From contig CAJNDS010002758.1 in NCBI GenBank assembly GCA_905221605.1, positions 1 through 64,000 of the forward strand: DNA of 64,000 bases, read 5' to 3'. A program made the position numbers and the translations under genes. Shown one piece after another: positions 1 to 64,000 of this stretch. Source of the stretch: Symbiodinium natans. Lineage: Eukaryota > Sar > Dinophyceae > Suessiales > Symbiodiniaceae. Within the stretch, counting starts at the first letter, position 1. The number at the start of each line of letters is the position of its first letter. A model generated the notes under the pieces. The model ran no database searches, was not told the DNA's origin, and saw nothing but the letters and a program-made list of their open reading frames with translations.

Positions 1-3000
1 CCCTGCCAGGGTTGCCCCCCCACCAGGGTTGCCGCGGTTGCCCCCACCGAAGTTGCCCCCCACCACAAAGGGTTGGTTTCGCCAGGGTTGCGGTTGCCCC
101 CGCCAGGGTTGCCCCACCAAATTTGCCCCCGCCAGGGTTGGGCCCCGGCAGGGTTGCTTTTTCAGGGAGCCAATGTTGCCCCCGCCGGGTTGCCTTCCGC
201 AGGGTTGCTCTGTCGGGTTGCCCCCACCAGGGTTGCTCCTGCCAGGGTTGCCCCCAGGGTTGCCCCCGCCAGGGTTGCCCCGGCCACGGTTGCGCCCGGC
301 AGGGTTGCCCCCGCCAGGGTTGCCCGGTTAGGGTTGTCCCCGCCACCCCGCCAGGGTTGCCCGCCAGGGTTGCCCGCCAGGTTGGCCCCGCCAGGAGGGT
401 TCCCCCCACCTCGCCGGTTGCCCCCCCGCCAGGGTTGCCCTGGCAGGGTTGCCTTGCCAGGGTTGCCCGCCAGGGTTGCCCCATTGGGTTGCCGCAGTTG
501 CCCCTACCAGGGTTGCCCCCGCCAGGGTTGCCCCACCAGGGTTGCCCCCGCCAGGGTTGCCCCCGCCACCGCCAGCCCGCCAGGGTTGCCCGCCAGGTTG
601 CCCCCTGCAGGGAGACAATGTTGCCCCCGCCGGGTTGCCCCCACCAGGGTTGCTCCTTGTCAGGGTTGCCCCCACCAGGGTTGCTCCCGCCAGGGTTGCC
701 CCCGCCAGGGTTGCCCCCGCCAGGGTTGCCCCTGCCAGGATTGCCCCCACCAGGATTGCCCCCGCCAGGCTTGCCCCCGCCAGCCGACTAGGCCCCCTCA
801 AGTTGCCCCCCAGAATTGCCCTTGCCGCTTAGTCATTTTTGTCTATGAAGGGCGACTCCAGACATATATACATGTGACAGGGTTGCCGCCAGCCTACTTG
901 GGTTGGTCGCCGGAATTGGCCTCGCCTATTCAGGCTTCTCGCCCTGCCAAAGTTCTCCATTAGTGGCCCCCGCCAGCTCCTTTGAGACATATGTGTATGT
1001 ATGTGTATATATGTATATATACACATACGTTTATACCTCACATTGCCCCCGCCAGGGTTGCCCCCGCCAGGGTTGCCCCCGCCAGGGTTGCCCCCGCCAG
1101 GGTTGCCCCCGCCAGGGTTGCTGCCGTCAGGGTTGCCCCAGGGTTGCCCCCGCCAGGGTTGCCCCCGCCAGGGTTGGTTGCCCCCGCCAGGGTTGCCCCC
1201 GCCAGGGTTGCCTCGCCAGGGTTGCCCCCGCCAGGGTTGCCCTGGCCCCACCAGGGTTGCCCCCGCCAGGGGTGTTTTTTTCAGAAACCAATGTTGCCCC
1301 CACCTGCCCTGCCCCCACCAGGTTGCCCCCACCAGGGTTGAGGGAGCCAATGTTGCCCCCGCCGGGTTGCCCCTGCCAGGGTTGCCCCCCCACCAGGCTT
1401 GCCGCGGTTGCCCCCACCGAAGTTGCCCCCCACCACAAAGGGTGGGTTTCGCCAGGGTTGCGGTTGCCCCCGCCAGGGTTGCCCCACCAAATTTGCCCCC
1501 GCCAGGGTTGGGCCCCGGCAGGGTTGCTTTTTCAGGGAGCCAATGTTGCCCCCGCCGGGTTGCCTTCAGCAGGGTTGCTCTGTCGGGTTGCCCCCACCAG
1601 GGTTGCTCCTGCCAGGGTTGCCCCCAGGGTTGCCCCCGCCAGGGTTGCCCCGGCCACGGTTGCGCCCGCCAGGGTTGCCCCCGCCAGGGTTGCCCGGTTA
1701 GGGTTGTCCCCGCCACCCCGCCAGGGTTGCCCGCCAGGGTTGCCCGCCAGGTTGGCCCCGCCAGGAGGGTTCCCCCCACCTCGCCAGGGTTGCCCCCCCG
1801 CCAGGGTTGCCCTGGCAGGGTTGCCCCCACCGGGTTGCCAGGGTTGCCCGCCAGGGTTGCCCATTGGGTTGCCGCGGTTGCCCCTACCAGGGTTGCCCCC
1901 GCCAGGGTTGCCCCACCAGGGTTGCCCCCGCCAGGGTTGCCCCCGCCACCGCCAGCCCGCCAGGGTTGCCCGCCAGGGTTGCCCTCTGCAGGGAGCCAAT
2001 GTTGCCCCCGCCGGGTTGCCCCCACCCCCGCCAGGGTTGCCCCCGCCACCAGGATTGCCCCCGCCAGGCTTGCCCCCGCCAGCCGACTAGGCCCCCTCAG
2101 GTTGCCCCCCAGAATTGCCCTTGCCGCTTAGTCATTTTTGTCTATGAAGGGCGACTCCAGACATATATACATGTGACAGGGGTTGCCGCCAGCCTACTTG
2201 GGTTGGTCGCCGGAATTGGCCTCGCCCATTCAGGCTTCTCGCCCTGCCAAAGTTCTCCATTAGTGGCCCCCGCCAGCTCCTTTGAGACATATGTGTATGT
2301 ATGTGTATATATGTATATATACACATACGTTTATACCTCACATTGCCCCCGCCAGGGTTGCCCCCGCCAGGGTTGCCCCCGCCAGGGTTGCCCCCGCCAG
2401 GGTTGCCCCCGCCAGGGTTGCCCCCGTCAGGGTTGCCCCAGGGTTGCCCCCGCCAGGGTTGCCCCCGCCAGGGTTGCCCCCGCCAGAGTTGCCCCCGCCA
2501 GGGTTGCCCCCGCCAGGGTTGCCCCCGCCAGGGTTGCCTCGCCAGGGTTGCCCCCGCCAGGGTTGCCCTGGCCCCACCAGGGTTGCCCCCGCCAGGGGTG
2601 TTTTTTTCAGAAACCAATGTTGCCCCCACCTGCCCTGCCCCCACCAGGTTGCCCCCACCAGGGTTGAGGGAGCCAATGTTGCCCCCGCCGGGTTGCCCCT
2701 GCCAGGGTTGCCCCCCCCACCAGGCTTGCCGCGGTTGCCCCCACCGAAGTTGCCCCCCACCACCAAGGGTGGGTTTCGCCAGGGTTGCGGTTGCCCCCGC
2801 CAGGGTTGCCCCACCAAATTTGCCCCCGCCAGGGTTGGGCCCCGGCAGGGTTGCTTTTTCAGGGAGCCAATGTTGCCCCCGCCGGGTTGCCTTCAGCAGG
2901 GTTGCTCTGTCGGGTTGCCCCCACCAGGGTTGCTCCTGCCAGGGTTGCCCCCAGGGTTGCCCCCGCCAGGGTTGCCCCGGCCACGGTTGCGCCCGCCAGG

Positions 3001-3309
3001 GTTGCCCCCGCCCGGTTAGGGTTGTCCCCGCCACCCCGCCAGGGTTGCCCGCCAGGGTTGCCCGCCAGGTTGGCCCCGCCAAGGTTGCCCCCGCCAGGGT
3101 TCCCCCCACCTCGCCAGGGTTGCCCCCCCCGCCAGGGTTGCCCTGGCAGGGTTGCCCCCACCGGGTTGCCAGGGTTGCCCGCCAGGGTTGCCCCATTGGG
3201 TTGCCGCGGTTGCCCCTACCAGGGTTGCCCCCGCCAGGGTTGCCCCCGCCAGGGTTGCCCCCGCCAGGGTTGCCCCCGCCAGGGTTGCCCCGAGGTTTGC
3301 CCCCGCCAG
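1..3309. repeat. GC-rich 15-nt satellite with ~1.3-kb higher-order structure
   Basis: The basic unit is GCCAGGGTTGCCCCC and close variants (10 and 12 nt units also occur). Longer blocks recur: the CACCACAAAG block at 61 returns at 1431 and about 2759, and the A+T-containing spacer at about 829-1045 returns at about 2127-2345, about 1.3 kb later. The unit length is a multiple of three and carries no stop codon, so long open frames exist on both strands (Gly-Asn-Pro, Ala-Thr-Leu or Arg-Gln-Pro type repeats). I read these as composition artefacts, not genes. The spacer holds a TATA/TGTA-rich run and a unique stretch starting near CTATGAAGGGC. Confidence 0.9.
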
Positions 3310-3668
3310 TTTTCATATTTTTAAGCTACATTTTCTATCTTCTAATATTCCTTAAGGAATCCCACTAATAATAGAATAGCATTTTTCCGTTCATTATTAG
3401 TAAAGGTTTCTATGGAAAGATATTAATTCTCTATCTATATCTTCTTCAAATTCATTTCGGCTTCTCTTCTTTCTCACATCCAGATAATGCATTAGAAGCA
3501 TGTGGATTACTTACTCCTTTACATATCGTACCTGAATGGTATTTCTTATGCCAATATGCTATGTTAAAAGCTGTACCAAATAAAAATGCAGGATTCATTA
3601 TCTTATTTACTTCTATATTCATCCTATTTTACTTTATGAGAAGTCTTTCAATGTCATTCTATTTTTAA
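3310..3668 (+). pseudogene. cob: Nuclear copy of mitochondrial cytochrome b, C-terminal part (NUMT)
   Basis: An A+T-rich island inside the GC-rich satellite. The frame ending at the TAA at 3666-3668 contains HPDNALEA, then LLTPLHIVPEWYFL and AVPNKNAGF, the hallmark C-terminal region of cytochrome b (the PEWYFL motif near the quinol site), with the wording typical of dinoflagellate mitochondria. Upstream the same homology continues only by changing frame twice: LHFLSSNIP (about 3325-3351), then RNPTNNRIAF (3355-3386), then the main frame. Both shifts are explained by one missing T in a T run (near 3351-3353 and 3382-3386). Known function of the parent gene: bc1-complex subunit in mitochondria. 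Here it is broken, has no start, and after FILF the usual C-terminus is replaced by unrelated residues. A dinoflagellate mitochondrial contig fragment is less likely because satellite flanks both sides. Confidence 0.9.
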
Positions 3669-4588
3669 GTTAAGACGTCCAGTAGATTTAATGGTTTCTA
3701 TCGCAACGCCGGGTTGCCCAGTTCTACCCCTGCCAGGGTTGCCCCCACCAGGCCTGGTCCCCACCAGCGTTGCCCAGGGTTGCCACCGAGTTAGGGTTGC
3801 CCTTGGCAGGGTTCCGCCAGGGTTGACCCCGCCAGGGTGACATTGCCCTCGCCAGCTTGCCCTGTCAGGGTTCCACACCTCCTCACGTCGCCTACTCAGG
3901 AATTGCGCACCTTCTCTGCGACGGCCTCGGCCTCCTCGCGCGCTGGCAAGGCTTCGTCGTCCTTCTCTATGAAGTGTTGTTTTGTTGCTGAGCAGGGCTT
4001 CTTGTGCCATATGGGCCCCAGATGCGGGAAGGGCCCTTGCCCGTGCCGGGGTTGCCCCCGCCAGCGGGGTTGCCCCCACCAGGGCTGCCCTTGCGTTGCC
4101 CTTGCTATTGCCAGGGTTGCCCCCGCCACGCCCCGCCATGGTCGCCGCCCGCCAGGGTTGCCCCTCGCCGGCCCTTGCGCGACCCCGGTCGGTGGGGAGG
4201 CCGGGCCCAAGACGTGCGACCCCAGCATAGGAGGTCCTGTCAACAAAGACCAAGCTGGGCCAGAGAAGGCCTTGCGCCAGCGGGTGGCCGGGCCTTCCGC
4301 GCTTGGCCCTCGCCATTCTGCCATATGAATGAGCTTGGGTCCGGAATTGGGCTTGAGGGTGTCTTAAACGCAGTATGGGTGAAACAACAGATTGTCCCGC
4401 TCCCTGCGTCCCACCCCGGCCAGCGGGGAGACTCGAGGTGTAAGCCCCCTTGATAGGGGGCTGTGGAGGGTAGACCGCTCTAAACCCGAAAAAGGCGGTA
4501 GTTTGGGTGGTTGGGGTGGGATCCGCTGCACCGAGGTGGCCCGACCCGCCCCTGGCGCGGGTCGGGACCGCGGCACTTTGGAACACCC
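3669..4588. repeat. Degenerate flank of the GC-rich satellite
   Basis: GGGTTGCCC and GCCAGGGTTGCC units reappear at 3708-3860 and 4040-4170 in diverged form, mixed with unique GC-rich sequence. A minus-strand open segment at about 4008-3907 is rich in Glu and Ala and ends at an AAG|GTGCGC donor-like site. I do not recognise it and treat it as unproven. The stretch up to 4588 holds nothing else I can name. Confidence 0.6.
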
Positions 4589-4964
4589 TAAACCCTAAAC
4601 CCTAAACCCTAAACCCTAAACCCTAAACCCTAAACCCGGGTCTAGGAATGCCGGAATTCCACATGCCCTGACCTGACCCCACCTGTCTACTGCCGCCAAG
4701 CCCTAGCTCCACTCTACTTCGATGTGGTCTCTGCCTTTGTGGGCATTGTCCTTCTCCAAAAAAACACTTAGGGTTTAGGGTTTAGGGTTTAGGGCTTAGG
4801 GCTTGGGGTTCAGGGTTTTGGGTTTAGGGTTTTGGGGTTTAGGGCTTGGGGTTTAGGGTTTAGGGTTTAGGGTTTAGGGTTTAGGGTTTAGGGTTTAGGG
4901 TTTAGGGTTTAGGGTTTAGGGTTTAGGGTTTAGGGTTTAGGGTTTAGGGTTTAGGGTTTAGGGT
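4589..4964. repeat. Two interstitial telomeric arrays in opposite orientation
   Basis: CCCTAAA units run from 4589 to about 4637 and TTTAGGG units from about 4768 to 4964, with variants (GGGCTTAGGG, GGGGTTTAGGG) at the left edge of the second. The arrays point away from each other around a 130-nt unique spacer. Confidence 0.9.
4691..4771 (+). pseudogene. Possible non-LTR reverse transcriptase remnant
   Basis: The short plus-strand frame reads CRQALAPLYFDVVSAFVGIV, which resembles motif A of LINE-type reverse transcriptases, where an aromatic-Asp-Val-x-Ser/Ala-Ala-Phe core carries a catalytic aspartate. It runs straight into the TTTAGGG array and stops. Only about 25 residues are visible and no motif B or C is nearby. 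The match may be chance. Confidence 0.25.
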
Positions 4965-5418
4965 GAGGCTTGAACCAAACCTGTTGACGTAGGTCCTTGA
5001 ATTGCTAGCCAAAGCTAAAAGGACTCTCACCCGCAACCCTTCACTTCATATCTGAAACTTCCTCAGCCCCCACCCTAAATTCTAGACCCCAGACCCTAAA
5101 CTCCCAAAAAACTCAACGACCGGATGCACGTCTGAGCGGCCGATCTGGTTGATCACGCCGGGCAGCAACTCCTCCACTCTTCCGCAAGATTCGAAGAACT
5201 TAGGGTTATGGTTTAGGGGGTTTAGGGGGTTTAGGGGGTTTAGGGGGTTGAGGGGGTTTAGGGGTAAACCCTAATCCTAAACCCCAGTCATACCTACCCA
5301 GCAACCTCCAAGTCAAGGCTGGTGAGCCCCACCCGCCCCAAACCGTTCGACACGTGGCCCCATGACTTCAATCGTTTGGAGCGGGAGACCGCCCCAGGCA
5401 GCACAAGGCATCCTCACT
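4965..5418. other. Unique spacer with exon-like segments and a short TTTAGGGGG tract
   Basis: Holds a short GGGGTTTA tract at about 5210-5265. On the minus strand about 5199-5106 is an open segment reading FFESCGRVEELLPGV and later GRSDVHPVVEFF. Its spacing resembles an RRM (helix 1 to strand 3), while ELLPGVINQ also resembles NACbeta. Neither assignment is secure. On the plus strand about 5320-5400 another open segment contains PFDTWPHDFNRLERE, which I do not recognise. Confidence 0.3.
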
Positions 5419-5660
5419 TTAGGGTTTAGGGTTTAGGGTTTAGGGTCTAGGGTCTAGGGTCTGGGTCTAGGGTCTAGGGTCTAGGGTCTAGGGTCTAGGG
5501 TCTAGGGTCTAGGGTCTAGGGTCTAGGGTCTAGGGTCCAGGGTCTAGGGTCTATAGGGTCTATAGGGTCTATAGGGTCTATAGGGTCTATAGGGTCTATA
5601 GGGTCTAGGGTCTAGGGTCTAGGGTCTAGGGTCTAGGGTCTAGGGTCTAGGGTCTAGGGT
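5419..5660. repeat. Variant telomeric array: TCTAGGG and TCTATAGGG units
   Basis: Begins with three TTTAGGG units, changes to about two dozen TCTAGGG units, and contains an internal run of six TCTATAGGG units at about 5548-5605. The internal homogeneity of each variant shows local tandem amplification after insertion, not direct telomerase synthesis. Confidence 0.9.
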
Positions 5661-6842
5661 GAGTGTTGTGAGTGTTCTTAGAACAAGGGACCATAGGGGC
5701 TCTTCATGAGCTATGTGAATGATGCCGCCACACAAGTCTCTTCAGGGGCTGGTGCTCCAGATGCAATAAAAATATATGGGTCGGAAATGAGTACTAGTAG
5801 TATTCCCTTAGGGGGCCCTCTTAGGAATATACTACAATCGCCCCCAAAACCCTATTCGAAGTATTTCTTCAGGCCCCCAGATTACATGCCACACCCTTGG
5901 CCCATCAAACCATCTGACACTTAACTCTCGGAAGCCTTCTGAGGCCTCTTTTCTCCGCTCTTGCGCTGCTCTGCACGAAGGGTTTCAGAGCCGGTCATAG
6001 GCCCAAGGACCAGGAGACTTGGTAAGGTTTAGGCTTTAAGGCTAAGGCTTTAAGGTTGTAGGGCCTAGGGTCTAGGGCCTAGGGCCTAGGGTGTAGGGTG
6101 TAGGTAGGGTCAATGTTTGGCCTGGCTCAGCTCGGTCAGCTTTTGAGCCTCGATGCTTTTGGGTCCCTGGCTTGAGCTACGTCTGCCCCCAACACAGACA
6201 TGTCTCGGCTCCTCGAAGGGAGGTGCAAGAGTCAGCAGATTCCGGGGCTCAGGCTCTTGGGGAATGAGGTAACCCCCTTAGAGTCAGAAGGTATGTAGAG
6301 GGCCCTCTGCTTCCCTCATTGCCTACGAAGAACCAGGAGGCTTCGGGGAATGCTGCAGAAGACTTCGGCTTCTGCCGCGCTTCTGGACGCTTGATGCTGT
6401 CACTGGTTTAAAAAAGTTGGTGGCCAACACACCCAACGCACTAAGAAGCTGGCACGATGACCGAAGGTGTCGGAATGGAATTTACACTGTGGGGTTTGTC
6501 GAGGTTGCCTTGTTGGGTGCCCATTTTTGCTCAAAGAGGTTTAGAATGGAACCTAAAGCTTCCCCCAAAAAAGTGAATAACTGGGCATCCTAGTTGTTGA
6601 GCATCTGAGCCATTGGACCTGCTGCTGCTTGCCACGACAACAACTCGTGTATTTGCTGCACAGTTGACGGTCAGCCTTACTTTGGTCCTGCGCGCAACCC
6701 AGAAACCGAGGAATAGAAGGTACACTTTTTGTGGTTTAAGGGGGGTCACAAGGGAACCTGGCACCTAACAATGCGACTAAGGGTACCACTGCGGGTGCTA
6801 GGAAATATCTTGACTCCGAAGCCACCCAAATGAACTTAACAA
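5661..6842. other. Unique spacer, no recognisable gene
   Basis: Contains an imperfect palindrome at about 5790-5835 (TAGTATTCCC against GGAATATACTA) and a short GGGCCTAGGG tract at about 6060-6110. A 72-codon plus-strand ORF (5706-5924) and a 77-codon minus-strand ORF (6764-6531) have no similarity I recognise and are not called as genes. Confidence 0.5.
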
Positions 6843-7124
6843 GACCCTATGTACATATACATACATACATTCATTCATTCATTCATTCATTCATACATTC
6901 ACACGTTCATACATTCATACATTCATACATTCATACATTCATACATTCATACATTCATACATTCATACATTCATACATTCATGCATTCATACAATCATAC
7001 AATCATACATTCATACATTCATACATTCACACATTCACACATTCATACATTCATACATTCATACATTCATACATTCATACATTCATACATTCATACATTC
7101 ATACATTCATACATTCATACATAC

Positions 7125-7207
<83 letters not shown>

Positions 7208-7236
7208 TACATATACATATACATATATATATATAT
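6843..7236. repeat. Compound CATA/CATT microsatellite
   Basis: Starts as CATT repeats, becomes an alternating CATACATT array, then TATACA and ACACAT units, and ends in TA repeats. Open frames through it (Ile-His or Tyr-Thr repeats) are composition artefacts. Confidence 0.95.
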
Positions 7237-7977
7237 TGTATAGAAATATTGATTGCGAGGTTCCTGCGGGCTATTCTTTGTTGAAGTGTCCGCCAGCCGG
7301 AGCAACTAAAGAGGACATGAAAGAAGCGCACGCAGGAGCGTGTACGGCTAACGACCAAATCAGATCCAAAACCCTAAGCCTTGAATCCAAAACCCTGCGG
7401 CCAAAGCCCAAAACCTCATGCCCTAACCCCAGAATGACAACATCCGCCCAACGGTTGAGGCGCCCACGCCCATTTCGGCGACGGAGCTTCTCCGAAACAG
7501 GTTTGTGTCTACCACTGACTGCGTCAACACTCCCTGCCGTTGGCGTCCCGAGCTTCCTCAGTAACCTAGAGATATGGTGTGGCGTCGGGCCTCTTGTTTT
7601 CGGGATGTATATAGGGTGTGCAGTAGGCTAGCTCTCTCATGCTGCACACAACCCTCCTTCCACCCCACCCACACTCTCGCCCCCGCACCCTTTCACTCCC
7701 CTAGGAAAGCCTGCTTCACGTGCCCGACCTTCCATCCCTACGACTACAAGAGCCCAAAAGCACGGTGCCTCTAAACCCTCGGAGAAAGCCATAAAAATTT
7801 GGAGACCCTAAAACCCTGAAGACCTTTAACACTCCAATATTTTTAAGGCTTGGGATGCCTCTGTGAACTAGAGGTCTTCGGAATTGCAACAAGCTTCTGC
7901 AGGAGTTGTAGGAGTTTTTTACCTGTTGAGGCCTTTTTAGTGGTCGGGAGTAGGGTTGGGAGGTTTAGGGTTTAGGA
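7237..7977. other. Unique spacer, no recognisable gene
   Basis: The plus strand is open from the end of the microsatellite to 7631 and includes a Cys-containing segment (about 7250-7350) and a Ser/Arg-rich one (about 7430-7500). I see no known domain. Scattered AAACCCT words occur near 7370-7400 and 7805. Confidence 0.4.
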
Positions 7978-8090
7978 CCTCTTTTTGACTTAGTAAGTCC
8001 GCCTCCCCTAGAAGCCCGAACAGAATCCCCACGAACCCTTCCCGTACCCCTACATACGACGTCAAAGGGGCTTCCAAGTAGAGCTTCGGG
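7978..8090. mobile_element. Palindromic element, family 2 (copy 1)
   Basis: Left arm CTCTTTTTGACTTAGTAAGT, right arm containing GTCAAAGGGGCTTCCAAGT. The arms are imperfect inverted repeats and match the better preserved copy at 49585-49710. Size about 110-130 bp with no coding capacity, as for a MITE. No target duplication could be identified. Confidence 0.55.
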
Positions 8091-8568
8091 ATTAGCGGCG
8101 CAATGCGCCGAGTTGGTAAATGTCCCTGCTGGTTTGGGCGACGTGTGGAATGTTTACTAGGACTGCCCTTAAAAGCATCCGAAAAATAGTCCTGAAGATA
8201 TCTGAAGATGATCCTGTCAAACCCAACAAGGGAGAAATAAAATGTCCCAAGACCTAGCATCGAGACGCCTTCCAGCTGTCTTAGGCTCGGCAGTTCTTCT
8301 CTGGATCTGGCCAACGCCACCATCTTTGGTGGCCCTGGCGCCTGGTGTGGTGCCGCCAGCGCATTCAGGCGGCACACGGCGGACACAGCCACGAGTCAAA
8401 CGCGAGGCTCGAGCAACCCTGAAATCGAAGCACAAACCCCTAGACAGTGTCCCAAAGAACCCTGAGCCCTGAGCCCTGACCCTAAACCCCTAGTCAGTGC
8501 CAACGCGCAACCAACATGTGAGAGCCGCAATGGGTGCAGATCACTTTCAAGGTTGAGGTCCATAGAAC
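8091..8568. other. Unique spacer, no gene recognised
   Basis: Open frames of up to about 150 codons on the minus strand cross this stretch but show no family motif. It ends with a few CCCTAAACCC words at about 8470-8500. Confidence 0.4.
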
Positions 8569-8649
8569 ACTAACAGTCCCTAATAGGGACTATAATAGGG
8601 GGTACTATAATCCCTATTAGGGATTGTTAGTATAAGGGGGAACATCCCG
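8569..8649. mobile_element. Palindromic element, family 1 (copy 1, no telomeric insert)
   Basis: Arms CTAACAGTCCCTAATAGGG and its near reverse complement, closing with GTTAGTATAAGGGGGAAC and ATCCC. The left terminus (GGGATGTTCCCCC in other copies) is missing. The centre is a short run of G, so this is an empty form to compare with 39599-39740 and 48830-48956. Confidence 0.75.
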
Positions 8650-9194
8650 AGACATTCTAGCATTCAAGGTACCTGCAAGGGTTTAGTCCCTAAACCCTAA
8701 ACCCTAAACCCTAAACCCTAAACCCTAACCCTAAACCCTAAACCCTAAACCCTAAAACCCTAAGCCCTAAACCCTAAACCCTAAACCGTCTAAGGCTTAG
8801 GGAAACAACCGCCTGTCTGGTCCATGTCCATGTTGCCCACAGCCAGGGCTGCGGTGAGCAGGAAGAGCGTGAGTTGTCTCTACGCCCCTAAACTTAGAAC
8901 ATTAAAAAACGAAAAAATGTGTGTATATATATATATGTATATATACATATCTCTATATATATATACATATATATATACATAACTAAACTAACATGCAACA
9001 AACAAGAGGCCCATGCCCCAGAATACACAAAGTCAACACCTCATTCTTACGTCGACTCCTGGCTCTTTGACAAATCTCATGCATTGCAACTTTGGTCTTC
9101 GGCTTCTTAGCCAAAGAGGCTTGAATTCAGCAGGCACGCCAACGGCAACCTCGCTGCCAAACTCTTCGAAGCTCGATCCAGGAATTCTAGGGCT
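8650..9194. repeat. CCCTAAA array, TA microsatellite and spacer
   Basis: CCCTAAA units at 8693-8788 with single variants (CCCTAAAACCC, CCCTAAGCCC). A TATATG/TATACA microsatellite occupies about 8915-8985. The remainder is unique sequence without a recognised gene. Confidence 0.8.
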
Positions 9195-9391
9195 CGAAGT
9201 ATGGGCCCTTTTAGGGTTTAGGGTTTAGGGTTTAGGGTTTAGGGTTTAGGGTTTAGGGTTTAGGGTTTAGGGTTTAGGGTTCAGGGTTCAGGGTTCAGGG
9301 TTCAGGGTTCAGGGTTCAGGGTTCAGGGTTTAGGGTTCCCTTGTTATGTAACCCCTATTTAAACTATACGTAACAAAGGGCCCATACTTCG
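9195..9391. mobile_element. Palindromic element interrupted by a telomeric array
   Basis: CGAAGTATGGGCCCTTT at 9195-9211 is the exact reverse complement of 9375-9391. Between them lie TTTAGGG units changing to TTCAGGG units (9211-9337). Right after the array CCCTTGTTATGTA resumes, which pairs with TACGTAACAAAGGG on the right. The left arm is therefore cut by the array, with CCCTT present on both sides of the cut (9206-9210 and 9338-9342). Removing the array and one CCCTT leaves an almost perfect palindrome. Confidence 0.75.
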
Positions 9392-9785
9392 GACCCTTAA
9401 AAACAAGGGTAAGGGACTACGAAGGGTCCATGGTTTACTAAACCCTAAGGCGCAGGGACTTGATCGGATACCTAGCTGTCTAGCAAGAACCAGCAGCGTT
9501 TAGCTGCTCCGCCCATGTATGATTTCGATGGGGACCTTAGCACAAGTTCTTCTGACCCTTCCTTGGGCTTTCACAACCCTACCTCAAACTATACCTGCAC
9601 CGTGCACCTTAAAAACCGTAAACCCCAAGACGCCGAGGTGCTGGCGCTGCCGGAACACTGGAGGGCGAAAGCGCGCAACAGGTGGGTGCCCCAAAAGCTT
9701 TAGGGTGTAGGCTTGAGGGTTGGGGGCCTAGGGTTGAGTTTGGGTCCAGGGCTCCGCACCGGATCCCACCCCCCCCCTACAAAAA
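9392..9785. other. Unique spacer, no gene recognised
   Basis: A plus-strand open segment at 9515-9700 is mixed-composition and gene-like in appearance, but I do not recognise a family. Confidence 0.35.
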
Positions 9786-9986
9786 ACACATAAAATATTT
9801 AATTATTATTTATTTATTGCGTATTTATTTATTTATATTTATATGTATATATCTTTATATCTATATTTATATTTATGTATATGTATTTATTTATTGCGTA
9901 TTTATTTATTTATATTTATATGTATATATCTTTATATCTATATTTATATTTATGTATATGTATGTGTATATATATATATCTGTATA
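9786..9986. repeat. A+T microsatellite with an internal ~75-bp tandem duplication
   Basis: A TATTTATTTATTGCGTATTT block followed by TATATCTTTATATCTA is present twice in succession (about 9815-9888 and 9890-9963), then a TATATA run. Open frames are artefacts. Confidence 0.85.
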
Positions 9987-10540
9987 AAATACATGCGTCC
10001 GGGTTTCGGGTATGGGGTTCAGTTTGGGGTTTGGGTCTGGGGCTGGGGCTGTAGGGATTTATGTCAAAAGCGCTTCGGGGCCCAAGGGTCCCGGTTCCGG
10101 GGCATCGCCTGGCGCAGCATCGCCGGTCCAAGCAAGCCGTGTGTCGCAAGTTACCTGTCCTCCTTTCGACTCCATAAAATATATATATATGTATTTATAT
10201 TTATTTATTTTTTCTATTTATTTATGTACACGTACACGTACACGTACACGTACACGTACATGTACATGTACATGTATATGTATATGTAAATGTATATAGA
10301 CGTATGTATATGTAAAAAAGGCAATATATGTATGTCTATTCATATTATGGTTATGACAATTATGTTTGTATTGCTATTATTATTGCTATTGTTATTATTA
10401 TTATTCTTAGTATTACTCTGATTATTATTTCTCCCATTACTATTAATATTAGTACCTGAGTCGGATTTCGGCGTGATGAAAAGCCCTAGACTTCAGCAAA
10501 GCGCAAGGGCATGTTCACCTGAAGGATTTGAGGCTCCCTG
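9987..10540. repeat. Short unique segment, then TACACG and TTA-rich microsatellites
   Basis: 9987-10180 is unique, open on the plus strand and Gly/Ser/Pro-rich, with no family recognised. 10186-10310 is TATTTA followed by ACACGT and TACATG units. 10340-10455 is ATT-rich. Nothing identified between 10456 and 10540. Confidence 0.7.
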
Positions 10541-11180
10541 GAGGGTTTAGGGTTTAGGGCTAGGGTTTAGGGTTTGGGGTTTGGGGTTTTTGGGTTTAGG
10601 GTTTTGGGGTTTAAGGCTGATGTCTTAGGCTTCAGGGTTCCGGGCTAAGGGCTTGAGGCCCCACCAACATGGACCCTGACTCGCCATCTACAGATATCAC
10701 TGATCCTCAACCCCTAAACCCCAAACCCCAAACCCCAAACCCTAAACCCAAAATGGAGGTTCCGTGGAGCGGCCCAACGCACACGGCTTCTATCCCGATA
10801 AAAAAATTCAATCGCGACCTGATCAGACATCAGGCATATGGCAGCTGGCGAGCCCTCACGGCTTATGGTTGTTTGGGGCTTAGGGTTTAGGGTTTAGGGT
10901 TAAGGGTTTAGGGTTTAGGGTTTAGGGTTTAGGGTTTAGGGTTTAGGGTTTAGGGTTTGGGGCTTGGGGCTTAGGGCTTAGGGTTTAGGAGTCTTGGGCT
11001 TACATTTTCAGGGTTCGATTCTTAGGGTTTAAAGTTTAGGGTGTAGGGTTTAGGGTTCAAGTCTAACTGCACAACCTCCAGCCGGATGCAGAATGCAGAA
11101 TACACACCCAAGGGCCGCCCAAACTATTCGCAGAGTCCAGGCTTACTGATCCGAAACCCTAAACCCTAAACCCTAAACCC
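10541..11180. repeat. Cluster of telomeric arrays with exon-like islands
   Basis: TTTAGGG units at 10541-10620 (impure), 10878-10975 (nearly pure) and 11020-11060; CCCTAAA units at 11154-11180. The islands between them are open on the plus strand (about 10755-10870 and 11070-11153) with mixed, non-repetitive amino-acid composition. Homology is not recognised. Confidence 0.7.
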
Positions 11181-11640
11181 ATATACATAGTTTGAAAGGA
11201 ACCCAAAGCTCACCCCCTTTCCCCAAAACCCAAAAAAAAGTCGAAACTTTCTTAGATTACCCCAGGAACCCGGAGGCCAAAATGGAAGCCTGAAGGAGGG
11301 ACCTTTACAAGGGACCTTTTCGGAGCTACTGAGGTTTTTAGGGGCCTTTCAAGGTGTTTACCCCTTGACGGCGTGCTCTTGCTGTTTGGCATGGGGTTTT
11401 TCGAAAGGCTCTCAAGCACAACGGGCTCACAAAGCCTAAACCCTAAAAGCGAAGAACCGCTACATGCACACACATAAAGAAATAAATAAAGAAATATACA
11501 TATATATATATATAGATAGATAGATGCATACATACATACGCTCAGTTTTCTCGGCATGATGGTCCCTTGTTGCGGAAGAAACCCTAAATATGAGGGGCCG
11601 CCTTCGTCACCCTAAAAGGGGACCATACTGTAGAGAAGAC
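11181..11640. other. Unique spacer with small TA/GATA tracts
   Basis: A TATATA/GATA microsatellite occupies about 11490-11530. No gene recognised. Confidence 0.5.
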
Positions 11641-11838
11641 ACTATATATATATATATATTCATTTATCTATTTATATATATATATATGTATGTATATATG
11701 TATATATGTATGTATACATGTATATATGTATATATGTATATACGTATATATGTGTATATGTATATATGTATATATGTATATATGTATATACGTATATATG
11801 TGTATATGTATATATGTATATATGTATATATGTATATG
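11641..11838. repeat. TATATG/TATGTA microsatellite
   Basis: Alternating ATGTATAT units, including a duplicated sub-block around the word TACGTATATATGTGTATATG (about 11741 and 11789). Confidence 0.95.
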
Positions 11839-12195
<357 letters not shown>

Positions 12196-13130
12196 GATGT
12201 AGATCCGGCCGGCCAACAGGCAGACTTAACTCGACGCTCCAGGCAGGCACTTTAAAGAAACAGACGATGGCAGCCGCCTTCAGGCTGCCTTAATCCGAAT
12301 CTTCAGGCAAGCAAACCGAAAAGAAGAAGACCATCCATCCAGCTGGCATACTTAACTCGACGCTTCAGGCAAGCACTGAAAAGAAGCAGACGATTGCAGC
12401 CGCCTTCAGGCTGACTTAACCCGAGTCTTCGTGCCAGCGAACCGAATAGAAGAAGACTATCCATCTAGCTGGCAGACTTAACTCGATGCTTCAGGCAAGC
12501 GCTGAAAAGAAGCAGACGATTGCAGCCGCCTTCGGTTGACTTAACCCGAATCTTCATGCCAGCGAACCGAACAGAAGAAGACCATCCATCCAGCCGGCAG
12601 ACCGGCAGACTTAACTCGACGCTCCAGGCAGGTACTGAAAGAAACAGACTGGATCCGAATCTTCACGCCGGCAAACCGAACAGAAGAAGACCGCCCATCC
12701 AGGCGGCCGCAGGCAGACGTAACTCGACGCTCCAGGCAGGCACTGAAAGAAACAGACGATTGCAGCCGCCTTCAGGCTGACTCAATACGAAACTTCACGC
12801 CAGCAAACCGAACAGAAGAAGACCATCCGTCCAGCTGGCAGACTTAACTCGATGCTTCAGGCAAGCACTGAAAAGAAGCAGACGATTGCAGCCGCCTTCA
12901 GGCTGACTTAATCCGAATCTTCACGCCAGCAAACCGAATAGAAGAAGACCACCCATCCAGCTGGCCTACCGGCAGACTTACTTCGACGCTCCAGGCAAGC
13001 GCTCAAAAGACACATACGATTGCAGCCGGTGACTTAATCCGAAGCTTCAGGCAAGCAAACCGAACCATCCAGCCGGCCTACAGGCAGACTTAACACGACG
13101 CTCTAGGCCAGCGCCTACGGACAAGCAAAT
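12196..13130. repeat. ~125-bp tandem repeat, about seven copies
   Basis: Units contain GACTTAACTCGACGCTCCAGG, GCAGACGATTGCAGCCGCC and ACCGAACAGAAGAAGACCAT in fixed order. The ACTCGACGCT-type word recurs near 12228, 12355, 12480, 12611, 12720, 12845 and 12980, so spacing is about 110-135 bp. The array lies about 340 bp beyond the stop codon of the transposase exon and may be part of that element's end, though no terminal inverted repeat was found. Confidence 0.85.
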
Positions 13131-13473
13131 TATCCAGGGGCAACTGCTGCTGCTGCTAAGCACCGAACACACTTGGACACTGCACCGTCAATCTGTTTAA
13201 CACAGTCATTTCAAGGCAATTGTGTTTCTAGATGCTTCGAACGTACGCAATCCAATCCTCAGCTATTGTCCCAGACACACACACACAGTTGCCTGCGTCC
13301 AGACGAAGAGATTTATTGAGCTTGGCCTGGCCGGCATGCAATTCTGTTGCTGGGTCTCCAAACACCTCACGTGACATGTGGTCTATGACACGTGCGGTGC
13401 ATCCATGTGCTGCAGAAAGACGCTCACTCCTTTAATACGCTTTTGGTTCCGTGCTATCAATTCAGTTCAGGGC
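13131..13473. other. 3' flank of the large minus-strand gene
   Basis: Unique sequence with a short GCT run and an ACAC run (13277-13288). I see no polyadenylation or terminator signal I would defend. Confidence 0.4.
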
Positions 13474-14598
13474 TCAAACCACGGGCTTCCTGCCACGCAC
13501 GCCTGCACGGCGCAGGCTGTCTTGCCGAGTCAGGGTGGTGGGCGTGAGGCGCCGCTTCCGACTCTTTTGATCAGAAATTGCGGGCTTCTTGTGAACTGCG
13601 GCTTTGACAATGGCTCGCTCAGCTGCCAACTGCGGCTGTATTCGCAAGTCGGCTTTGCAGGGCGTGTGGCCATCTTTCAGCTCTGCACACCAGTCCTGCC
13701 ATTCTTTTGCCGTCCAGACCTGCATTGAAGCTGTTCGAGCCAGGAGCTCGGCTTCTGCCATCTGTCTGGTGGCGGCTCTGTACAAGGCAGCGTTGTGAGT
13801 CATGAGCTTGCCGAGCCTAAAAATGAAAAGCTTCAGGGAAAGCGTGCTTTTGTGAATTTTTTGTGTTTCCCGGAACCAGTTGTTAATTTCGTGATGGAGT
13901 GCCTCATTCGAGGTTGTCCCCACTGGCAACAAACTCAAACGGCTTTCTGCAATCATATGGCGCATGCGCAAATTATTAAAGTACCACTCGGTACGCTGAC
14001 AAGCCGTGGCCGTGTGCAGGAGTTCATAGATTTTCCTGTTCGGGCCAGGACACATCCGTTCCACGTCTGTACGATACACGGCGACCACGGCTGCCAGACT
14101 GCGAATCCAATCGATCCTTTCCAGAAATGGCTCCTGAGGATTTAAGGCACCCAAAATGTCGTTGGCCTTCCTCAGCGGCATGCTCTTGTCCTCGATTTGA
14201 ACACGCGCTCTTTCTTCTTCGCGGGTCAACGGTCGATGGTTGTTGCCCGTGAAGATCGCTCCCCACGCAGTAGGCCCGCACACTGGGCTTCTAACTGTGA
14301 ACTTCTGCATGATGCTCCGCAGGACTTTGGATAAAGCAGTTCTGCGGCGACTCGACGCGTACTCGCAAGTCATCGGCAGATGCACAGGATCCAATGCAAG
14401 CACTTGCAAATTGGGGCAAATTCGCCGAATGCCTTGCCATAGTTTGGTCGATGGGTTGTCGACACTAAGATAGCGAATTTGTCGCAAAGCTTCAGAGGAC
14501 ATGTGGGACGCCAAGGCCTCGATGACGACATCCGAGTCTTCAGATGATACAGCGCGTAGCAATACCACCGCGTTCGTGCGACCTCTGCACGTGAGCAC
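13474..14598 (-). CDS. Giant mobile-element gene, exon 5: DDE transposase C-terminal part
   Basis: Reads from an acceptor (TTGCAG at 14604-14599) to the stop at 13474. Visible motifs are LSVDNPS and ALDPVHL, each with a candidate catalytic Asp, and TTSNEALHHEIN with a candidate catalytic Glu in the Asn-x-Glu setting seen in MULE/IS256-like transposases. The first Asp of the triad lies in the preceding exon. The C-terminus is Lys/Arg-rich (KSRKRRL), suggesting DNA binding or nuclear import. Known role of such enzymes: cut and join DNA ends of a mobile element. I infer that it is the C-terminal domain of one long protein with exons 1-4, because phase and frame agree across a 128-nt intron. The exact transposase superfamily is not assigned. 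Confidence 0.75.
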   Translation of the reverse strand: MLTCRGRTNAVVLLRAVSSEDSDVVIEALASHMSSEALRQIRYLSVDNPSTKLWQGIRRICPNLQVLALDPVHLPMTCEYASSRRRTALSKVLRSIMQKFTVRSPVCGPTAWGAIFTGNNHRPLTREEERARVQIEDKSMPLRKANDILGALNPQEPFLERIDWIRSLAAVVAVYRTDVERMCPGPNRKIYELLHTATACQRTEWYFNNLRMRHMIAESRLSLLPVGTTSNEALHHEINNWFRETQKIHKSTLSLKLFIFRLGKLMTHNAALYRAATRQMAEAELLARTASMQVWTAKEWQDWCAELKDGHTPCKADLRIQPQLAAERAIVKAAVHKKPAISDQKSRKRRLTPTTLTRQDSLRRAGVRGRKPVV

Positions 14599-14726
14599 CT
14601 GCAAGGGACACCGCAGAGGCCTTTGTACTATTATGTATAGTTTTGTTGCAAATCGATGCGTGTAACGCCTTATGTTTTTTTTTATGATGTGTGCGGTCAA
14701 GAGGCTCGCGTCAACGCGGCTTCGCC

Positions 14727-14999
14727 CTTGAAGACAGCCTGCGCTTTGACTTCACGCGATGCTCGTGGATGAGCCTGCCCCATAATGGGCAAGCAGCATC
14801 GCAGAGTTGCGTCCATGCTCACAACTTCGTATTCCTCGTGAGAGATGAGTTCCTTGGATAATGTATCGAGCAACTGAAGTATCCGAGGACTCTGAAAAAC
14901 GTCCTCGAGCATGGGCCACCAGTGATTTGCATGACGCGGTATCAGGCTGCTCACCTCGCCCGGAAAGTGGGAAACCAGGCGAGCGTGCAACGCGTAGAC
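14727..14999 (-). CDS. Giant mobile-element gene, exon 4: start of the DDE catalytic core
   Basis: A 91-codon exon. The acceptor is CCAG at 15003-15000. The donor region AAG|GGCGAAG begins at 14726 and is ambiguous by one base because G flanks both sides. The segment EYEVVSMDATLRCC provides the first acidic residue of a DDE fold (Asp after SM), followed by a basic PRASRE stretch. The intron to exon 3 is 15101-15000, 102 nt, with GC at the donor and AG at the acceptor, both in phase 0. Ending instead at the in-frame stop downstream would remove the catalytic domain, so splicing is the more economical reading. Confidence 0.65.
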
Positions 15000-15101
15000 C
15001 TGGAAAGATATTGAGTTCCGGAGCTGGTTTTGCTTACGCTATATATGTTGTTTAGTTTTTTTTGCGAATAAACCTCCCGCATGTAAAGCTTTGGTCAGCG
15101 C

Positions 15102-17720
15102 CTTGGCATCGCACAGCAAGAACTCTTTGAAAAGCAATTGAGCGAAGTCATGCGTGTAGTAAAGATTCCGCACGCGACGAACATCATGTTTCTGGACGGT
15201 CGCCAAGGGCCAGTACTGCGGACCGGAAGATGTCAGAACCAAACGTATTTGTTTGTCCAGCACCATCTGGCTCCTCGACACGGAGTCATCCAGATGAGCA
15301 GAGAGTAGAGCTGCGCTGCGGGCAAGGTAGTTGCCTGCTTTCCGGCGCTCACACTGGTCCTGGTCGTGGAGGGCGATGACCACTTTCAATTGTTTTGTGC
15401 CGCTGGCGACAAATTGTTTTGACCTGGTGTGGTGCTTTTGGATGTGAGCTACCACTCGACCAGGTCTGTTCCGCTCCCACGTGCGGGAAGGACAGAACGG
15501 ACAAGCAGAAACCTCCGCCTTTTGGATGACCAAGGCTCTGGAACTGGAATCCTTGCTCAGGAAAGAATTGACTTCTTCTTCCAGAGCATCCAGAAGTCGA
15601 TCCGCGACATGGGTAATGCCCTCGTCTTCCTGATTGTCTTCGTGCTCGGGATTGTCTGAAGAAGAGAAGGGCAGCTCCACGTCCCGAACGAAAGCGTCGG
15701 GAACTTCATCATAGTCGCCACCGGCCGCACCGGCTTGTGTTTCCAGCAGAAGCGTGTACTCATCCTCGTCCGCGTCCAAAGGACTGGATTCCGGCTTGTG
15801 GCCCAAGAAAATGAAGAGGATGTACTTTCGATCCGTGGCCTCTGAGCACATTCTGCTAAAATCTTGCATGGACATAGAAAACCTCTCTGCGCCATCTGTG
15901 ATGCGGACGGATTCGGCTGAAAGAAGTTCTCCCGCGACGCAGTGAGGCCTGCCGCCCGTGGCCAAGTGGATGAAGAATTTTTGTCCGATTGCTAACCTCT
16001 GAGACGGGAACCGTGCGTACAAGTCCAGGTCGAGATGTGCGGAAACCTGTTGGTAGGTGCGGCACTGTCTGCGAAGGAAATATGTGTGGTCGGGGCCTTC
16101 AAGGGTGGAAGCCATACGCATGGCCTTCTCGGGTTCACCCAGATGATGCAGCGCTGCAAGAATGCAGTTCCCAGGTTTCGCAAGCACCTCGGGAAACACT
16201 ACCTCCTCTTTGTTCTCGACGCGGCGCAGCATGGACATGAAGTTCTCGTGCTCCTTCGGCCGGATGCGGACCTTGAAGTCAGTCTCTTTCGAGATCAACA
16301 TCTCACAGTCTCTGCAGAAAGTCTCAGGGTCTGGTAGCACCACGCTCCGATCGATTCTTAAGCCGTCGAAGTGAAGTGAAAGGTGTTTGGAATTCAAAGT
16401 CCTCGCCTTAGCGAGCCAGGCGTCCAACACGACGTCTTCAGCGATGTTCCAGAAATACGTCAGAATGCTGAGGTCTGGGCGTTCTTTGAAGTTCAATACA
16501 GACGCCCACATGATGTCCTTTAAAGCGGTGGCAGCCGCCCAGCGACAGAAAAGGGAGGCTCTCTGCAAATCCTGGACAAAGACGTTCTCGGCAAGTTCCG
16601 CCGGCGGAGCACCGCCGTTGAAAATTTTCTGAAGAAGAGACTTGCCGGTGCTCTTGTCTTTCTGCAGCTTGCTCTGAATCACTTCTGCGCGACGGTTGGC
16701 GCATGCGTCCAGGGTTTGACGAACTCCGGGCCAGGAGTCGTGCTGCGGTTCCAATTTGTCCAAAAGTTGCAGGATGAGACTGAAGCAGGAGTTTTCGATG
16801 TCGAGATCCACGGTGTCCGCCAGCACGGCTGCCTGCCAGGCGGTGCCGAGATGTTGCACAGACCTGGACTCTCCATATCGGCGAGAGCGAACTCCGTCGA
16901 GCTTGTAGTGATATGATGTAGTCTTGCTGACAGAAGGATGACTTTCAGGAAAGGGATTGCCAGAGGAGCCATGGCCACCAGACAATCCTTCGTCAGCAGG
17001 GACTGGGCTCGATGGCTCGGATGGCAATATCCTTTTCTTTCCGCGCTGCCGCCTTAGGGGGCTGACGGATGAAGCCGCAGGAGCGACGCCCTGTGCTTCC
17101 GTGCGTTCTGAAATGCGGCCCTGCAAGAAATCGAGCAGACTCGAAGCGCACTCTTCGTGCTTGGACAGCTTCTCGGCCCGGGATTTCCAGAACAGAATGT
17201 ATTGGTCTTGCGTCAGAGAGTTACGACCCCTCTTCCCTTGCACCTTGCCCAGTACCTTGGTGAAGAAGTGGCGCAGAAGCTCGGCGTTCGCAGCTCGACT
17301 GGGATGCAGCTCCAACGCGTCCCACAGTGCGCGGGCGTTCAAGTGCTCTTCCAGCAACGTGGTCTCTTCGCTGTATTTGTAATCCAAAATGTCTGCCAGC
17401 TGCTTCTTTAAGGGAATGACAGGGATGAAAACGTCTGGGTTGGCCTTCTTCTCCATGGGCAGCAACCATTCCTTCTCGAGAAGATCTTGCCAGATTTTTT
17501 TGTCCAGGCCCAATTTGGAGGTCGCCCATCTTTTCCACCAGGCTGTGGTGTACGAGGTCTTTCGCACGGGCTCCGGCTTACCCGGGCCAAAGCCCAAGGC
17601 GTACTCCACGACAAGCTTGTTGGCCTGACTCAGCGCGTCCTTCGGACAAGCGCTGTTCTCCTCGCTTTCTTGCTGCAAGAGACTACTCAGGGCGGACTGC
17701 TTGCGGTCACTCTCTTCTTC
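15102..17720 (-). CDS. Giant mobile-element gene, exon 3: TV-Pol-like polymerase palm, peptidase-like region and C2H2 finger
   Basis: About 870 codons without interruption. Numbering from the TTG at 17678: RYGE at 267-270, then VDLDIENS at 290-297 as a motif A (Asp-x-x-x-Asn), KSLLQKIFNGG at 346-356 as a motif B (Lys with Asn-Gly), and SLHFDGL at 434-440 as a motif C with the catalytic-type His-x-Asp. This order and wording fit TV-Pol, a primase-polymerase family related to family A polymerases, known from mobile elements and the Sputnik virophage, where it accompanies an SF3 helicase. Residues 502-600 contain GNCILAALHHLG, then RPHCVAG and RITDG, a Cys-His-Asp arrangement as in papain-like peptidases. 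A C2H2 finger follows (C726, C729, H745, H749). An acidic linker occupies about 630-700. The acceptor is AAG|GAAGAAG at 17721. Confidence 0.75.
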
Positions 17721-17846
17721 CTTGGTTCACTGGAAGTTACTTTTCCGACTGCGAAACTTGACAATAACCGATCATGTCAACAGAACACATGTTTGCTAGC
17801 ATAAAAGCACTTATGCTCACCATATCGATCAAGACTCGACTCGAAC

Positions 17847-18796
17847 CTTCAGGCCGCAAGCCTCTCGCATCTTCTTCTCCGTGAGGCCACTCAGCGCCAC
17901 CTCCTCAATAATTCTACGCGAACTCTCCCTGCAATGCTCTGCCTCAAAGCCATGTTGCATTTCCAAAGACGCGGCGATGGCCGGCCCGTTAACCAAAAAA
18001 GTCTTCAGCGAGGCATCTTTCAGGAAAATGCCGTCTGCGTCTGGATCCTTGTACTCCTCGCCGAAGTCGGTGTCATCCACGAAGATAGGCTTTGGAATCC
18101 AGACCAGACACCGTCTGTAAATTGAGTTGAAGTTGGCCTCCATGACGTTCCGGAAAGTCATCACCCGATTGGTTTCGAAGCGCTTGAAGCCGACCACACG
18201 CAGCATGCGAGTCACGAAGCCGTACGGGCGACGACCGGCGAGATCGTCTGCAGACATAAGCTTTTTGAAAAGATCCTGTTGAAAGTGCCTGTGGGTCTCA
18301 GGAGCTTCTTGAGCAGTAATCATCCAGCAGTTTGCAAACTGCTCTAACTGCTTCCGGAGTTCATCTTCGTTATGAAACAGATTTGGATCAATAAAAGCAT
18401 GATTGTGCGCGTATACAGCATCCAGATGACTGCTGAACAAGGACTGCCCCGTGCCGCCAGAAGATTCCCCAATGAAACATCTGTCGATGTTTTCACCACG
18501 CTTGGCCAGCGCAATAGCTGCTAACGTGGCCTTGAAGTAATCTTCGTTGCACCAAAAGGTCTGCCGGATGAATTTATTCAAGCGCGCCCTTGCGTTTTCT
18601 AGCACTGGATCCGGAAGCGAAGAAAGCAGTGGATGAGGGATCCTGACGTATATGTTGTTGTCTGGAGAGGGTTGTACGAGTCGCACGTGCTCATCTGCAG
18701 AAAGGTCGTACAGGAGTGAGACGTCATCAAATGCGCAGCCGGCTGTCCGAGTGGGCGGAGTGTCGCACCATTGCGCAAGGAATTGCAGAAGTCGAC
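17847..18796 (-). CDS. Giant mobile-element gene, exon 2: SF3/D5-type helicase
   Basis: About 317 codons. In the segment starting at the codon at 18686, GESSGGTGQS (residues 73-82) occupies the Walker A position, WMITAQEAPE (121-130) the Walker B position, and FETNRVMTF (170-178) the sensor region with its Asn, followed by NSIYRR, an arginine-rich end typical of superfamily 3 helicases. SF3 enzymes form hexamers that unwind replication forks of small DNA viruses and mobile elements. The usual Walker A Lys is Gln here (GTGQS). Either this branch uses a different residue or ATPase activity is altered. The downstream intron 17846-17721 is 126 nt, GT-AG, phase 0. The upstream intron is probably 18889-18797, 93 nt, with a GC donor. 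The helicase N-terminal linker lies at the end of exon 1, supporting one polypeptide. Confidence 0.75.
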
Positions 18797-18889
18797 CTGC
18801 AATATTGTTTCGGCTGCGTGCTTTGTTTCCTGCAGGACTCCATGACTATTCACAAACCGAAAACTCCTGCTAAATTTAGGACAAGATGC

Positions 18890-21800
18890 GCTCTTCCAGG
18901 AGATCTTTTTGCAGCGGGCCGATGAACTTGCCAAGCATGTCCGCGGTCCACGTGGGCCAGCCGGCTGCGTCGGCCTCACCGCCTTGGCGCCGGCGAGCAG
19001 AGCCGGGACGGCCGGGCAGAGTCATGATCGCCTCGTCCTTGCAGACATTCATGAACTCTTCGTCGCTGTTGTACTCAGCCCGCAATCTGGACATCTCTCG
19101 TAGGACGCCGGAGTCCGAGCGCTGAACGTCCACCGACATGAGTCGAAACATTCCTTCGAGCTTCAACAGAAAGTTCTTCAGCCGGTGAAAGGTGGACTCG
19201 GGTGGGACTCCGTTGAATGCTTCGAAGGCGCCCGAATCATGATACAGATAGCAGACCCCTCGGTGAGCACGCAGGAACCGCTCACCTTCGATGATCCATA
19301 TCAGACCAACGAAATCATGAACGAAAATGTCCGTGTAGCGCGTCCGATACACGGTAATTGCAGCCGCAGCCATGCGAATCATTTCTTCAGACCAGTGCTG
19401 GCGCTCCTGTCGCACAAGCTGCAGAATTCTCTGGGTTTGCTGCTTGATGTTCCCGCTGCCGGACGGGGCCTGCGTCTCTGGCCAGTTTCGAAGAGAAGTC
19501 TGGTAAGCAGATGTCGCCGAATCGAAAAAACTTTGGAACGCTGCCGCTGTGGTCGATGCTCCGGGCTGCAAGCGCCTTCTCTTGGCAGCTGCCATCGCCT
19601 CGGGGGTCAGCGCCGAGGGAATGGCCACCTGAAGCTGTGCGTCTGGGACAGACTCCACGACTTGTCTCTCGTCGTCCTCGGCCTGACGTTCTTCATCTAA
19701 CTCCTGCTGAAGCATCTCCTCAAAGGAATATTGCTGGGAAGGGTCAGGCTCTAGGTTGCTTGCGCCGCCAGTCATTTCCTGCCACGCAGCCCCGCAGCGC
19801 TGCCGATGATGCTGCACCATGGAGAGAACCTCATTCTCAAGGTCCGGCACATCATCTACGAACGGACCCGATTCCGAATTGTCCGGATGCAGGCAAACGA
19901 CGTACATGCCGCTGACAGTGAACCCGTAGTGCCGTTCAATGATGTACTTGTACAAGTTCAATTGAAGGCGATAATGCCAGCCGGCTACATCTGGAATTTC
20001 TTGCAACGGCCGCATCATGTTTCGCCAGGGATTGTTGTATTTGGAACGCAGCTGCTTTGTGCGCTTCCAGTCGAAGAGAACCAAGCTTCCGTCCGACGCC
20101 TGTGCGACAAAGTCGATGCATCCCGCGACACTGTCTTCTTTGGAGAAAATACACCACTCCGTGCGATAAGCCAGCAGATTCCGACTGAATGCAGCAAGGA
20201 ACTTCTGGAAAAGTTGTACTTCGATGCAGTCGCACGACGCGTAACCTCCGTTGAGAAGGACTTCCAGCTGCAAGTGCATCCAAGTCCCGCGATTGGCTGC
20301 TTCCTGACTGTTATTTTGCCACAGCTGCCGGATCTCGTCCGAAGTCATCTCGACCAGGTTCCCGTCTTGCAGTTTGGAATACTCTGCACGCGGCCAGCGT
20401 GAACTACGTTTCATGCTTTGTATGGCCGCCGCAGCATCGAATGGCTGCGAGTAACTGTGCACCAATCCAGTGACGGATGTGGACATGGCCGCGCCGTCGA
20501 CCTTGTAGACATGAGACTGCGCCAGGAAGCTTACACGCAAATCTCTGGAGTGTGGGTTAAACTCCGCCAGGAAAGAAGCCTCCACTAGAGTCCGCGGCAT
20601 TTCCAGAAAATTAGTGGGCACCCTGGTGAGCTTCGGAGCTGCGCATTGAAAAGAAGCAGCGCTTGGAACGCGAATAAAAGAAGTCCCAGCACCATACGTT
20701 GGACAGCAAGCTGGAGAACAGCCTGACTCCCACTGAACATGAAACGAGCTCTCACTCTGGTCCTCAGACGCGTTGCGTGTCTGACGCCTGCGAGTAAAAG
20801 CCGTCGCTCTGCTGCGTGAAAGACGCTGCCACTGAAAAAAGTTCAGACCGTTTCCCAGCTGTAGCTCATGAGCCCCATGATCATCCACTGGGAGAGCGCC
20901 TCCGAACGTTTCTGTCCACGTCGTCTGAACTCTGCTTGCGCCAGAAGGAACATGTTGTTGTCGTCCCCGAGTTTGCTGCTGATGAAACAAAAGCACGTGA
21001 AGTTGCAGCGCGCAGTCCATGGCGATGGATCGCCATGCCTCCGAGTCGTCAACAGTGGCAGGGTGTCGCAGACGCAACAGAGGACTCTGGCGTGAAGTCG
21101 CAAGGTCCTCGGCTTCGGCGTGCAGGAATCGGAACAGCAGCAAATCTTGTTTTTGGTCCAGAAAGTCAAGGATGGCTCGTGCCCGATACATGAGGCGCTC
21201 CCACGTGCGCTTGCTCATGCCTGCTCTGGCCTGTGGGACCGGAATGAGTTGGACGGCTGCGGGCGTTTCCCGCAAGAATTCCTCATGATCTCGAAGAAGT
21301 TTCAAGACGACGTTTTCGAACTTGTCGTCGCCTCCTTCCAGCTTTCCGCCTTTGAGAAAGAAATCAACTGCGTCCCTGTAAGATATTCCTGTCTCTTTGC
21401 GCCGGGAAGAGAAGGATACCCCGCTGCTGCCACCAATGTAATCTGACAATTGCAGCGGGCAGCCCGGACACTGAAAGCTGGGCGATTCGTGGGCATGTCG
21501 AGCACAGATCCAGCTGCAGCATTCGGGACACACTCGCCATCGACCCACCGTGATGGGACGTTCGTCCTCGCAAAGCAAGCACTGAACGTGGGCGCTCGGA
21601 AGAAGAGGTGACGGCAAGGGCCTTAGCTTCAGATCCGGCTGCGTGAGCAGCCGTTTTGGCTGCTTCGCCCAAACGAAAACAATCGACTGCGGGGCGGGTC
21701 CATCCGGCAAGTCCTGGCGGATGCGGGCACAGCCGAGGGTCTGGTGGTTTAATTGCACTGCCAGCCAGCGTTCATTCCACATAAGCATCATTTGGTTCCA

Positions 21801-23974
21801 GCCGTTGGCGCGCAGCTGACTTTGTTGCATAGGCCGATGGTCTGGATCCAGCGCCTGTCCAGTCATGCCAAAGGAGAAACCCATGCGCTCAGTGAAGAGC
21901 TCATGCATTTTCACGAAGCTGCGCCGGTTGCTGTTGAAAGACTTTACGCCCACATAGATTTCACGAACCTCAGCCGAGAGCCAAAGACAAAAACGCGCAG
22001 TGCCGAGTAGGCAATGCGTGGACTCGATGCTGGCGTGCCTGACTCGATCCAGCCTGATCGGCGCCACTTGCCACTCGATAAGCGCCCTGAGAGCAGTGAG
22101 GGCAGGCTGACGCATGCTTGCCAGCTGCGTTTGCGTGCACACGATTGTGCGCGCCAGAGACCACAATGTTTCCATTTGTCGCACAGCAGCGGGTTCCCGC
22201 ATGTCTTCGTCATTGAGAAACAGGTCCTTGTTGCACCACAGCAACGGCTGCAGCACATGCCTTCTCAGTGCTGTGCAACAAGTAGCCAGAGATCTGAGAT
22301 AGTTCAGCGAGAAGAAGTGTTCCGGCAGGCGAAGTACGATTTCTGGCGGCAAGAAGCACGCGTCCGCTCCGCCAATGTAGTCCAGAAGCTGCGCCGGACA
22401 CGTGGGGCAACGTCGAAAAGGACTGTCGGCCACATGTCTGGAGCAGACCCAGTTGTTGCAATCTGGACACACACGCCATCTGTGAATTGCCACTGTGTAT
22501 TCGCGGTCGCAGATGGCGCACACAATCTTGGCGTTCCGCATGACGGGAGACGGCATCGGATTGAACTCCACGTCCTCCGTTGAAGCCGAGAAGAAAAAGG
22601 TAGCCAGAGGCGGCGCGCCAGACACCTCGCCAGGTTGCAACAGCCCTGCTGCCACAAGTACGTCGTCCAGCGTGACGCTGAGGAATCTTTGGCTCCAGCG
22701 AAAGACAACCTGGTGCAACTTGCGCGGGGTAAAGGAATGAGAGCTAGCAGGCTCATACAAGCTCGGCCGTCTGCCGGTGACGCCGAAGTACCATCGTGGA
22801 CGGGCCCCGACAGCGCACACGTTCTTGATTCGAACGAAAGTGTTTCGAAAACCATGCAGCTGTCTGGAGCCCATCTGCAGGCTTGTCACGCCTGGCGGAA
22901 CTTTCAATGAAAATGAGGCCACACCCAGGAGTGGCGAGCTCGAGAAGAATCCTCTGACTGGACCCGGAGGAATGGGATTGCGTGGAGACCACTGTACACG
23001 GACGTTGATCGGAATTGTGAGCAGCTGGGCTAGCTGCGGCACTTCCATTCGCAGCGATGATGCCGATCTGCACAAAACGGTCATCGACCGCAGGTCTTCA
23101 GCACGGTTGAAGTCTGGCCCTGCGAAGTTCAGATCGAGATTCAGCCATCTGCTGGAGCGACGGACGCATCGCAGCATGCCTCGAGAACAAGCAGCAAGAC
23201 GACTCTGATAGGCAGGCGCCAGAAAGTAGTCGGGAAACACGTCCAGGACATCTGCTGGAAGGCTTCCCCCCGAGTAGCGCACGTCCGCGTTGGATTCGAG
23301 ATCTTCAATTCTCACCAATCTGTGTGGAAAAGGGCTCCAGATCCATTCCGCATCTCCCCAATGGAAATACGTGTCCTGCAGCGCCGGCACGTCCTGGTTC
23401 ACCTCCTCCCAAAATCCGGAGCCATCCGACTCAGTTGCTGAGACTTGGCGGTTTATGGCAGGTGCTTCCTGGAATTGTATTTCTGTCCACACTTGCAGAA
23501 GCCGCTGGGCGGAGTCGACCTCGGTTTTGCCTCCCTGGTACTGCCGAAGAGCGGGACCCATCTGTTGGCACGGCAACGCACCATCATCAGGCACCACGGC
23601 AAAGACAGCGTCCAGATTTGCTGGGTTTAATGTAAACCACCCTTCCTGCGACTTCTGCACGGCCCGACCGACTGTGTTGTTGCAGAGGCGGAGATCGAAC
23701 CACGAGTGTGTTCTCATGGACGAATTGGTCTGAAGACGATGCCCGCTGATGCAGCGTGCTGGCATGAAGTGGGAGGAGAACGCCAGGATGTAGTCGCCGG
23801 GAGCGCTGATCATCTCGACAACGCAGGAGGGCCGAATGGTTTTATTAAATGGCCTGAGCCACTCCATGCCATCCTGGATACACCAAGGGCCCTTGCCCGG
23901 ATAGGGCACCTTGTTGCCCAAGGCGCGCAGGGAGTCGACGAGACAGCACTCCTGGTGGAAGTTGTCCCTCCGAC
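18890..23974 (-). CDS. Giant mobile-element gene, exon 1: duplicated F-box/SPRY/RING-like modules and PD-(D/E)XK nuclease
   Basis: About 1,690 codons open. Numbering from the TTG at 23921: module A has an F-box-like start (LPADVLDVFPDYF, 221), a SPRY-like core (FGVTG at 379, SVTLDD at 415) and a zinc site (CAICD to CPTCP, 468-509) ending DYIGG. Module B repeats the same order (LPPEIVLRLPEHF 525, FGMTG 684, CLLCEDE to CPGCP 781-822, again DYIGG). Then comes a PD-(D/E)XK nuclease: E1255, D1270, DWKR with D1284 and K1286, and QLNLYKY at 1320. Residues 1500-1620 look like the helical linker before D5-type helicases. The N-terminal part starts with NFHQECCLVDSLRALG and later HFMPARCISG, again peptidase-like. 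No Met start was found; an upstream exon is expected through the acceptor at 23976-23975. Domain names are by eye; continuity of the frame is certain. Confidence 0.7.
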
Positions 23975-24502
23975 CTGGTCAGCAACGTGCCATTCGATAA
24001 CCGAGCCGACAACAAAGTCAAGACATAAATCGACGAGGAGACAGGTGAACATGACTGAGTCTTTGCTCTGGTTGAACTTGAGATGAAACAGATTAGTGAA
24101 GATGCCTGCGACGTCTTCGATCTTTGAGCTGCAAGTCTTGACCGCGCGGGCTTTCGGCATTGCGCACATCAGATTCCACGCCACGGCTTGCTCCCTGGTG
24201 GACATGACTCGAAAATAACTTCCACCTAATGACTGACGTGAAGAATATATGTTTTCGCACGCAGTCACGGAGCCCGCCTGGACAGGGATGGCCTCGGCCT
24301 CACGAGCTTGATCTTGGGCGGTCCCTTGTTCCTTGCCACGTTCTGGACGTCGGCAGAGATGGTGGCCGTGCTGCGTGCACGAGAGCACATGTTGGCAACG
24401 AGCTTGTCGTCTGCAGCAGAAGGACACACGTGCACACACGGTATCGTGTTTGAGAATCAGCGCTTTGTCTGGTTTCGTGCGCTTTCTACGCAGTCGAGGC
24501 AC
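23975..24502 (-). CDS. Candidate upstream exons of the giant gene
   Basis: Two open minus-strand segments have exon character. About 24230-23980 contains STREQAVAWNLMCAMPKAR and later FTNLFHLKFNQSKDS. About 24405-24255 contains STATISADVQNVARNKG followed by a basic PKIKLVRPRPSLSRR. Frames and phases with exon 1 were not resolved, and either segment could belong to another transcript or be non-coding. No trans-spliced-leader acceptor was identified. Function unknown. Confidence 0.3.
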
Positions 24503-24890
24503 AGGAGGAAGGAGCAGAGATGAGCTTGCCGTTAGCTCCGCGATGGACCAGCTGCTTTCCGAAATGTCGGCAGCCGAGCCCTCGGACTCTCAAAGGCTTA
24601 GCGGTTTAGTTCGTTGGGCTGCGTTTTGTCAGAAAGAGCACGTCTTGTACTTAGACAAGTTGCAGTGCTGCTGATCCTCCATGGACTGCAGACCCAGAAG
24701 CCAAGCCTGCGGGGTGGGACATGACGACGCACCAGCCCAATAACATGTGCACATGGACAGCTTCAGCTTCCACTAGCGCCAGCCCAGGGGCACTCCATTC
24801 GCCGCCTTGGTTGGGCAGGTTAAGCAAGAACATGATACAACACTTATTAAGTGTTTTGCCTTCCTGCACAAACTTGCACGCGGTCGCACA
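24503..24890. other. Spacer upstream of the giant gene
   Basis: A plus-strand ORF ends at 24674 and a minus-strand frame covers 24974-24651. Neither shows a family motif. No promoter element is recognisable; dinoflagellate promoters are poorly defined. Confidence 0.35.
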
Positions 24891-25740
24891 ATGTCGCCGC
24901 CACAGTTGCTCAGCCAGCTCTCGTAGTCCGTGGAGACAGCAAGGCACACGCCGCGAATCCAGGCCTGAGGACATGCATGTAACTGCGCTACGCTTGGCTT
25001 CTTCAACTACGCTCTCGCGCCATGAAAAGCCGAGGCGCCTCCCATTTCTCGCCTTGCATTAGTGAGACTGACTCGTTCCGCGCGAGGGATACATCTAGGC
25101 CACAACCCGAATCCTTTAGACCCAAGCAGCGCTGCTCATTCCTGTGGAGCGAGATCTCAGGCAGGCGGAGGTTGGCCAACCTGAAACTTAGCAAGAGAAG
25201 ATTTGAACGAGTTCCTGGAGATGTGCAAGATCGTAGCATATATCTTGGCGAGCCGCGCAAGCGGCTCGACAGAGCTTTCCGCGATCAGCGGGTTGCCGTT
25301 CTCGCACACCTCCGCGCCGCCGCAGTTGCTCAGCCAGCTCTCGTAGTCCGTGGAGACAGCAAGGCAAACGCTGCGAATCCAGGCCTGAGGACATGTAACT
25401 GTGTTGCGCTTGGCTTCTTCAACTACGCTCTCGCGCAATGAAAAGCCGAGGCGCCTCCCATTTCTCGCCTTGCATTAGTGAGACTGACTCGTTCCGCGCG
25501 AGGGATACATCTAGGCCACAACCCGAATCCTTTAGACCCAAGCAGCGCTGCTCATTCCTGTGGAGCGAGATCTCAGGCAGGCGGAGGTTGGCCAACCTGA
25601 AACTTAGCAAGAGAAGATTTGAACGAGTTCCTGGAGATGTGCAAGATCGTAGCATATATCTTGGCGAGCCGCGGAAGCGGCTCGACAGAGCTTTCCGCGA
25701 TTCCCAGCAGCGGGTTGCCGTTCTCGCACACCTCCGGCGC
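24891..25740 (-). repeat. 420-bp direct tandem duplication carrying exon-like segments
   Basis: The segment beginning CAGTTGCTCAGCCAGC at 24903 returns at 25323 (offset 420, later 416 after a 4-nt indel), and most of 24900-25320 is repeated nearly unchanged through about 25735. On the minus strand each copy contains STDYESWLSNCGG and EVCENGNPL, then IYATILHISRNSF, ending at a CAG|GTTGGCC donor-like site. Copies differ by small in-frame changes and by indels. This resembles a tandem exon duplication in an unidentified minus-strand gene. No known domain is recognised. Confidence 0.6.
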
Positions 25741-25990
25741 GGGCCTCGACTTGATTCGCAGCCCCCAGACTTGACTGTCTCGGCCAAAGGATAAGGACAA
25801 GAAGATTCATCCACATATATTTTTGGGCAGGCAGAGAAGTAAGTGGCTGGCTCTTCTTCCGGCTTTGAGTCGCTCGGGATCTCTTCGGTCTCTTCGGATG
25901 TCCAATTCCTGTATGCGTAAACTCCACAGACACCAAACATTCGAACATCTATCTCGTCCACAAAGCAAGAATTCGCTTTGGTTGGCCATG
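25741..25990 (-). CDS. Unidentified minus-strand exon candidate
   Basis: The minus-strand open segment at about 25961-25760 contains VYAYRNWTSEETEEI and DSKPEEEPATYF, an acidic mixed-composition stretch that precedes the duplicated exon-like segments in the same direction. It could be an exon of the same gene. Function unknown; splice sites not settled. Confidence 0.25.
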
Positions 25991-27571
25991 CTAACTAAGG
26001 CCTACACTTCGTCGGCGCATCCTGGTTGGACCTCTTCTTGGACGTCAGTGGGTTGCGGTTCTTCCTCTTGTTGCCTTTAAGCTCGTCAAGCCGCGGGTAG
26101 TAGCCCAACTCTTTTGGACCCTTACCCAATTTCCAATGATGTGTAGGAGGACCGAACGTATAGCTGCTTCTGGCGCACTTCCGTCTCCGAGTTCGGCCTC
26201 CGAATTTCGGCACGAGGACTAAGCCTCGAGGACCGCTGTCCTGGCGTCGCCGAACATGCGAGAACATGTCGGCAGGCAATGGGGACAACGTAGCCCAGCG
26301 CTGCTCACTCGTCTTGCTTCGGAGCGGACAGAGGCCTTGCACGAGCTGGAGTGTCAGGACAACAGGAAGTCTTTTAGATTCTAAAGGAAACAAGTAGTTC
26401 GCCGACCTTCGACTTCAACCCCCTCACCAGGCAGAACGGAGTCGTGAGTACTGCGTGTCTTGGTCTTGCAGCCTTAGCTCGGGCGAGTTACGCAGTCGAA
26501 TTGGGAGTATACTTTATGTGTGGCAAGAAGCTGAGTTCAATCCATGAGGACTCCTCCTGCATTCGGATTGCAATACCTGCTACCACTCGGTCACCTTGAT
26601 TTTCAGACAAGCTTTGCAATCACCATGCAATGCACTCGTTCCTGTGAAGTAGTGAAGTATCTCTTGTCCATCCACCCAGAAAAAAAACCTCGGCGAGACG
26701 CACCACGTGGCACTGGCGCCGACCGCACACCCGTTGTCGCGGGTATGGCTGACGTCGGCCGAGCCTGGAACAATGACCACAAACCTCCCCTGAAGGCTCT
26801 GACGGCTGTTTCCGGATGAAGAAATTTGACATGCGCTTTTGTCGCACACGCAACGCAAAGCCAACCTGCCACACGAGCGGCACTCCAATCTGACACTGTC
26901 ATCACTGTCATCATTCCGACTCGTACGCAAGGGAATGTCCTTGGACAGCATGATAGTTCCAGACACACATATCCTGATGGTTCCAGACACACATATCCAA
27001 CTAAGTTTAGTTGGCATCATGGAACTTCAAGGTGTGGTCAGCGACAGACGAGAGCCCAATTTTGTCAAGCGGCAACAGAAAGAGCGAAGGCACAAGAATG
27101 CGATTAGTCACTTGCTCAAGCCGAAACTGCAGGAGTTCGCATAACCAGTGAGGCAGCCGCACATGACTTGGTTGCGTGGACATCTCCGACTGCTTTCCCG
27201 ATCAAGCTGGATTGCGCCGCAATTTAACCGCCGTACATGCTGAGAGACTGCTCGGTCACCCACATTTCTAAGTAAGGCGCAGTAAAGAATGTAGCATGAG
27301 CCAAGTGAGTCTAAGTCACGATTCGCGAGACTTGTAGACATATGTCACTATTGCCCGAAACCAAAGAAATCAGAAACAGGCACGGGCGCGCCTGCAGGAT
27401 CAGGTCGATGTGCGCCTGCTAGCCGTCAACTCCCGGGCTGTAAGAGCGATTATTCAAGAACTTATAAATGAAGTCCTCACCCCAAGCACACACGCGATAA
27501 GTGTGAAGTCTTGCCAGGTGAGCTATGCTTGGACGGCTGCTTCCCAAGCGGTTAGCAAGCGCGTAAGTCAA
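25991..27571. other. Unique region without a recognised gene
   Basis: Contains a minus-strand 132-codon ORF (26393-25995), Lys/Arg-rich, and overlapping ORFs at 26544-27020, none with a family signature. A direct repeat GTTCCAGACACACATATCC occurs twice, at 26956 and 26980. Confidence 0.4.
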
Positions 27572-28595
27572 ACAAGTGAGCATAACACAATGCTACGCAG
27601 CACTGGTCAGTGTAAGACAACACAATCTGAATGCTGATACACGGACTTCAGCATAACACACAGTGACGCGCAGTACTGGTCAGTGTAAGACAACACAATG
27701 ACATGCATACTGCCCTTGCTCACCAGTGCATAAAGTAGCTGAACGATAACGCAAGCTGTGCTGACCGGAGTCGACTTAGGCTAAGTCCGATAAGTCGACA
27801 GGCTAAGTCCGATCGCGATAAGTGGACTTAGCAGAAGTCGGGGCAACCCTAAGTCGATTCAGCAGACTGAGCTGGCAGCCGGCAAGAAGCGGCGAGGCCA
27901 TAACAAAGCACCACAGACAGAGCATTCAGATATGCGGACTTCAGCATAACGCAATGCAACGCAGTACTGGTCAGTGTAAGATAACACAATGACACCCATA
28001 CTGCCCTTGCTCACCGGAGTCGACTTAAGCTAAGTCCGATAAGCGGCCTTAGCGTAAGTCGGGACGACCCTAAGTCGCCTCAGCGGACTGAGCTGGCAAC
28101 CGGCAAGAAGCGGTGATACACTTAATTAAGCTCAAAACCAAGCACCCCAGACACAGCGTTCAGATACGCGGACTTCAGCATAACACAATGCAACGCAGTG
28201 CTGGAGAGTCTATGACAGCACAATGACATGCATACTGCCCTAGCTCACCAGTGCAGAAGTAGCTGAACGATAATGCAAGCCGCGCTGACCGGAGTCGACT
28301 TAGGCTAAGTCCGATAAGTGGACTTAGCATAAGTCGGGGCGACCCTAAGTCGATTCAGCAGACTGAGCTGGCAGCCGGCAAGAAGCGGCGATACACTTAG
28401 GCTCATAACCAAGCACCACAGACACAGCATTCAGATACGCGGACTTCAGCATAGCACAATGCAACGCAGTACTGGTCAGTGTAAGACAACACCATGACAT
28501 GCATGCTGCCGTTGCTCACCAGCCCATAAAGTAACTGAACGATAACGCAAGCCGCGTTGACCGAGTCACTTATCCACCCATCACCAAGCCACTTC
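27572..28595. repeat. Hairpin-bearing tandem repeat, copies 1-5
   Basis: The unit begins CGGACTTCAGCATAACACAA, continues GCAGTACTGGTCAGTGTAAG and GCTGAACGATAACGCAAGC, then carries an inverted repeat CGACTTAGGCTAAGTCC / GGACTTAGCATAAGTCG and closes with GAGCTGGCAGCCGGCAAGAAG. Copies start near 27572 (partial), 27643, 27936, 28167 and 28439. Hairpin arms are at 27772-27840, 28021-28061 and 28296-28336. Unit lengths vary from about 230 to 290 bp. Confidence 0.85.
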
Positions 28596-28975
28596 TAACT
28601 GCTATGTAAAGCAGTGGTCGACAATTGCTCAACTGGTTCTCCCCAAAACCATTGGCCATCCCAGAAAGCGGTCCATGCGTGTGCTCACCGCTGCTTGAAA
28701 GGCTTACTCGAGGTCACGTGCCCACAGGCCAGCGTTTAAGTTGAAACTCAAGACAGCCCTCATGCCACTGTTTGACTGGTCCTCCCGAGGTCGCGCGTCC
28801 CCGAGGCTACTTCACACAAGGCGGGTTGACTTAACGCACCACGCCTCCAGCAATCTTCTTGTCCGGCAGCGCAGCCTGGCACAGACTTGACATAGCTACA
28901 GTCAACTCAGTCGAAGATTTGCTAGTGACTGCCTGCGCAGGTATGTGGTTTTAACCCCAAGCAGCGGCTTCTGGG
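28596..28975. other. Spacer downstream of the compact ORF
   Basis: Unique sequence; two similar AGGTC(A/G)CG-containing phrases near 28711 and 28789. No gene recognised. Confidence 0.4.
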
Positions 28976-29575
28976 TCACTTCTTCGCGAGCGGCGCCCAT
29001 TGGCAGGGACCGTCCTTGGGACGGTGTGCCTTTGTGGCACTTGGAAAACCACGCCGTAGCTGCTCGCAGGCGTCGCAGTACCGTGGGTCGCTTTGAGCGA
29101 AGCCCGGGTAAAGCACTCCTTGGGAGTTAGGCTTCCCGCGGTGGTTGGGGGCCGGCGCGCCTGGAGGCAAACGGGGCCGTTGTTCACGACCCACTGCCTT
29201 GGGGGGCTTCTTGCCTTCCTTCTCCTTCATATTCTTGACCTCCTGACCAGTAGCGCCATCGGTCTTCTTCGAAGGAGCCGCTTTGGCTTTGGTAGCAGGT
29301 GTCTCGCTGGGTGCTTCAGCCTTGTCAGAGGAGGACGACTCTGAGTCCGAAGTTGCGAACAGACTTGAACCAGAGTCGAACTCCTGTGACAGGGTTTCAT
29401 GGGCTCCCAGTATTTCCTCCTCCAATTTCGTAATCTTGGCTCGCAACTGTGCCATGATAGCCTTTTTTGCCACCACCATTTCGCGAAGATCACCCTTCCG
29501 CTTCAAATATTCTGCGCGCAGAACTCGAAGGGACCTCCGCTGAGCAGGTACAGATGTAGCCGGACCGCGGGGCAT
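28976..29575 (-). CDS. Compact coiled-coil ORF embedded in the tandem repeat
   Basis: A 199-codon intronless ORF starting at a true ATG (29575). Residues 15-65 are Arg/Lys/Leu/Glu-rich with heptad-like spacing (MAQLRAKITKLEEEI), suggesting a short coiled coil. About 68-86 is a Ser/Asp/Glu run, about 87-125 is Ala/Lys/Pro-rich, and the C-terminus holds YCDACEQLRRGF and later DGPCQWA, a possible zinc-binding Cys set (CxxC plus one Cys). It lies between copies 5 and 6 of the hairpin-bearing repeat, so it may be the protein of that repeat's parent element (gag-like or accessory) or an independent gene. I do not recognise the family. Confidence 0.5.
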   Translation of the reverse strand: MPRGPATSVPAQRRSLRVLRAEYLKRKGDLREMVVAKKAIMAQLRAKITKLEEEILGAHETLSQEFDSGSSLFATSDSESSSSDKAEAPSETPATKAKAAPSKKTDGATGQEVKNMKEKEGKKPPKAVGREQRPRLPPGAPAPNHRGKPNSQGVLYPGFAQSDPRYCDACEQLRRGFPSATKAHRPKDGPCQWAPLAKK

Positions 29576-29930
29576 GGCGACCGAGACAAGGAAGAGGGGA
29601 AAGAGCAGAAGTCAAGAAGCGGTGATACACTTACGGCCATAACCAAGGACCACGGACTGAGCACTCAGACATGCGGACTTCAGCATAGCACAATGCAACG
29701 CAGTACTGGTCAGTGTAAGACAACACAATGACATGCATACCGCCCTTGGTCACCAGCACGTAAAGTAACTGAAAGATAACACAAGCCGCGCTGACCGGAT
29801 GATGGTGATCATCGTCTGCCTCTTGAGCCTGAGGCATAACAGCTTGTTCACGCTTAAAATGACAATGGTGCGATTTAAGGCCGAATCGCCCAGGCTGACC
29901 TGCTAATCCAAGCTGATGAAGATGATGGGA
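29576..29930. repeat. Hairpin-bearing tandem repeat, copy 6
   Basis: The CGGACTTCAGCATAGCACAA unit returns at 29672 and runs to about 29800 (GCCGCGCTGACCGG), then departs into GATGATGG sequence. It is preceded by the closing phrase AAGAAGCGGTGATACACTTA at about 29615, as in the main array. Confidence 0.8.
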
Positions 29931-30084
29931 GATAATGGGGGATGATGGGGGATGATGGGGGATGATGGGGGATGATGGGGGATGNNNNNNNNNNNNNNNN
30001 NNNNNNNNNNNNNNNNNNNNNNNNNNNNNNNNNNNNNNNNNNNNNNNNNNNNNNNNNNNNNNNNNNNNNNNNNNNNNNNNNNNN

Positions 30085-30171
<87 letters not shown>

Positions 30172-30285
30172 GTATGTGTGTTTGTCTGAATGTGCTGTAA
30201 ATCTAGCAGTCTTCCTGTGAGGTTGTCTTATTCCCCAAACAGTGCTTGCACAATGGGGTTCTTACGTTCAGGGTAAAGGGAATTG
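29931..30285. repeat. GATGATGGGG repeat, 100-N gap, TG microsatellite
   Basis: GATGATGGGG units run up to 29984, N at 29985-30084, then TG repeats to about 30180. The gap joins two different simple repeats, so its true size is unknown. 30186-30285 is unique sequence with nothing recognised. Confidence 0.95.
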
Positions 30286-32680
30286 GTTGCTGACCGCAAC
30301 GGCGCGCGCGGCGGTGGGACGGGGCCTTGGTTTCGACGCTCCCGTTGTGGTTTCGCGCGAATTCCGCTGCGTTTTGATGCTCCCGCTGTGGTTTCGCGCG
30401 AACTCCGTTGCATTTCGCTCCCGCTGTGGTTTCGCGCGAATTCCGCTGCGTTTTGATGCTCCCGCTGCGGTTTCGCGCGAACTCCGTTGCATTTCGCTGT
30501 GGTTTCGCGCGAATTCCGTTGCGTTTTGATGCTCCCGCTGTGGTTTCGCGCGAACTCCGTTACATTTCGCTGTGGTTTCGCGCGAACTCCGTTGCATTTC
30601 GCCCGCTGTGGTTTCGCGCGAAAATGCAACGCTGTGGTTTCGCGCGAATTCCGGCCTCTCGTGGCCTCTTCAGGCCTCTTCTGGGGGGGCCACTTAGGTT
30701 GCTGACCGCAACGGCGCGCGCGGTGGGACGGGGCCTTGGTTTCGACGCTCCCGCTGTGGTTTCGCGCGAATTCCGTTGCGTTTTGATGCTCCCGCTGTGG
30801 TTTCGCGTGAATTCCGTTGCATTTTGATGCTCCTGCTGTGGTTTCGCGCGAATTCCGGCCTCTCGTGGCATCTTCGCGCGAATTCCGGCCTCTTGTGGCC
30901 TCTTCAGGCCTCTTCTGGGGGGGCCACTTAGGTTGCTGACCGCAACGGCGCGCGCGGTGGGACGGGGCCTTTGTTTCGACGCTCCCGCTGTGGTTTCGCG
31001 CGAATTCCGTTGCGTTTTGATGCTCCCGCTATGGTTTCGCGCGAATTCCAGCCTCGCGTCATGTGGTTTCGCGCGAATGCCAGCCTCTCGTGGCCTCTTG
31101 AGGCCTCTTCTAGGGGTGCAGCTTAGGTTGCTGACCGTAACGGCGCGCGCGGTGGGACGGGGCCTTGGTTTCGACGCTCTCGCTGTGGTTTCGCGCGAAT
31201 TCCGTTGCGTTTTGATGCTCCCGCTGTGGTTTCGCGTGAATTCCGTTGCATTTCCATGCTCCCGCTGTGGTTTCGCGCGAATTCCGTTGCATTTCGATGC
31301 TCCTGCTGTGGTTTCGCGCGAATTCCGGCCTCTCGTGGCATCTTCGCGCGAATTCCGGCCTCTTGTGGCCTCTTCAGGCCTCTTCTGGGGGGGCCACTTA
31401 GGTTGCTGACCGCAACGGCGCGCGCGGTGGGACGGGGCCTTGGTTTCGACGCTCCCGCTGTGGTTTCGCGCGGATTCCGTTGCGTTTTGATGCTCCCGCT
31501 ATGGTTTCGCGCGAATTCCAGCCTCGCGTCATGTGGTTTCGCGCGAATGCCAGCCTCTCGTGGCCTCTTGAGGCCTCTTCTGGGGGTGCAACTTAGGTTG
31601 CTGACCGTAACGGCGCGCGCGGTGGGACGGGGCCTGGGTTTCGACGCTCTCGCTGTGGTTTCGCGCGAATTCCGTTGCGTTTTGATGCTCCCGCTGTGGT
31701 TTCGCGTGAATTCCGTTGCATTTCGATGCTCCCGCTGTAGTTTCGCACGAATTCCGACCTCTTCAGGCCTCTTCTGGGGGGGCCACTTAGGTGGCTGACC
31801 GCAACGGCGCGCGCGGTGGGACGGGGCCTTGGTTTCGACGCTCCCGCTGTGGTTTCGCGCGAATTCCGTTGCGTTTTGATGCTCCCGCTGTGGTTTCGCG
31901 TGAATTCCGTTGCATTTTGATGCTCCTGCTGTGGTTTCGCGCGAATTCCGGCCTCTCGTGGCATCTTCGCGCGAATTCCGGCCTCTTGTGGCCTCTTCAG
32001 GCCTCTTCTGGGGGGGCCACTTAGGTTGCTGACCGCAACGGCGCGCGCGGTGGGACGGGGCCTTGGTTTCGACGCTCCCGCTGTGGTTTCGCGCGAATTC
32101 CGTTGCGTTTTGATGCTCCCGCTGTGGTTTCGCGTGAATTCCGTTGCATTTCCATGCTCCCGCTGTGGTTTCGCGCGAATTCCGTTGCATTTCGATGCTC
32201 TTGCTGTGGTTTCGCGCGAATTCCGGCCTCTCGTGGCATCTTCGCGCGAATTCCGGCCTCTTGTGGCCTCTTCAGGCCTCTTCTGGGGGGGCCACTTAGG
32301 TTGCTGACCGCAACGGCGCGCGCGGTGGGACGGGGCCTTGGTTTCGACGCTCCCGCTGTGGTTTCGCGCGGATTCCGTTGCGTTTTGATGCTCCCGCTAT
32401 GGTTTCGCGCGAATTCCAGCCTCGCGTCATGTGGTTTCGCGCGAATGCGAGCCTCTCGTGGCCTCTTGAGGCCTCTTCTGGGGGTGCAACTTAGGTTGCT
32501 GACCGTAACGGCGCGCGCGGTGGGACGGGGCCTTGGTTTCGACGCTCTCGCTGTGGTTTCGCGCGAATTCCGTTGCGTTTTGATGCTCCCGCTGTGGTTT
32601 CGCGTGAATTCCGTTGCATTTCCATGCTCCCGCTGTGGTTTCGCGCGAATTCCGTTGCATTTCGATGCTCCCGCTGTGCA
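30286..32680. repeat. Higher-order satellite of a ~40-bp unit (GTGGTTTCGCGCGAATTCCG)
   Basis: The basic unit is GCTCCCGCTGTGGTTTCGCG followed by CGAATTCCGTTGCG and TTTTGAT, about 42 bp. Larger units start with TTAGGTTGCTGACCG at 30692, 30927, 31125, 31399, 31593, 31785, 32021, 32298 and 32491, so their lengths are 235, 198, 274, 194, 192, 236, 277 and 193 bp. Types alternate in a non-random order. Open frames on both strands follow from the unit and are not genes. Confidence 0.95.
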
Positions 32681-33111
32681 GACTTAGACTCCGACATGGA
32701 CACAGGGTTTAGGGAAGGTCTAGGGTTTAGGGTCAACCCTGCGGCTGGGTGCCGGGGGTTAGTATTATGGGGTAGCGATTTTGGGGTTGAGCATCATGAG
32801 CATCAGCTGGGTCTTTTGGCCCCCCAGTTCCACACGCGTGCAAAGCCGAATCCCCCAGTGGCTGGCATCTTTTTGACCCCCAAGGGATTTCGGCCCCCCG
32901 CGAACTTTTGTACTTTTTGTCCCCAATAGTGTCGGTGCTCTTCTGGCCTTCTTTGGCCTTTTCTGGCCCTCCTCACTGTTTGGGGTCTACGCCGGCATAA
33001 TGTTTGGGGCAGGGCGAGATAATATTGAAATCCGCGGCGCTGAAACCGAAGGTAGAAAGAGCCAAGCGCCTGTGGTGGGTACGGTAGAGTTTGGTATTGA
33101 AAAGTTTTACT
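32681..33111. other. Spacer between satellite and telomeric-repeat domain
   Basis: Contains GCATCATGAGCATCAGCTGG at about 32788, a 20-mer shared with the purine-rich block near 61250 and 62465. No gene recognised. Confidence 0.5.
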
Positions 33112-34480
33112 AAACCCTACACCCTAAACGCTAAACCCTAAACCCTACACCTAAACAAGCATCCTGGATCTTGGGGCTTAGGGTTTCCAGCCGGGACCCT
33201 CAATCCTGAACCCTAAAAATTGACCTTTAGGCTATGTGTTCAGGCTGTTGAGAATGTAGGGTTTAGGGTTTAGGGTTTAGGGTTTAGGGTTTAGGGTTTA
33301 GGGTTTAGGGTTTAGGGTTTAGGGTTTAGGGCTTAGGGTTTAGGGCTTAGGGCTTAGGGCTTAGTTTCGGGTTTAGTCGCGGGTTTAGGGTTTCAAACAA
33401 AGAGTGAGCACCACCCCTTTAGACCAATGTGTGGAGTGCGTTGCAAGTTCATGGGCAGCTATAGTTAGGGTAATACGTGAGTCGGGCAACTGTAACTATG
33501 GCCGTCTATGAATCCAGCTTGTTCTACCTGTATGTGGGGCTCTCCTAACCGGACTTATCTTGGCTGACTTCTGAACCCCTCCTAAAGCTTAACTGTTATT
33601 CTCCTTCTTGTAGTTGCTTCACAATTCCCAAAAGGTTCAAGTCTCAAGAGCCAGCCAGCCAGCCCAACGTCGCCCAAGTCAATCCTAAAACCCACCTTCG
33701 GGCCTCCAGGGCCCTCAAGCCACAGCCAGCCTTTCCCCCCCCCGAAGAACCAGCCATCCTTGCTTCATGCAAGCGGCTGGATGAAGGTGTGCTTGACAGG
33801 CACACGTCGGGACGACGTTGCCTAGCAGGTGGAGACCCCAGCCTAGAATAAAAAAACCCGAAAAATGCCGGCAACCCCCCCCCCTCCCCCCCCCCGAATG
33901 TGCTGCAAGTTAAGTCTACCAGTCTACCTATGAGGTTCATTTCTGTTTCGCTTGGGTGGGGTGAGACAATTTTTGAAATCCGCGGCGGCCCTGAAACCGA
34001 AGGTAGGGAGTAAAGTGCCAGTGGTGGCCCGGTTCGAGTTTGGGATTGAGTGTACAGGGTTTAGAGTTTGGGGTTTAGGGTTTAGGGTTTAGGGTTTAGG
34101 GTTTAGGGTTTAGGGTTTAGGGTTTCGGGGCTTCAGGTCATCAAGGCATCCTGGATCTTGGGGTTTAGGGTTTCGGAACCCTAAACCCTACACCCTAAAC
34201 CCTACACCCTGGACCCTAAACCCTAAACCCTAAACCCTAAACCCGGTTGCGTTTAGGGCTTAGGGCTTGGGATCCCTTGCGTTCGTAGCCTCGTCGATCC
34301 GTCTTCCCCTCGGCGAAGCACAAGGAACCTCCAAGGCCTGAAAATTCAGGGTTTAGGTGGGTTTAGGGTTTAGGGTTTAGGGTTTAGGGTTTAGGGTTTA
34401 GGGTTTAGGGTTTAGGGTTTAGGGTTTAGGTTTAGGGTTTAGGGTTCAGGGTTTTGGGTTTGGAGTTTAGGGTTTAGGGT
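33112..34480. repeat. Telomeric arrays, both orientations, block 1
   Basis: CCCTAAA words at 33112-33150; TTTAGGG arrays at 33257-33370, 34060-34127 and 34349-34470; CCCTAAA/CCCTACA units at 34180-34245. Between them 33390-34040 is unique with C-runs at 33730 and 33875-33895. No gene recognised. Confidence 0.85.
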
Positions 34481-34951
34481 TTAGCGGTTGGGACCTAGGG
34501 CTCAGGTTCAGGGAACTGTTGAGGCTCAAAGTGCTTGGAACATCGAGTTGTGCTTGACAAGATGTTGCGTGACTCATCTGCTCGCAAAAAAAACTGGTCT
34601 TACGTGCCTTGAGGCATCTGGTCCCGTCTGGGCACCAGAGCCCCCGAGATTAGAAGACTCCCACAGGACGACCTGACACTAAACCACAAGTTCCTAAACC
34701 TTCCCCCCCTGCCCCCCACAGCCGTAAACCCTAAACCTTCAACCCTAAACCCTAAACCCTAAACCCTAAACCCTCAACCCTAAACCCTAAACCCTCAGCC
34801 CTAAACCCCCGCAAGCCCTCCAAGCCCTCCAAGCCTTCGGCAGTGCTGCCTCCAAGGCGGTGGCACCGGGGGGTTTCAGATCGGCCTGGCTCTCGAGCTC
34901 GCCTGAGGTTTAGGGTTTGGGGTTTAGGGTTTAAGGTTTAGGGTTTAGGGT

Positions 34952-34983
<32 letters not shown>

Positions 34984-35300
34984 GGTTTAGGGTTTAGGGT
35001 TTAGGGTTTAGGGTTTAGGGTTTAGGGTTTAGGGTTTAGGGTTTAGGGTTTAGGGTTTAGGGTTTAGGGTTGAAGTTTAGGGTTTGGGGCTCTTAGGCTT
35101 CAGGCTTTAGGGCTTCGGGCTCTAAGTTCGGTTTAGGGCTCGGGTTGAAGGTACGGGTTTTACAGCTCAAGCTTCCGGGCTCAAGGAAAAAGAGTGGCGA
35201 GTTCGGGGCTTCGCTTCAGCTGGGCTGCCCTAGACCCTAAACCCTAAACCCTAAACCCTAAACCCTAAACCCTAAACCCTAAACCCCAAACCCTACACAG
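34481..35300. repeat. Telomeric arrays, both orientations, block 2
   Basis: CCCTAAA/CCCTCAA units at 34724-34807; TTTAGGG with a TTGAGGG sub-run (about 34949-34985) at 34905-35080; CCCTAAA at 35229-35297. The island 34800-34905 is open on the plus strand, Ala/Ser-rich, not recognised. Confidence 0.85.
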
Positions 35301-36060
35301 GTGGTTGTTGAAAACTCAGCCACTTAAACTCTTGGAGGGGGGCAGGGTTCTAGGGTTAGGGCCCAAGGGTTGGTGTCCCAAAGCATGACCCAGGAATCCG
35401 CCCGCCGCCCGCACAGCTTTGAGGCTCTTGCGTGGTGTACCTAGACTCGAGATTCGTTTTTTTTGTTTTTTCTTCTCTCTCTCTCTCTCTCTAAAAAAAA
35501 AACCTCTGCTTGGAGGGATGTCACGCTGCCATGGAAACGAGGACCCCCGCCCCTTAAACCCACTCGGGGTTTAGGGTTTAGGGTTTAGGGTTTAGGGTTT
35601 AGGGTTTAGGGTTTAGGGTTTAGGGTTTAGGGTTTAGGGTTTGGGGTTGCAGAGCCACCCTGGAGCCCCGCCGCCACCACCCCTAGAGCCCCACCACGAC
35701 CCCTAGGCCCCCACCACCACCCCAGACCCCCACCCCTTCACCTTAGGAGCTCTTTGACTATGCTTCGCCTAAACCCTAAACCCTAAACCCTAAACCCTAA
35801 ACCCTGGAATTCGGGGGCTGGTGGGCTGCTGATGGAAGCCACGGCGCGATCAAAGGCGGCCTCCAGGCTCCTGAAGCGCCGAAGCGCAATTTCAAAGTCA
35901 TCTCCTGGAGGGAGGGGGGAGTTAGGGCTTAGGGTTTAGGGTTTAGGCTTTAGGCTTTAGCGTTTAGGCTTTAGGCTTTAGGGTTTAGGGTTTAGGGTTT
36001 AGGGTTTAGGCTTTAGGGTTTAGGGTTTGGGGTTTAGGGTGTAGGGTTTAGGGCTATCAG
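35301..36060. repeat. Telomeric arrays, block 3
   Basis: TTTAGGG at 35566-35645, CCCTAAA at 35768-35806, TTTAGGG with TTTAGGC variants at 35925-36052. A CT run and a poly-A lie at 35474-35502. 35301-35560 is otherwise unrecognised. Confidence 0.85.
35808..35914 (-). CDS. Exon-like island, possibly bS21-type ribosomal protein
   Basis: The minus-strand frame reads GDDFEIALRRFRSLEAAF, continuing DRAVASISSPPAP. An acidic lead followed by ALRRF is reminiscent of bacterial/organellar ribosomal protein bS21, whose core is ALRRFKR. Only about 35 codons lie between two telomeric arrays, and no partner exon was found. The resemblance rests on five to six residues. Confidence 0.25.
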
Positions 36061-37103
36061 CGTACGCGTGCGGGGAGTGCGCCCCTTCCTTTACGCCCTA
36101 TCGCGCACTTGCCCTGCTTAGTAGCCCCAGCCCTTGCTTTTATCCATTCACCTTCTCAATGGCTGGCCTCTGCACTGTGGGCTTTCTGGAACCGGAATCC
36201 AAAAACGGGTAGCAGAGGCCTCTGCCATCGAAATCTGCTCATAATTGCTATTTTTCCCGAATCCGTTTTAGGGTTTAGGGTTTAGGGTTTTCGGGGTACC
36301 CGGGGCTTTCCTGCGGGCCCCTGTCAAGGGGGGGTCAGGGTTTGAGCCAGCGCGGGCCGAGACCTCTCTTGACCAAAACAAATGTCAGTGACGTCCCGGT
36401 GCCTTCTACACGGTAAGACTACCGAATCGACAAAGTTGTACAAAAGATGATGTAAGACTGCGGTAGTCTGAGGCTGTATCGGGTGTGTTGTCATATGCAT
36501 TAATGTTCTGTTGCTTCCCAATCTATTCCAAGCATTGCTGCAATTTTCTGCACTGGCTGTTCCGCAAGTTGTTTTGGCCCCTTTGCGAGTCTTGTCAGTC
36601 CACGATACTCGTCGTCTGTTCCATCAAAAATCACGCCAACGACTAATGAAACAATGGGATGCATTTTGCAAGCCTTTCGCGGCCCTTGCAAGGTCTGTGG
36701 AAGCCCTTGCAGTAGAGGCTCTTGGAAGGTCTTAGAGGCCTATGGAAGCTCAAAAAGGGGTCACCTCTGCCATCTAAAGTGCATAATTCGTGCTTACTGG
36801 AATTGGGGTTTTCGGAAGCTTCTGGAAGCTTCTGGAAGCCACCAGGACCTCACCGACAGCCAGGGGGATGGGGGGGTCGCATGAAGGCAAGAGATTCTTT
36901 GGCCAGCCCGTAGCTGAAACTATGACTCAACCTGGATTTAGAGCCCGTATAGGGGGGTACCCCCCAACATTCCGGGGGGGGGGGGGGGATATAAAGGTGC
37001 CCAAACTGGAGTCATGAGCGTTGCAAAGAAAGACCCAGCAGGCAGCCCTGGGGTCCAATGTACCTGAAGAGGGAATGCTTGGGCATTTAAGGACTTCCTG
37101 TAT
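36061..37103. other. Unique spacer, no recognised gene
   Basis: Two related phrases (CTCTGCCATCGAAATCTGCTC at 36215 and CTCTGCCATCTAAAGTGC at 36767) hint at an old duplication. A G-run lies at 36974-36987. A minus-strand 63-codon ORF (36691-36500) has mixed composition but no family match. Confidence 0.4.
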
Positions 37104-37855
37104 AGGGTTTAGGGTGTAGGGTTTTGGGTTTAGGGTATAGGGTTTAGGGTTTAGGGTTGAGGGTTGAGGGTTGAGGGTTTAGGGTTTAGGGTTTAGGGTT
37201 TAGGGTTTAGGGTTAGGGATCCTGGGGCCCAAGTATACGATAGCAAGGCATTAGGGCAGGTCCCCCATCTCGCCTGTGAGCATGTGTCCCAGCTTCTTGT
37301 GAAGGCGCTGGCGAATGCGGCGCTTGATCGAACGGTTGGGAGCTGAACTGCACCTGATCTCGGGCGGCTTAGGGTCCAGGTCTAGGGTCTAGGGTTTGTG
37401 GGTTTAGGGTTTTCGGGGTTTAGGGGTTTTAGGGGTTTTAGGGTTTAGGGGTTTAGGGGTTTAGGGGTTTAGGGGTTTAGGGGTTTAGGGGTTTAGGGGT
37501 TTAGGGGTTTAGGGTTTAGGATTCAGGGCGGGAATGCTGAAGGTTCAGGGTTCCGAGAACTGATGGGCACCAAGACTTGTGCAGAATCAGGGAACCCCGC
37601 CGCGTCTACAGGAGGAAAGAAGGGTGTAGGGCTCAGGGTTCAGGGTTCAGGGTTTAGGGTTTAGGGTTTAGGGTTTAGGGGTTAGGGTTTAGGGTTTAGG
37701 GGTTAGGGTTTAGGGCAGGGGCTCAAGAGGCTGTCATGATAGAGGCGGGCAAGAGGCGAAGCAGCTGCATTGGTCAACAGGTCCTGCAAGACAGATCGGG
37801 CTTAACAACCTGATCCCCTGCAAATCGCAATGTTAAGGAGAAGCACTATATCTGC
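37104..37855. repeat. Telomeric arrays including TTTAGGGG variant, block 4
   Basis: TTTAGGG/TTGAGGG at 37104-37213; TTTAGGGG octamer run at 37430-37520; mixed TTCAGGG, TTTAGGG and GTTAGGG at 37624-37720. The island 37255-37375 is open on the minus strand and very basic (RSIKRRIRQRLHKKLG), exon-like but unidentified. Islands at 37545-37620 and 37720-37790 are open on the plus strand, also unidentified. Confidence 0.8.
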
Positions 37856-37924
37856 GTCCTTCATAGGGATTACCCCCTATTCTACTCCCGATTCAGGACT
37901 GCTAGTATAAGGGGGAACACCCAA
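37856..37924. mobile_element. Palindromic element, family 1 (diverged copy)
   Basis: GTCCTTCATAGGGATTACCC and AGGACTGCTAGTATAAGGGG with GGAACAC and CCAAG at the right end match family 1. The left terminus is lost. Confidence 0.65.
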
Positions 37925-38560
37925 GCAAAATCTTAAAACATATGACTGAAGATTCCTTGACTAAGGCTTCCTCCAATAATTAAACCCTATACCCTTACAC
38001 CAGAGATGTTAAGATTTCCATGTCCGCTACCACCGCCCTAGCGCCAACGCCACATCCACCCTAATACCCCGAAAACCCCTGATCCCCACATCTGACGAAA
38101 CCCAAGCCCTAAGACCGTTTGCAATGGACTTATGGCTGAAAACACTAAACCCTAGAAATATGGGTTTGGGGCTTAGGGCTTGGGGTCCCTAAACCCTAAA
38201 CCCTAAACCCTAAACCCTAAACCCTACTAAACCCTATATGGTTCTGGGGACTGCCAGCTGCCACCCTCTGTGACCGCTTCTTGGCATGCTGGGCTTAGGG
38301 TTTAGGGTTTAGGGGTTAGGGTTTAGGGTTTAGGGTTTAGGGTTTAGGGATTAGGGTTTAGGATGTAGGGTTTAGGGTTTCGGGCCCATTGATTTCTCAG
38401 CTGTAGGGATGTGTACTGAGGATTTATGGAAGGCTCAGAACTCGCCCTGCCAAGGAATCAGGGAACCAGGTGGTGCCCTGTACGAACTAGTAGCCCTAGA
38501 CCAAAACCCTAAGCCCTAAGCCCTAAGCCCTAAAACCTAAACCCTAAACCCTAAACCTCT
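37925..38560. repeat. Spacer and telomeric arrays, block 5
   Basis: 37925-38186 is unique with nothing recognised. CCCTAAA at 38187-38235, TTTAGGG at 38293-38385, CCCTAAGC/CCCTAAA at 38505-38560. Confidence 0.8.
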
Positions 38561-39324
38561 CTATCATAATGAATTTAAACCCTAATTCAAAAGTGGGCAA
38601 CGGTGACTTTGGGCCTCAAAAGTGGGCAATGGTGATGTTCCTTTCCCCCGAGTTTTTTTCAAGGTTTTTCCAGTTTTTTCAGTCTTTTTCAAGGTTTTAC
38701 AATGTTTTTCAGGATATTTCAGGGTTTTTAACCCTCAATTCTGATGAAGGGCCGCCCCCACCACCTTTTCATCAATTTTAAAGGCAAAATAGTCTTCGGA
38801 GACCCCCCCTTGCCTCAAACTCCGACCCCCGGGTCAAATTTGCTTCCAAAAACACCCCATCGGCCTGGGTCCCAGTTAAAAATGCCATTTTTTGGTACTG
38901 AAATCGACGGTTCTGGGTGGCCTCTCGTTGTCTGGATTTTTGACCAAAACCGAGCCTTCACCGATAGGGGCTTTTAAACCGTAGGGTTTAGGGCCCTAAG
39001 AGCATAAAGGGCAAGGGCGTATTGTGGGCCTTAGATTAGATTTCGAGTTTTGGGTCCGTTTAAAAACTACAATATTTTTCTAATGTTATGGGATCCAAAG
39101 GGTGGGTGGGTATATATTCGATACCAGAGTAGCGAGCTTGACTAGTGAATGCTTGAACTGGAGATGCTGAACCCTAAGCCCTAAACCCTAAACCCTAAGC
39201 CCAGTTCAGTCCTCCAAGAAGCAAGACGCCCGGCCACGTGGCATGTTGTCAAGGAAGCGCGCGGTGCCGCTAGGCGGGTGTAACTAAGCAAACCCTCAGA
39301 AGCTTTGACCAAACAGCAGCTGCG
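38561..39324. other. Unique spacer, no recognised gene
   Basis: A short direct repeat CTCAAAAGTGGGCAA-like occurs at about 38586 and 38614, followed by a T-rich TTTTTCAGG-type run at 38650-38730. A CCCTAAA cluster lies at 39170-39202. Confidence 0.4.
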
Positions 39325-39598
39325 GTTTAGGGTTTAGGGTGGAGGGTTTCGGGTTTAGGGTTTAGGGTTTAGGGTTTAGGGTTTAGGGTTTAGGGTTGTG
39401 GGTTGTAGGGTTGAGGGTTCTGTGTTCATTCGCTTTGCTCTTTCACTGTTGACACGAATATCGTACAAAGGCATAGACAACGATTTTGGTTTGGAACGGT
39501 TTCTTGGTGAGGAAGACATGACCAAGAACAAATCCCGTTCACAGGCTCACCTTTTTCATACATGGGCTTCTGAGCATTTAAATGAGCACACTTGAGAG
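39325..39598. repeat. TTTAGGG array followed by spacer
   Basis: TTTAGGG units with GGAGGG and TTGTGGG variants at 39325-39420, then unique sequence without a recognised gene. Confidence 0.85.
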
Positions 39599-39740
39599 GT
39601 TCCCCCCTATACTAACAGTCCTCAAGCGGGACTATAGGACCCCCTCTTTAGACTAAACCCTAAACCCTAAACCCTAAACCCTAAACCCTAAACCCTAAAC
39701 CCTAAACCCTAAACCCCAAACCCTAAACCGAACATCCCAA
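39599..39740. mobile_element. Palindromic element, family 1, containing a CCCTAAA array
   Basis: The left arm (TTCCCCCCTATACTAACAGT, CCTCAAGCGGGACTATAGG, 39600-39645) is intact. A CCCTAAA array occupies about 39652-39728, and the family's terminal GAACATCCCAA follows at 39730-39740. Most of the right arm is replaced by the array. Confidence 0.7.
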
Positions 39741-40525
39741 ATGAGGACACTCATTCTTCACTACATATTTACCAAAGAACACCGGCGAAGAGGCGAGCGA
39801 GCCGAGTGACATGGTCGTTTTGGGGATTAGGGTTTAGGGTTTAGGGTTTCGGGTTTAGGGTTTAGGGTTGAGGGTTTAGGGTCTAGGGCCCTTTCGCAAA
39901 AGGTGTGCCAAAACAGACAACGCAGCCCGGAAAAAAGGCGCCAAAAGGCCGAAATATAAAATAATAATATATATATATATAAACACAACATCGAAAAAAT
40001 GCATCAAAAAGGGGCCGAAAGGATCCAAAAGCCTTCGCGCCAGCGTCCAGGCGTCCAAAACCGTCAAAATACACCAGCAGCCACCCAAAGAAAACAAAGT
40101 CCCAAAGCCCCAAAAGGCCCCAAAGGCCCCAAAAGCACCAAAGGCTCCAAGAAGGACCTACAAGCAAAAGACGCCCAAACACACAAACAAAACACAAAGA
40201 GGTCCCAAAAGCCGTGAAAAGGCCCAAAGCCAGAACAGACCCCCGAAGGGCCTTTTGGGGGGGCCTTTTGTGGCCTTGTGGGCGTTTGAGGGGCATTTTG
40301 GGCCTGTAGTTGTTTGGAGGTGCAAGGAAACGTGAAGATATGCCGTTTCTTTCTATACAGATCAGAAGCCTAAACGCTTCGTGAACTTGACGTCCAGTTC
40401 GCCTACGGAGGTGCATACTTTGTGCTGGGCCGTGCTGGGCTGCTTCTCCACAATGCTCCATGCACCCTAGACGGAGGAATGGCCCCAACGTATTAGGGTT
40501 TAGGCGTTAGGGTACCCTCTTTTTT
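39741..40525. other. TTTAGGG array and GGCC/AAAG-biased spacer
   Basis: A short TTTAGGG array at 39825-39890, a TA run at 39967-39980, then AAAGGCCCCAAAAGG-biased sequence (40060-40320). The plus strand at 40374-40488 is open after a TTCTATACAG acceptor-like site and contains FAYGGAYFVLGRAG, faintly like the FAYGGAGFVLS motif of fringe-type glycosyltransferases. This is noted only as a possibility. Confidence 0.4.
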
Positions 40526-40589
40526 CGACTATAGTACCCCTTATCATAATCCCTAGTAAGGACTGTTAGTATAGAGGGAACATCCCAAG
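40526..40589. mobile_element. Palindromic element, family 1 (right half)
   Basis: CGACTATAGTACCCCTTATC, then AATCCCTAGTAAGGACTG, then TTAGTATAGAGGGAACATCC and CAAG. The left half is missing and the sequence before it contains short TTAGGGT words. Confidence 0.7.
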
Positions 40590-41378
40590 TCCTACATGTT
40601 GCGAAAGAAGTCGATTTTGAATGATTCACGAAAAGTTTGATTCGACCAGCCCCAGCACACGCCTCTCGTCACCATGGTTCCACAATCCAAGATCCCAGAC
40701 GCGAGGGCCGAAAAAGCCGAGCTCTAGACTGGGGTTTAGGGTTTAGGGTTCAGGGTTCAGGGTTCAGGGTTCAGGGTTTAGGGTTTAGGGTTTAGGGTTT
40801 AGGGTTTAGGGTTTAGGGTTTAGGGTTTAGGGTTTAGGGTTTAGGGCTAGACATTCTCCTCCGAAGCCTCCAAACCTCAAAGCTCGGAGGCGGCCAGCAC
40901 GGCATCAAGCCCTCAAACCCTGAAACCTTAAACCCTAAACCCTAAACCCTAAACCCTAAACCCTAACTTAGCTGCCCAGTAACCTGAGGGAACTAAAGGT
41001 TAGCCTTTGGGATTATAAGGGGATTGTATTGCACCAAAAAAGTTAAAGGTTACCTACTCTACTTCTAGGCTAAACCCTAAAGTCCTCAAACCCCTAGAAC
41101 CGCAATGCCCCCAAAACCCTAAACCCTAAACCCTCCTTCCTGCCAGACAGGGGCGCGTCCTGAAACACCAAAGGCCTCGAAAAAAACCCTAAAACTCTAA
41201 ATCTCGAAAGGCCCCAACCAAAAAAAACTCCTGAAACCCCATAAGGCACCTAAAAACCAAAGCCCAAGACCCCCTTAAATCCATGAATCTTAACCCTAAA
41301 CCCTGAACCCTAAACCCTAAACCTAAACCCTAAACCCGAAATTTCAAAGCTACCCAAAAAAAAAAAACGATGTTGCGC
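40590..41378. repeat. Telomeric arrays, block 6
   Basis: TTTAGGG with a TTCAGGG sub-run at 40733-40846; CCCTAAA at 40928-40968, about 41112-41133 and 41290-41336. The island at 40600-40730 is unique and unidentified. The stretch 40975-41110 holds nothing recognised. Confidence 0.85.
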
Positions 41379-41436
41379 CTCTAGCTTCTTGGTCTCCGCA
41401 TGGCCAGCGATGACCTCAAAAGCAGCCAAGCGGGTT
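41379..41436 (-). CDS. NACbeta (BTF3-like), downstream exon
   Basis: Reads TRLAAFEVIAGHAETKKLE after an acceptor ATTTCAG at 41443-41437. GHAETK is a signature of the NAC domain of the nascent polypeptide-associated complex beta subunit, which binds emerging chains at the ribosome exit. Joined to the exon at 43038-42980, the gap between PKVQA and GHAETK is ten residues, the same as in BTF3. The exon probably ends at GAG|GCGCAAC, a GC donor. The next expected segment (LLPG...NQLG) was not found nearby, so the gene's 3' part is missing, far away, or the copy is partial. Confidence 0.7.
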
Positions 41437-42979
41437 CTGAAATTTAGGGCTTTAGACCCTAAACCCTAAACCCTAAACCCTAAACCCTAAACCCTAAACC
41501 CTAAACCCTAAACCCTAAACCCTAAACCCTAAACCCTAAACCCTACTTTAGGGTCTCAAGGTTGGTTTCAGGGTTTAGGTCTTAGGGCAGGGGATTCGGC
41601 GTGGGCTTTTGGCTACATCTCAGAGCAACCCGGAACAGTTGGCCTGAAGCAGTGGGACTCTCCCAGAACCCACGCAACAGCCACAGAAACTACACCCAGC
41701 CGGGCTCTCTCGATCTCGTTCATTATGATTTATTCTTCTTATTCTTCTTATTCTTCTTATTCTTCTTATTCTTCTTATTCTTCTTATTCTTCTTATTATT
41801 CTTATTCTTCTTATTCTTCTGATTCTTCTTATTCTTCTTATTCTTCTTATTCTTCTTATTCTTCTTATTCTTCTGATTCTTCTGATTCTTCTTATTCTTC
41901 TTATTCTTCTTATTCTTCTTATTCTTCTTATTCTTCCTATTCTTCTTATTCTCATTCTTCTTCTGCTTCCTCTTCTTCTGACCTGCGGGTCTCGTTCGAT
42001 GTCTGTCTCTCTCCCTCTCTCTCTCTCTCGCTCTTTCTGCATCCCTTTCTCTTTCTGACTTTTCCGATCATTCTTCGAATCATCAAGACTTCATGTCATG
42101 ATCCGTCGTTTGTGCATCTGTGTTGTGCTTTTGCTATGCCAGAACCCTGAAAGGGCTTAAGGGCTTCAAGGGCTTCAAGGGCTTAAAGGGCTTAAAGGGC
42201 TTAAAGGGCTTGCTTAAAGGGCTTAAAGGGCTTAAAGGGCTTAAAGGGCTTAAAGGGCTTAAAGGGCTTAAAGGGTTTGAAGGGCTTAAAGGGTTTAGGG
42301 TTTAGGGTTAAGGTGGGTCTGTGCGACGAAACTGCCTCTCTGTCTCTGTCCCTCGCGTTACTTTCTATGGGGAGTTTCCGAAATTGGGAGGGGGGGGGGG
42401 GTCGTCCTACCATAAGGCCTTACATGTTCCGCAACCCTGAAAACTGAAAACCGTGTAAGCCCACGTACAACCTAAACAAAACACATGTCCACGCTTTCAA
42501 CAGGGACCCACAACTTGGGCTCCGGTTCTCCTAAACACCTTCGACGTCTCCGATTCTCCTAAACACCTCCTACAAGCCGGACCGTTGGGTTTGGGTCTAT
42601 TCTAAGGGCGATGCTGAGGGAAAGAGGTCCTCTCTAAGCAAAGGGCGGGCAGTCTGAATCTTGTAGCGCCACTTTACCCGGGACTGAGCTTCGGGCGTAG
42701 GTGTTTGCACCAACAGACGCCTGGGCGCGCTTGGGTTGAGGGTTGAACCATCAACAAGCGCCCTTCATGGCTTGTACACATTCTTGCTTTGCCTAATCTC
42801 GTCCCGAATCACAGCGGGCTTCAAGGGGGACAGGGGCGCCGGACCATGATGGGACCATGATGGGGGGGTGGCGGTGAGGGGAGTGTTCCGAACTAAGGAG
42901 TATAAGGTTTCTGGGTGCTGCGTAAGTATCCCCGGCGGAGCCAACCCCAAACACGGCCCAAGAGAACTGCCGGGTCGTC
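41437..42979 (-). other. Inferred 1.5-kb NACbeta intron filled with repeats
   Basis: Lies between the two NACbeta exon segments. It contains a CCCTAAA array (41457-41547), an ATTCTTCTT 9-nt tandem tract (about 41728-41960) followed by a CT run near 42005-42030, and a GGGCTTAAA 9-nt tract (about 42150-42300) that passes into TTTAGGG units. The inferred donor is GA (GTGCAGGC|GACGACC) and the acceptor AG. Open frames inside (Ser-Tyr, Lys-Gly-Leu and Arg-Ile repeats) are artefacts. 42310-42790 is unique with nothing recognised. Confidence 0.6.
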
Positions 42980-43038
42980 GCCTGCACCTTCGGTGTCTGG
43001 AAGTGGAGGACCGTTCCGTCGTCCTTGAACATGTTCAC
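42980..43038 (-). CDS. NACbeta (BTF3-like), upstream exon
   Basis: Begins right after an acceptor CTGGCAG and reads VNMFKDDGTVLHF, then QTPKVQA. This is the conserved start of the NAC domain (in BTF3, VNMF, GTVIHF and NPKVQA occur in this order and spacing). The product is a ribosome-associated cytosolic factor. Reading on past the inferred donor gives residues that no longer match the family, which supports splicing at 42980/42979. The N-terminal exon with the basic ribosome-binding RRKKK motif was not found upstream, so the gene is incomplete here or has further long introns. Confidence 0.75.
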
Positions 43039-43508
43039 CTGCCAGGTCGTTGTCAAAATTCAGACTTGTGACGGAAGGAGCCTGGACATAAAACTCCTGA
43101 GAATATTCCGGGCTCCAACCACCCCAACATCCTACTGGCTCTTAGTAGAAAACTTGGGGGGCATGGGTTCCCTATGCAGGGGGTGAGGGTTTGCCCAACG
43201 CAAAAAGATGTCCAAAGCTCTGGCCTCTTCAATGCCAGGGATGTTGTTGACGCCTCCACATGACTTGCCAAATCTTCACCCTTACACCCTAAACCCTGAA
43301 CCCTAAACCCCAAACCCTAAACCCCAAACCCTAAACAGGCCATGGGGGAGGAGTCACATTTCAGGGTTGGGGGGGAGGGTTCGCGCAAACAAAGTCCAGG
43401 GCCGTGCTTTCTGTCGTCCTTGGCTTTCCTTCACTTGATCCTTCCTAGTTGCGGCTTCCTGCTGGATCTCCGCGGTTTGATTATGCTGTGTGGTTCTGGG
43501 GCATGGAG
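43039..43508. other. Spacer upstream of the NACbeta exon
   Basis: Contains CCCTAAA/CCCTGAA/CCCCAAA units at 43284-43337. No recognised exon. Confidence 0.5.
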
Positions 43509-43621
43509 TTGGGATGTTCCCCCTTATACTAACAGTCCTTGATCGCGATTCAAGTACCCCCTATTACAATCCCTATCAAGGACTGCTGGTAAAAAAAGGG
43601 GAAACGGGTAAACATCCCAAG
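43509..43621. mobile_element. Palindromic element, family 1 (complete copy)
   Basis: TTGGGATGTTCCCCCTTATA at the left end and AACATCCCAA at the right, with ACTAACAGTCCTTGAT against ATCAAGGACTGCTGGT inside. About 113 bp, no coding capacity, no telomeric insert. It gives the reference structure for the family. Confidence 0.8.
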
Positions 43622-44160
43622 TGTGGAATTTGGTGTCTAGGGCTTCGGGTCCTGCATGTGATTTCCTGATGTTGATCGTTGGCCTTCTTTGCTCCGACTC
43701 AGATTGAAGCACCAAAGCCCCTAAACTCCTAACGCCCCTGAACACCCAACCCTAAACCCTGAAAGTCCTCAACCCTAAACCAGGGACATCACGAGCATCA
43801 TGGGGGGGCTCCGCTTTTTCCTCATACCTGCAAGTGGATCCGAAACCTTGCAACGCGTCCGTGAGCATGATGGGATCACAAGCCCTGACCCCCGCAGCAT
43901 CATCAGCATCATGAGGCTTCCGCTTCTTCCCCATACCTGCAAGTGGATCCGAAAACCCTGCCACACGTCCGTGGGCATGATGGGATGACAGGCCCTGCCA
44001 CCCCCGCAGCATCATGAGGATCATGGGGGCCCGCTTCTTCCCACACCTGCAAGCATCCGTGAGCACGATGGCATCACAGGGCGTGGTTTTCGGATCCACT
44101 TGCAGGTATGGGGAAGAAGCGGAGGCCCCATGATGCTCATGATGCTGCGGGGGCGTCAAA
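43622..44160. repeat. Direct and inverted repeats around CACCTGCAAG(TGGATCC)
   Basis: The phrase TTCCCCATACCTGCAAGTGG with GATCCGAAA and CGTCCGTGGGCATGATGGGA occurs at about 43818-43876 and 43925-43983 in one orientation, partially at 44035-44065, and inverted at 44088-44150 (TTTTCGGATCCACTTGCAGG). Each is linked to GCAGCATCAT-type words. 43622-43783 is otherwise unique. Confidence 0.75.
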
Positions 44161-45251
44161 GACAAATTCAAAGAATGAAGAAGAACAAGGTTGCGAGTAC
44201 CGAGTCCTTCTTAGCACATTTTTTCAAGACACGCCTCACGCCTACTTCTGAGGGCGATGCGAGAAATGGCACACTCACGCCTACTTCTGAAAGAAACGAC
44301 CCACCTGTGGCCTTGCAGATCTGTATTCGTTCCCTAAGTCACAGGCTGTGCGAGGCCGACTCCCCCGAAACAAAAACAAAAGAATAGGTGCACAATTTTT
44401 GGTAAACCCCATGGTAAACCCCATAGATACAAGTACCGAAGATATATAAGGAGCCCGGTTTAGTGTTTGGGGTTTGGAGCTTTGGTCTTGGGAATTGGGG
44501 TTGGGGCACACTTGCATAGAAGGCACATGGACAGTTCTCACTAGAATTGTAAGAACCCCATGAAATAAACAACTTTAGTTGCCCTACTCGTACCCCGCGG
44601 CCTAGCCGCTTCAGCTGTGCTTGAAGCTGCTTGTCCTGAGCTTCTTTTAGATAAGTTTGGGCCAGGGGTTGAAGGTTTGAGGGCTGGGGTTTACGAGGAG
44701 GGCACAAAGGCTTTTCAAGCACAAAAGGTTCATGTGGAGCAAAGAACCCACCTGAAAATTCCTTAGGCATATGCCCTCCTCCTCATCTTATGCTCCCGAA
44801 GAAGCCCAACAGAACTACACCCACTAGGTCCTGCAGGAGAAGCCCTAAACTCTAAACCCTAACCTCTAACCTCTAACCCCTAAACCCTAAACCCTAAACT
44901 CCCTCAACCCTAAACTGCTTCCACCCGAACGGTCTTTGCGAGAAAAGCACTCCCAGGTCTGTTCAGGTCCCTCCGGGCCCCCAGGCGTCAGCGCCCTGCG
45001 TTGTGTGCTTCGCCTGGGTTTAGGGTTTAGGGTTTAGGGTTTCGGTTTTCATGTTTAGGGCTGCTAGTGATGCTTCTTGGTGGCTGATAGACGCTCGCTT
45101 GTAGGTTGTAGGTGGATGCAAATTGCTGGACTCTCCCAAGTTCTACACAGCTCCCCTTCGGACAAAGGTCAAGGGCCCTGTGCAGGTCAGCGGCCCCCCC
45201 CCCCTCCACCTTCTGCCGGACAGTCACCACGCTGACAGGTGCTTAACAGGG
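44161..45251. other. Mostly unique spacer with small telomeric words
   Basis: CACGCCTACTTCTGA is directly repeated at 44237 and 44278. A minus-strand open segment at 44770-44600 (QTYLKEAQDKQLQAQLKR) is helix-like and may be an exon. CCCTAAC/CCCTAAA words occur at 44857-44920, and a TTTAGGG patch at 45019-45045. No family recognised. Confidence 0.4.
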
Positions 45252-46036
45252 CCCAACCCTAAACCCTAAACCCTAAACCCTAAACCCTAAACCCTAACCC
45301 AAAACCTCCATGCCGCTTCACGGCCAAGGCGACTGCCGGTTACCGACCAAGTGCCCTGACCGAAGTCAAGGCAAGGTACCGCCTGCACCTCGCCCTGCTC
45401 GCGGGCCGGCCGACCAAGTGACATCACCCGCGAGAGCGAGTGGCGCGGCACGATAAGGTGAACATAGCAAAGAAGCTCTCCGATTCAAAAACATATACTT
45501 TCTTCAATCGGCGTTTGGGAAAGAATGACACTTGACACCACCGCAAAGAGCTGAACAACGGACAAGCATCAAGAAACGATGGAAAGCCAACTGAAAAATC
45601 CTGAAACGTGCTGAAACCTGCGTTTTTGGAAAATGTGAAAACACTGTGCGGGAGCGTGCTGCGCACTCCACCTTGTTGCGCCTGAAGCCGCGAAGACGTT
45701 CATCCGGCTTTGCACTGGCTGTTCCAAGTGCAACCTCCCTGGTGTGGCTCCTTGCAGCATATTGGCATGCCGTACACCTGAAAAAATCGCTCCTAAACCC
45801 TAAACCCTAAACCCAAAACCCTAAACCCAAAACCCTAAACCCTAAACCCAGCATGAGGTCGGCTATTTCCCTAAACCCTAAACCCTAAATCCTAAAAACC
45901 CGCAAAACCCTAAAAAACCTAAAAACCCTAAAACCCCTAAAAACACTAAACCCTAAACCCTAAACCCGAAACCCTAAAACCCTACCACAAGCCGAAACGC
46001 CCAAACCCAAAAAGCCAAAAAAGATATCCCTTTGCC
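45252..46036. repeat. CCCTAAA arrays with exon-like islands
   Basis: CCCTAAA at 45252-45300 and, impure, at 45793-45850 and 45870-45985. The island 45307-45417 is open on the plus strand; the island 45640-45780 contains TFIRLCTGCSKCNLPG on the plus strand with a CxxC. Neither is recognised. Confidence 0.75.
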
Positions 46037-46166
46037 AGGGACCCAAAAAAGGACATAAGCATAAGCATTTTATAGGGATGTCCCTACCTTATTGGGCTTC
46101 ATCATAAGGGGGTTTATATGGGATATCCCTATCCTAATTTTTGCTTATGTGCTTTTTTGGGGTCCT
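46037..46166. mobile_element. Palindromic element, family 3
   Basis: GGACCCAAAAAAGGACATAA at the left pairs with TTATGTGCTTTTTTGGGGTCC at the right, and TATAGGGATGTCCCTA with GGATATCCCTATCC inside. About 130 bp with arms near 48 nt. One copy seen in the window. Confidence 0.7.
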
Positions 46167-46722
46167 ATTTGCAGCTCTGTTGCCAGCTTCGTCCGCCGGG
46201 CGGTTCCCTTGCCGCCTGTGCGGACCTCCAGTACACAACATGGGGTTTTGGAGTTTCGGGTTTGGGGTTTGGGGCTTTGGGGTTTAGGGTTTAGGGTTTA
46301 GGATTTAGGGTTTAGGGCTTCGGGTTCAGGATTCGACGGGGCTGCTTTGGGCCTTTATTAGGTGAGCTGCTGAAGCTGCGCGAATCTATCCTCTCCATGA
46401 AGAAGGAAACCCTAAACCGAAAACCCTAAACCCTAAACCCTAAACCCTAAACCCGTGCCAACCGTGAACCGATAGTTACCTCTCCCATGGCGATCGCGAC
46501 TGCAGACAGACAGCGCCTGGCAAGTTGGCACAGAAACCTGAAAATCAGACCCTGTTCGTTCAGGCACCATAAACCCAAAACCCTGAACCCTAAACCCTAA
46601 ACGTAGGGAAGAGGTCACTTGGGAACCCCGGGCTAGAATCCCCCAAAACAAACCTCAATGCTACGAGGGCCCGGCTGCATTGAAGCGCCTTGGGCGGAGG
46701 CTGCTTTTGGGTTTTTGGGGTT
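46167..46722. other. Telomeric patches and small exon-like islands
   Basis: TTTGGGG/TTTAGGG patch at 46258-46320 and CCCTAAA at 46422-46455. Minus strand 46545-46487 is bounded by a TTTTCAG acceptor and a GAG|GTAACT donor (58 nt, unidentified). Plus strand 46367-46415 (LLKLRESILSMKKE) follows a TTATTAG acceptor-like site. Confidence 0.4.
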
Positions 46723-46940
46723 TGGGGTTTAGGGTTCAGGGTTCAGGGTTCAGGGTTTAGGGTTTAGGGTTTAGGGTTTAGGGTTTAGGGTTTAGGGTTT
46801 AGGGTTTAGGGTTTAGGATTTAGGGTTAGGGTTTAGGGTTTAGGGTTTAGGGTGTAGGGTTTAGGGTTTAGGGTTTAGGGCTTAGGGTTTAGGGCTTAGG
46901 GTTTAGGGCTTAGGGCTTAGGGCTTAGGGTTTAGGGGGTT
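46723..46940. repeat. TTTAGGG array with TTCAGGG and CTTAGGG variants
   Basis: Starts with TTCAGGG units, becomes nearly pure TTTAGGG, and ends with CTTAGGG alternation. One of the longer arrays. Confidence 0.95.
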
Positions 46941-48307
46941 TACTGTAGGGTTTAGGGCGCTGGGGTTTGGGCTTTGCAGGCTAAGGATAGTCAGTGCCTG
47001 GGTTCCTGGAGGTCGGGGCCGCAGTCGAGGTTTGAGACATCAGGGTACAGTCTTCCGGGCTTACTTACTCCTACACCTCCCTCGGACCTTTGCCCTCGAC
47101 GACGAGCTGGAGCACTTCCAACCCGACGCTTGCAGCCATTTGTTTTCGGTCTAGCTGGCTTCGCCAAGGGTGGAAAATGTGAAGCCTTACATGCTAAAGG
47201 TAAGGACGAATGCCCATGCAAGGAATGCCACATCCAAACACCTCAACCTCCAACCCTAGCAAGGGGGAGCATCCGAGCATGCAGTGCTGTACTGCGAGAC
47301 TTAAACCCTAAACCCTAAACCCTGAACCCTGAACCTTAAACCCTTACCATAACGGCTTGGGATCCTTGCAAGGGTATCTTGATCGGCTCACAAAGCAATC
47401 CTCGCCCTTTCTGTGGGAGCTCTTGCCATGCTGTCCATGGAGTCAGAGCATCGCGTGTGATGCATAATATCTCTCTGAGTTTAGGGTCTAGGGTTTAGGG
47501 TTTAGGCTTTAGGCTTTAGGGTTTTGGGTTTAGGGTTTAGGGAGCTAGAACTCAGTTGTTGAGCCAACACGCAAAACCTTGAGGCATTTGTCAGAATTCA
47601 TCAGACTGAGTGTATCAGGGCAACTGCACACAACAGACGCTTGAGAGTCTCCGACAACTAGGGGTCTTTTCTTGGGGGTTCCGATAAGAAGCACTAGAGT
47701 ATGAGCCCAGAGGACTGCAGGCCCTCCTTTTGGAAAGTATCTTGCGGTGTCTGGGGCGGGGGGGGCCGTTGCGTGGGAAATAGCCACTTGACCACCATTG
47801 GGATCTTGGCCTTGACGTCTTCCATCTCAGAGAGGGGCCTCTTGTATGCTCAAGGAGGTTTCGGGTTTCGGGTTTCTTGGTTTAGGGTTTAGGGTTTAGG
47901 GTTTAGGGCTTAGGGCTTAGGGCTTAGGGGTTAGGCTTAAGGGCTTCGGGTTTAGAACGATCTGGGCTGAGGGTCTAGGGTGTGGGGGCATCACAGCCTT
48001 CGTTCCCTCACATCCCAAGACAGCACCACTGCCAAGCAGAGCAAGGGGTGAAACCCTTAAGCCTAAACCGAGATCGCGGCTATTCAGTTCCCAGACCCCT
48101 GGGAAAATCGAAAAAAAGGTAGAACTCCCAAATAGTTCCCCATACTACTGTTGGGCCGTTCTTTAGGACCCTTTCAAAGGGATCTACTTGTTGGATCCTT
48201 CCCAGGAGTCTGGATTACGAGGTTTTCGCGCCCCAGACTGGCTTGTAGCGCAACCTCTGGCATCTGTGAGGGGGTAATAGCTGAAAGCCCTGCAGACAGA
48301 ACTCCAC
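46941..48307. other. Exon-like islands separated by short telomeric patches
   Basis: Plus-strand open islands at about 47040-47152 (LPRTFALDDELEHFQ), 47350-47463 and 48215-48305; minus-strand islands at 47836-47777 (MEDVKAKIPMVVKWLF) and 47760-47545. Telomeric patches at 47300-47345, 47485-47540 and 47878-47935. None of the islands is recognised. Frames of 30-60 codons can be open by chance. Confidence 0.35.
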
Positions 48308-48450
48308 GATAGGGTTTAGGGTTTAGGGTTTAGGGTTTAGGGTTTAGGGTTTAGGGTTTAGGGTTTAGGGTTTAGGGTTTAGGGTTTAGGGTTTAGGGTT
48401 TAGGGTTTAGGGTTTAGGGTTTAGGGTTTAGGGATTACGGTCTAGGGTCT
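48308..48450. repeat. Nearly pure TTTAGGG array
   Basis: About 18 consecutive TTTAGGG units ending in GGATTACGGTCTAGGGTCTA variants. Confidence 0.98.
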
Positions 48451-48829
48451 AGGGTTGTCTAGCCAAGAGCCAGCCGTGCTGCTGAAGAGCTCGCAATATC
48501 AAACATGCAGCCTCGAATTCCAGGCACAGCTAGAAGCCCCTGGGCCACAAGACATAGTAACTTAGTGTTCCACATGGAACCCAAGTCACAAAAGCCTCTA
48601 TCAGCAGCAAACTCGAGACCCTCAACTTAAACCCTAGACCCAAACATCACCCCTGCGCCCCTCTCAGACTCCCAAGCTTGAAAACCAGATACGCTCTCAG
48701 CCAAAGATGCCCCAGGCCGGATGAACCTCTCTTGCCCATGCAACCCCAAAAAAAAAACGAAACCCCAAACCCTAAACCCTACACCCTAAACCCTAAACAA
48801 AGCCCCACAAACTCGGGGGAGGGTTTTGG
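48451..48829. other. Exon-like island and CCCTAAA patch
   Basis: Plus strand 48461-48565 is open (LLKSSQYQTCSLEFQAQLEA), unidentified. CCCTAAA/CCCTACA words at 48768-48798. Confidence 0.35.
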
Positions 48830-48956
48830 CCCCCTTATACGAAGCAGTCCTTAAAAGGGATTCTAATCCCCTAAGCCCTAAACCCTAAACCCTAAACCCT
48901 AAACCCCGACTATAATCCCTACTAAGGACTGTTGGTATAAGGGTGAACATCCCAAG
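48830..48956. mobile_element. Palindromic element, family 1, with CCCTAAA array at its centre
   Basis: Left arm CCCCCTTATACGAAGCAGTCC to TTCTAATCCC (48830-48870); CCCTAAA array about 48871-48907; right arm GACTATAATCCCTACTAAGG to GTTGGTATAAGGGTGAAC and ATCCCAAG (48908-48956). Both arms are present, so the array sits in the loop of the hairpin. Confidence 0.85.
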
Positions 48957-49584
48957 TTCAGGCTTCAGGGGGATCTTTCCTAGCTCTTGTTCGGATTCCT
49001 GTTGTAATTTAAGGGAGTATGCCTTGGGCACTGGGCTACTATACCTAAGGGACCGAAAACATCGTGCCGTAGACCCTAATTTCTAAAACCCAAGCCTAAA
49101 GGGGGACCCTGCCTCAGGGAGTCCGATCACCGATAATCATGATGCAAAACAAATATGATTAGAGGATACTGGACAATTGAAAAAGATAAGACGTATATTT
49201 GTTGATTGTTCTTCTGTATATGATGTATACATATCAGATTCTAGTATTATGCACATATGATACACTCACATGTGTGCAAAAACATATACACGTCAAAATA
49301 CAAACATATGTATATGTATGTATTTATTCATCCAAGCAAATCCGAAGTGGCCGCTCAGCGGCCACGCCCTCGCTGAGTGTGATGCCGCTCGAGTCCTGGC
49401 GCCCTAAACCCTGAACCTGTGGGGTGGATTTGGGAACCCTTCAGACCCTCAACTCTAAACCCTGAGTTCCGAAGGGATCAGTCCCCATGGAGGTTGACAG
49501 CTCTTGTCAACCTCAACCATCAGGAACCCTTCAATCCCATGCCATCTTCCGGCTTTCGGAGGGGAGGAGGGAGGGGTTACTTAC
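48957..49584. other. Unique spacer, no recognised gene
   Basis: A+T-rich TATACATAT-type stretch at 49190-49325. Plus strand 49451-49560 is open and unidentified; GTTGACAG/CTGTCAAC-type self-complementary words occur at about 49492-49515. Confidence 0.4.
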
Positions 49585-49710
49585 AAGCTCTTTGACTTAG
49601 TAAGTCTACTAGTAAGTCTACTTAGTACCCCGTAAACACCGGATTATGATTCCCAGAACCCACCTTACGAACCCCACTTGCTAAGTCAAAAGGGCTTCCA
49701 AGTAGGGCTT
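49585..49710. mobile_element. Palindromic element, family 2 (copy 2)
   Basis: AAGCTCTTTGACTTAGTAAG at the left pairs with CTTGCTAAGTCAAAAGGGC at the right, followed by TTCCAAGTAGGGCTT. A second GTAAGTCTACT word lies inside the left half. Same family as 7978-8090. Confidence 0.7.
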
Positions 49711-50831
49711 AGTAGGGTCCGGGGCCTGGTAGGGTTTAGTGCTTGGTAGCAGGGCTTGGTAGATTTGGGGTTTTACGATAACAGGGGACCCCAAATAAAC
49801 TCTAAATCGTAGGACTCCCATTTAACAAGGACCCTTTAGTAAAGGGTTGGGAATTCATACCTATGCTCGGAGATATGGTGTTCATGCTCTTATGTTCGAC
49901 ACTTGGCACCACACAAGCAACAGGGAGCCTACAATCACAACTCCAAGCGCAACTCCAAGCGACCCCCAACCCTAAATCTTACTAAACTCTGAGCCCAGAC
50001 TCTGAACCCTAAACACTCATTCAACCCCAAACCCTAACCCCTACACCTAATTACGGTACCAGGCTCAATCTCGTGGCGATCTGGCGATGGGAACTTCTGA
50101 ACCCCTGAAATCCCCTCTGCAGCCGGAAGAACTTTCTTGCCAGAGAGCGCGTCTACTCCCCCTAGAACCTTAATTAAATTGTATCTTTAATATTCCATTG
50201 ATTGCTATATAAATGAAAAAGAAATGCCTAAGGGCTTCGGCACCACGCCAACTAAGCAGCGCGCCTAAGGAATACATTTGAGGTTTAGGGTTTAGGTTTT
50301 AAGGGGTTATTCAGAACCAGGGCCCATGCATAATTCAAGGTCTGTTCCCTGAGTAAACTGCGGGCTCTCCACACTTCAAACGTCCTGGAGCATCCGATTC
50401 AGCGCCAAGGCGCATGAAACGAAGCTCCTGCCGAGCCATCGATGACCCGCTAAGAAGAAGGTTCATGGGTAGCGCAGGAAGCGCTCTGTAGGGTTTAGGG
50501 TCTACTTGAAAGTTCCTGTGTGCTTGTCAGCGTTTCCCGCAAGGTATGTATGAAAACAACTGGTTAAAAGCTGGCCCATGCCATGGCATTCCTTATGACC
50601 CTACCCCCCCCCGCCCCCCGCCCTCATTTGCAAGGATTGATCTTGTCCAGCAATGCCTCAGATACTCATCCAAACACACCCCAATAAGGACCCTAAATTT
50701 CCCAAGCCCTCAAACCAGAAACCCTAAACCCGCCCGCCACCCTGCTCATCTCTCTCTGCATAAGCGGGCGCAGTCGAGCGCTCAGCGAGACTCTGAGCTA
50801 GACCCGCCTTGCATGTCACAGATGAAGAAGT
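49711..50831. other. Exon-like islands in unique sequence
   Basis: Minus strand 50163-50062 (SGKKVLPAAEGISGVQKF) and plus strand 50361-50490 (Arg/Ser-rich, ending SGSAL-like before a stop) are open and mixed in composition but unidentified. 50170-50225 is an A+T-rich patch. No telomeric array longer than two units occurs here. Confidence 0.35.
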
Positions 50832-50984
50832 ATGAAACCCGACGACTGCGCAGAGGCGGCAGATGGTCAGCTTGTCTGCTTTGGAGACGACTTGTACGGG
50901 AAGTGTGATGAGCCCAACCGCCGATCATCAAACCTTCAGCAATGTCCGAATCTCAGGTATTGCCTACGATTTCCCTGTACATAA
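50832..50984 (+). CDS. RCC1-like repeat fragment
   Basis: A short frame with CAEAADGQLVCFGDDLYGKC, then DEP. The pattern Cys-Ala-x-x-(Ala)Asp-Gly-Gln-Leu-Val-Cys-Phe-Gly, four residues, Cys-Asp-x-Pro is that of the RCC1-type beta-propeller blades found in many dinoflagellate HERC2/RCC1-like proteins, which generally act as protein-interaction or guanine-exchange propellers. Only one blade is visible and it runs into a stop at 50982-50984, so this is an isolated exon or a pseudogene piece. An ATG is present at 50832 but the true boundaries are unknown. Confidence 0.5.
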   Translation: MKPDDCAEAADGQLVCFGDDLYGKCDEPNRRSSNLQQCPNLRYCLRFPCT

Positions 50985-51142
50985 CAGTGAACTTGACCTA
51001 ATTTGGCTCCTATCAACTGTATGAAATATTCTGCGACCAGTTGCTCGCATGCTTTTCTCATTTGTTTTTCCGGAACTTTGCAGGCTCCTAGAATACCAAG
51101 CGGCACCTTCAACTTGATTTCCACAAAAGTTAGATACGCCCT
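50936..51142 (-). CDS. Unidentified ORF, overlapping the RCC1-like fragment
   Basis: Minus-strand open segment with KVPEKQMRKACEQLVAEYF and QLIGAKLGQVHCYVQGNRRQ, helix-prone and well mixed. It overlaps the end of the RCC1-like frame on the other strand by about 50 nt. The family is not recognised; it may be an exon. Confidence 0.3.
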   Translation of the reverse strand, partial: RAYLTFVEIKLKVPLGILGACKVPEKQMRKACEQLVAEYFIQLIGAKLGQVHCYVQGNRRQYLRFGHC

Positions 51143-51975
51143 CTTCTGAGCCCGAATGTCGCCGACGCATGCGAGCGCGAATTTGGCTTCTGTCTTCGGC
51201 TGGCTTCGGTTTGAGGTTTGGCTCGCAGTGAGTCGTGATTGGGTGGGTTTGGGGGGGGGGGGGGGGGGGTGGTTTCTTCACACTACTGCGTTACGCCGAC
51301 CAATGCTACAACCCAAACCCCAAACCCCAAACCCCAAAACCTGAACCCTAAACCTTAAACTCTAACCGGAGCTATGAGCTGGGATGAATCTGCAGCACTT
51401 CGGGCTTTGTCAGGCACCGTCTGACAATAGCATCTCTTGTAGGAGGAGCCCTGAAGCGGGCTCAACGAGCCTGCCTCATGTTCCCAGCCCTTCACCCCTA
51501 AACCCTACACCCTAAACCCTGAAACCCTAAACCCTTAAACCCTAAACCCTAACCCTTAAACCCTAAACCCTAAACCCTGAACCCTAAACCCTACCACCGA
51601 GAACAGCTGGAGGTCGGGGCCACCTCGCGAAGCGTGTCCCCTGGGGCCGCCCGGCGGCTGGCGCAGCTGGACCTCTGAAGAGGGGGTTTAGGGTTTAGGG
51701 TTTAGGGTTTAGGGTTTAGGGTTTAGGGTTTAGGGTTTAGGGTTTCGGGTTTAAACGCACCGCCAGCTGAGTTTAGGACTCAACTGCCTGAGTTCTCTGG
51801 TCGGGGTCGGGCTTAGGGCTCTGAACCCTACATCCCTGTGAGGGCTTAGGGTCTTGAGGTTGAGGCTTTAGGTTTTCATGGTTTCGGGTTTTGGCTTTAG
51901 GGTTTGGGGTTTAGGGTTTAGGGTTTAGGGTTTAGGGTTTAGGGTTTAGGGTTCAGGGTTTAGGGTTTAAGGCTA
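51143..51975. repeat. G-run and telomeric arrays, block 7
   Basis: A G-run at 51250-51269. CCCTAAA/CCCTTAAA at 51501-51593, TTTAGGG at 51686-51750 and 51897-51970. Islands at 51453-51507 and 51600-51672 are open on the plus strand (LMFPALHP and LEVGATSRSVSPGAARR) and unidentified. Confidence 0.8.
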
Positions 51976-53220
51976 CAAGCTTTAAGATTCAGAGTGGACC
52001 CGCGTTGCGGTTGCCAGCTGAAAAGGCTGGAAGATGCTCTTAGCTTTGCAGGTATAGGATCCTATAGCTTCAGGGCTACTACATATCGCTATATTCGGGC
52101 CACAGTTTGGGAGCCCAGTACACTACGGTATGCCGGGGGGGGGGGGGGGCTGCGGCATCACCTGCTCTAAAGTCTACACCCTAACCTACAAAACCCTGTC
52201 CCAAGCAACTCCCACCAACAACTCTCAGTCGCCTCTCGCCCAATGCTGCTCTGTCCTCACGCGCTGGCGAGGCCTTGGCTCAGGGCTTGGGAGGGGTCTA
52301 GGGTCTAGGGTCCCTTACATGGGGCTTTCATAACGGCTGATCTGCGGGGGGGGGAGGGCATGTAAGGCCCCTGTGCGAAACTGGCCACAAATTTTTCTGA
52401 GATTTGATCCTGAGAGAAACCACACCCTGAACCCCTAGACCCCTGAACCCTCAAACCCAAAACCAGCCCCCTTGCAGTAGGGTTTAGGGTTTACGGTTAG
52501 GGTTAGGGTTTAGGGTTTAGGGTTTAGGGCTTAGGGCTTAGGGCTTAGGGTTTAGGGTTTAGGGTTTAGGGTTTAGGGTTTAGGGTTTAGGGTTTAGGGC
52601 TTAGGGTTTAGGGTCTAAGGTCTAGGGCTTAGAGTTTCGGGCCCTTAGGGGCTTCAAAAGCACCGAGCCTCCTCCACGGGCTCCTCACGAGTCGGCTCGG
52701 GATCTTCCTCCACCTGCTTCTCCTTCGCGAGCCGGCTCATCACCAGCGGCTTCAGAAAACCCTTTAGGGTTTAGGGTGTCGGGTTTAGGGTTTAGGGATA
52801 AGGGTCTAAACCCTAAACCCTAAACTTAAGGGCGGGAGGAGGGACCCCCAGAAGGGCCCTTAATCAATCTTCTTCCCCTCTACAGCCCCTCTAGTTTACC
52901 TTCTATCGCCCCTAAAACGCTAAAACCCAAAACTCGAGTGGGGGGGGGGTACCCAGTAAACAACGAGGAGTCTTGGGGGGCTTGAAGGTTTGGACTTTTT
53001 GGGCTACTTGCGGGGCTTGAGGGACATTGCCATCGAGCCCCGAAACCTGGCTGCAACAAAGCCCTTGGACAGCAAGTGCACGACTCCCACATAATAGGCT
53101 TAATATCCTCTTGGGCTTTATATAAAAAAAAAAGGAATAATTCCAGAGGGGGATGTAGCCAATATCACCTCAGAATCACCCCAACACCCTAAGCCCTACA
53201 TCCCACACCCTAGGCCAGTA
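51976..53220. other. Exon-like islands and TTTAGGG array
   Basis: Plus strand 51995-52053 (CGCQLKRLEDALSFA) ends at a GCAG|GTATAG donor-like site. TTTAGGG/CTTAGGG array at 52480-52640 and a patch at 52765-52830. Minus strand 52745-52680 (SRLAKEKQVEEDPEPT) is charged and ends at GAG|GCTCGG. G-runs at 52136-52149 and 52940-52948. Nothing recognised by family. Confidence 0.4.
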
Positions 53221-53880
53221 CACCGAAAGCTCTGCAAGTGCCTCCCAGAAAGCAGGGTCCTTCGGTGCATCGCTGGAGCGCGGAGACTGGGGTGCAAAGA
53301 TGCAATGCAAAGCGAAGGAGCCGGGTTTAGGGTTTGGGTTTACGGTTTTGGGTTTAGGGTTTAGGGTTTGGGGGTTAGGGTTTAGGGTTTGGGGTTTACG
53401 GTTTGGGGTTTAGGGTTTAGGGTTTGGGGTTTAGGGTTTAGGGTTTAGGGATAAGACCTCTACGCAGCTTCGGTCAAGCCATCCTGGGTCGTGGAGGAGC
53501 CTGCGGTTCAGGGCTCCCTAAACGCGAAAGCCTCGACTCCAGACGCCAAATCCGAAATCCTAAGCCCTAAACCCCAAACCCTAAATCCTAAACCCCAAAC
53601 CCTAAACCGTAAACCCTAAACCCTAAACCCTAAGCCCTAAGCTGCATCCTCAGTTCCTGGGGGGGGCAGTTGATGGCTGAAGCCCGGGCCGGCGGAGAAG
53701 TGCCCCCGCAAGTGAAGAATGAGAAGGGTAACCCTGTTGATACCCTAAACCCTAAACCCTAAACCCTAAACCCTGAACCCTAAACCCTAAACCCTAAACC
53801 CTAAACCCTAAAGGGTAACCCTGTTGATGTTTTTTCGGACTCCTACCGAATAGAAGATGAGTTTTCCGTCCCCCCCTAAA
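53221..53880 (+). other. Series of plus-strand open segments alternating with telomeric arrays
   Basis: Open islands at 53221-53325 (SFGASLERGDWGAKM), 53455-53557 (YAASVKPSWVVEEPAV), 53643-53741 and 53811-53880 lie on the same strand, separated by TTTAGGG (53326-53452), CCCTAAA/CCCCAAA (53560-53640) and CCCTAAA (53742-53810). The last array is bounded by an exact 18-nt direct repeat, 53724-53741 and 53811-53828, and the frame KNEKGNPVD continues as VFSDSYRIEDEF if the array and one repeat copy are removed. This looks like a gene whose introns are telomeric arrays. No family recognised. Confidence 0.45.
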
Positions 53881-54329
53881 CGATGCCTGGACCCTTAAAC
53901 CCTTAAACTCTAAGCCCCCACAACCCAAAAAACCCTGAAACCCCCAAACCCCCAAACCCCTGAACCCCTAAACCCCTGAATCCGCCGAGGCCTCGCACCG
54001 AACCCAAACCCAAAACCCATATGTCGGACCCCTTTTTTTTACCTGAAAAGGGTACCCCCCCGTAGGCGACCACAGGCGCAGTTGAAGCCCCGCCTAGCAG
54101 GCCCCCCCCTTTCCACCCTCCCTCCCTCCTTGTTCTGCCCGCCCCCATCCCCCCCCCCACCCCCCCCCCTGCCCGCCCCGCCTCCTGCCCTTTGGCTCAA
54201 CGTTACGATCAATCCAAGCTGAACCCGTCTCAACCCTCAACCTTGAACCTTGAACCTTGAACCCTGAACCCAAAAAAACCCCAACCCCAAACCGTGAACC
54301 TTGAGCCCTAAGCCCTCAATGAACCCGCG
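53881..54329. other. Low-complexity C-rich and CCTTGAA spacer
   Basis: AAACCCC/AACCCCTG runs (53930-54010), C-runs at 54100-54180, and a short ACCTTGA tandem (54240-54265). No gene recognised. Confidence 0.5.
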
Positions 54330-55324
54330 TCACCTAGCAAACTCAGAACGCGATCGCTTGGCCAATCGGGAAACCAAATGGTTTGCGATCACTTAGCAAA
54401 CATTTTTACGATCACTTAGCCAACTCTAGCTTTCAGGCTAGGTTTTGGCTTCACGGTTTAGGGTTTAAGGGTCCAGGGTCAAGGGTTTAGGGTTTGGGGT
54501 TTGGGGTTTAGGGTTAAGGGTTTAGGGTTTAGGGTTTAAGGTTTGGGGTTTAGGGTTTAGGGCTCTTTTTACCTTTTAGGGTTTAGGGTTTAGGGTTTAG
54601 GGTTTAGGGTTTGGGGTTTAGGGTTTAGGCTTTAGGGTTTAGGGTTTAGGGTTTAGGGTTTGGGGTTTAGGGTTTAGGGTTTAGGGTTTAGGGTTTAGGG
54701 TTTAGGGTTTAGGGCTTCTCTTACCTTCTCGGGTTTAGGGTTTCCTTTTGGGGGTTTAGGCTTTAGGGTTTAAGGTTTAGGGTTTGGGGTTTGGGTTTAG
54801 GGTCTAGGGTTTAGGCTTCAGGGTTTAGGGCTTCTCTTACCTTTTAGGGTTTACGGCTTCCTTTTGGGGTTTAGGCTTTGGGTTTAGGGTTGAGGGGGGT
54901 TTAGGGTTTAGGGTTGAGGGGGGTTTAGGGTTTAGGGTTTAGGGTTTAGGGCTTCTCTTACTTTTTAGGGTTTAGGGTTTCGTTTTGGGGTTTAGGCTTT
55001 GGGTTTAGGGTTTAGGGTTTAGGGTTTAGGTTTAGGGTTTAGGGCTTAGGGTTTGGGGTTTAGGGTTTAGGGCTTCTCTTACCTTTTAGGGTTTAGAGTT
55101 TAGGGTTTGGGGTTTAGGGTTTTAGGGTTTAGGGTTTAGGGCTTCTCTTACCTTTTAGGGTTTAGGGTTTCCTTTTGGGGTTTAGGCTTTAGGGTCAACA
55201 CTGTGGCGCAGGGCTGCAGACAAGAGACAAGAAGGGGTACTAGAGCTCCAAAAATCAGCGTGCTAAGCGATCATGTTGGTGAGCGTGCTAAGCGACTGAA
55301 AAAAAAAGTTGGCTAAGCGACCCC
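54330..55324. repeat. Telomeric domain flanked by inverted GCTAAGYGAT motif clusters
   Basis: Left cluster: GATCGCTTGG, GATCACTTAGCAAAC and GATCACTTAGCCAAC at 54353-54424. Right cluster, opposite orientation: GTGCTAAGCGATCA, GTGCTAAGCGACTG and GTTGGCTAAGCGACC at 55260-55323. Between them, 54455-55195 is TTTAGGG sequence organised in roughly 115-bp units that each contain GGGCTTCTCTTACCTTTTAG and CCTTTTGGGGTTTAGGC (starts near 54560, 54712, 54828, 54948, 55070 and 55139). Confidence 0.85.
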
Positions 55325-55868
55325 TTTACCGCCCTCAACCCTAAACTAACCCTCAACCCTAAACCCCAAACCATAAACCATAAACCCGGAACCCTGAACC
55401 CTAACCCCAACCCTTATTGCTTGGGGTCCAGCGACTTGGGCGCTGCGGAATCACCATGCTCACGCGGATGCGCTGGGCCGGGCCGAGGCGGGTCCCGTAG
55501 CGTTAAAAGTAAACCCTTAAACCTTCAACCCCCAAACCCCTAAACCCCTGAGCCCTTAAACCCTCTCCGCCCCCGGCGACCTCGGATCCCAGCGCAGCCA
55601 GCAAGGCCTTGGAGCTACGTGGCTTGAGGGTAGGCTTTCAGGATTCTTGGGGTTTAGGGTTTGAGGGTTTTTAGGGTTTTAGGGTTTTAGGGTTTTGGGT
55701 TCAGGGGTTGAGTGTTTCGGGGGTCGGAGTTTTAGGGCTTCGGGGCTGGGGTTTTTCGGCCGTTGAGGGTTGAAGGAGTGAACCCTAAACAACCCTAAAC
55801 CCCAAACCCTAAACCCTAAACCCTAAACCCCAAACCCCAAACCCTAAACCCTAAACCCTAAACCCTGG
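55325..55868. repeat. CCCTAAA patches and exon-like islands
   Basis: CCCTAAA words at 55335-55410 and 55785-55865, TTTAGGG/TTTTAGGG at 55650-55700. Plus-strand islands at 55421-55512 and 55560-55628, the latter ending at an AGG|GTAGGC donor-like site. Unidentified. Confidence 0.6.
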
Positions 55869-56075
55869 TCCTGTGACCACAAATCAAGCCTGGGTCAACA
55901 TGTTGGGTTCAATCTGGCCCCTCGAGCCCAGGAAGAGCTCCGCTTGGCGGAAGAGTTTCTTGCCCTAACTCAGACTACCCATGAACCTGACTCCCTCAAC
56001 CTTAAACGACTCATTAAGCCATGCAATTGCTCAAGAACCCAAAAAACATGTTCTTCCCCATACGGGCAAGTATAG
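55869..56075 (+). CDS. Unidentified exon-like ORF between telomeric arrays
   Basis: The longest mixed-composition open island in this domain, about 68 codons without a Met start: SLGQHVGFNLAPRAQEELR, then LAEEFLALTQTTHEPDS and LNLKRLIKPCNC. It follows a CCCTAAA array directly and stops at 56073. It is helix-rich and looks like a genuine exon. Family not recognised. Confidence 0.4.
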   Translation, partial: SCDHKSSLGQHVGFNLAPRAQEELRLAEEFLALTQTTHEPDSLNLKRLIKPCNCSRTQKTCSSPYGQV

Positions 56076-56427
56076 GGATGAGTATCTGTCATACCTTTTT
56101 TGGCGTTAAACCCCAAACCCCAAACCCCAGACCCCAAACCCCAAACCCTAAACCCTAAACCCTAAACCCTAAACCCTAAGCTTAGGGGGATGCCCCCCTG
56201 TGCTGCCCAGGACGCGCTCAGCTCGCGGGCCGTGTCACCGGGCGCAGCACGCTTGGAGGCCTCTCCGCTTGGCAGGGTTTTGAGTTTAGGGTTTAGGGTT
56301 TAGGGTTTAGGGTTTAGGGTTTAGGGTTTAGGGTTTAGGGTTTAGGGTTTAGGGTTTAGGGTTTAGGGTTTAGGGTTTAGGGTTTAGGGTTTAGGGTTTA
56401 GGGTTTAGGGTTTAGGGTTTAGGGTCA
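56076..56427. repeat. CCCTAAA/CCCCAAA array and long pure TTTAGGG array
   Basis: CCCCAAA then CCCTAAA at 56107-56180; an open island at 56188-56275; then about 20 TTTAGGG units at 56281-56426, the purest long array in the window. Confidence 0.97.
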
Positions 56428-57114
56428 CTGTTCGAGCATTCATAGTCATTAGGGGGTTCCAGGCTTAGGAAAAAAACCCACCCGCCCAAAGAATCTCATA
56501 ACATTAAGAAAATATAAAGTTTTCATCCAAGGACTTGCCTTAATCGACGAAGGACTTGGCATATTCGACGAATTCACTAGGGCTTAAACATATATATATA
56601 TATGAGGCAGGAACCTTTACGTATGATTTGACATAGGTCTTTTGTTTATATACAATGGACTATTTAAACCCTAATCTCTTTGGCCAGACACTTTCTGTTG
56701 CTGGCTCCTCCTGCCACAAAAGCAGAAGCATTTAAACCTTTGGAAGCTATTATAACTACTACATATTTAAACTTCAGCAGTTCAACCCTTGTTTTTTTTT
56801 GAGAGAAAGGCAGTAACCACAGAATTGACGAGATTTCGGGCTTAGGGTAATGGACGGAAGGTTTCTACAAAGAAAGGGTCTAACCGAGTCTAACCACAGA
56901 ACTTGACGAATTTGGTGTGTAGGGTTTAGCCGAAGGCTTTTGAAGAGAAAGGGTCTAACCGACGCGCTTTTCTATACCGTATTGTTTTTACAAAACCCAC
57001 AGAAGCTACCTGAAACTAAATTGCACAACGTTCGTTTCGGTTGCTTCTTTATGTTTGCTGTCTTTGTTGAATAAGTTGTTCTTTCCGTAGACCTTGCGCT
57101 ATTTCTCTTTTCTC
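56428..57114. other. A+T-rich unique spacer
   Basis: The composition changes here from telomeric-repeat DNA to A+T-rich sequence. GAGAAAGGGTCTAACCGA-like phrases recur at about 56868 and 56945. No gene recognised. Confidence 0.5.
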
Positions 57115-57700
57115 AATGCATTTTGTTTTGTTGTTGCAGAACAACAAACTCTAATCGAAACTAAGTTGCTCAACTTCAATTCCTTTTTTTCTCTCTCTGA
57201 AAATATGGTGGTTTCCATAGCCTTGTGCTGCTGTTCAATGCATTTTGTTTTGTTATTGTAGTATGAGCCACAGAATTCAATCGAAAGTCATGTGTCTAGG
57301 TCATCTGAAAGCTCTTTTATCTCTGTGTAGGTAATGAGTGCCCTTGCCTCTTCTGAAAAGGGTCCTCCAAGGGCTCCCCTCTCTCCTTCTTCTTTTTTGG
57401 GGAATGACAGAGCTCCTGATTTACACCTTATGAAAAAGCCTTTCTCCTACTTGAAGAAGTGTTTCCTAGAAAGAGATAGAGGAGATCTTCCATTTCCTCG
57501 AGAGACAGATCTTTCATTGAAAACAAACACAGGAGGACTTTCATGTCCCATTAAGAGAGAGAGGAGCTCTCTCCTGCTGCATTAAAAGATAGAGGACATC
57601 GTTCGTGTCCAGCTTTTCATTTCCTATAAAGGAGAGGGGGGAGGGGGAGGGGGGGGGTGGCCGGCTTAAATAGGGTTTATTTGGAAGCTGAGGGTCGTGT
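57115..57700. repeat. Large direct repeat, copy 1
   Basis: From AATGCATTTTGTTTTGTTGT to AAATAGGGTTTATTTGGAAG this matches 59615-60135 almost base for base, except for a deletion of roughly 60 bp and single changes in copy 2. Confidence 0.85.
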
Positions 57701-58703
57701 TGTGGTGTGGTAGATAGAAAGGAAAGGGCATGAGAAAGTTGCTAGAGGAGCTCTTCAATTCCCTTCCTTATCTCCTGTGCTCTTTTCCTTCTTATTGCAA
57801 CAGGAGAAGACAGGAAAAGGGCTTCCATTCCCATCTTGTTCTTCCTTTCTTGTGTTTTTGTCATTTAGAGAGGAACAGGAGAAGAGGAGGGAGAGAGAAG
57901 GAGAGAGGAGAGATACAGGGAATCCAACTTCAATGGAATAGCAAAGAAAAGAATAGAAGAGAGATGAATAGAGAAGAGGGAGAGACAAAACAAGGCGCTG
58001 AGAAGATGGCACTCTTCTTTATCGTTCCTCCCTCCCTTATCTCTCCCTTCCCTCTTTCTTTTCGAAATAAGAACAACTAAACAGGAAGAATTATGCAAAG
58101 GAGAACAGTAAGAAAAAAGAGCAGAAGAGATAGGCCGAGAAGAGGGATATGATGAAGCACGGCAAGGTCCACGCGCAAGGAGTCACCCTCTGCCTTACCT
58201 TCCACTGCTTTATCATGCAAGTTCCTTTCTTGTGTTTTATCAGTTAAAAGAAACTAGAAGGAGAGAAGGGAAAGGGACGTGAGAGGGGAGAGAGATAGCA
58301 AGGAGGCCACTTATTTTTCTGGAAGGGTACTGAACAGAAGAGAGGAGACAAGAAACAAGGAGACGGAGGAACGCAACAAGGCACAAAGGAGATGGCACTC
58401 TTCTTTATCTGTAATCTCTCCCTTCTTTGTCTCTCCCTTTTCCCTCTATAATTAAACAAGACAAGACTATTCTTGCTCTTCGCAGATAGGTGCCCCCTCT
58501 CCTCTTCAGGAAGCCCCCTTGCCCTCATTTTGCTTGCTTTCTGAAACGACAAGGAAGCAACACATAGAACGAGAGGAAAGGTGGAGCTCTTCAATTTGTT
58601 TCCCTATCTCTTTTTTCTTTTCTTTTTTCATTTTTTCATTCAAAAAGGCAAAGAAGCTTCCTTTTGTGTGTTTTTGAGATTTAAAGGAGAACAAGAGAAG
58701 AGA

Positions 58704-58747
<44 letters not shown>

Positions 58748-58980
58748 GAGAGAAAGGAGAGAGGAGAGATCAAAAGTAATGCAACTCTAATGGGAAGAGC
58801 AATGACAAGAATGGAAGAGAAATGAAGGCAGGCGAGGGAGGCGCAAAAATCAGGCAAAGAGAAGACGGTGCTCGTTTTCATCTTTCCTCTGTTTCTTATT
58901 TTTCTCTTCTCTTGTTCATGTCCGTTAGAAAGAAAAGACAAAAGGAAGAACAATTAATGAACATGTAAGCAAACCCAGCT
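57701..58980. repeat. Purine-rich block with GA microsatellite
   Basis: Strongly biased to G and A on this strand (AGAGGAGGGAGAGAGAAGGA-like), with a GA run at 58707-58742. The phrase GCGCAAGGAGTCACCCTCTG at 58171 returns near 60710 and 62235. Open frames here are biased by composition. No gene recognised. Confidence 0.7.
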
Positions 58981-59390
58981 GATGCTCAAAATTTCTCCCT
59001 CTCTCTCTCTCCCTATATATGGGCGATGGAACGGGTGTCCTGTTTGATCGTTTTCTGCATCTTCAAGCGAGGAAAAGGGACCCCACAAGAAAGCACTTAG
59101 GGTGTCCCTTTTGCTCGTTTGAAGACACAGCAAGCGATTAAAAGGGACGCCCGCTTTGGGTTGGCAGCAAGCCCAACTGATGCTCATGATTTTTCTCTCT
59201 CCCCATGTATGGGCGATGGAACGGGTGTCTTTTTGGATCGTTTTCTGCATCTTCAAGCGAGGAAAAGGGACACCACAAGGAAACACTTAGTCAGGGTGTC
59301 CCTTTTGCTCGTTTGAAGACACAGAAGGCTATTAAAAGGGACATTTTGGATCGGCAGCAAACCCAGCTGATGCTCATGATTTCTCTTTCT
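58981..59390. repeat. ~195-bp tandem module (two copies), dispersed elsewhere in inverse orientation
   Basis: Each unit contains TGGGCGATGGAACGGGTGTC, GCATCTTCAAGCGAGGAAAA and GTGTCCCTTTTGCTCGTTTG, starting near 58981 and 59178. The same module is found inverted at about 61180-61390 and 62400-62610. Confidence 0.8.
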
Positions 59391-59614
<224 letters not shown>

Positions 59615-60135
59615 AATGCATTTTGTTTTGTTGTTGCAGAACCACAAACTCTAATCGAAACTAAGTTGATCAACTTCAATTCCTTTTTTCTCTGAAAAAA
59701 TGGTGTTTTCAATAGCCTTGTGCTGCTGTTCAATGCGTTTTGTTTTGTTATTGTAGCATGAGCCACAGAATTCAATCAAAAGTCATGTGTCTAGGTCATG
59801 TGAAAGCTCTTTTATCTCTGTGTAGGTAATGAATGCCCTTGCCTCTTCTGAAAAGGGGTCCTCCAAGGGAATGACAGAGCTCCTTATTTACACCTTATGA
59901 AAAAGCCTTTCTCCTACTTGAAGAAGTGTTTACTAGAAAGAGATAGAGGAGATCTTCCATTTCCTCGAGAGACAGATCTTTCATTGAAAACGAATACAGG
60001 AGGACTTTCATGTCCCAGTAGGAGAGAGAGGACATCGTTCATGTCCAGTTTTCATTTCCTATAAAGGAGAGGGGGGAGGGCCGGGGGGGGGGGGGTGGGT
60101 GGCTCAAATAGGGTTTATTTGGAAGCTAAGGCTCG
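59615..60135. repeat. Large direct repeat, copy 2
   Basis: Second copy of 57115-57700. It starts immediately at the edge of the N gap, so its left boundary, and whether the duplication is real or an assembly effect, are uncertain. Confidence 0.8.
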
Positions 60136-61535
60136 GGTTTTGCCCATGGCAAAGAGAAGATGGTATTCGTCTTCATCTTTCCTATCCTTCTTGTCTTTCT
60201 TCTCTCTTGTTCGTTTCCCTTTGAAACAAAAACCCAAAGGAAGAACAATGAAAATGAAAGGAACTCGCTTTCTTTTTCCGTTTGGGAACAATGAAAAGAA
60301 CCGAGGAGATAAGGCGAGAGGAGGCATATGCTGAAGCATGGAGAGGGGCCACGGGCAAGCAGCTAACCCCGCTCACGTTCCCAACCATTGAAAAAGGATA
60401 AGAAAGGACAAGGGCCTCCATTCCCCTCTTATGTTTTCCTTGTGCTTTTTGTCGTTGAAGAGGACGGAGAGAGAAGGAGGAGGAGAAATAGACAGGATCG
60501 CATTTTTAATGGGAAGAGCAAAGACAACAATGGAGGAGAGATGAATAAAGGATAAGGAAAGACAAAACAAGGCACAGAGAAGATGGGACTCTTCTTTATC
60601 GATCCTCTCTCCCTTATCTCTCCCTTCCCTTTTTCTTCTTGAAATAAGGAAAACAAAAAGGGTAAGGAAAGGAAGCCGAGAAAAGGGATATGATGAAGTA
60701 TGGCAAGGTCCACGCGCAAGAAGTCACCCTCTGCTTACCTTTCCCCTGCTTTATCATACAAGTTCCTTTCTTGCTTTCTAATCAGTTAAAAGGTAATAGA
60801 TGGAGAGAGGGGAAAGGGAAGTGAGAGAGTAGAGATCACAAGGATGCCTTTGTTCTGGAAGCGTACTGCAAGGAATAGAAGAGACAAGAGGCAAGGGGAG
60901 GGACGGACAAAACAAGGCGCAAGAAGATGGCATTCCTCTATATCTATCATCTCTCCCCTGTCCCTTTTGAATGAGAAAAAAACCTTTCTTGCTCTTCACA
61001 GATAGGTGTCATCCCTCCTCTTCAGGAAATCCCCTTTCCCTTATTTTGCTTTTTGAAGCGAATAAGAACAAGAACAGGTAGGAAGAGAGGAAAGGGAAAT
61101 AATAAGTAAAGAGAGGAGCCCTTCAATCCCCCTCCCTGTCTCTTATGTTCTTTTCCTTCTTGGGGGGTATCGTTCTTTCTCCTTTGAAGATGCAGAAGAC
61201 GATTGAAAAGGACACCCGTTCCATCGCCCCTATATATAGAGAGAGACATCATGAGCATCAGCTGGGTTTGCTGCCAATCCAAAACGGTGTCCCTTTAATC
61301 GCTTTCTGTGTGTCAAACGAGCAAAAGGGACACCCCTAAGTGCTTTCTTTTGGGATGTCTTTCTTTTTGCCTTGAAGACACAGCAAACGTAAAAAAGGAC
61401 GCCTGCTTCCGTCGCGCATAGAGAGAGAGAGATAGAGAGAGACTGAGAATTCATGAGTGAGAGATAGAGATAGGGACAGGGAAAGAGAGCAAGATAAAGA
61501 AAGAACGAAAGAAAGAAAGATAGCGACAGGGATAC

Positions 61536-61571
<36 letters not shown>

Positions 61572-62634
61572 CTGTTCGGGGGCATCCTTTTTTCTCGCTT
61601 GAAGATGCAGAAAACGATCCAAAGGGACAGCCGTTCCATCGCCCATGGCAAAGAGAAGATGGTACCCGTCTTCATCTTTCCTATCCTTCTCCTCTTTCTT
61701 CTCTCTTGTTCGTTTCCCTTTGAAACAAAAACCCAAAGGAAGAACAATGAAAATGAAAGGAACTCGCTTTCTTTTTCCGTTTGGGAAAAATCAAAAGAAC
61801 CGAGGAGATAAGACGAGAGGAGGCATATGCTGAAGCATGGAGAGGGGCCACGGGCAAGCAGCCAACCCCCAACCATTGAAAAAGGATAAGAAAGGCCAGG
61901 GGCCTCCATTCTCTTTGTTTTTTTTCCTTTTCTTGTGTTTTTTGTCTTTGAAGAGGGAGAGAGAAGGAGGAGGAGACATAGACAGGGTTGCATTTTTAAC
62001 AGGAAGAGCAAAGACAAGAATAGAGAGATGAATAAAGGAGTAGGAAAGACAAAACAAGGCACAGAGAAGATGGGGGACTCTTCTTTATCGATCCTCTCTC
62101 CCTTATCTCTCCCTTCCCTTGTTCTTTTCGAAATAAGGAAAACAAAAAGGAATTATGAAAACAGGAGAAGGGTAAGGAGAGGAACAGAAGAGATAGGCCG
62201 AGAAGAGGGATATGATGAAGTACGGCAAGGTCCACGCGCAAGGAGTCACCCTCTGCTTACCCTTCCCCTGCTTTATCATACAAGTTCCTTTCTTGTTTTT
62301 AATCAGTTAAAAGGTAATAGATGGAGAGAAGGGAAAGGGAAGTGAGAGGAGCGATCACAAGGATGCCATTTTTCTGGAAGCGTACTGCAAGGAATAGAAA
62401 CAGGAAGCACAGAAGACGCATGAAAAGGACACCCGTTCCATCGCCCCTATATATAGAGTGATATATCATGAGCATCAGCTGGGTTTGCTGCCAATCCAAA
62501 ATGGTGTGCCTTTAATCGCTTTCTGTGTCTTCAAACGAGCAAAAGGGACACCCCTAAGTGTTATCTTTTGGGATGTCTTTCTTTTTGGCTTGAAGACACA
62601 GAAAACGTAAAAAGGACGCCTGCTTCCATCGCAC

Positions 62635-62710
<76 letters not shown>

Positions 62711-63480
62711 TGAGACTGGGAATGAATGAGTGAGAGATAGAGATAGGGACAGGGAAAGAGAGCAAGATAAAGAAAGAACGAAAGAAAGAAAGATAGCGAC
62801 AGGGATACAGACAGAGAGAGAGTGCTTTTGTTCGGGGGCGTCCTTTTTCTCGCTTGAAGATGCAGAAAACGATCCACAGGCACAATCGTTCCATCGCCCA
62901 TGGCAAAGAGAAGATGGTACTCGTCTTCATCTTTCCTCTCTTTCTCCTCTTTCTTCTCTCTTGTTCGTTTCCCTTTGAAACAAAAACCCAAAGGAAGAAC
63001 AATGAAAATGAAAGGAACTCGCTTTCTTTTTCCGTTTGGGAACAATGAAAAGAACCGAGGAGATAAGGCGAGAGGAGGCATATGCTGAAGCATGGAGAGG
63101 GGCCACGGGCAAGCAGCCAACCCCCAACCATTGAAAAAGGATAAGAAAGGCCAAGTGCCTCCATTCCCTTTGCTTTTTTCCTTTTCTTGTGGTTTTTGTC
63201 TTTGAAGAGGAGGGAGAGAGAAGGAGGAGGAGACATGGACAGGGTTGCATTTTTAACAGGAAGAGCAAAGGCAAGAATAGAGAGATGAATAAAGGAGCAG
63301 GAAAGACAAAACAAGGCACAGAGAAGATGGGACTCTTCTTTAGCGATCCTCTCTCCCACATCTCTCCCTTCCCTTTTTCTTTTCGAAATAAGGACAACAA
63401 AAATGACAAAAAGGATGAACCATGAAAAAAGGAGAAGGGTAAGGAAAGGAACAGAAGAGATAGGCCCTTGAAATGGGTCT
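60136..63480. repeat. Segmental tandem duplication, about 1.25-1.5 kb units, purine-rich
   Basis: The phrase CCATGGCAAAGAGAAGATGG occurs near 60143, 61643 and 62898; GGAACTCGCTTTCTTTTTCC near 60258, 61758 and 63013; AGCATGGAGAGGGGCCACGG near 60335, 61834 and 63089. Unit 1 therefore spans about 1.5 kb and unit 2 about 1.25 kb.  GA microsatellites sit at 61540-61568 and 62635-62710. Frames of up to about 290 codons follow the purine bias and show no family. Confidence 0.85.
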
Positions 63481-63720
63481 GAAATTTGCAGTCTCCCAGG
63501 AAGAGGGACTTTAAAACCTAGGAAAAATGATTTTTCCAGATTTTAAGGATTTGAAGGAATTTAAAGAGTTTGTGGGGGCGCGGAGCCGTGACTCATTTCA
63601 GGCCCTGAGATGAGTCACTGTGTGTGTTGAGGGGGCACGGAGCCGTGACTCATTTCAGGCCCTGAAATGAGTCACTGCTTTCGTTGAGGGGGCACGGAGC
63701 CGTGACTCATTTCAGTCCCA
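63481..63720. repeat. 57-bp tandem repeat with a 31-nt palindrome
   Basis: Palindromes at 63588-63618 (one mismatch) and 63645-63675 (perfect apart from the central base), with a third partial copy from 63702; the spacing is exactly 57. Each arm contains TGACTCA. The linker is GAGGGGGCACGGAGCC. Confidence 0.9.
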
Positions 63721-64000
63721 ACTAATTGAAATAATTTAATTTAGATAAAATTTGAATAATTTAAGTAATGTAAATAATTTCGGGCCTGCAGAAAGGCACG
63801 GCTCGATTTGGCCAAATTTTGCCGGGCAGCCTCCGGGCAAAATTTGGCCAAATCGGGCTGCTCTTCGTATGCGATGAGAAATGCGCGGCTCGATTTGGCC
63901 AAATTATGCCGGGCAGCCTCCGGGCAAAATTTGGTCAAATCGGGCTGCTCTTCGTACGCGATGAGAAATGCGTGGCTCGATTTGGCCAAATTTCGCCGGG
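63721..64000. repeat. 87-bp tandem repeat with a long hairpin
   Basis: GGCTCGATTTGGCCAAATT starts units near 63800, 63887 and 63974, period 87. Within a unit CGATTTGGCCAAATTTTGCC pairs with GGCAAAATTTGGCCAAATCG around GGGCAGCCTCCG. The minus strand is open through the array with a 29-residue period (AKSSRAFLIAYEEQPDL). The array continues past the window edge. Confidence 0.9.

Follow-up and report, generated by a model that had tools for sequence, protein, structure and literature searches.

A probable family of large dinoflagellate transposons with a giant gene that may combine DNA replication and integration

The window, a 64,000-nt stretch of Symbiodinium natans DNA, most likely carries (probability about 0.7, judged from sequence) one copy of a large dinoflagellate family of DNA transposons with terminal inverted repeats and a giant replication-and-integration gene. 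With a transposase and DNA-copying enzymes joined in one gene, and a sister family whose near-identical copies are dispersed, this would be an undescribed kind of jumping gene that may copy itself, and a literature search found no description of such an element. Read from the sequence, the domain order runs from F-box-like/zinc modules and an exonuclease through an SF3-like helicase and a family A polymerase to a papain-like domain, a zinc finger and an IS256/MULE-like DDE transposase (Table 1). For each of the four enzyme classes of the original prediction there is support: a profile for the nuclease, the fold for the polymerase and the DDE transposase, and motifs with weak family matches for the helicase.

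On the minus strand, five segments and four introns form a single open frame. Recomputing the five-segment join proposed originally gave the same 9,999 nt (5,032 + 950 + 2,619 + 273 + 1,125; 3,332 codons and a stop) with no internal stops. The first segment runs for 1,700 codons without a stop while 200 simulated versions of the 10.5-kb stretch (first-order Markov) gave no frame longer than 460 codons (the maxima averaged 229), so that the open frame is far beyond chance. GC content is lower in the introns (0.41-0.48) than at coding third positions (0.63). Introns 1 to 3 agree with relatives as they were first placed: the residues flanking intron 1 are joined in P0015 (LLEERRLLQ) and those flanking intron 3 in P0007 and P0023 (AKVYALHAR), all three being database proteins whose own splicing was possibly predicted. 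The boundary of intron 4 was off by 21 nt. At its first coordinates (14726-14599) this intron starts with GG, and the relatives P0019, P0023 and P0007 keep GE(S/M)ALTR at the end of exon 4. Since the window counterpart, GEAALTR, matches this motif, the intron was moved to a GC-AG pair, which lengthens exon 4 by 21 nt in frame. The start first assigned at 23921 is a TTG that derives from bacterial start-codon rules and is not credible. Because the frame stays open to 23978, the first Met beyond 23921 comes only at codon 19, and the gene model of the relative P0017 has 153 residues ahead of its aligning part, an additional exon upstream of exon 1 is likely; a search for it found none.

Table 1. 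Predicted features of the element copy in the window, in order of position
Feature	Position	Strand	Basis or remark
TATATGTA-type microsatellite array adjoining the element 3' end	11643..11837	.	probable target
3' terminal inverted repeat, window copy	11838..11872	+	core ACCTTTAGGGTCTATTTGG, 11847-11865
Subterminal tandem repeats, about 126 bp, between stop codon and 3' end	12203..13115	.	
Exon 5, DDE second half	13474..14598	-	second Asp 14460-14458, DPVH 14391-14380, Glu 13905-13903
Intron 4, corrected	14599..14705	-	GC-AG, 107 nt
Exon 4, DDE transposase start	14706..14999	-	first Asp 14813-14811
Intron 3	15000..15101	-	GC-AG; junction also interrupted in abundant subfamily
Exon 3, with the family A (TV-Pol-like) polymerase followed by a papain-like domain and a C2H2-like finger	15102..17720	-	
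C2H2-like zinc finger, CPFC...H...H	15429..15503	-	zf-C2H2_4 in P0010, E 0.081, below cut-off
Papain-like (C39/C58-like) domain, GNC ... PHC	15792..16214	-	fold search, E 0.01-0.05, probability 0.92-1.00
Polymerase domain	16245..17396	-	DLDIENS 16808-16788, GK...NGG 16646-16611, SLHFDG 16379-16362
Intron 2	17721..17846	-	GT-AG
Exon 2, SF3-like helicase	17847..18796	-	motifs, weak family matches
Intron 1	18797..18889	-	GC-AG
Exon 1	18890..23978	-	5' limit provisional
D5_N-like segment preceding helicase	19194..19388	-	inferred from position and GVPPE motif
Exonuclease domain, GCIDF ... FDWKR ... Q...Y	19863..20549	-	phrog_298 profile, E 2.1e-20
Second F-box-like/zinc module	21423..22358	-	F-box-like match in relative P0015, E 8.5e-6
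First F-box-like/zinc module	22359..23276	-	28% identity to second module
N-terminal Cys...HF segment	23751..23948	-	by eye

An artefact, in which adjacent separate genes or decayed pieces were joined through chance gaps, is highly improbable. The S. natans database model P0001, which leaves out most of the helicase exon, would fit such an artefact, while the stop-free coding sequence, the frames at other loci and a domain order shared across species argue against it. Of 20 loci, a set that includes the copy in the window, six have nuclease, helicase and polymerase in one intronless frame, in two subfamilies of near-identical copies, and no such frame was seen at the other 14; given these intronless frames, separate genes were rejected for this part. 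Overlapping pieces in the same order occur in relatives from S. natans, S. microadriaticum, Symbiodinium CCMP2592 and Prorocentrum cordatum. The more abundant subfamily has the same domain order as the window copy, with the DDE part in a separate frame immediately downstream, beyond the intron-3 position. In the window copy, the whole gene may be made as one polypeptide.

A genome-wide check for copies and conserved termini, suggested along with the original prediction, turned up copies with terminal inverted repeats. The helicase matches 134 genome stretches, and one subfamily is more than 99% identical over kilobases, with unrelated flanks and sharp ends. Five 3' and three 5' ends were placed in unrelated flanks and carry inverted repeats, as in a DNA transposon of this type, and on these sequence comparisons the family is mobile. 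The 3' ends were identified in five of the eight stretches examined. Among the 5' stretches, that of C2080 gave no alignment and others are broken by runs of N. In the abundant subfamily the inverted repeats match at 26 of 34 nt, or at 21 of 29 once the TA-rich first five are dropped, and none of 200,000 shuffles reached 26/34 with the register set by eye. IS256/MULE transposases generate target duplications of about 8-11 bp; the eight ends adjoin TA runs of 12-16 nt, within which a target-site duplication cannot be measured.

No convincing pair of terminal repeats was found inside the window alone; the repeats emerged when copies were compared. The core of the window's 3' repeat differs from that of the abundant subfamily at one position, the next best matches in the window having four mismatches, and the whole repeat equals that subfamily's 3' end at 25 of 34 positions and its reversed 5' end at 26 of 34. 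For the window copy, the 5' end was searched for and not found. One copy measures 27.5 kb from end to end and the sister copy of the window element at least about 21 kb, its 5' end likely being the motif at C332:77,164, which faces the gene. A second motif pointing the same way, at C332:113,254, means that other elements stand nearby.

Structure comparison of the predicted model assigns the polymerase domain to the superfamily A fold. Fourteen BFVD matches at E <= 0.001, with virophages (Zamilon, E 8e-9; Qinghai Lake virophage, 1.3e-5), giant viruses and phages among them, come from the comparison of folds. The palm aspartates are present (D307 and D309 in 12/12 rows with letters, D454 in 13/13). 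In the fingers RxxxK motif the lysine K362 stands in 13/13 rows, but the arginine in only 2/13 (P0006 and P0012), and the window polymerase has Lys where this Arg is expected. R282, found in 12/12 rows with letters, lies within a predicted hairpin and may correspond to the TV-Pol hairpin arginine. Pfam matched no polymerase family, and the 22 pattern matches of viral contigs to the polymerase alignment were none of them confirmed.

The element, whose polymerase has virophage and giant-virus proteins as its best named structural matches, could also be an endogenous DNA virus (a virophage or polinton-like virus) or a capsid-less derivative, with virion genes lost or unrecognised, and such viruses are described as integrated in dinoflagellates (PMC10120064). 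Nevertheless, this reading is quite unlikely. Profiles run on the five exon pieces and seven further open reading frames found neither a capsid protein nor a packaging ATPase, and no PolB or RVE integrase either, and the integrating enzyme is IS256/MULE-like. The window gene resembles the TV-Pol/PolA-S3H proteins of Sputnik-type virophages and polinton-like viruses in joining a family A polymerase to an SF3/D5-like helicase. However, as described for Sputnik V13, the helicase is there fused to the polymerase C-terminus (PMC2579912), whereas in the window gene this order is reversed, with a nuclease in front and a DDE transposase after. TV-Pols were, according to the same 2008 paper, never fused to nuclease domains (PMC2579912), and PolA-S3H is described without an exonuclease domain (PMC11071308).

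The helicase carries a Walker A-like GESSGGTGQS (18470-18441), QEAPE (18311-18297) and a B'-like motif (18254-18219), all on the minus strand. In place of the GxxxxGK[ST] lysine, glutamine stands in 18/18 matched loci (of 20) and in the relatives P0013 and P0015. As QEAPE in turn occupies the site where the Walker B Asp is expected, ATPase activity is uncertain. Among eight helicase rows, VapE-like_dom (E 3.2e-4), DUF5906 (E 0.092) and Phage_rep_O (E 0.062) were each matched in one, while the window's own helicase piece matched no Pfam family. Alignment to P4 alpha by hhalign reached a probability of 0.5 of 100 with only Walker A aligned; a pattern search of viral contigs and a phage tblastn with the helicase gave no matches, and a profile search of the D5_N-like segment none either. 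Between subfamilies (21 pairs), pN is 0.14-0.39 versus a saturated pS of 0.74-0.93, and the helicase, by this comparison, is under purifying selection. With synonymous sites saturated between subfamilies and almost identical within each, no dN/dS ratio could be calculated.

The exchanged lysine would suit an IS256/MULE-like transposon that moves by cut-and-paste, has acquired a replication cassette of viral origin, and uses polymerase and helicase for another purpose, such as donor-site repair or virus suppression, rather than to replicate itself. The DDE enzyme alone would do for movement in that case. This alternative is unlikely, though less so than a viral origin, as the abundant subfamily keeps the replication module in the same order, the helicase is under purifying selection between subfamilies and Prorocentrum retains the polymerase-to-DDE part (P0027).

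Structure comparison gives the modelled DDE part an RNase H fold with a helical insertion ahead of the Glu, and Pfam matched no transposase family. The catalytic residues are largely kept (first D in 11/13 rows with letters, second D in 15/15, E in 12/12), and the window copy has all three; it may encode an active enzyme. Unlike IS256/MULE (Mutator-like) transposons, the window element has its DDE part, which gave no Pfam match, joined to a replication module, and it exceeds 20 kb. The main text of a Mutator review (PMC6446971) contains none of the terms dinoflagell, alveolat, polymerase, helicase or microsatellite.

The two F-box-like/zinc modules, the papain-like domain, the C2H2-like finger and the Walker A glutamine are absent from the original prediction. 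The two modules were recognised as a repeat pair by direct unit-to-unit comparison and are not listed by self-BLAST; the F-box-like profile match was seen in the relative P0015, with none in the window's own protein. The exonuclease domain is presumably of the PD-(D/E)XK type. Limits of the papain-like domain were set from motifs and the strand/helix pattern, not from the search range; an OTU deubiquitinase was considered for it and dropped, as the fold search favoured C39/C58-type papain-like folds with weak E-values. The N-terminal segment is possibly a second peptidase-like domain. Pfam searches of the five exon pieces returned one row (DUF6462, E 0.023, below cut-off), PDB sequence searches returned nothing or chance matches with E >= 0.8, and scans of the window with Rfam (gathering thresholds) and for tRNAs found none.

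Elements combining replication and recombination enzymes are known from other settings. Polinton/Maverick and other self-synthesising transposons share with the window element a polymerase of their own, an integrating enzyme with a DDE fold and a cysteine protease. Polintons, however, are described with a protein-primed PolB, an RVE integrase, a Ulp1 protease and capsid genes (PMC11071308), and the window element instead has a family A polymerase and an IS256/MULE-like DDE enzyme. OmPLV of Oxyrrhis marina, a polinton-like virus with a capsid protein, is likewise reported as a dinoflagellate mobile element with a large helicase-then-polymerase fusion (PMC12721341), but there an SF1 helicase precedes PolB over about 1,500 aa (PMC12721341), whereas the window gene pairs an SF3-like helicase with a family A polymerase. 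In bacterial mobile elements, TV-Pol genes are described as linked to recombination enzymes, namely transposases, resolvases or integrases (PMC2579912). These are separate genes with IS630-/IS605-type transposases or site-specific recombinases, unlike the single gene of the window.

The DDE part would cut or join at the inverted repeats and insert into TA runs. If the element replicates itself, as we infer, helicase and polymerase would do the copying, which could take place on an excised molecule or at the strand-transfer intermediate. The nuclease may trim ends during this copying, the papain-like domain may cleave the polyprotein into working enzymes, and the F-box-like modules could recruit host ubiquitin machinery against host restraint. 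With somewhat less confidence than for the transposon family itself, we lean towards a new superfamily: a self-replicating eukaryotic DNA transposon whose single polyprotein exceeds 3,300 residues (host-directed F-box-like module, exonuclease, helicase and PolA in inverse order to virophages, internal protease and Mutator/IS256-like DDE). It would amplify by transposing replicatively into TA microsatellites, rely on a helicase whose Walker A is of the glutamine type and form a PolA lineage parallel to the PolB polintons.

Few transposons bring their own replication machinery, and polintons, the best-known eukaryotic self-replicating transposons, proved to be viruses. If true, the present family would be a second eukaryotic solution, in which one gene couples a virophage-type family A polymerase with a cut-and-join transposase. 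Replicase and transposase could then be expressed and tested together, and whether TV-Pol mobile elements are linked to virophages, as has been proposed, would become testable in a living host. Such an element could also help explain the growth of repeats in the genomes of coral symbionts.

Near-identical copies of an element related to that of the window gene, lying in unrelated flanks and bounded by conserved termini, bear out the mobile element of the original prediction. A helicase query against the S. natans genome (759 Mb, 2,543 contigs) gave 134 matching stretches (256 candidates, 119 scored), with some loci counted more than once, and 18 matches scored 313.2-314.2 bits. Among the five of these contigs that were compared, C391 matches C331, C1680, C2389 and C184 at 99.76-99.92% identity, each in one alignment of 8.3-9.8 kb; C331 tracks C391 piecewise over ~17.6 kb. 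The window copy is distinct from this abundant subfamily and has a sister copy on contig C332 (99.4-99.8% identical).

On the 3' side of the gene, C391, C331, C2389, C1680 and C2333 change to unrelated flank at the identical base, past a 12-16 nt TA run; in three further stretches, with positions placed by extrapolation, this end was not found. On the 5' side, C184, C2333 and C264 share an end sequence, beyond which come a TA run of 12-16 nt and unrelated flank. In this subfamily the two ends form inverted repeats at 26 of 34 positions (21 of 29 if the first five are left out), a match reached by none of 200,000 shuffles with the register set by eye, and C2333 has both ends, 27.5 kb apart. The terminal motif is also present in the window copy, where its core has one mismatch and it immediately adjoins a TATATGTA array; the 5' end of this copy is masked by runs of N. 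An inward-facing motif in the sister copy is the probable 5' end there. Comparison of the copies shows, at the level of sequence, an element that is dispersed, recently multiplied and bounded by inverted repeats.

Several same-strand pairs of helicase matches lie 14-23 kb apart on one contig and represent either head-to-tail tandem elements or an effect of assembly. Tandem products of replication would fit such pairs, but this is only a hint, as a run of N separates the members of another pair (C391 548509/564985). Long tandem repeats of variable length (87/174, 39 and ~340 bp) occupy the 5' subterminal region of C184, C2333 and C264, the ~340-bp repeat being rich in ATTTAAAT; repeats of the window are tabulated.

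Coordinates of features in the window and in related copies
Feature	Location	Strand	Detail
Terminal motif, window copy	11,838-11,872		
Stretch shared with sister copy	12,528 to 29,984		
Revised intron 4 donor	14705	-	21 nt beyond first placement
First predicted coding start	23921	-	TTG
Continuation of open frame	to 23978	-	
Tandem repeat	24895-25736		416-bp unit twice, 95% matching; upstream of gene
Lys/Ala-rich ORF, window copy	28976-29611	-	
Lys/Ala-rich ORF, abundant subfamily	L031:5980-6681	-	
Nested GC-rich tandem repeats	30328-32678		includes 41, 195, 275, 470 bp; several frames open
Telomere-like arrays, TTTAGGG type	4585-5660, 8688-11180, 33110-43336	both	many, short, interspersed; among matches listed
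Terminal motif, sister copy	C332 77,164		
Paired helicase matches	C391 122455/145263; C1850 232939/247306; C1862 199311/217191; C2212 481651/499580; C385 122540/145272; C1856 269797/288372	same within pair	

The proposed in-frame joining of five minus-strand segments through four introns held on translation of the window: the joined sequence of 9,999 nt contains 3,332 codons before its terminal stop, none of them a stop. In the largest segment the open frame extends over 1,700 codons, while the longest obtained in 200 simulations was 460. Three of the four introns have GC-AG or GT-AG borders as first placed. The fourth began with GG, and its donor was moved because relatives place it further on. 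Nor does the proposed start mark the beginning of the frame. Since the frame stays open beyond it and the gene model of P0017, a related protein of Symbiodinium CCMP2592, has 153 residues ahead of the alignable part, the true start probably lies in a putative upstream exon, although this start-bearing exon could not be defined. Both the window copy and the abundant subfamily have a Lys/Ala-rich ORF at a comparable place 5' of the gene; neither ORF has a Pfam family above cut-off, and they are possibly an upstream exon or a second gene.

Nuclease, helicase and polymerase motifs share a single intronless frame at 6 of 20 S. natans loci (L010-L012 and L015-L017, two groups of near-identical copies); the other 14, among which are the window copy at L003 and its sister at L002, do not, because the frame switches or ends from one motif to the next, or a motif is unmatched or lies beyond the piece. 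The DDE transposase has its own frame in C391, where an F-box-like module (540 aa), nuclease to finger (1,731 aa) and DDE (478 aa) follow the order of the window gene, with a short gap where intron 3 falls. Among database proteins, P0015 (1,979 aa) joins F-box-like modules, nuclease, a primase-like part and helicase, and P0013 (1,337 aa) runs from the end of the nuclease through helicase and polymerase to the papain-like domain. The stretch from polymerase through papain-like domain and finger to DDE is continuous in P0020 (S. microadriaticum), P0021 (Symbiodinium CCMP2592) and P0027 (Prorocentrum cordatum), database models possibly spliced by prediction. P0017 and P0023, N- and C-terminal parts each on a CCMP2592 contig of 479,751 bases, are probably one element divided by gene prediction. 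The S. natans protein P0001 shares 97% identity with exon 3 across 94% of that exon; its public model leaves out most of the helicase exon and cuts the DDE part short, which may be why the element escaped recognition.

Glutamine replaces the Walker A lysine in all 18 loci with a matched motif (of 20), in eight aligned helicase rows (one repeating another) and in P0013 and P0015. Synonymous sites are nonetheless saturated between subfamilies (pS 0.74-0.93, pN 0.14-0.39, 21 pairs), and we read the glutamine as a kept feature and not as decay. Here the helicase precedes the polymerase, whereas the Sputnik fusion described in PMC2579912 has the opposite order. A helicase/polymerase fusion in polinton-like viruses is described in PMC4642659, and PolA-S3H proteins have no exonuclease domain, according to PMC11071308.

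Judged by enzyme class, the DDE enzyme would act on the inverted repeats and insert into TA runs, and helicase and polymerase would copy the element, either on an excised molecule or at an insertion intermediate. The nuclease would process ends, the papain-like domain would cut the polyprotein, and the F-box-like modules would engage host ubiquitination. A precomputed annotation places a ubiquitin family domain (PF00240) in P0012, which is related to the polymerase and papain-like part; this is another pointer to the ubiquitin system.

The fold and the palm residues of the polymerase agree with TV-Pol. It departs from that family in the RxxxK motif, whose Arg is present in 2 of 13 rows. The DDE domain agrees in fold with IS256/MULE. 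Polymerase type and integrase type exclude a polinton. No paper describing such an element was found in searches of an open-access library, subscription papers and Repbase being outside this scope, and the element falls outside any described family that we could find. It probably works like a self-synthesising transposon; on a bolder reading, it would constitute a new superfamily.
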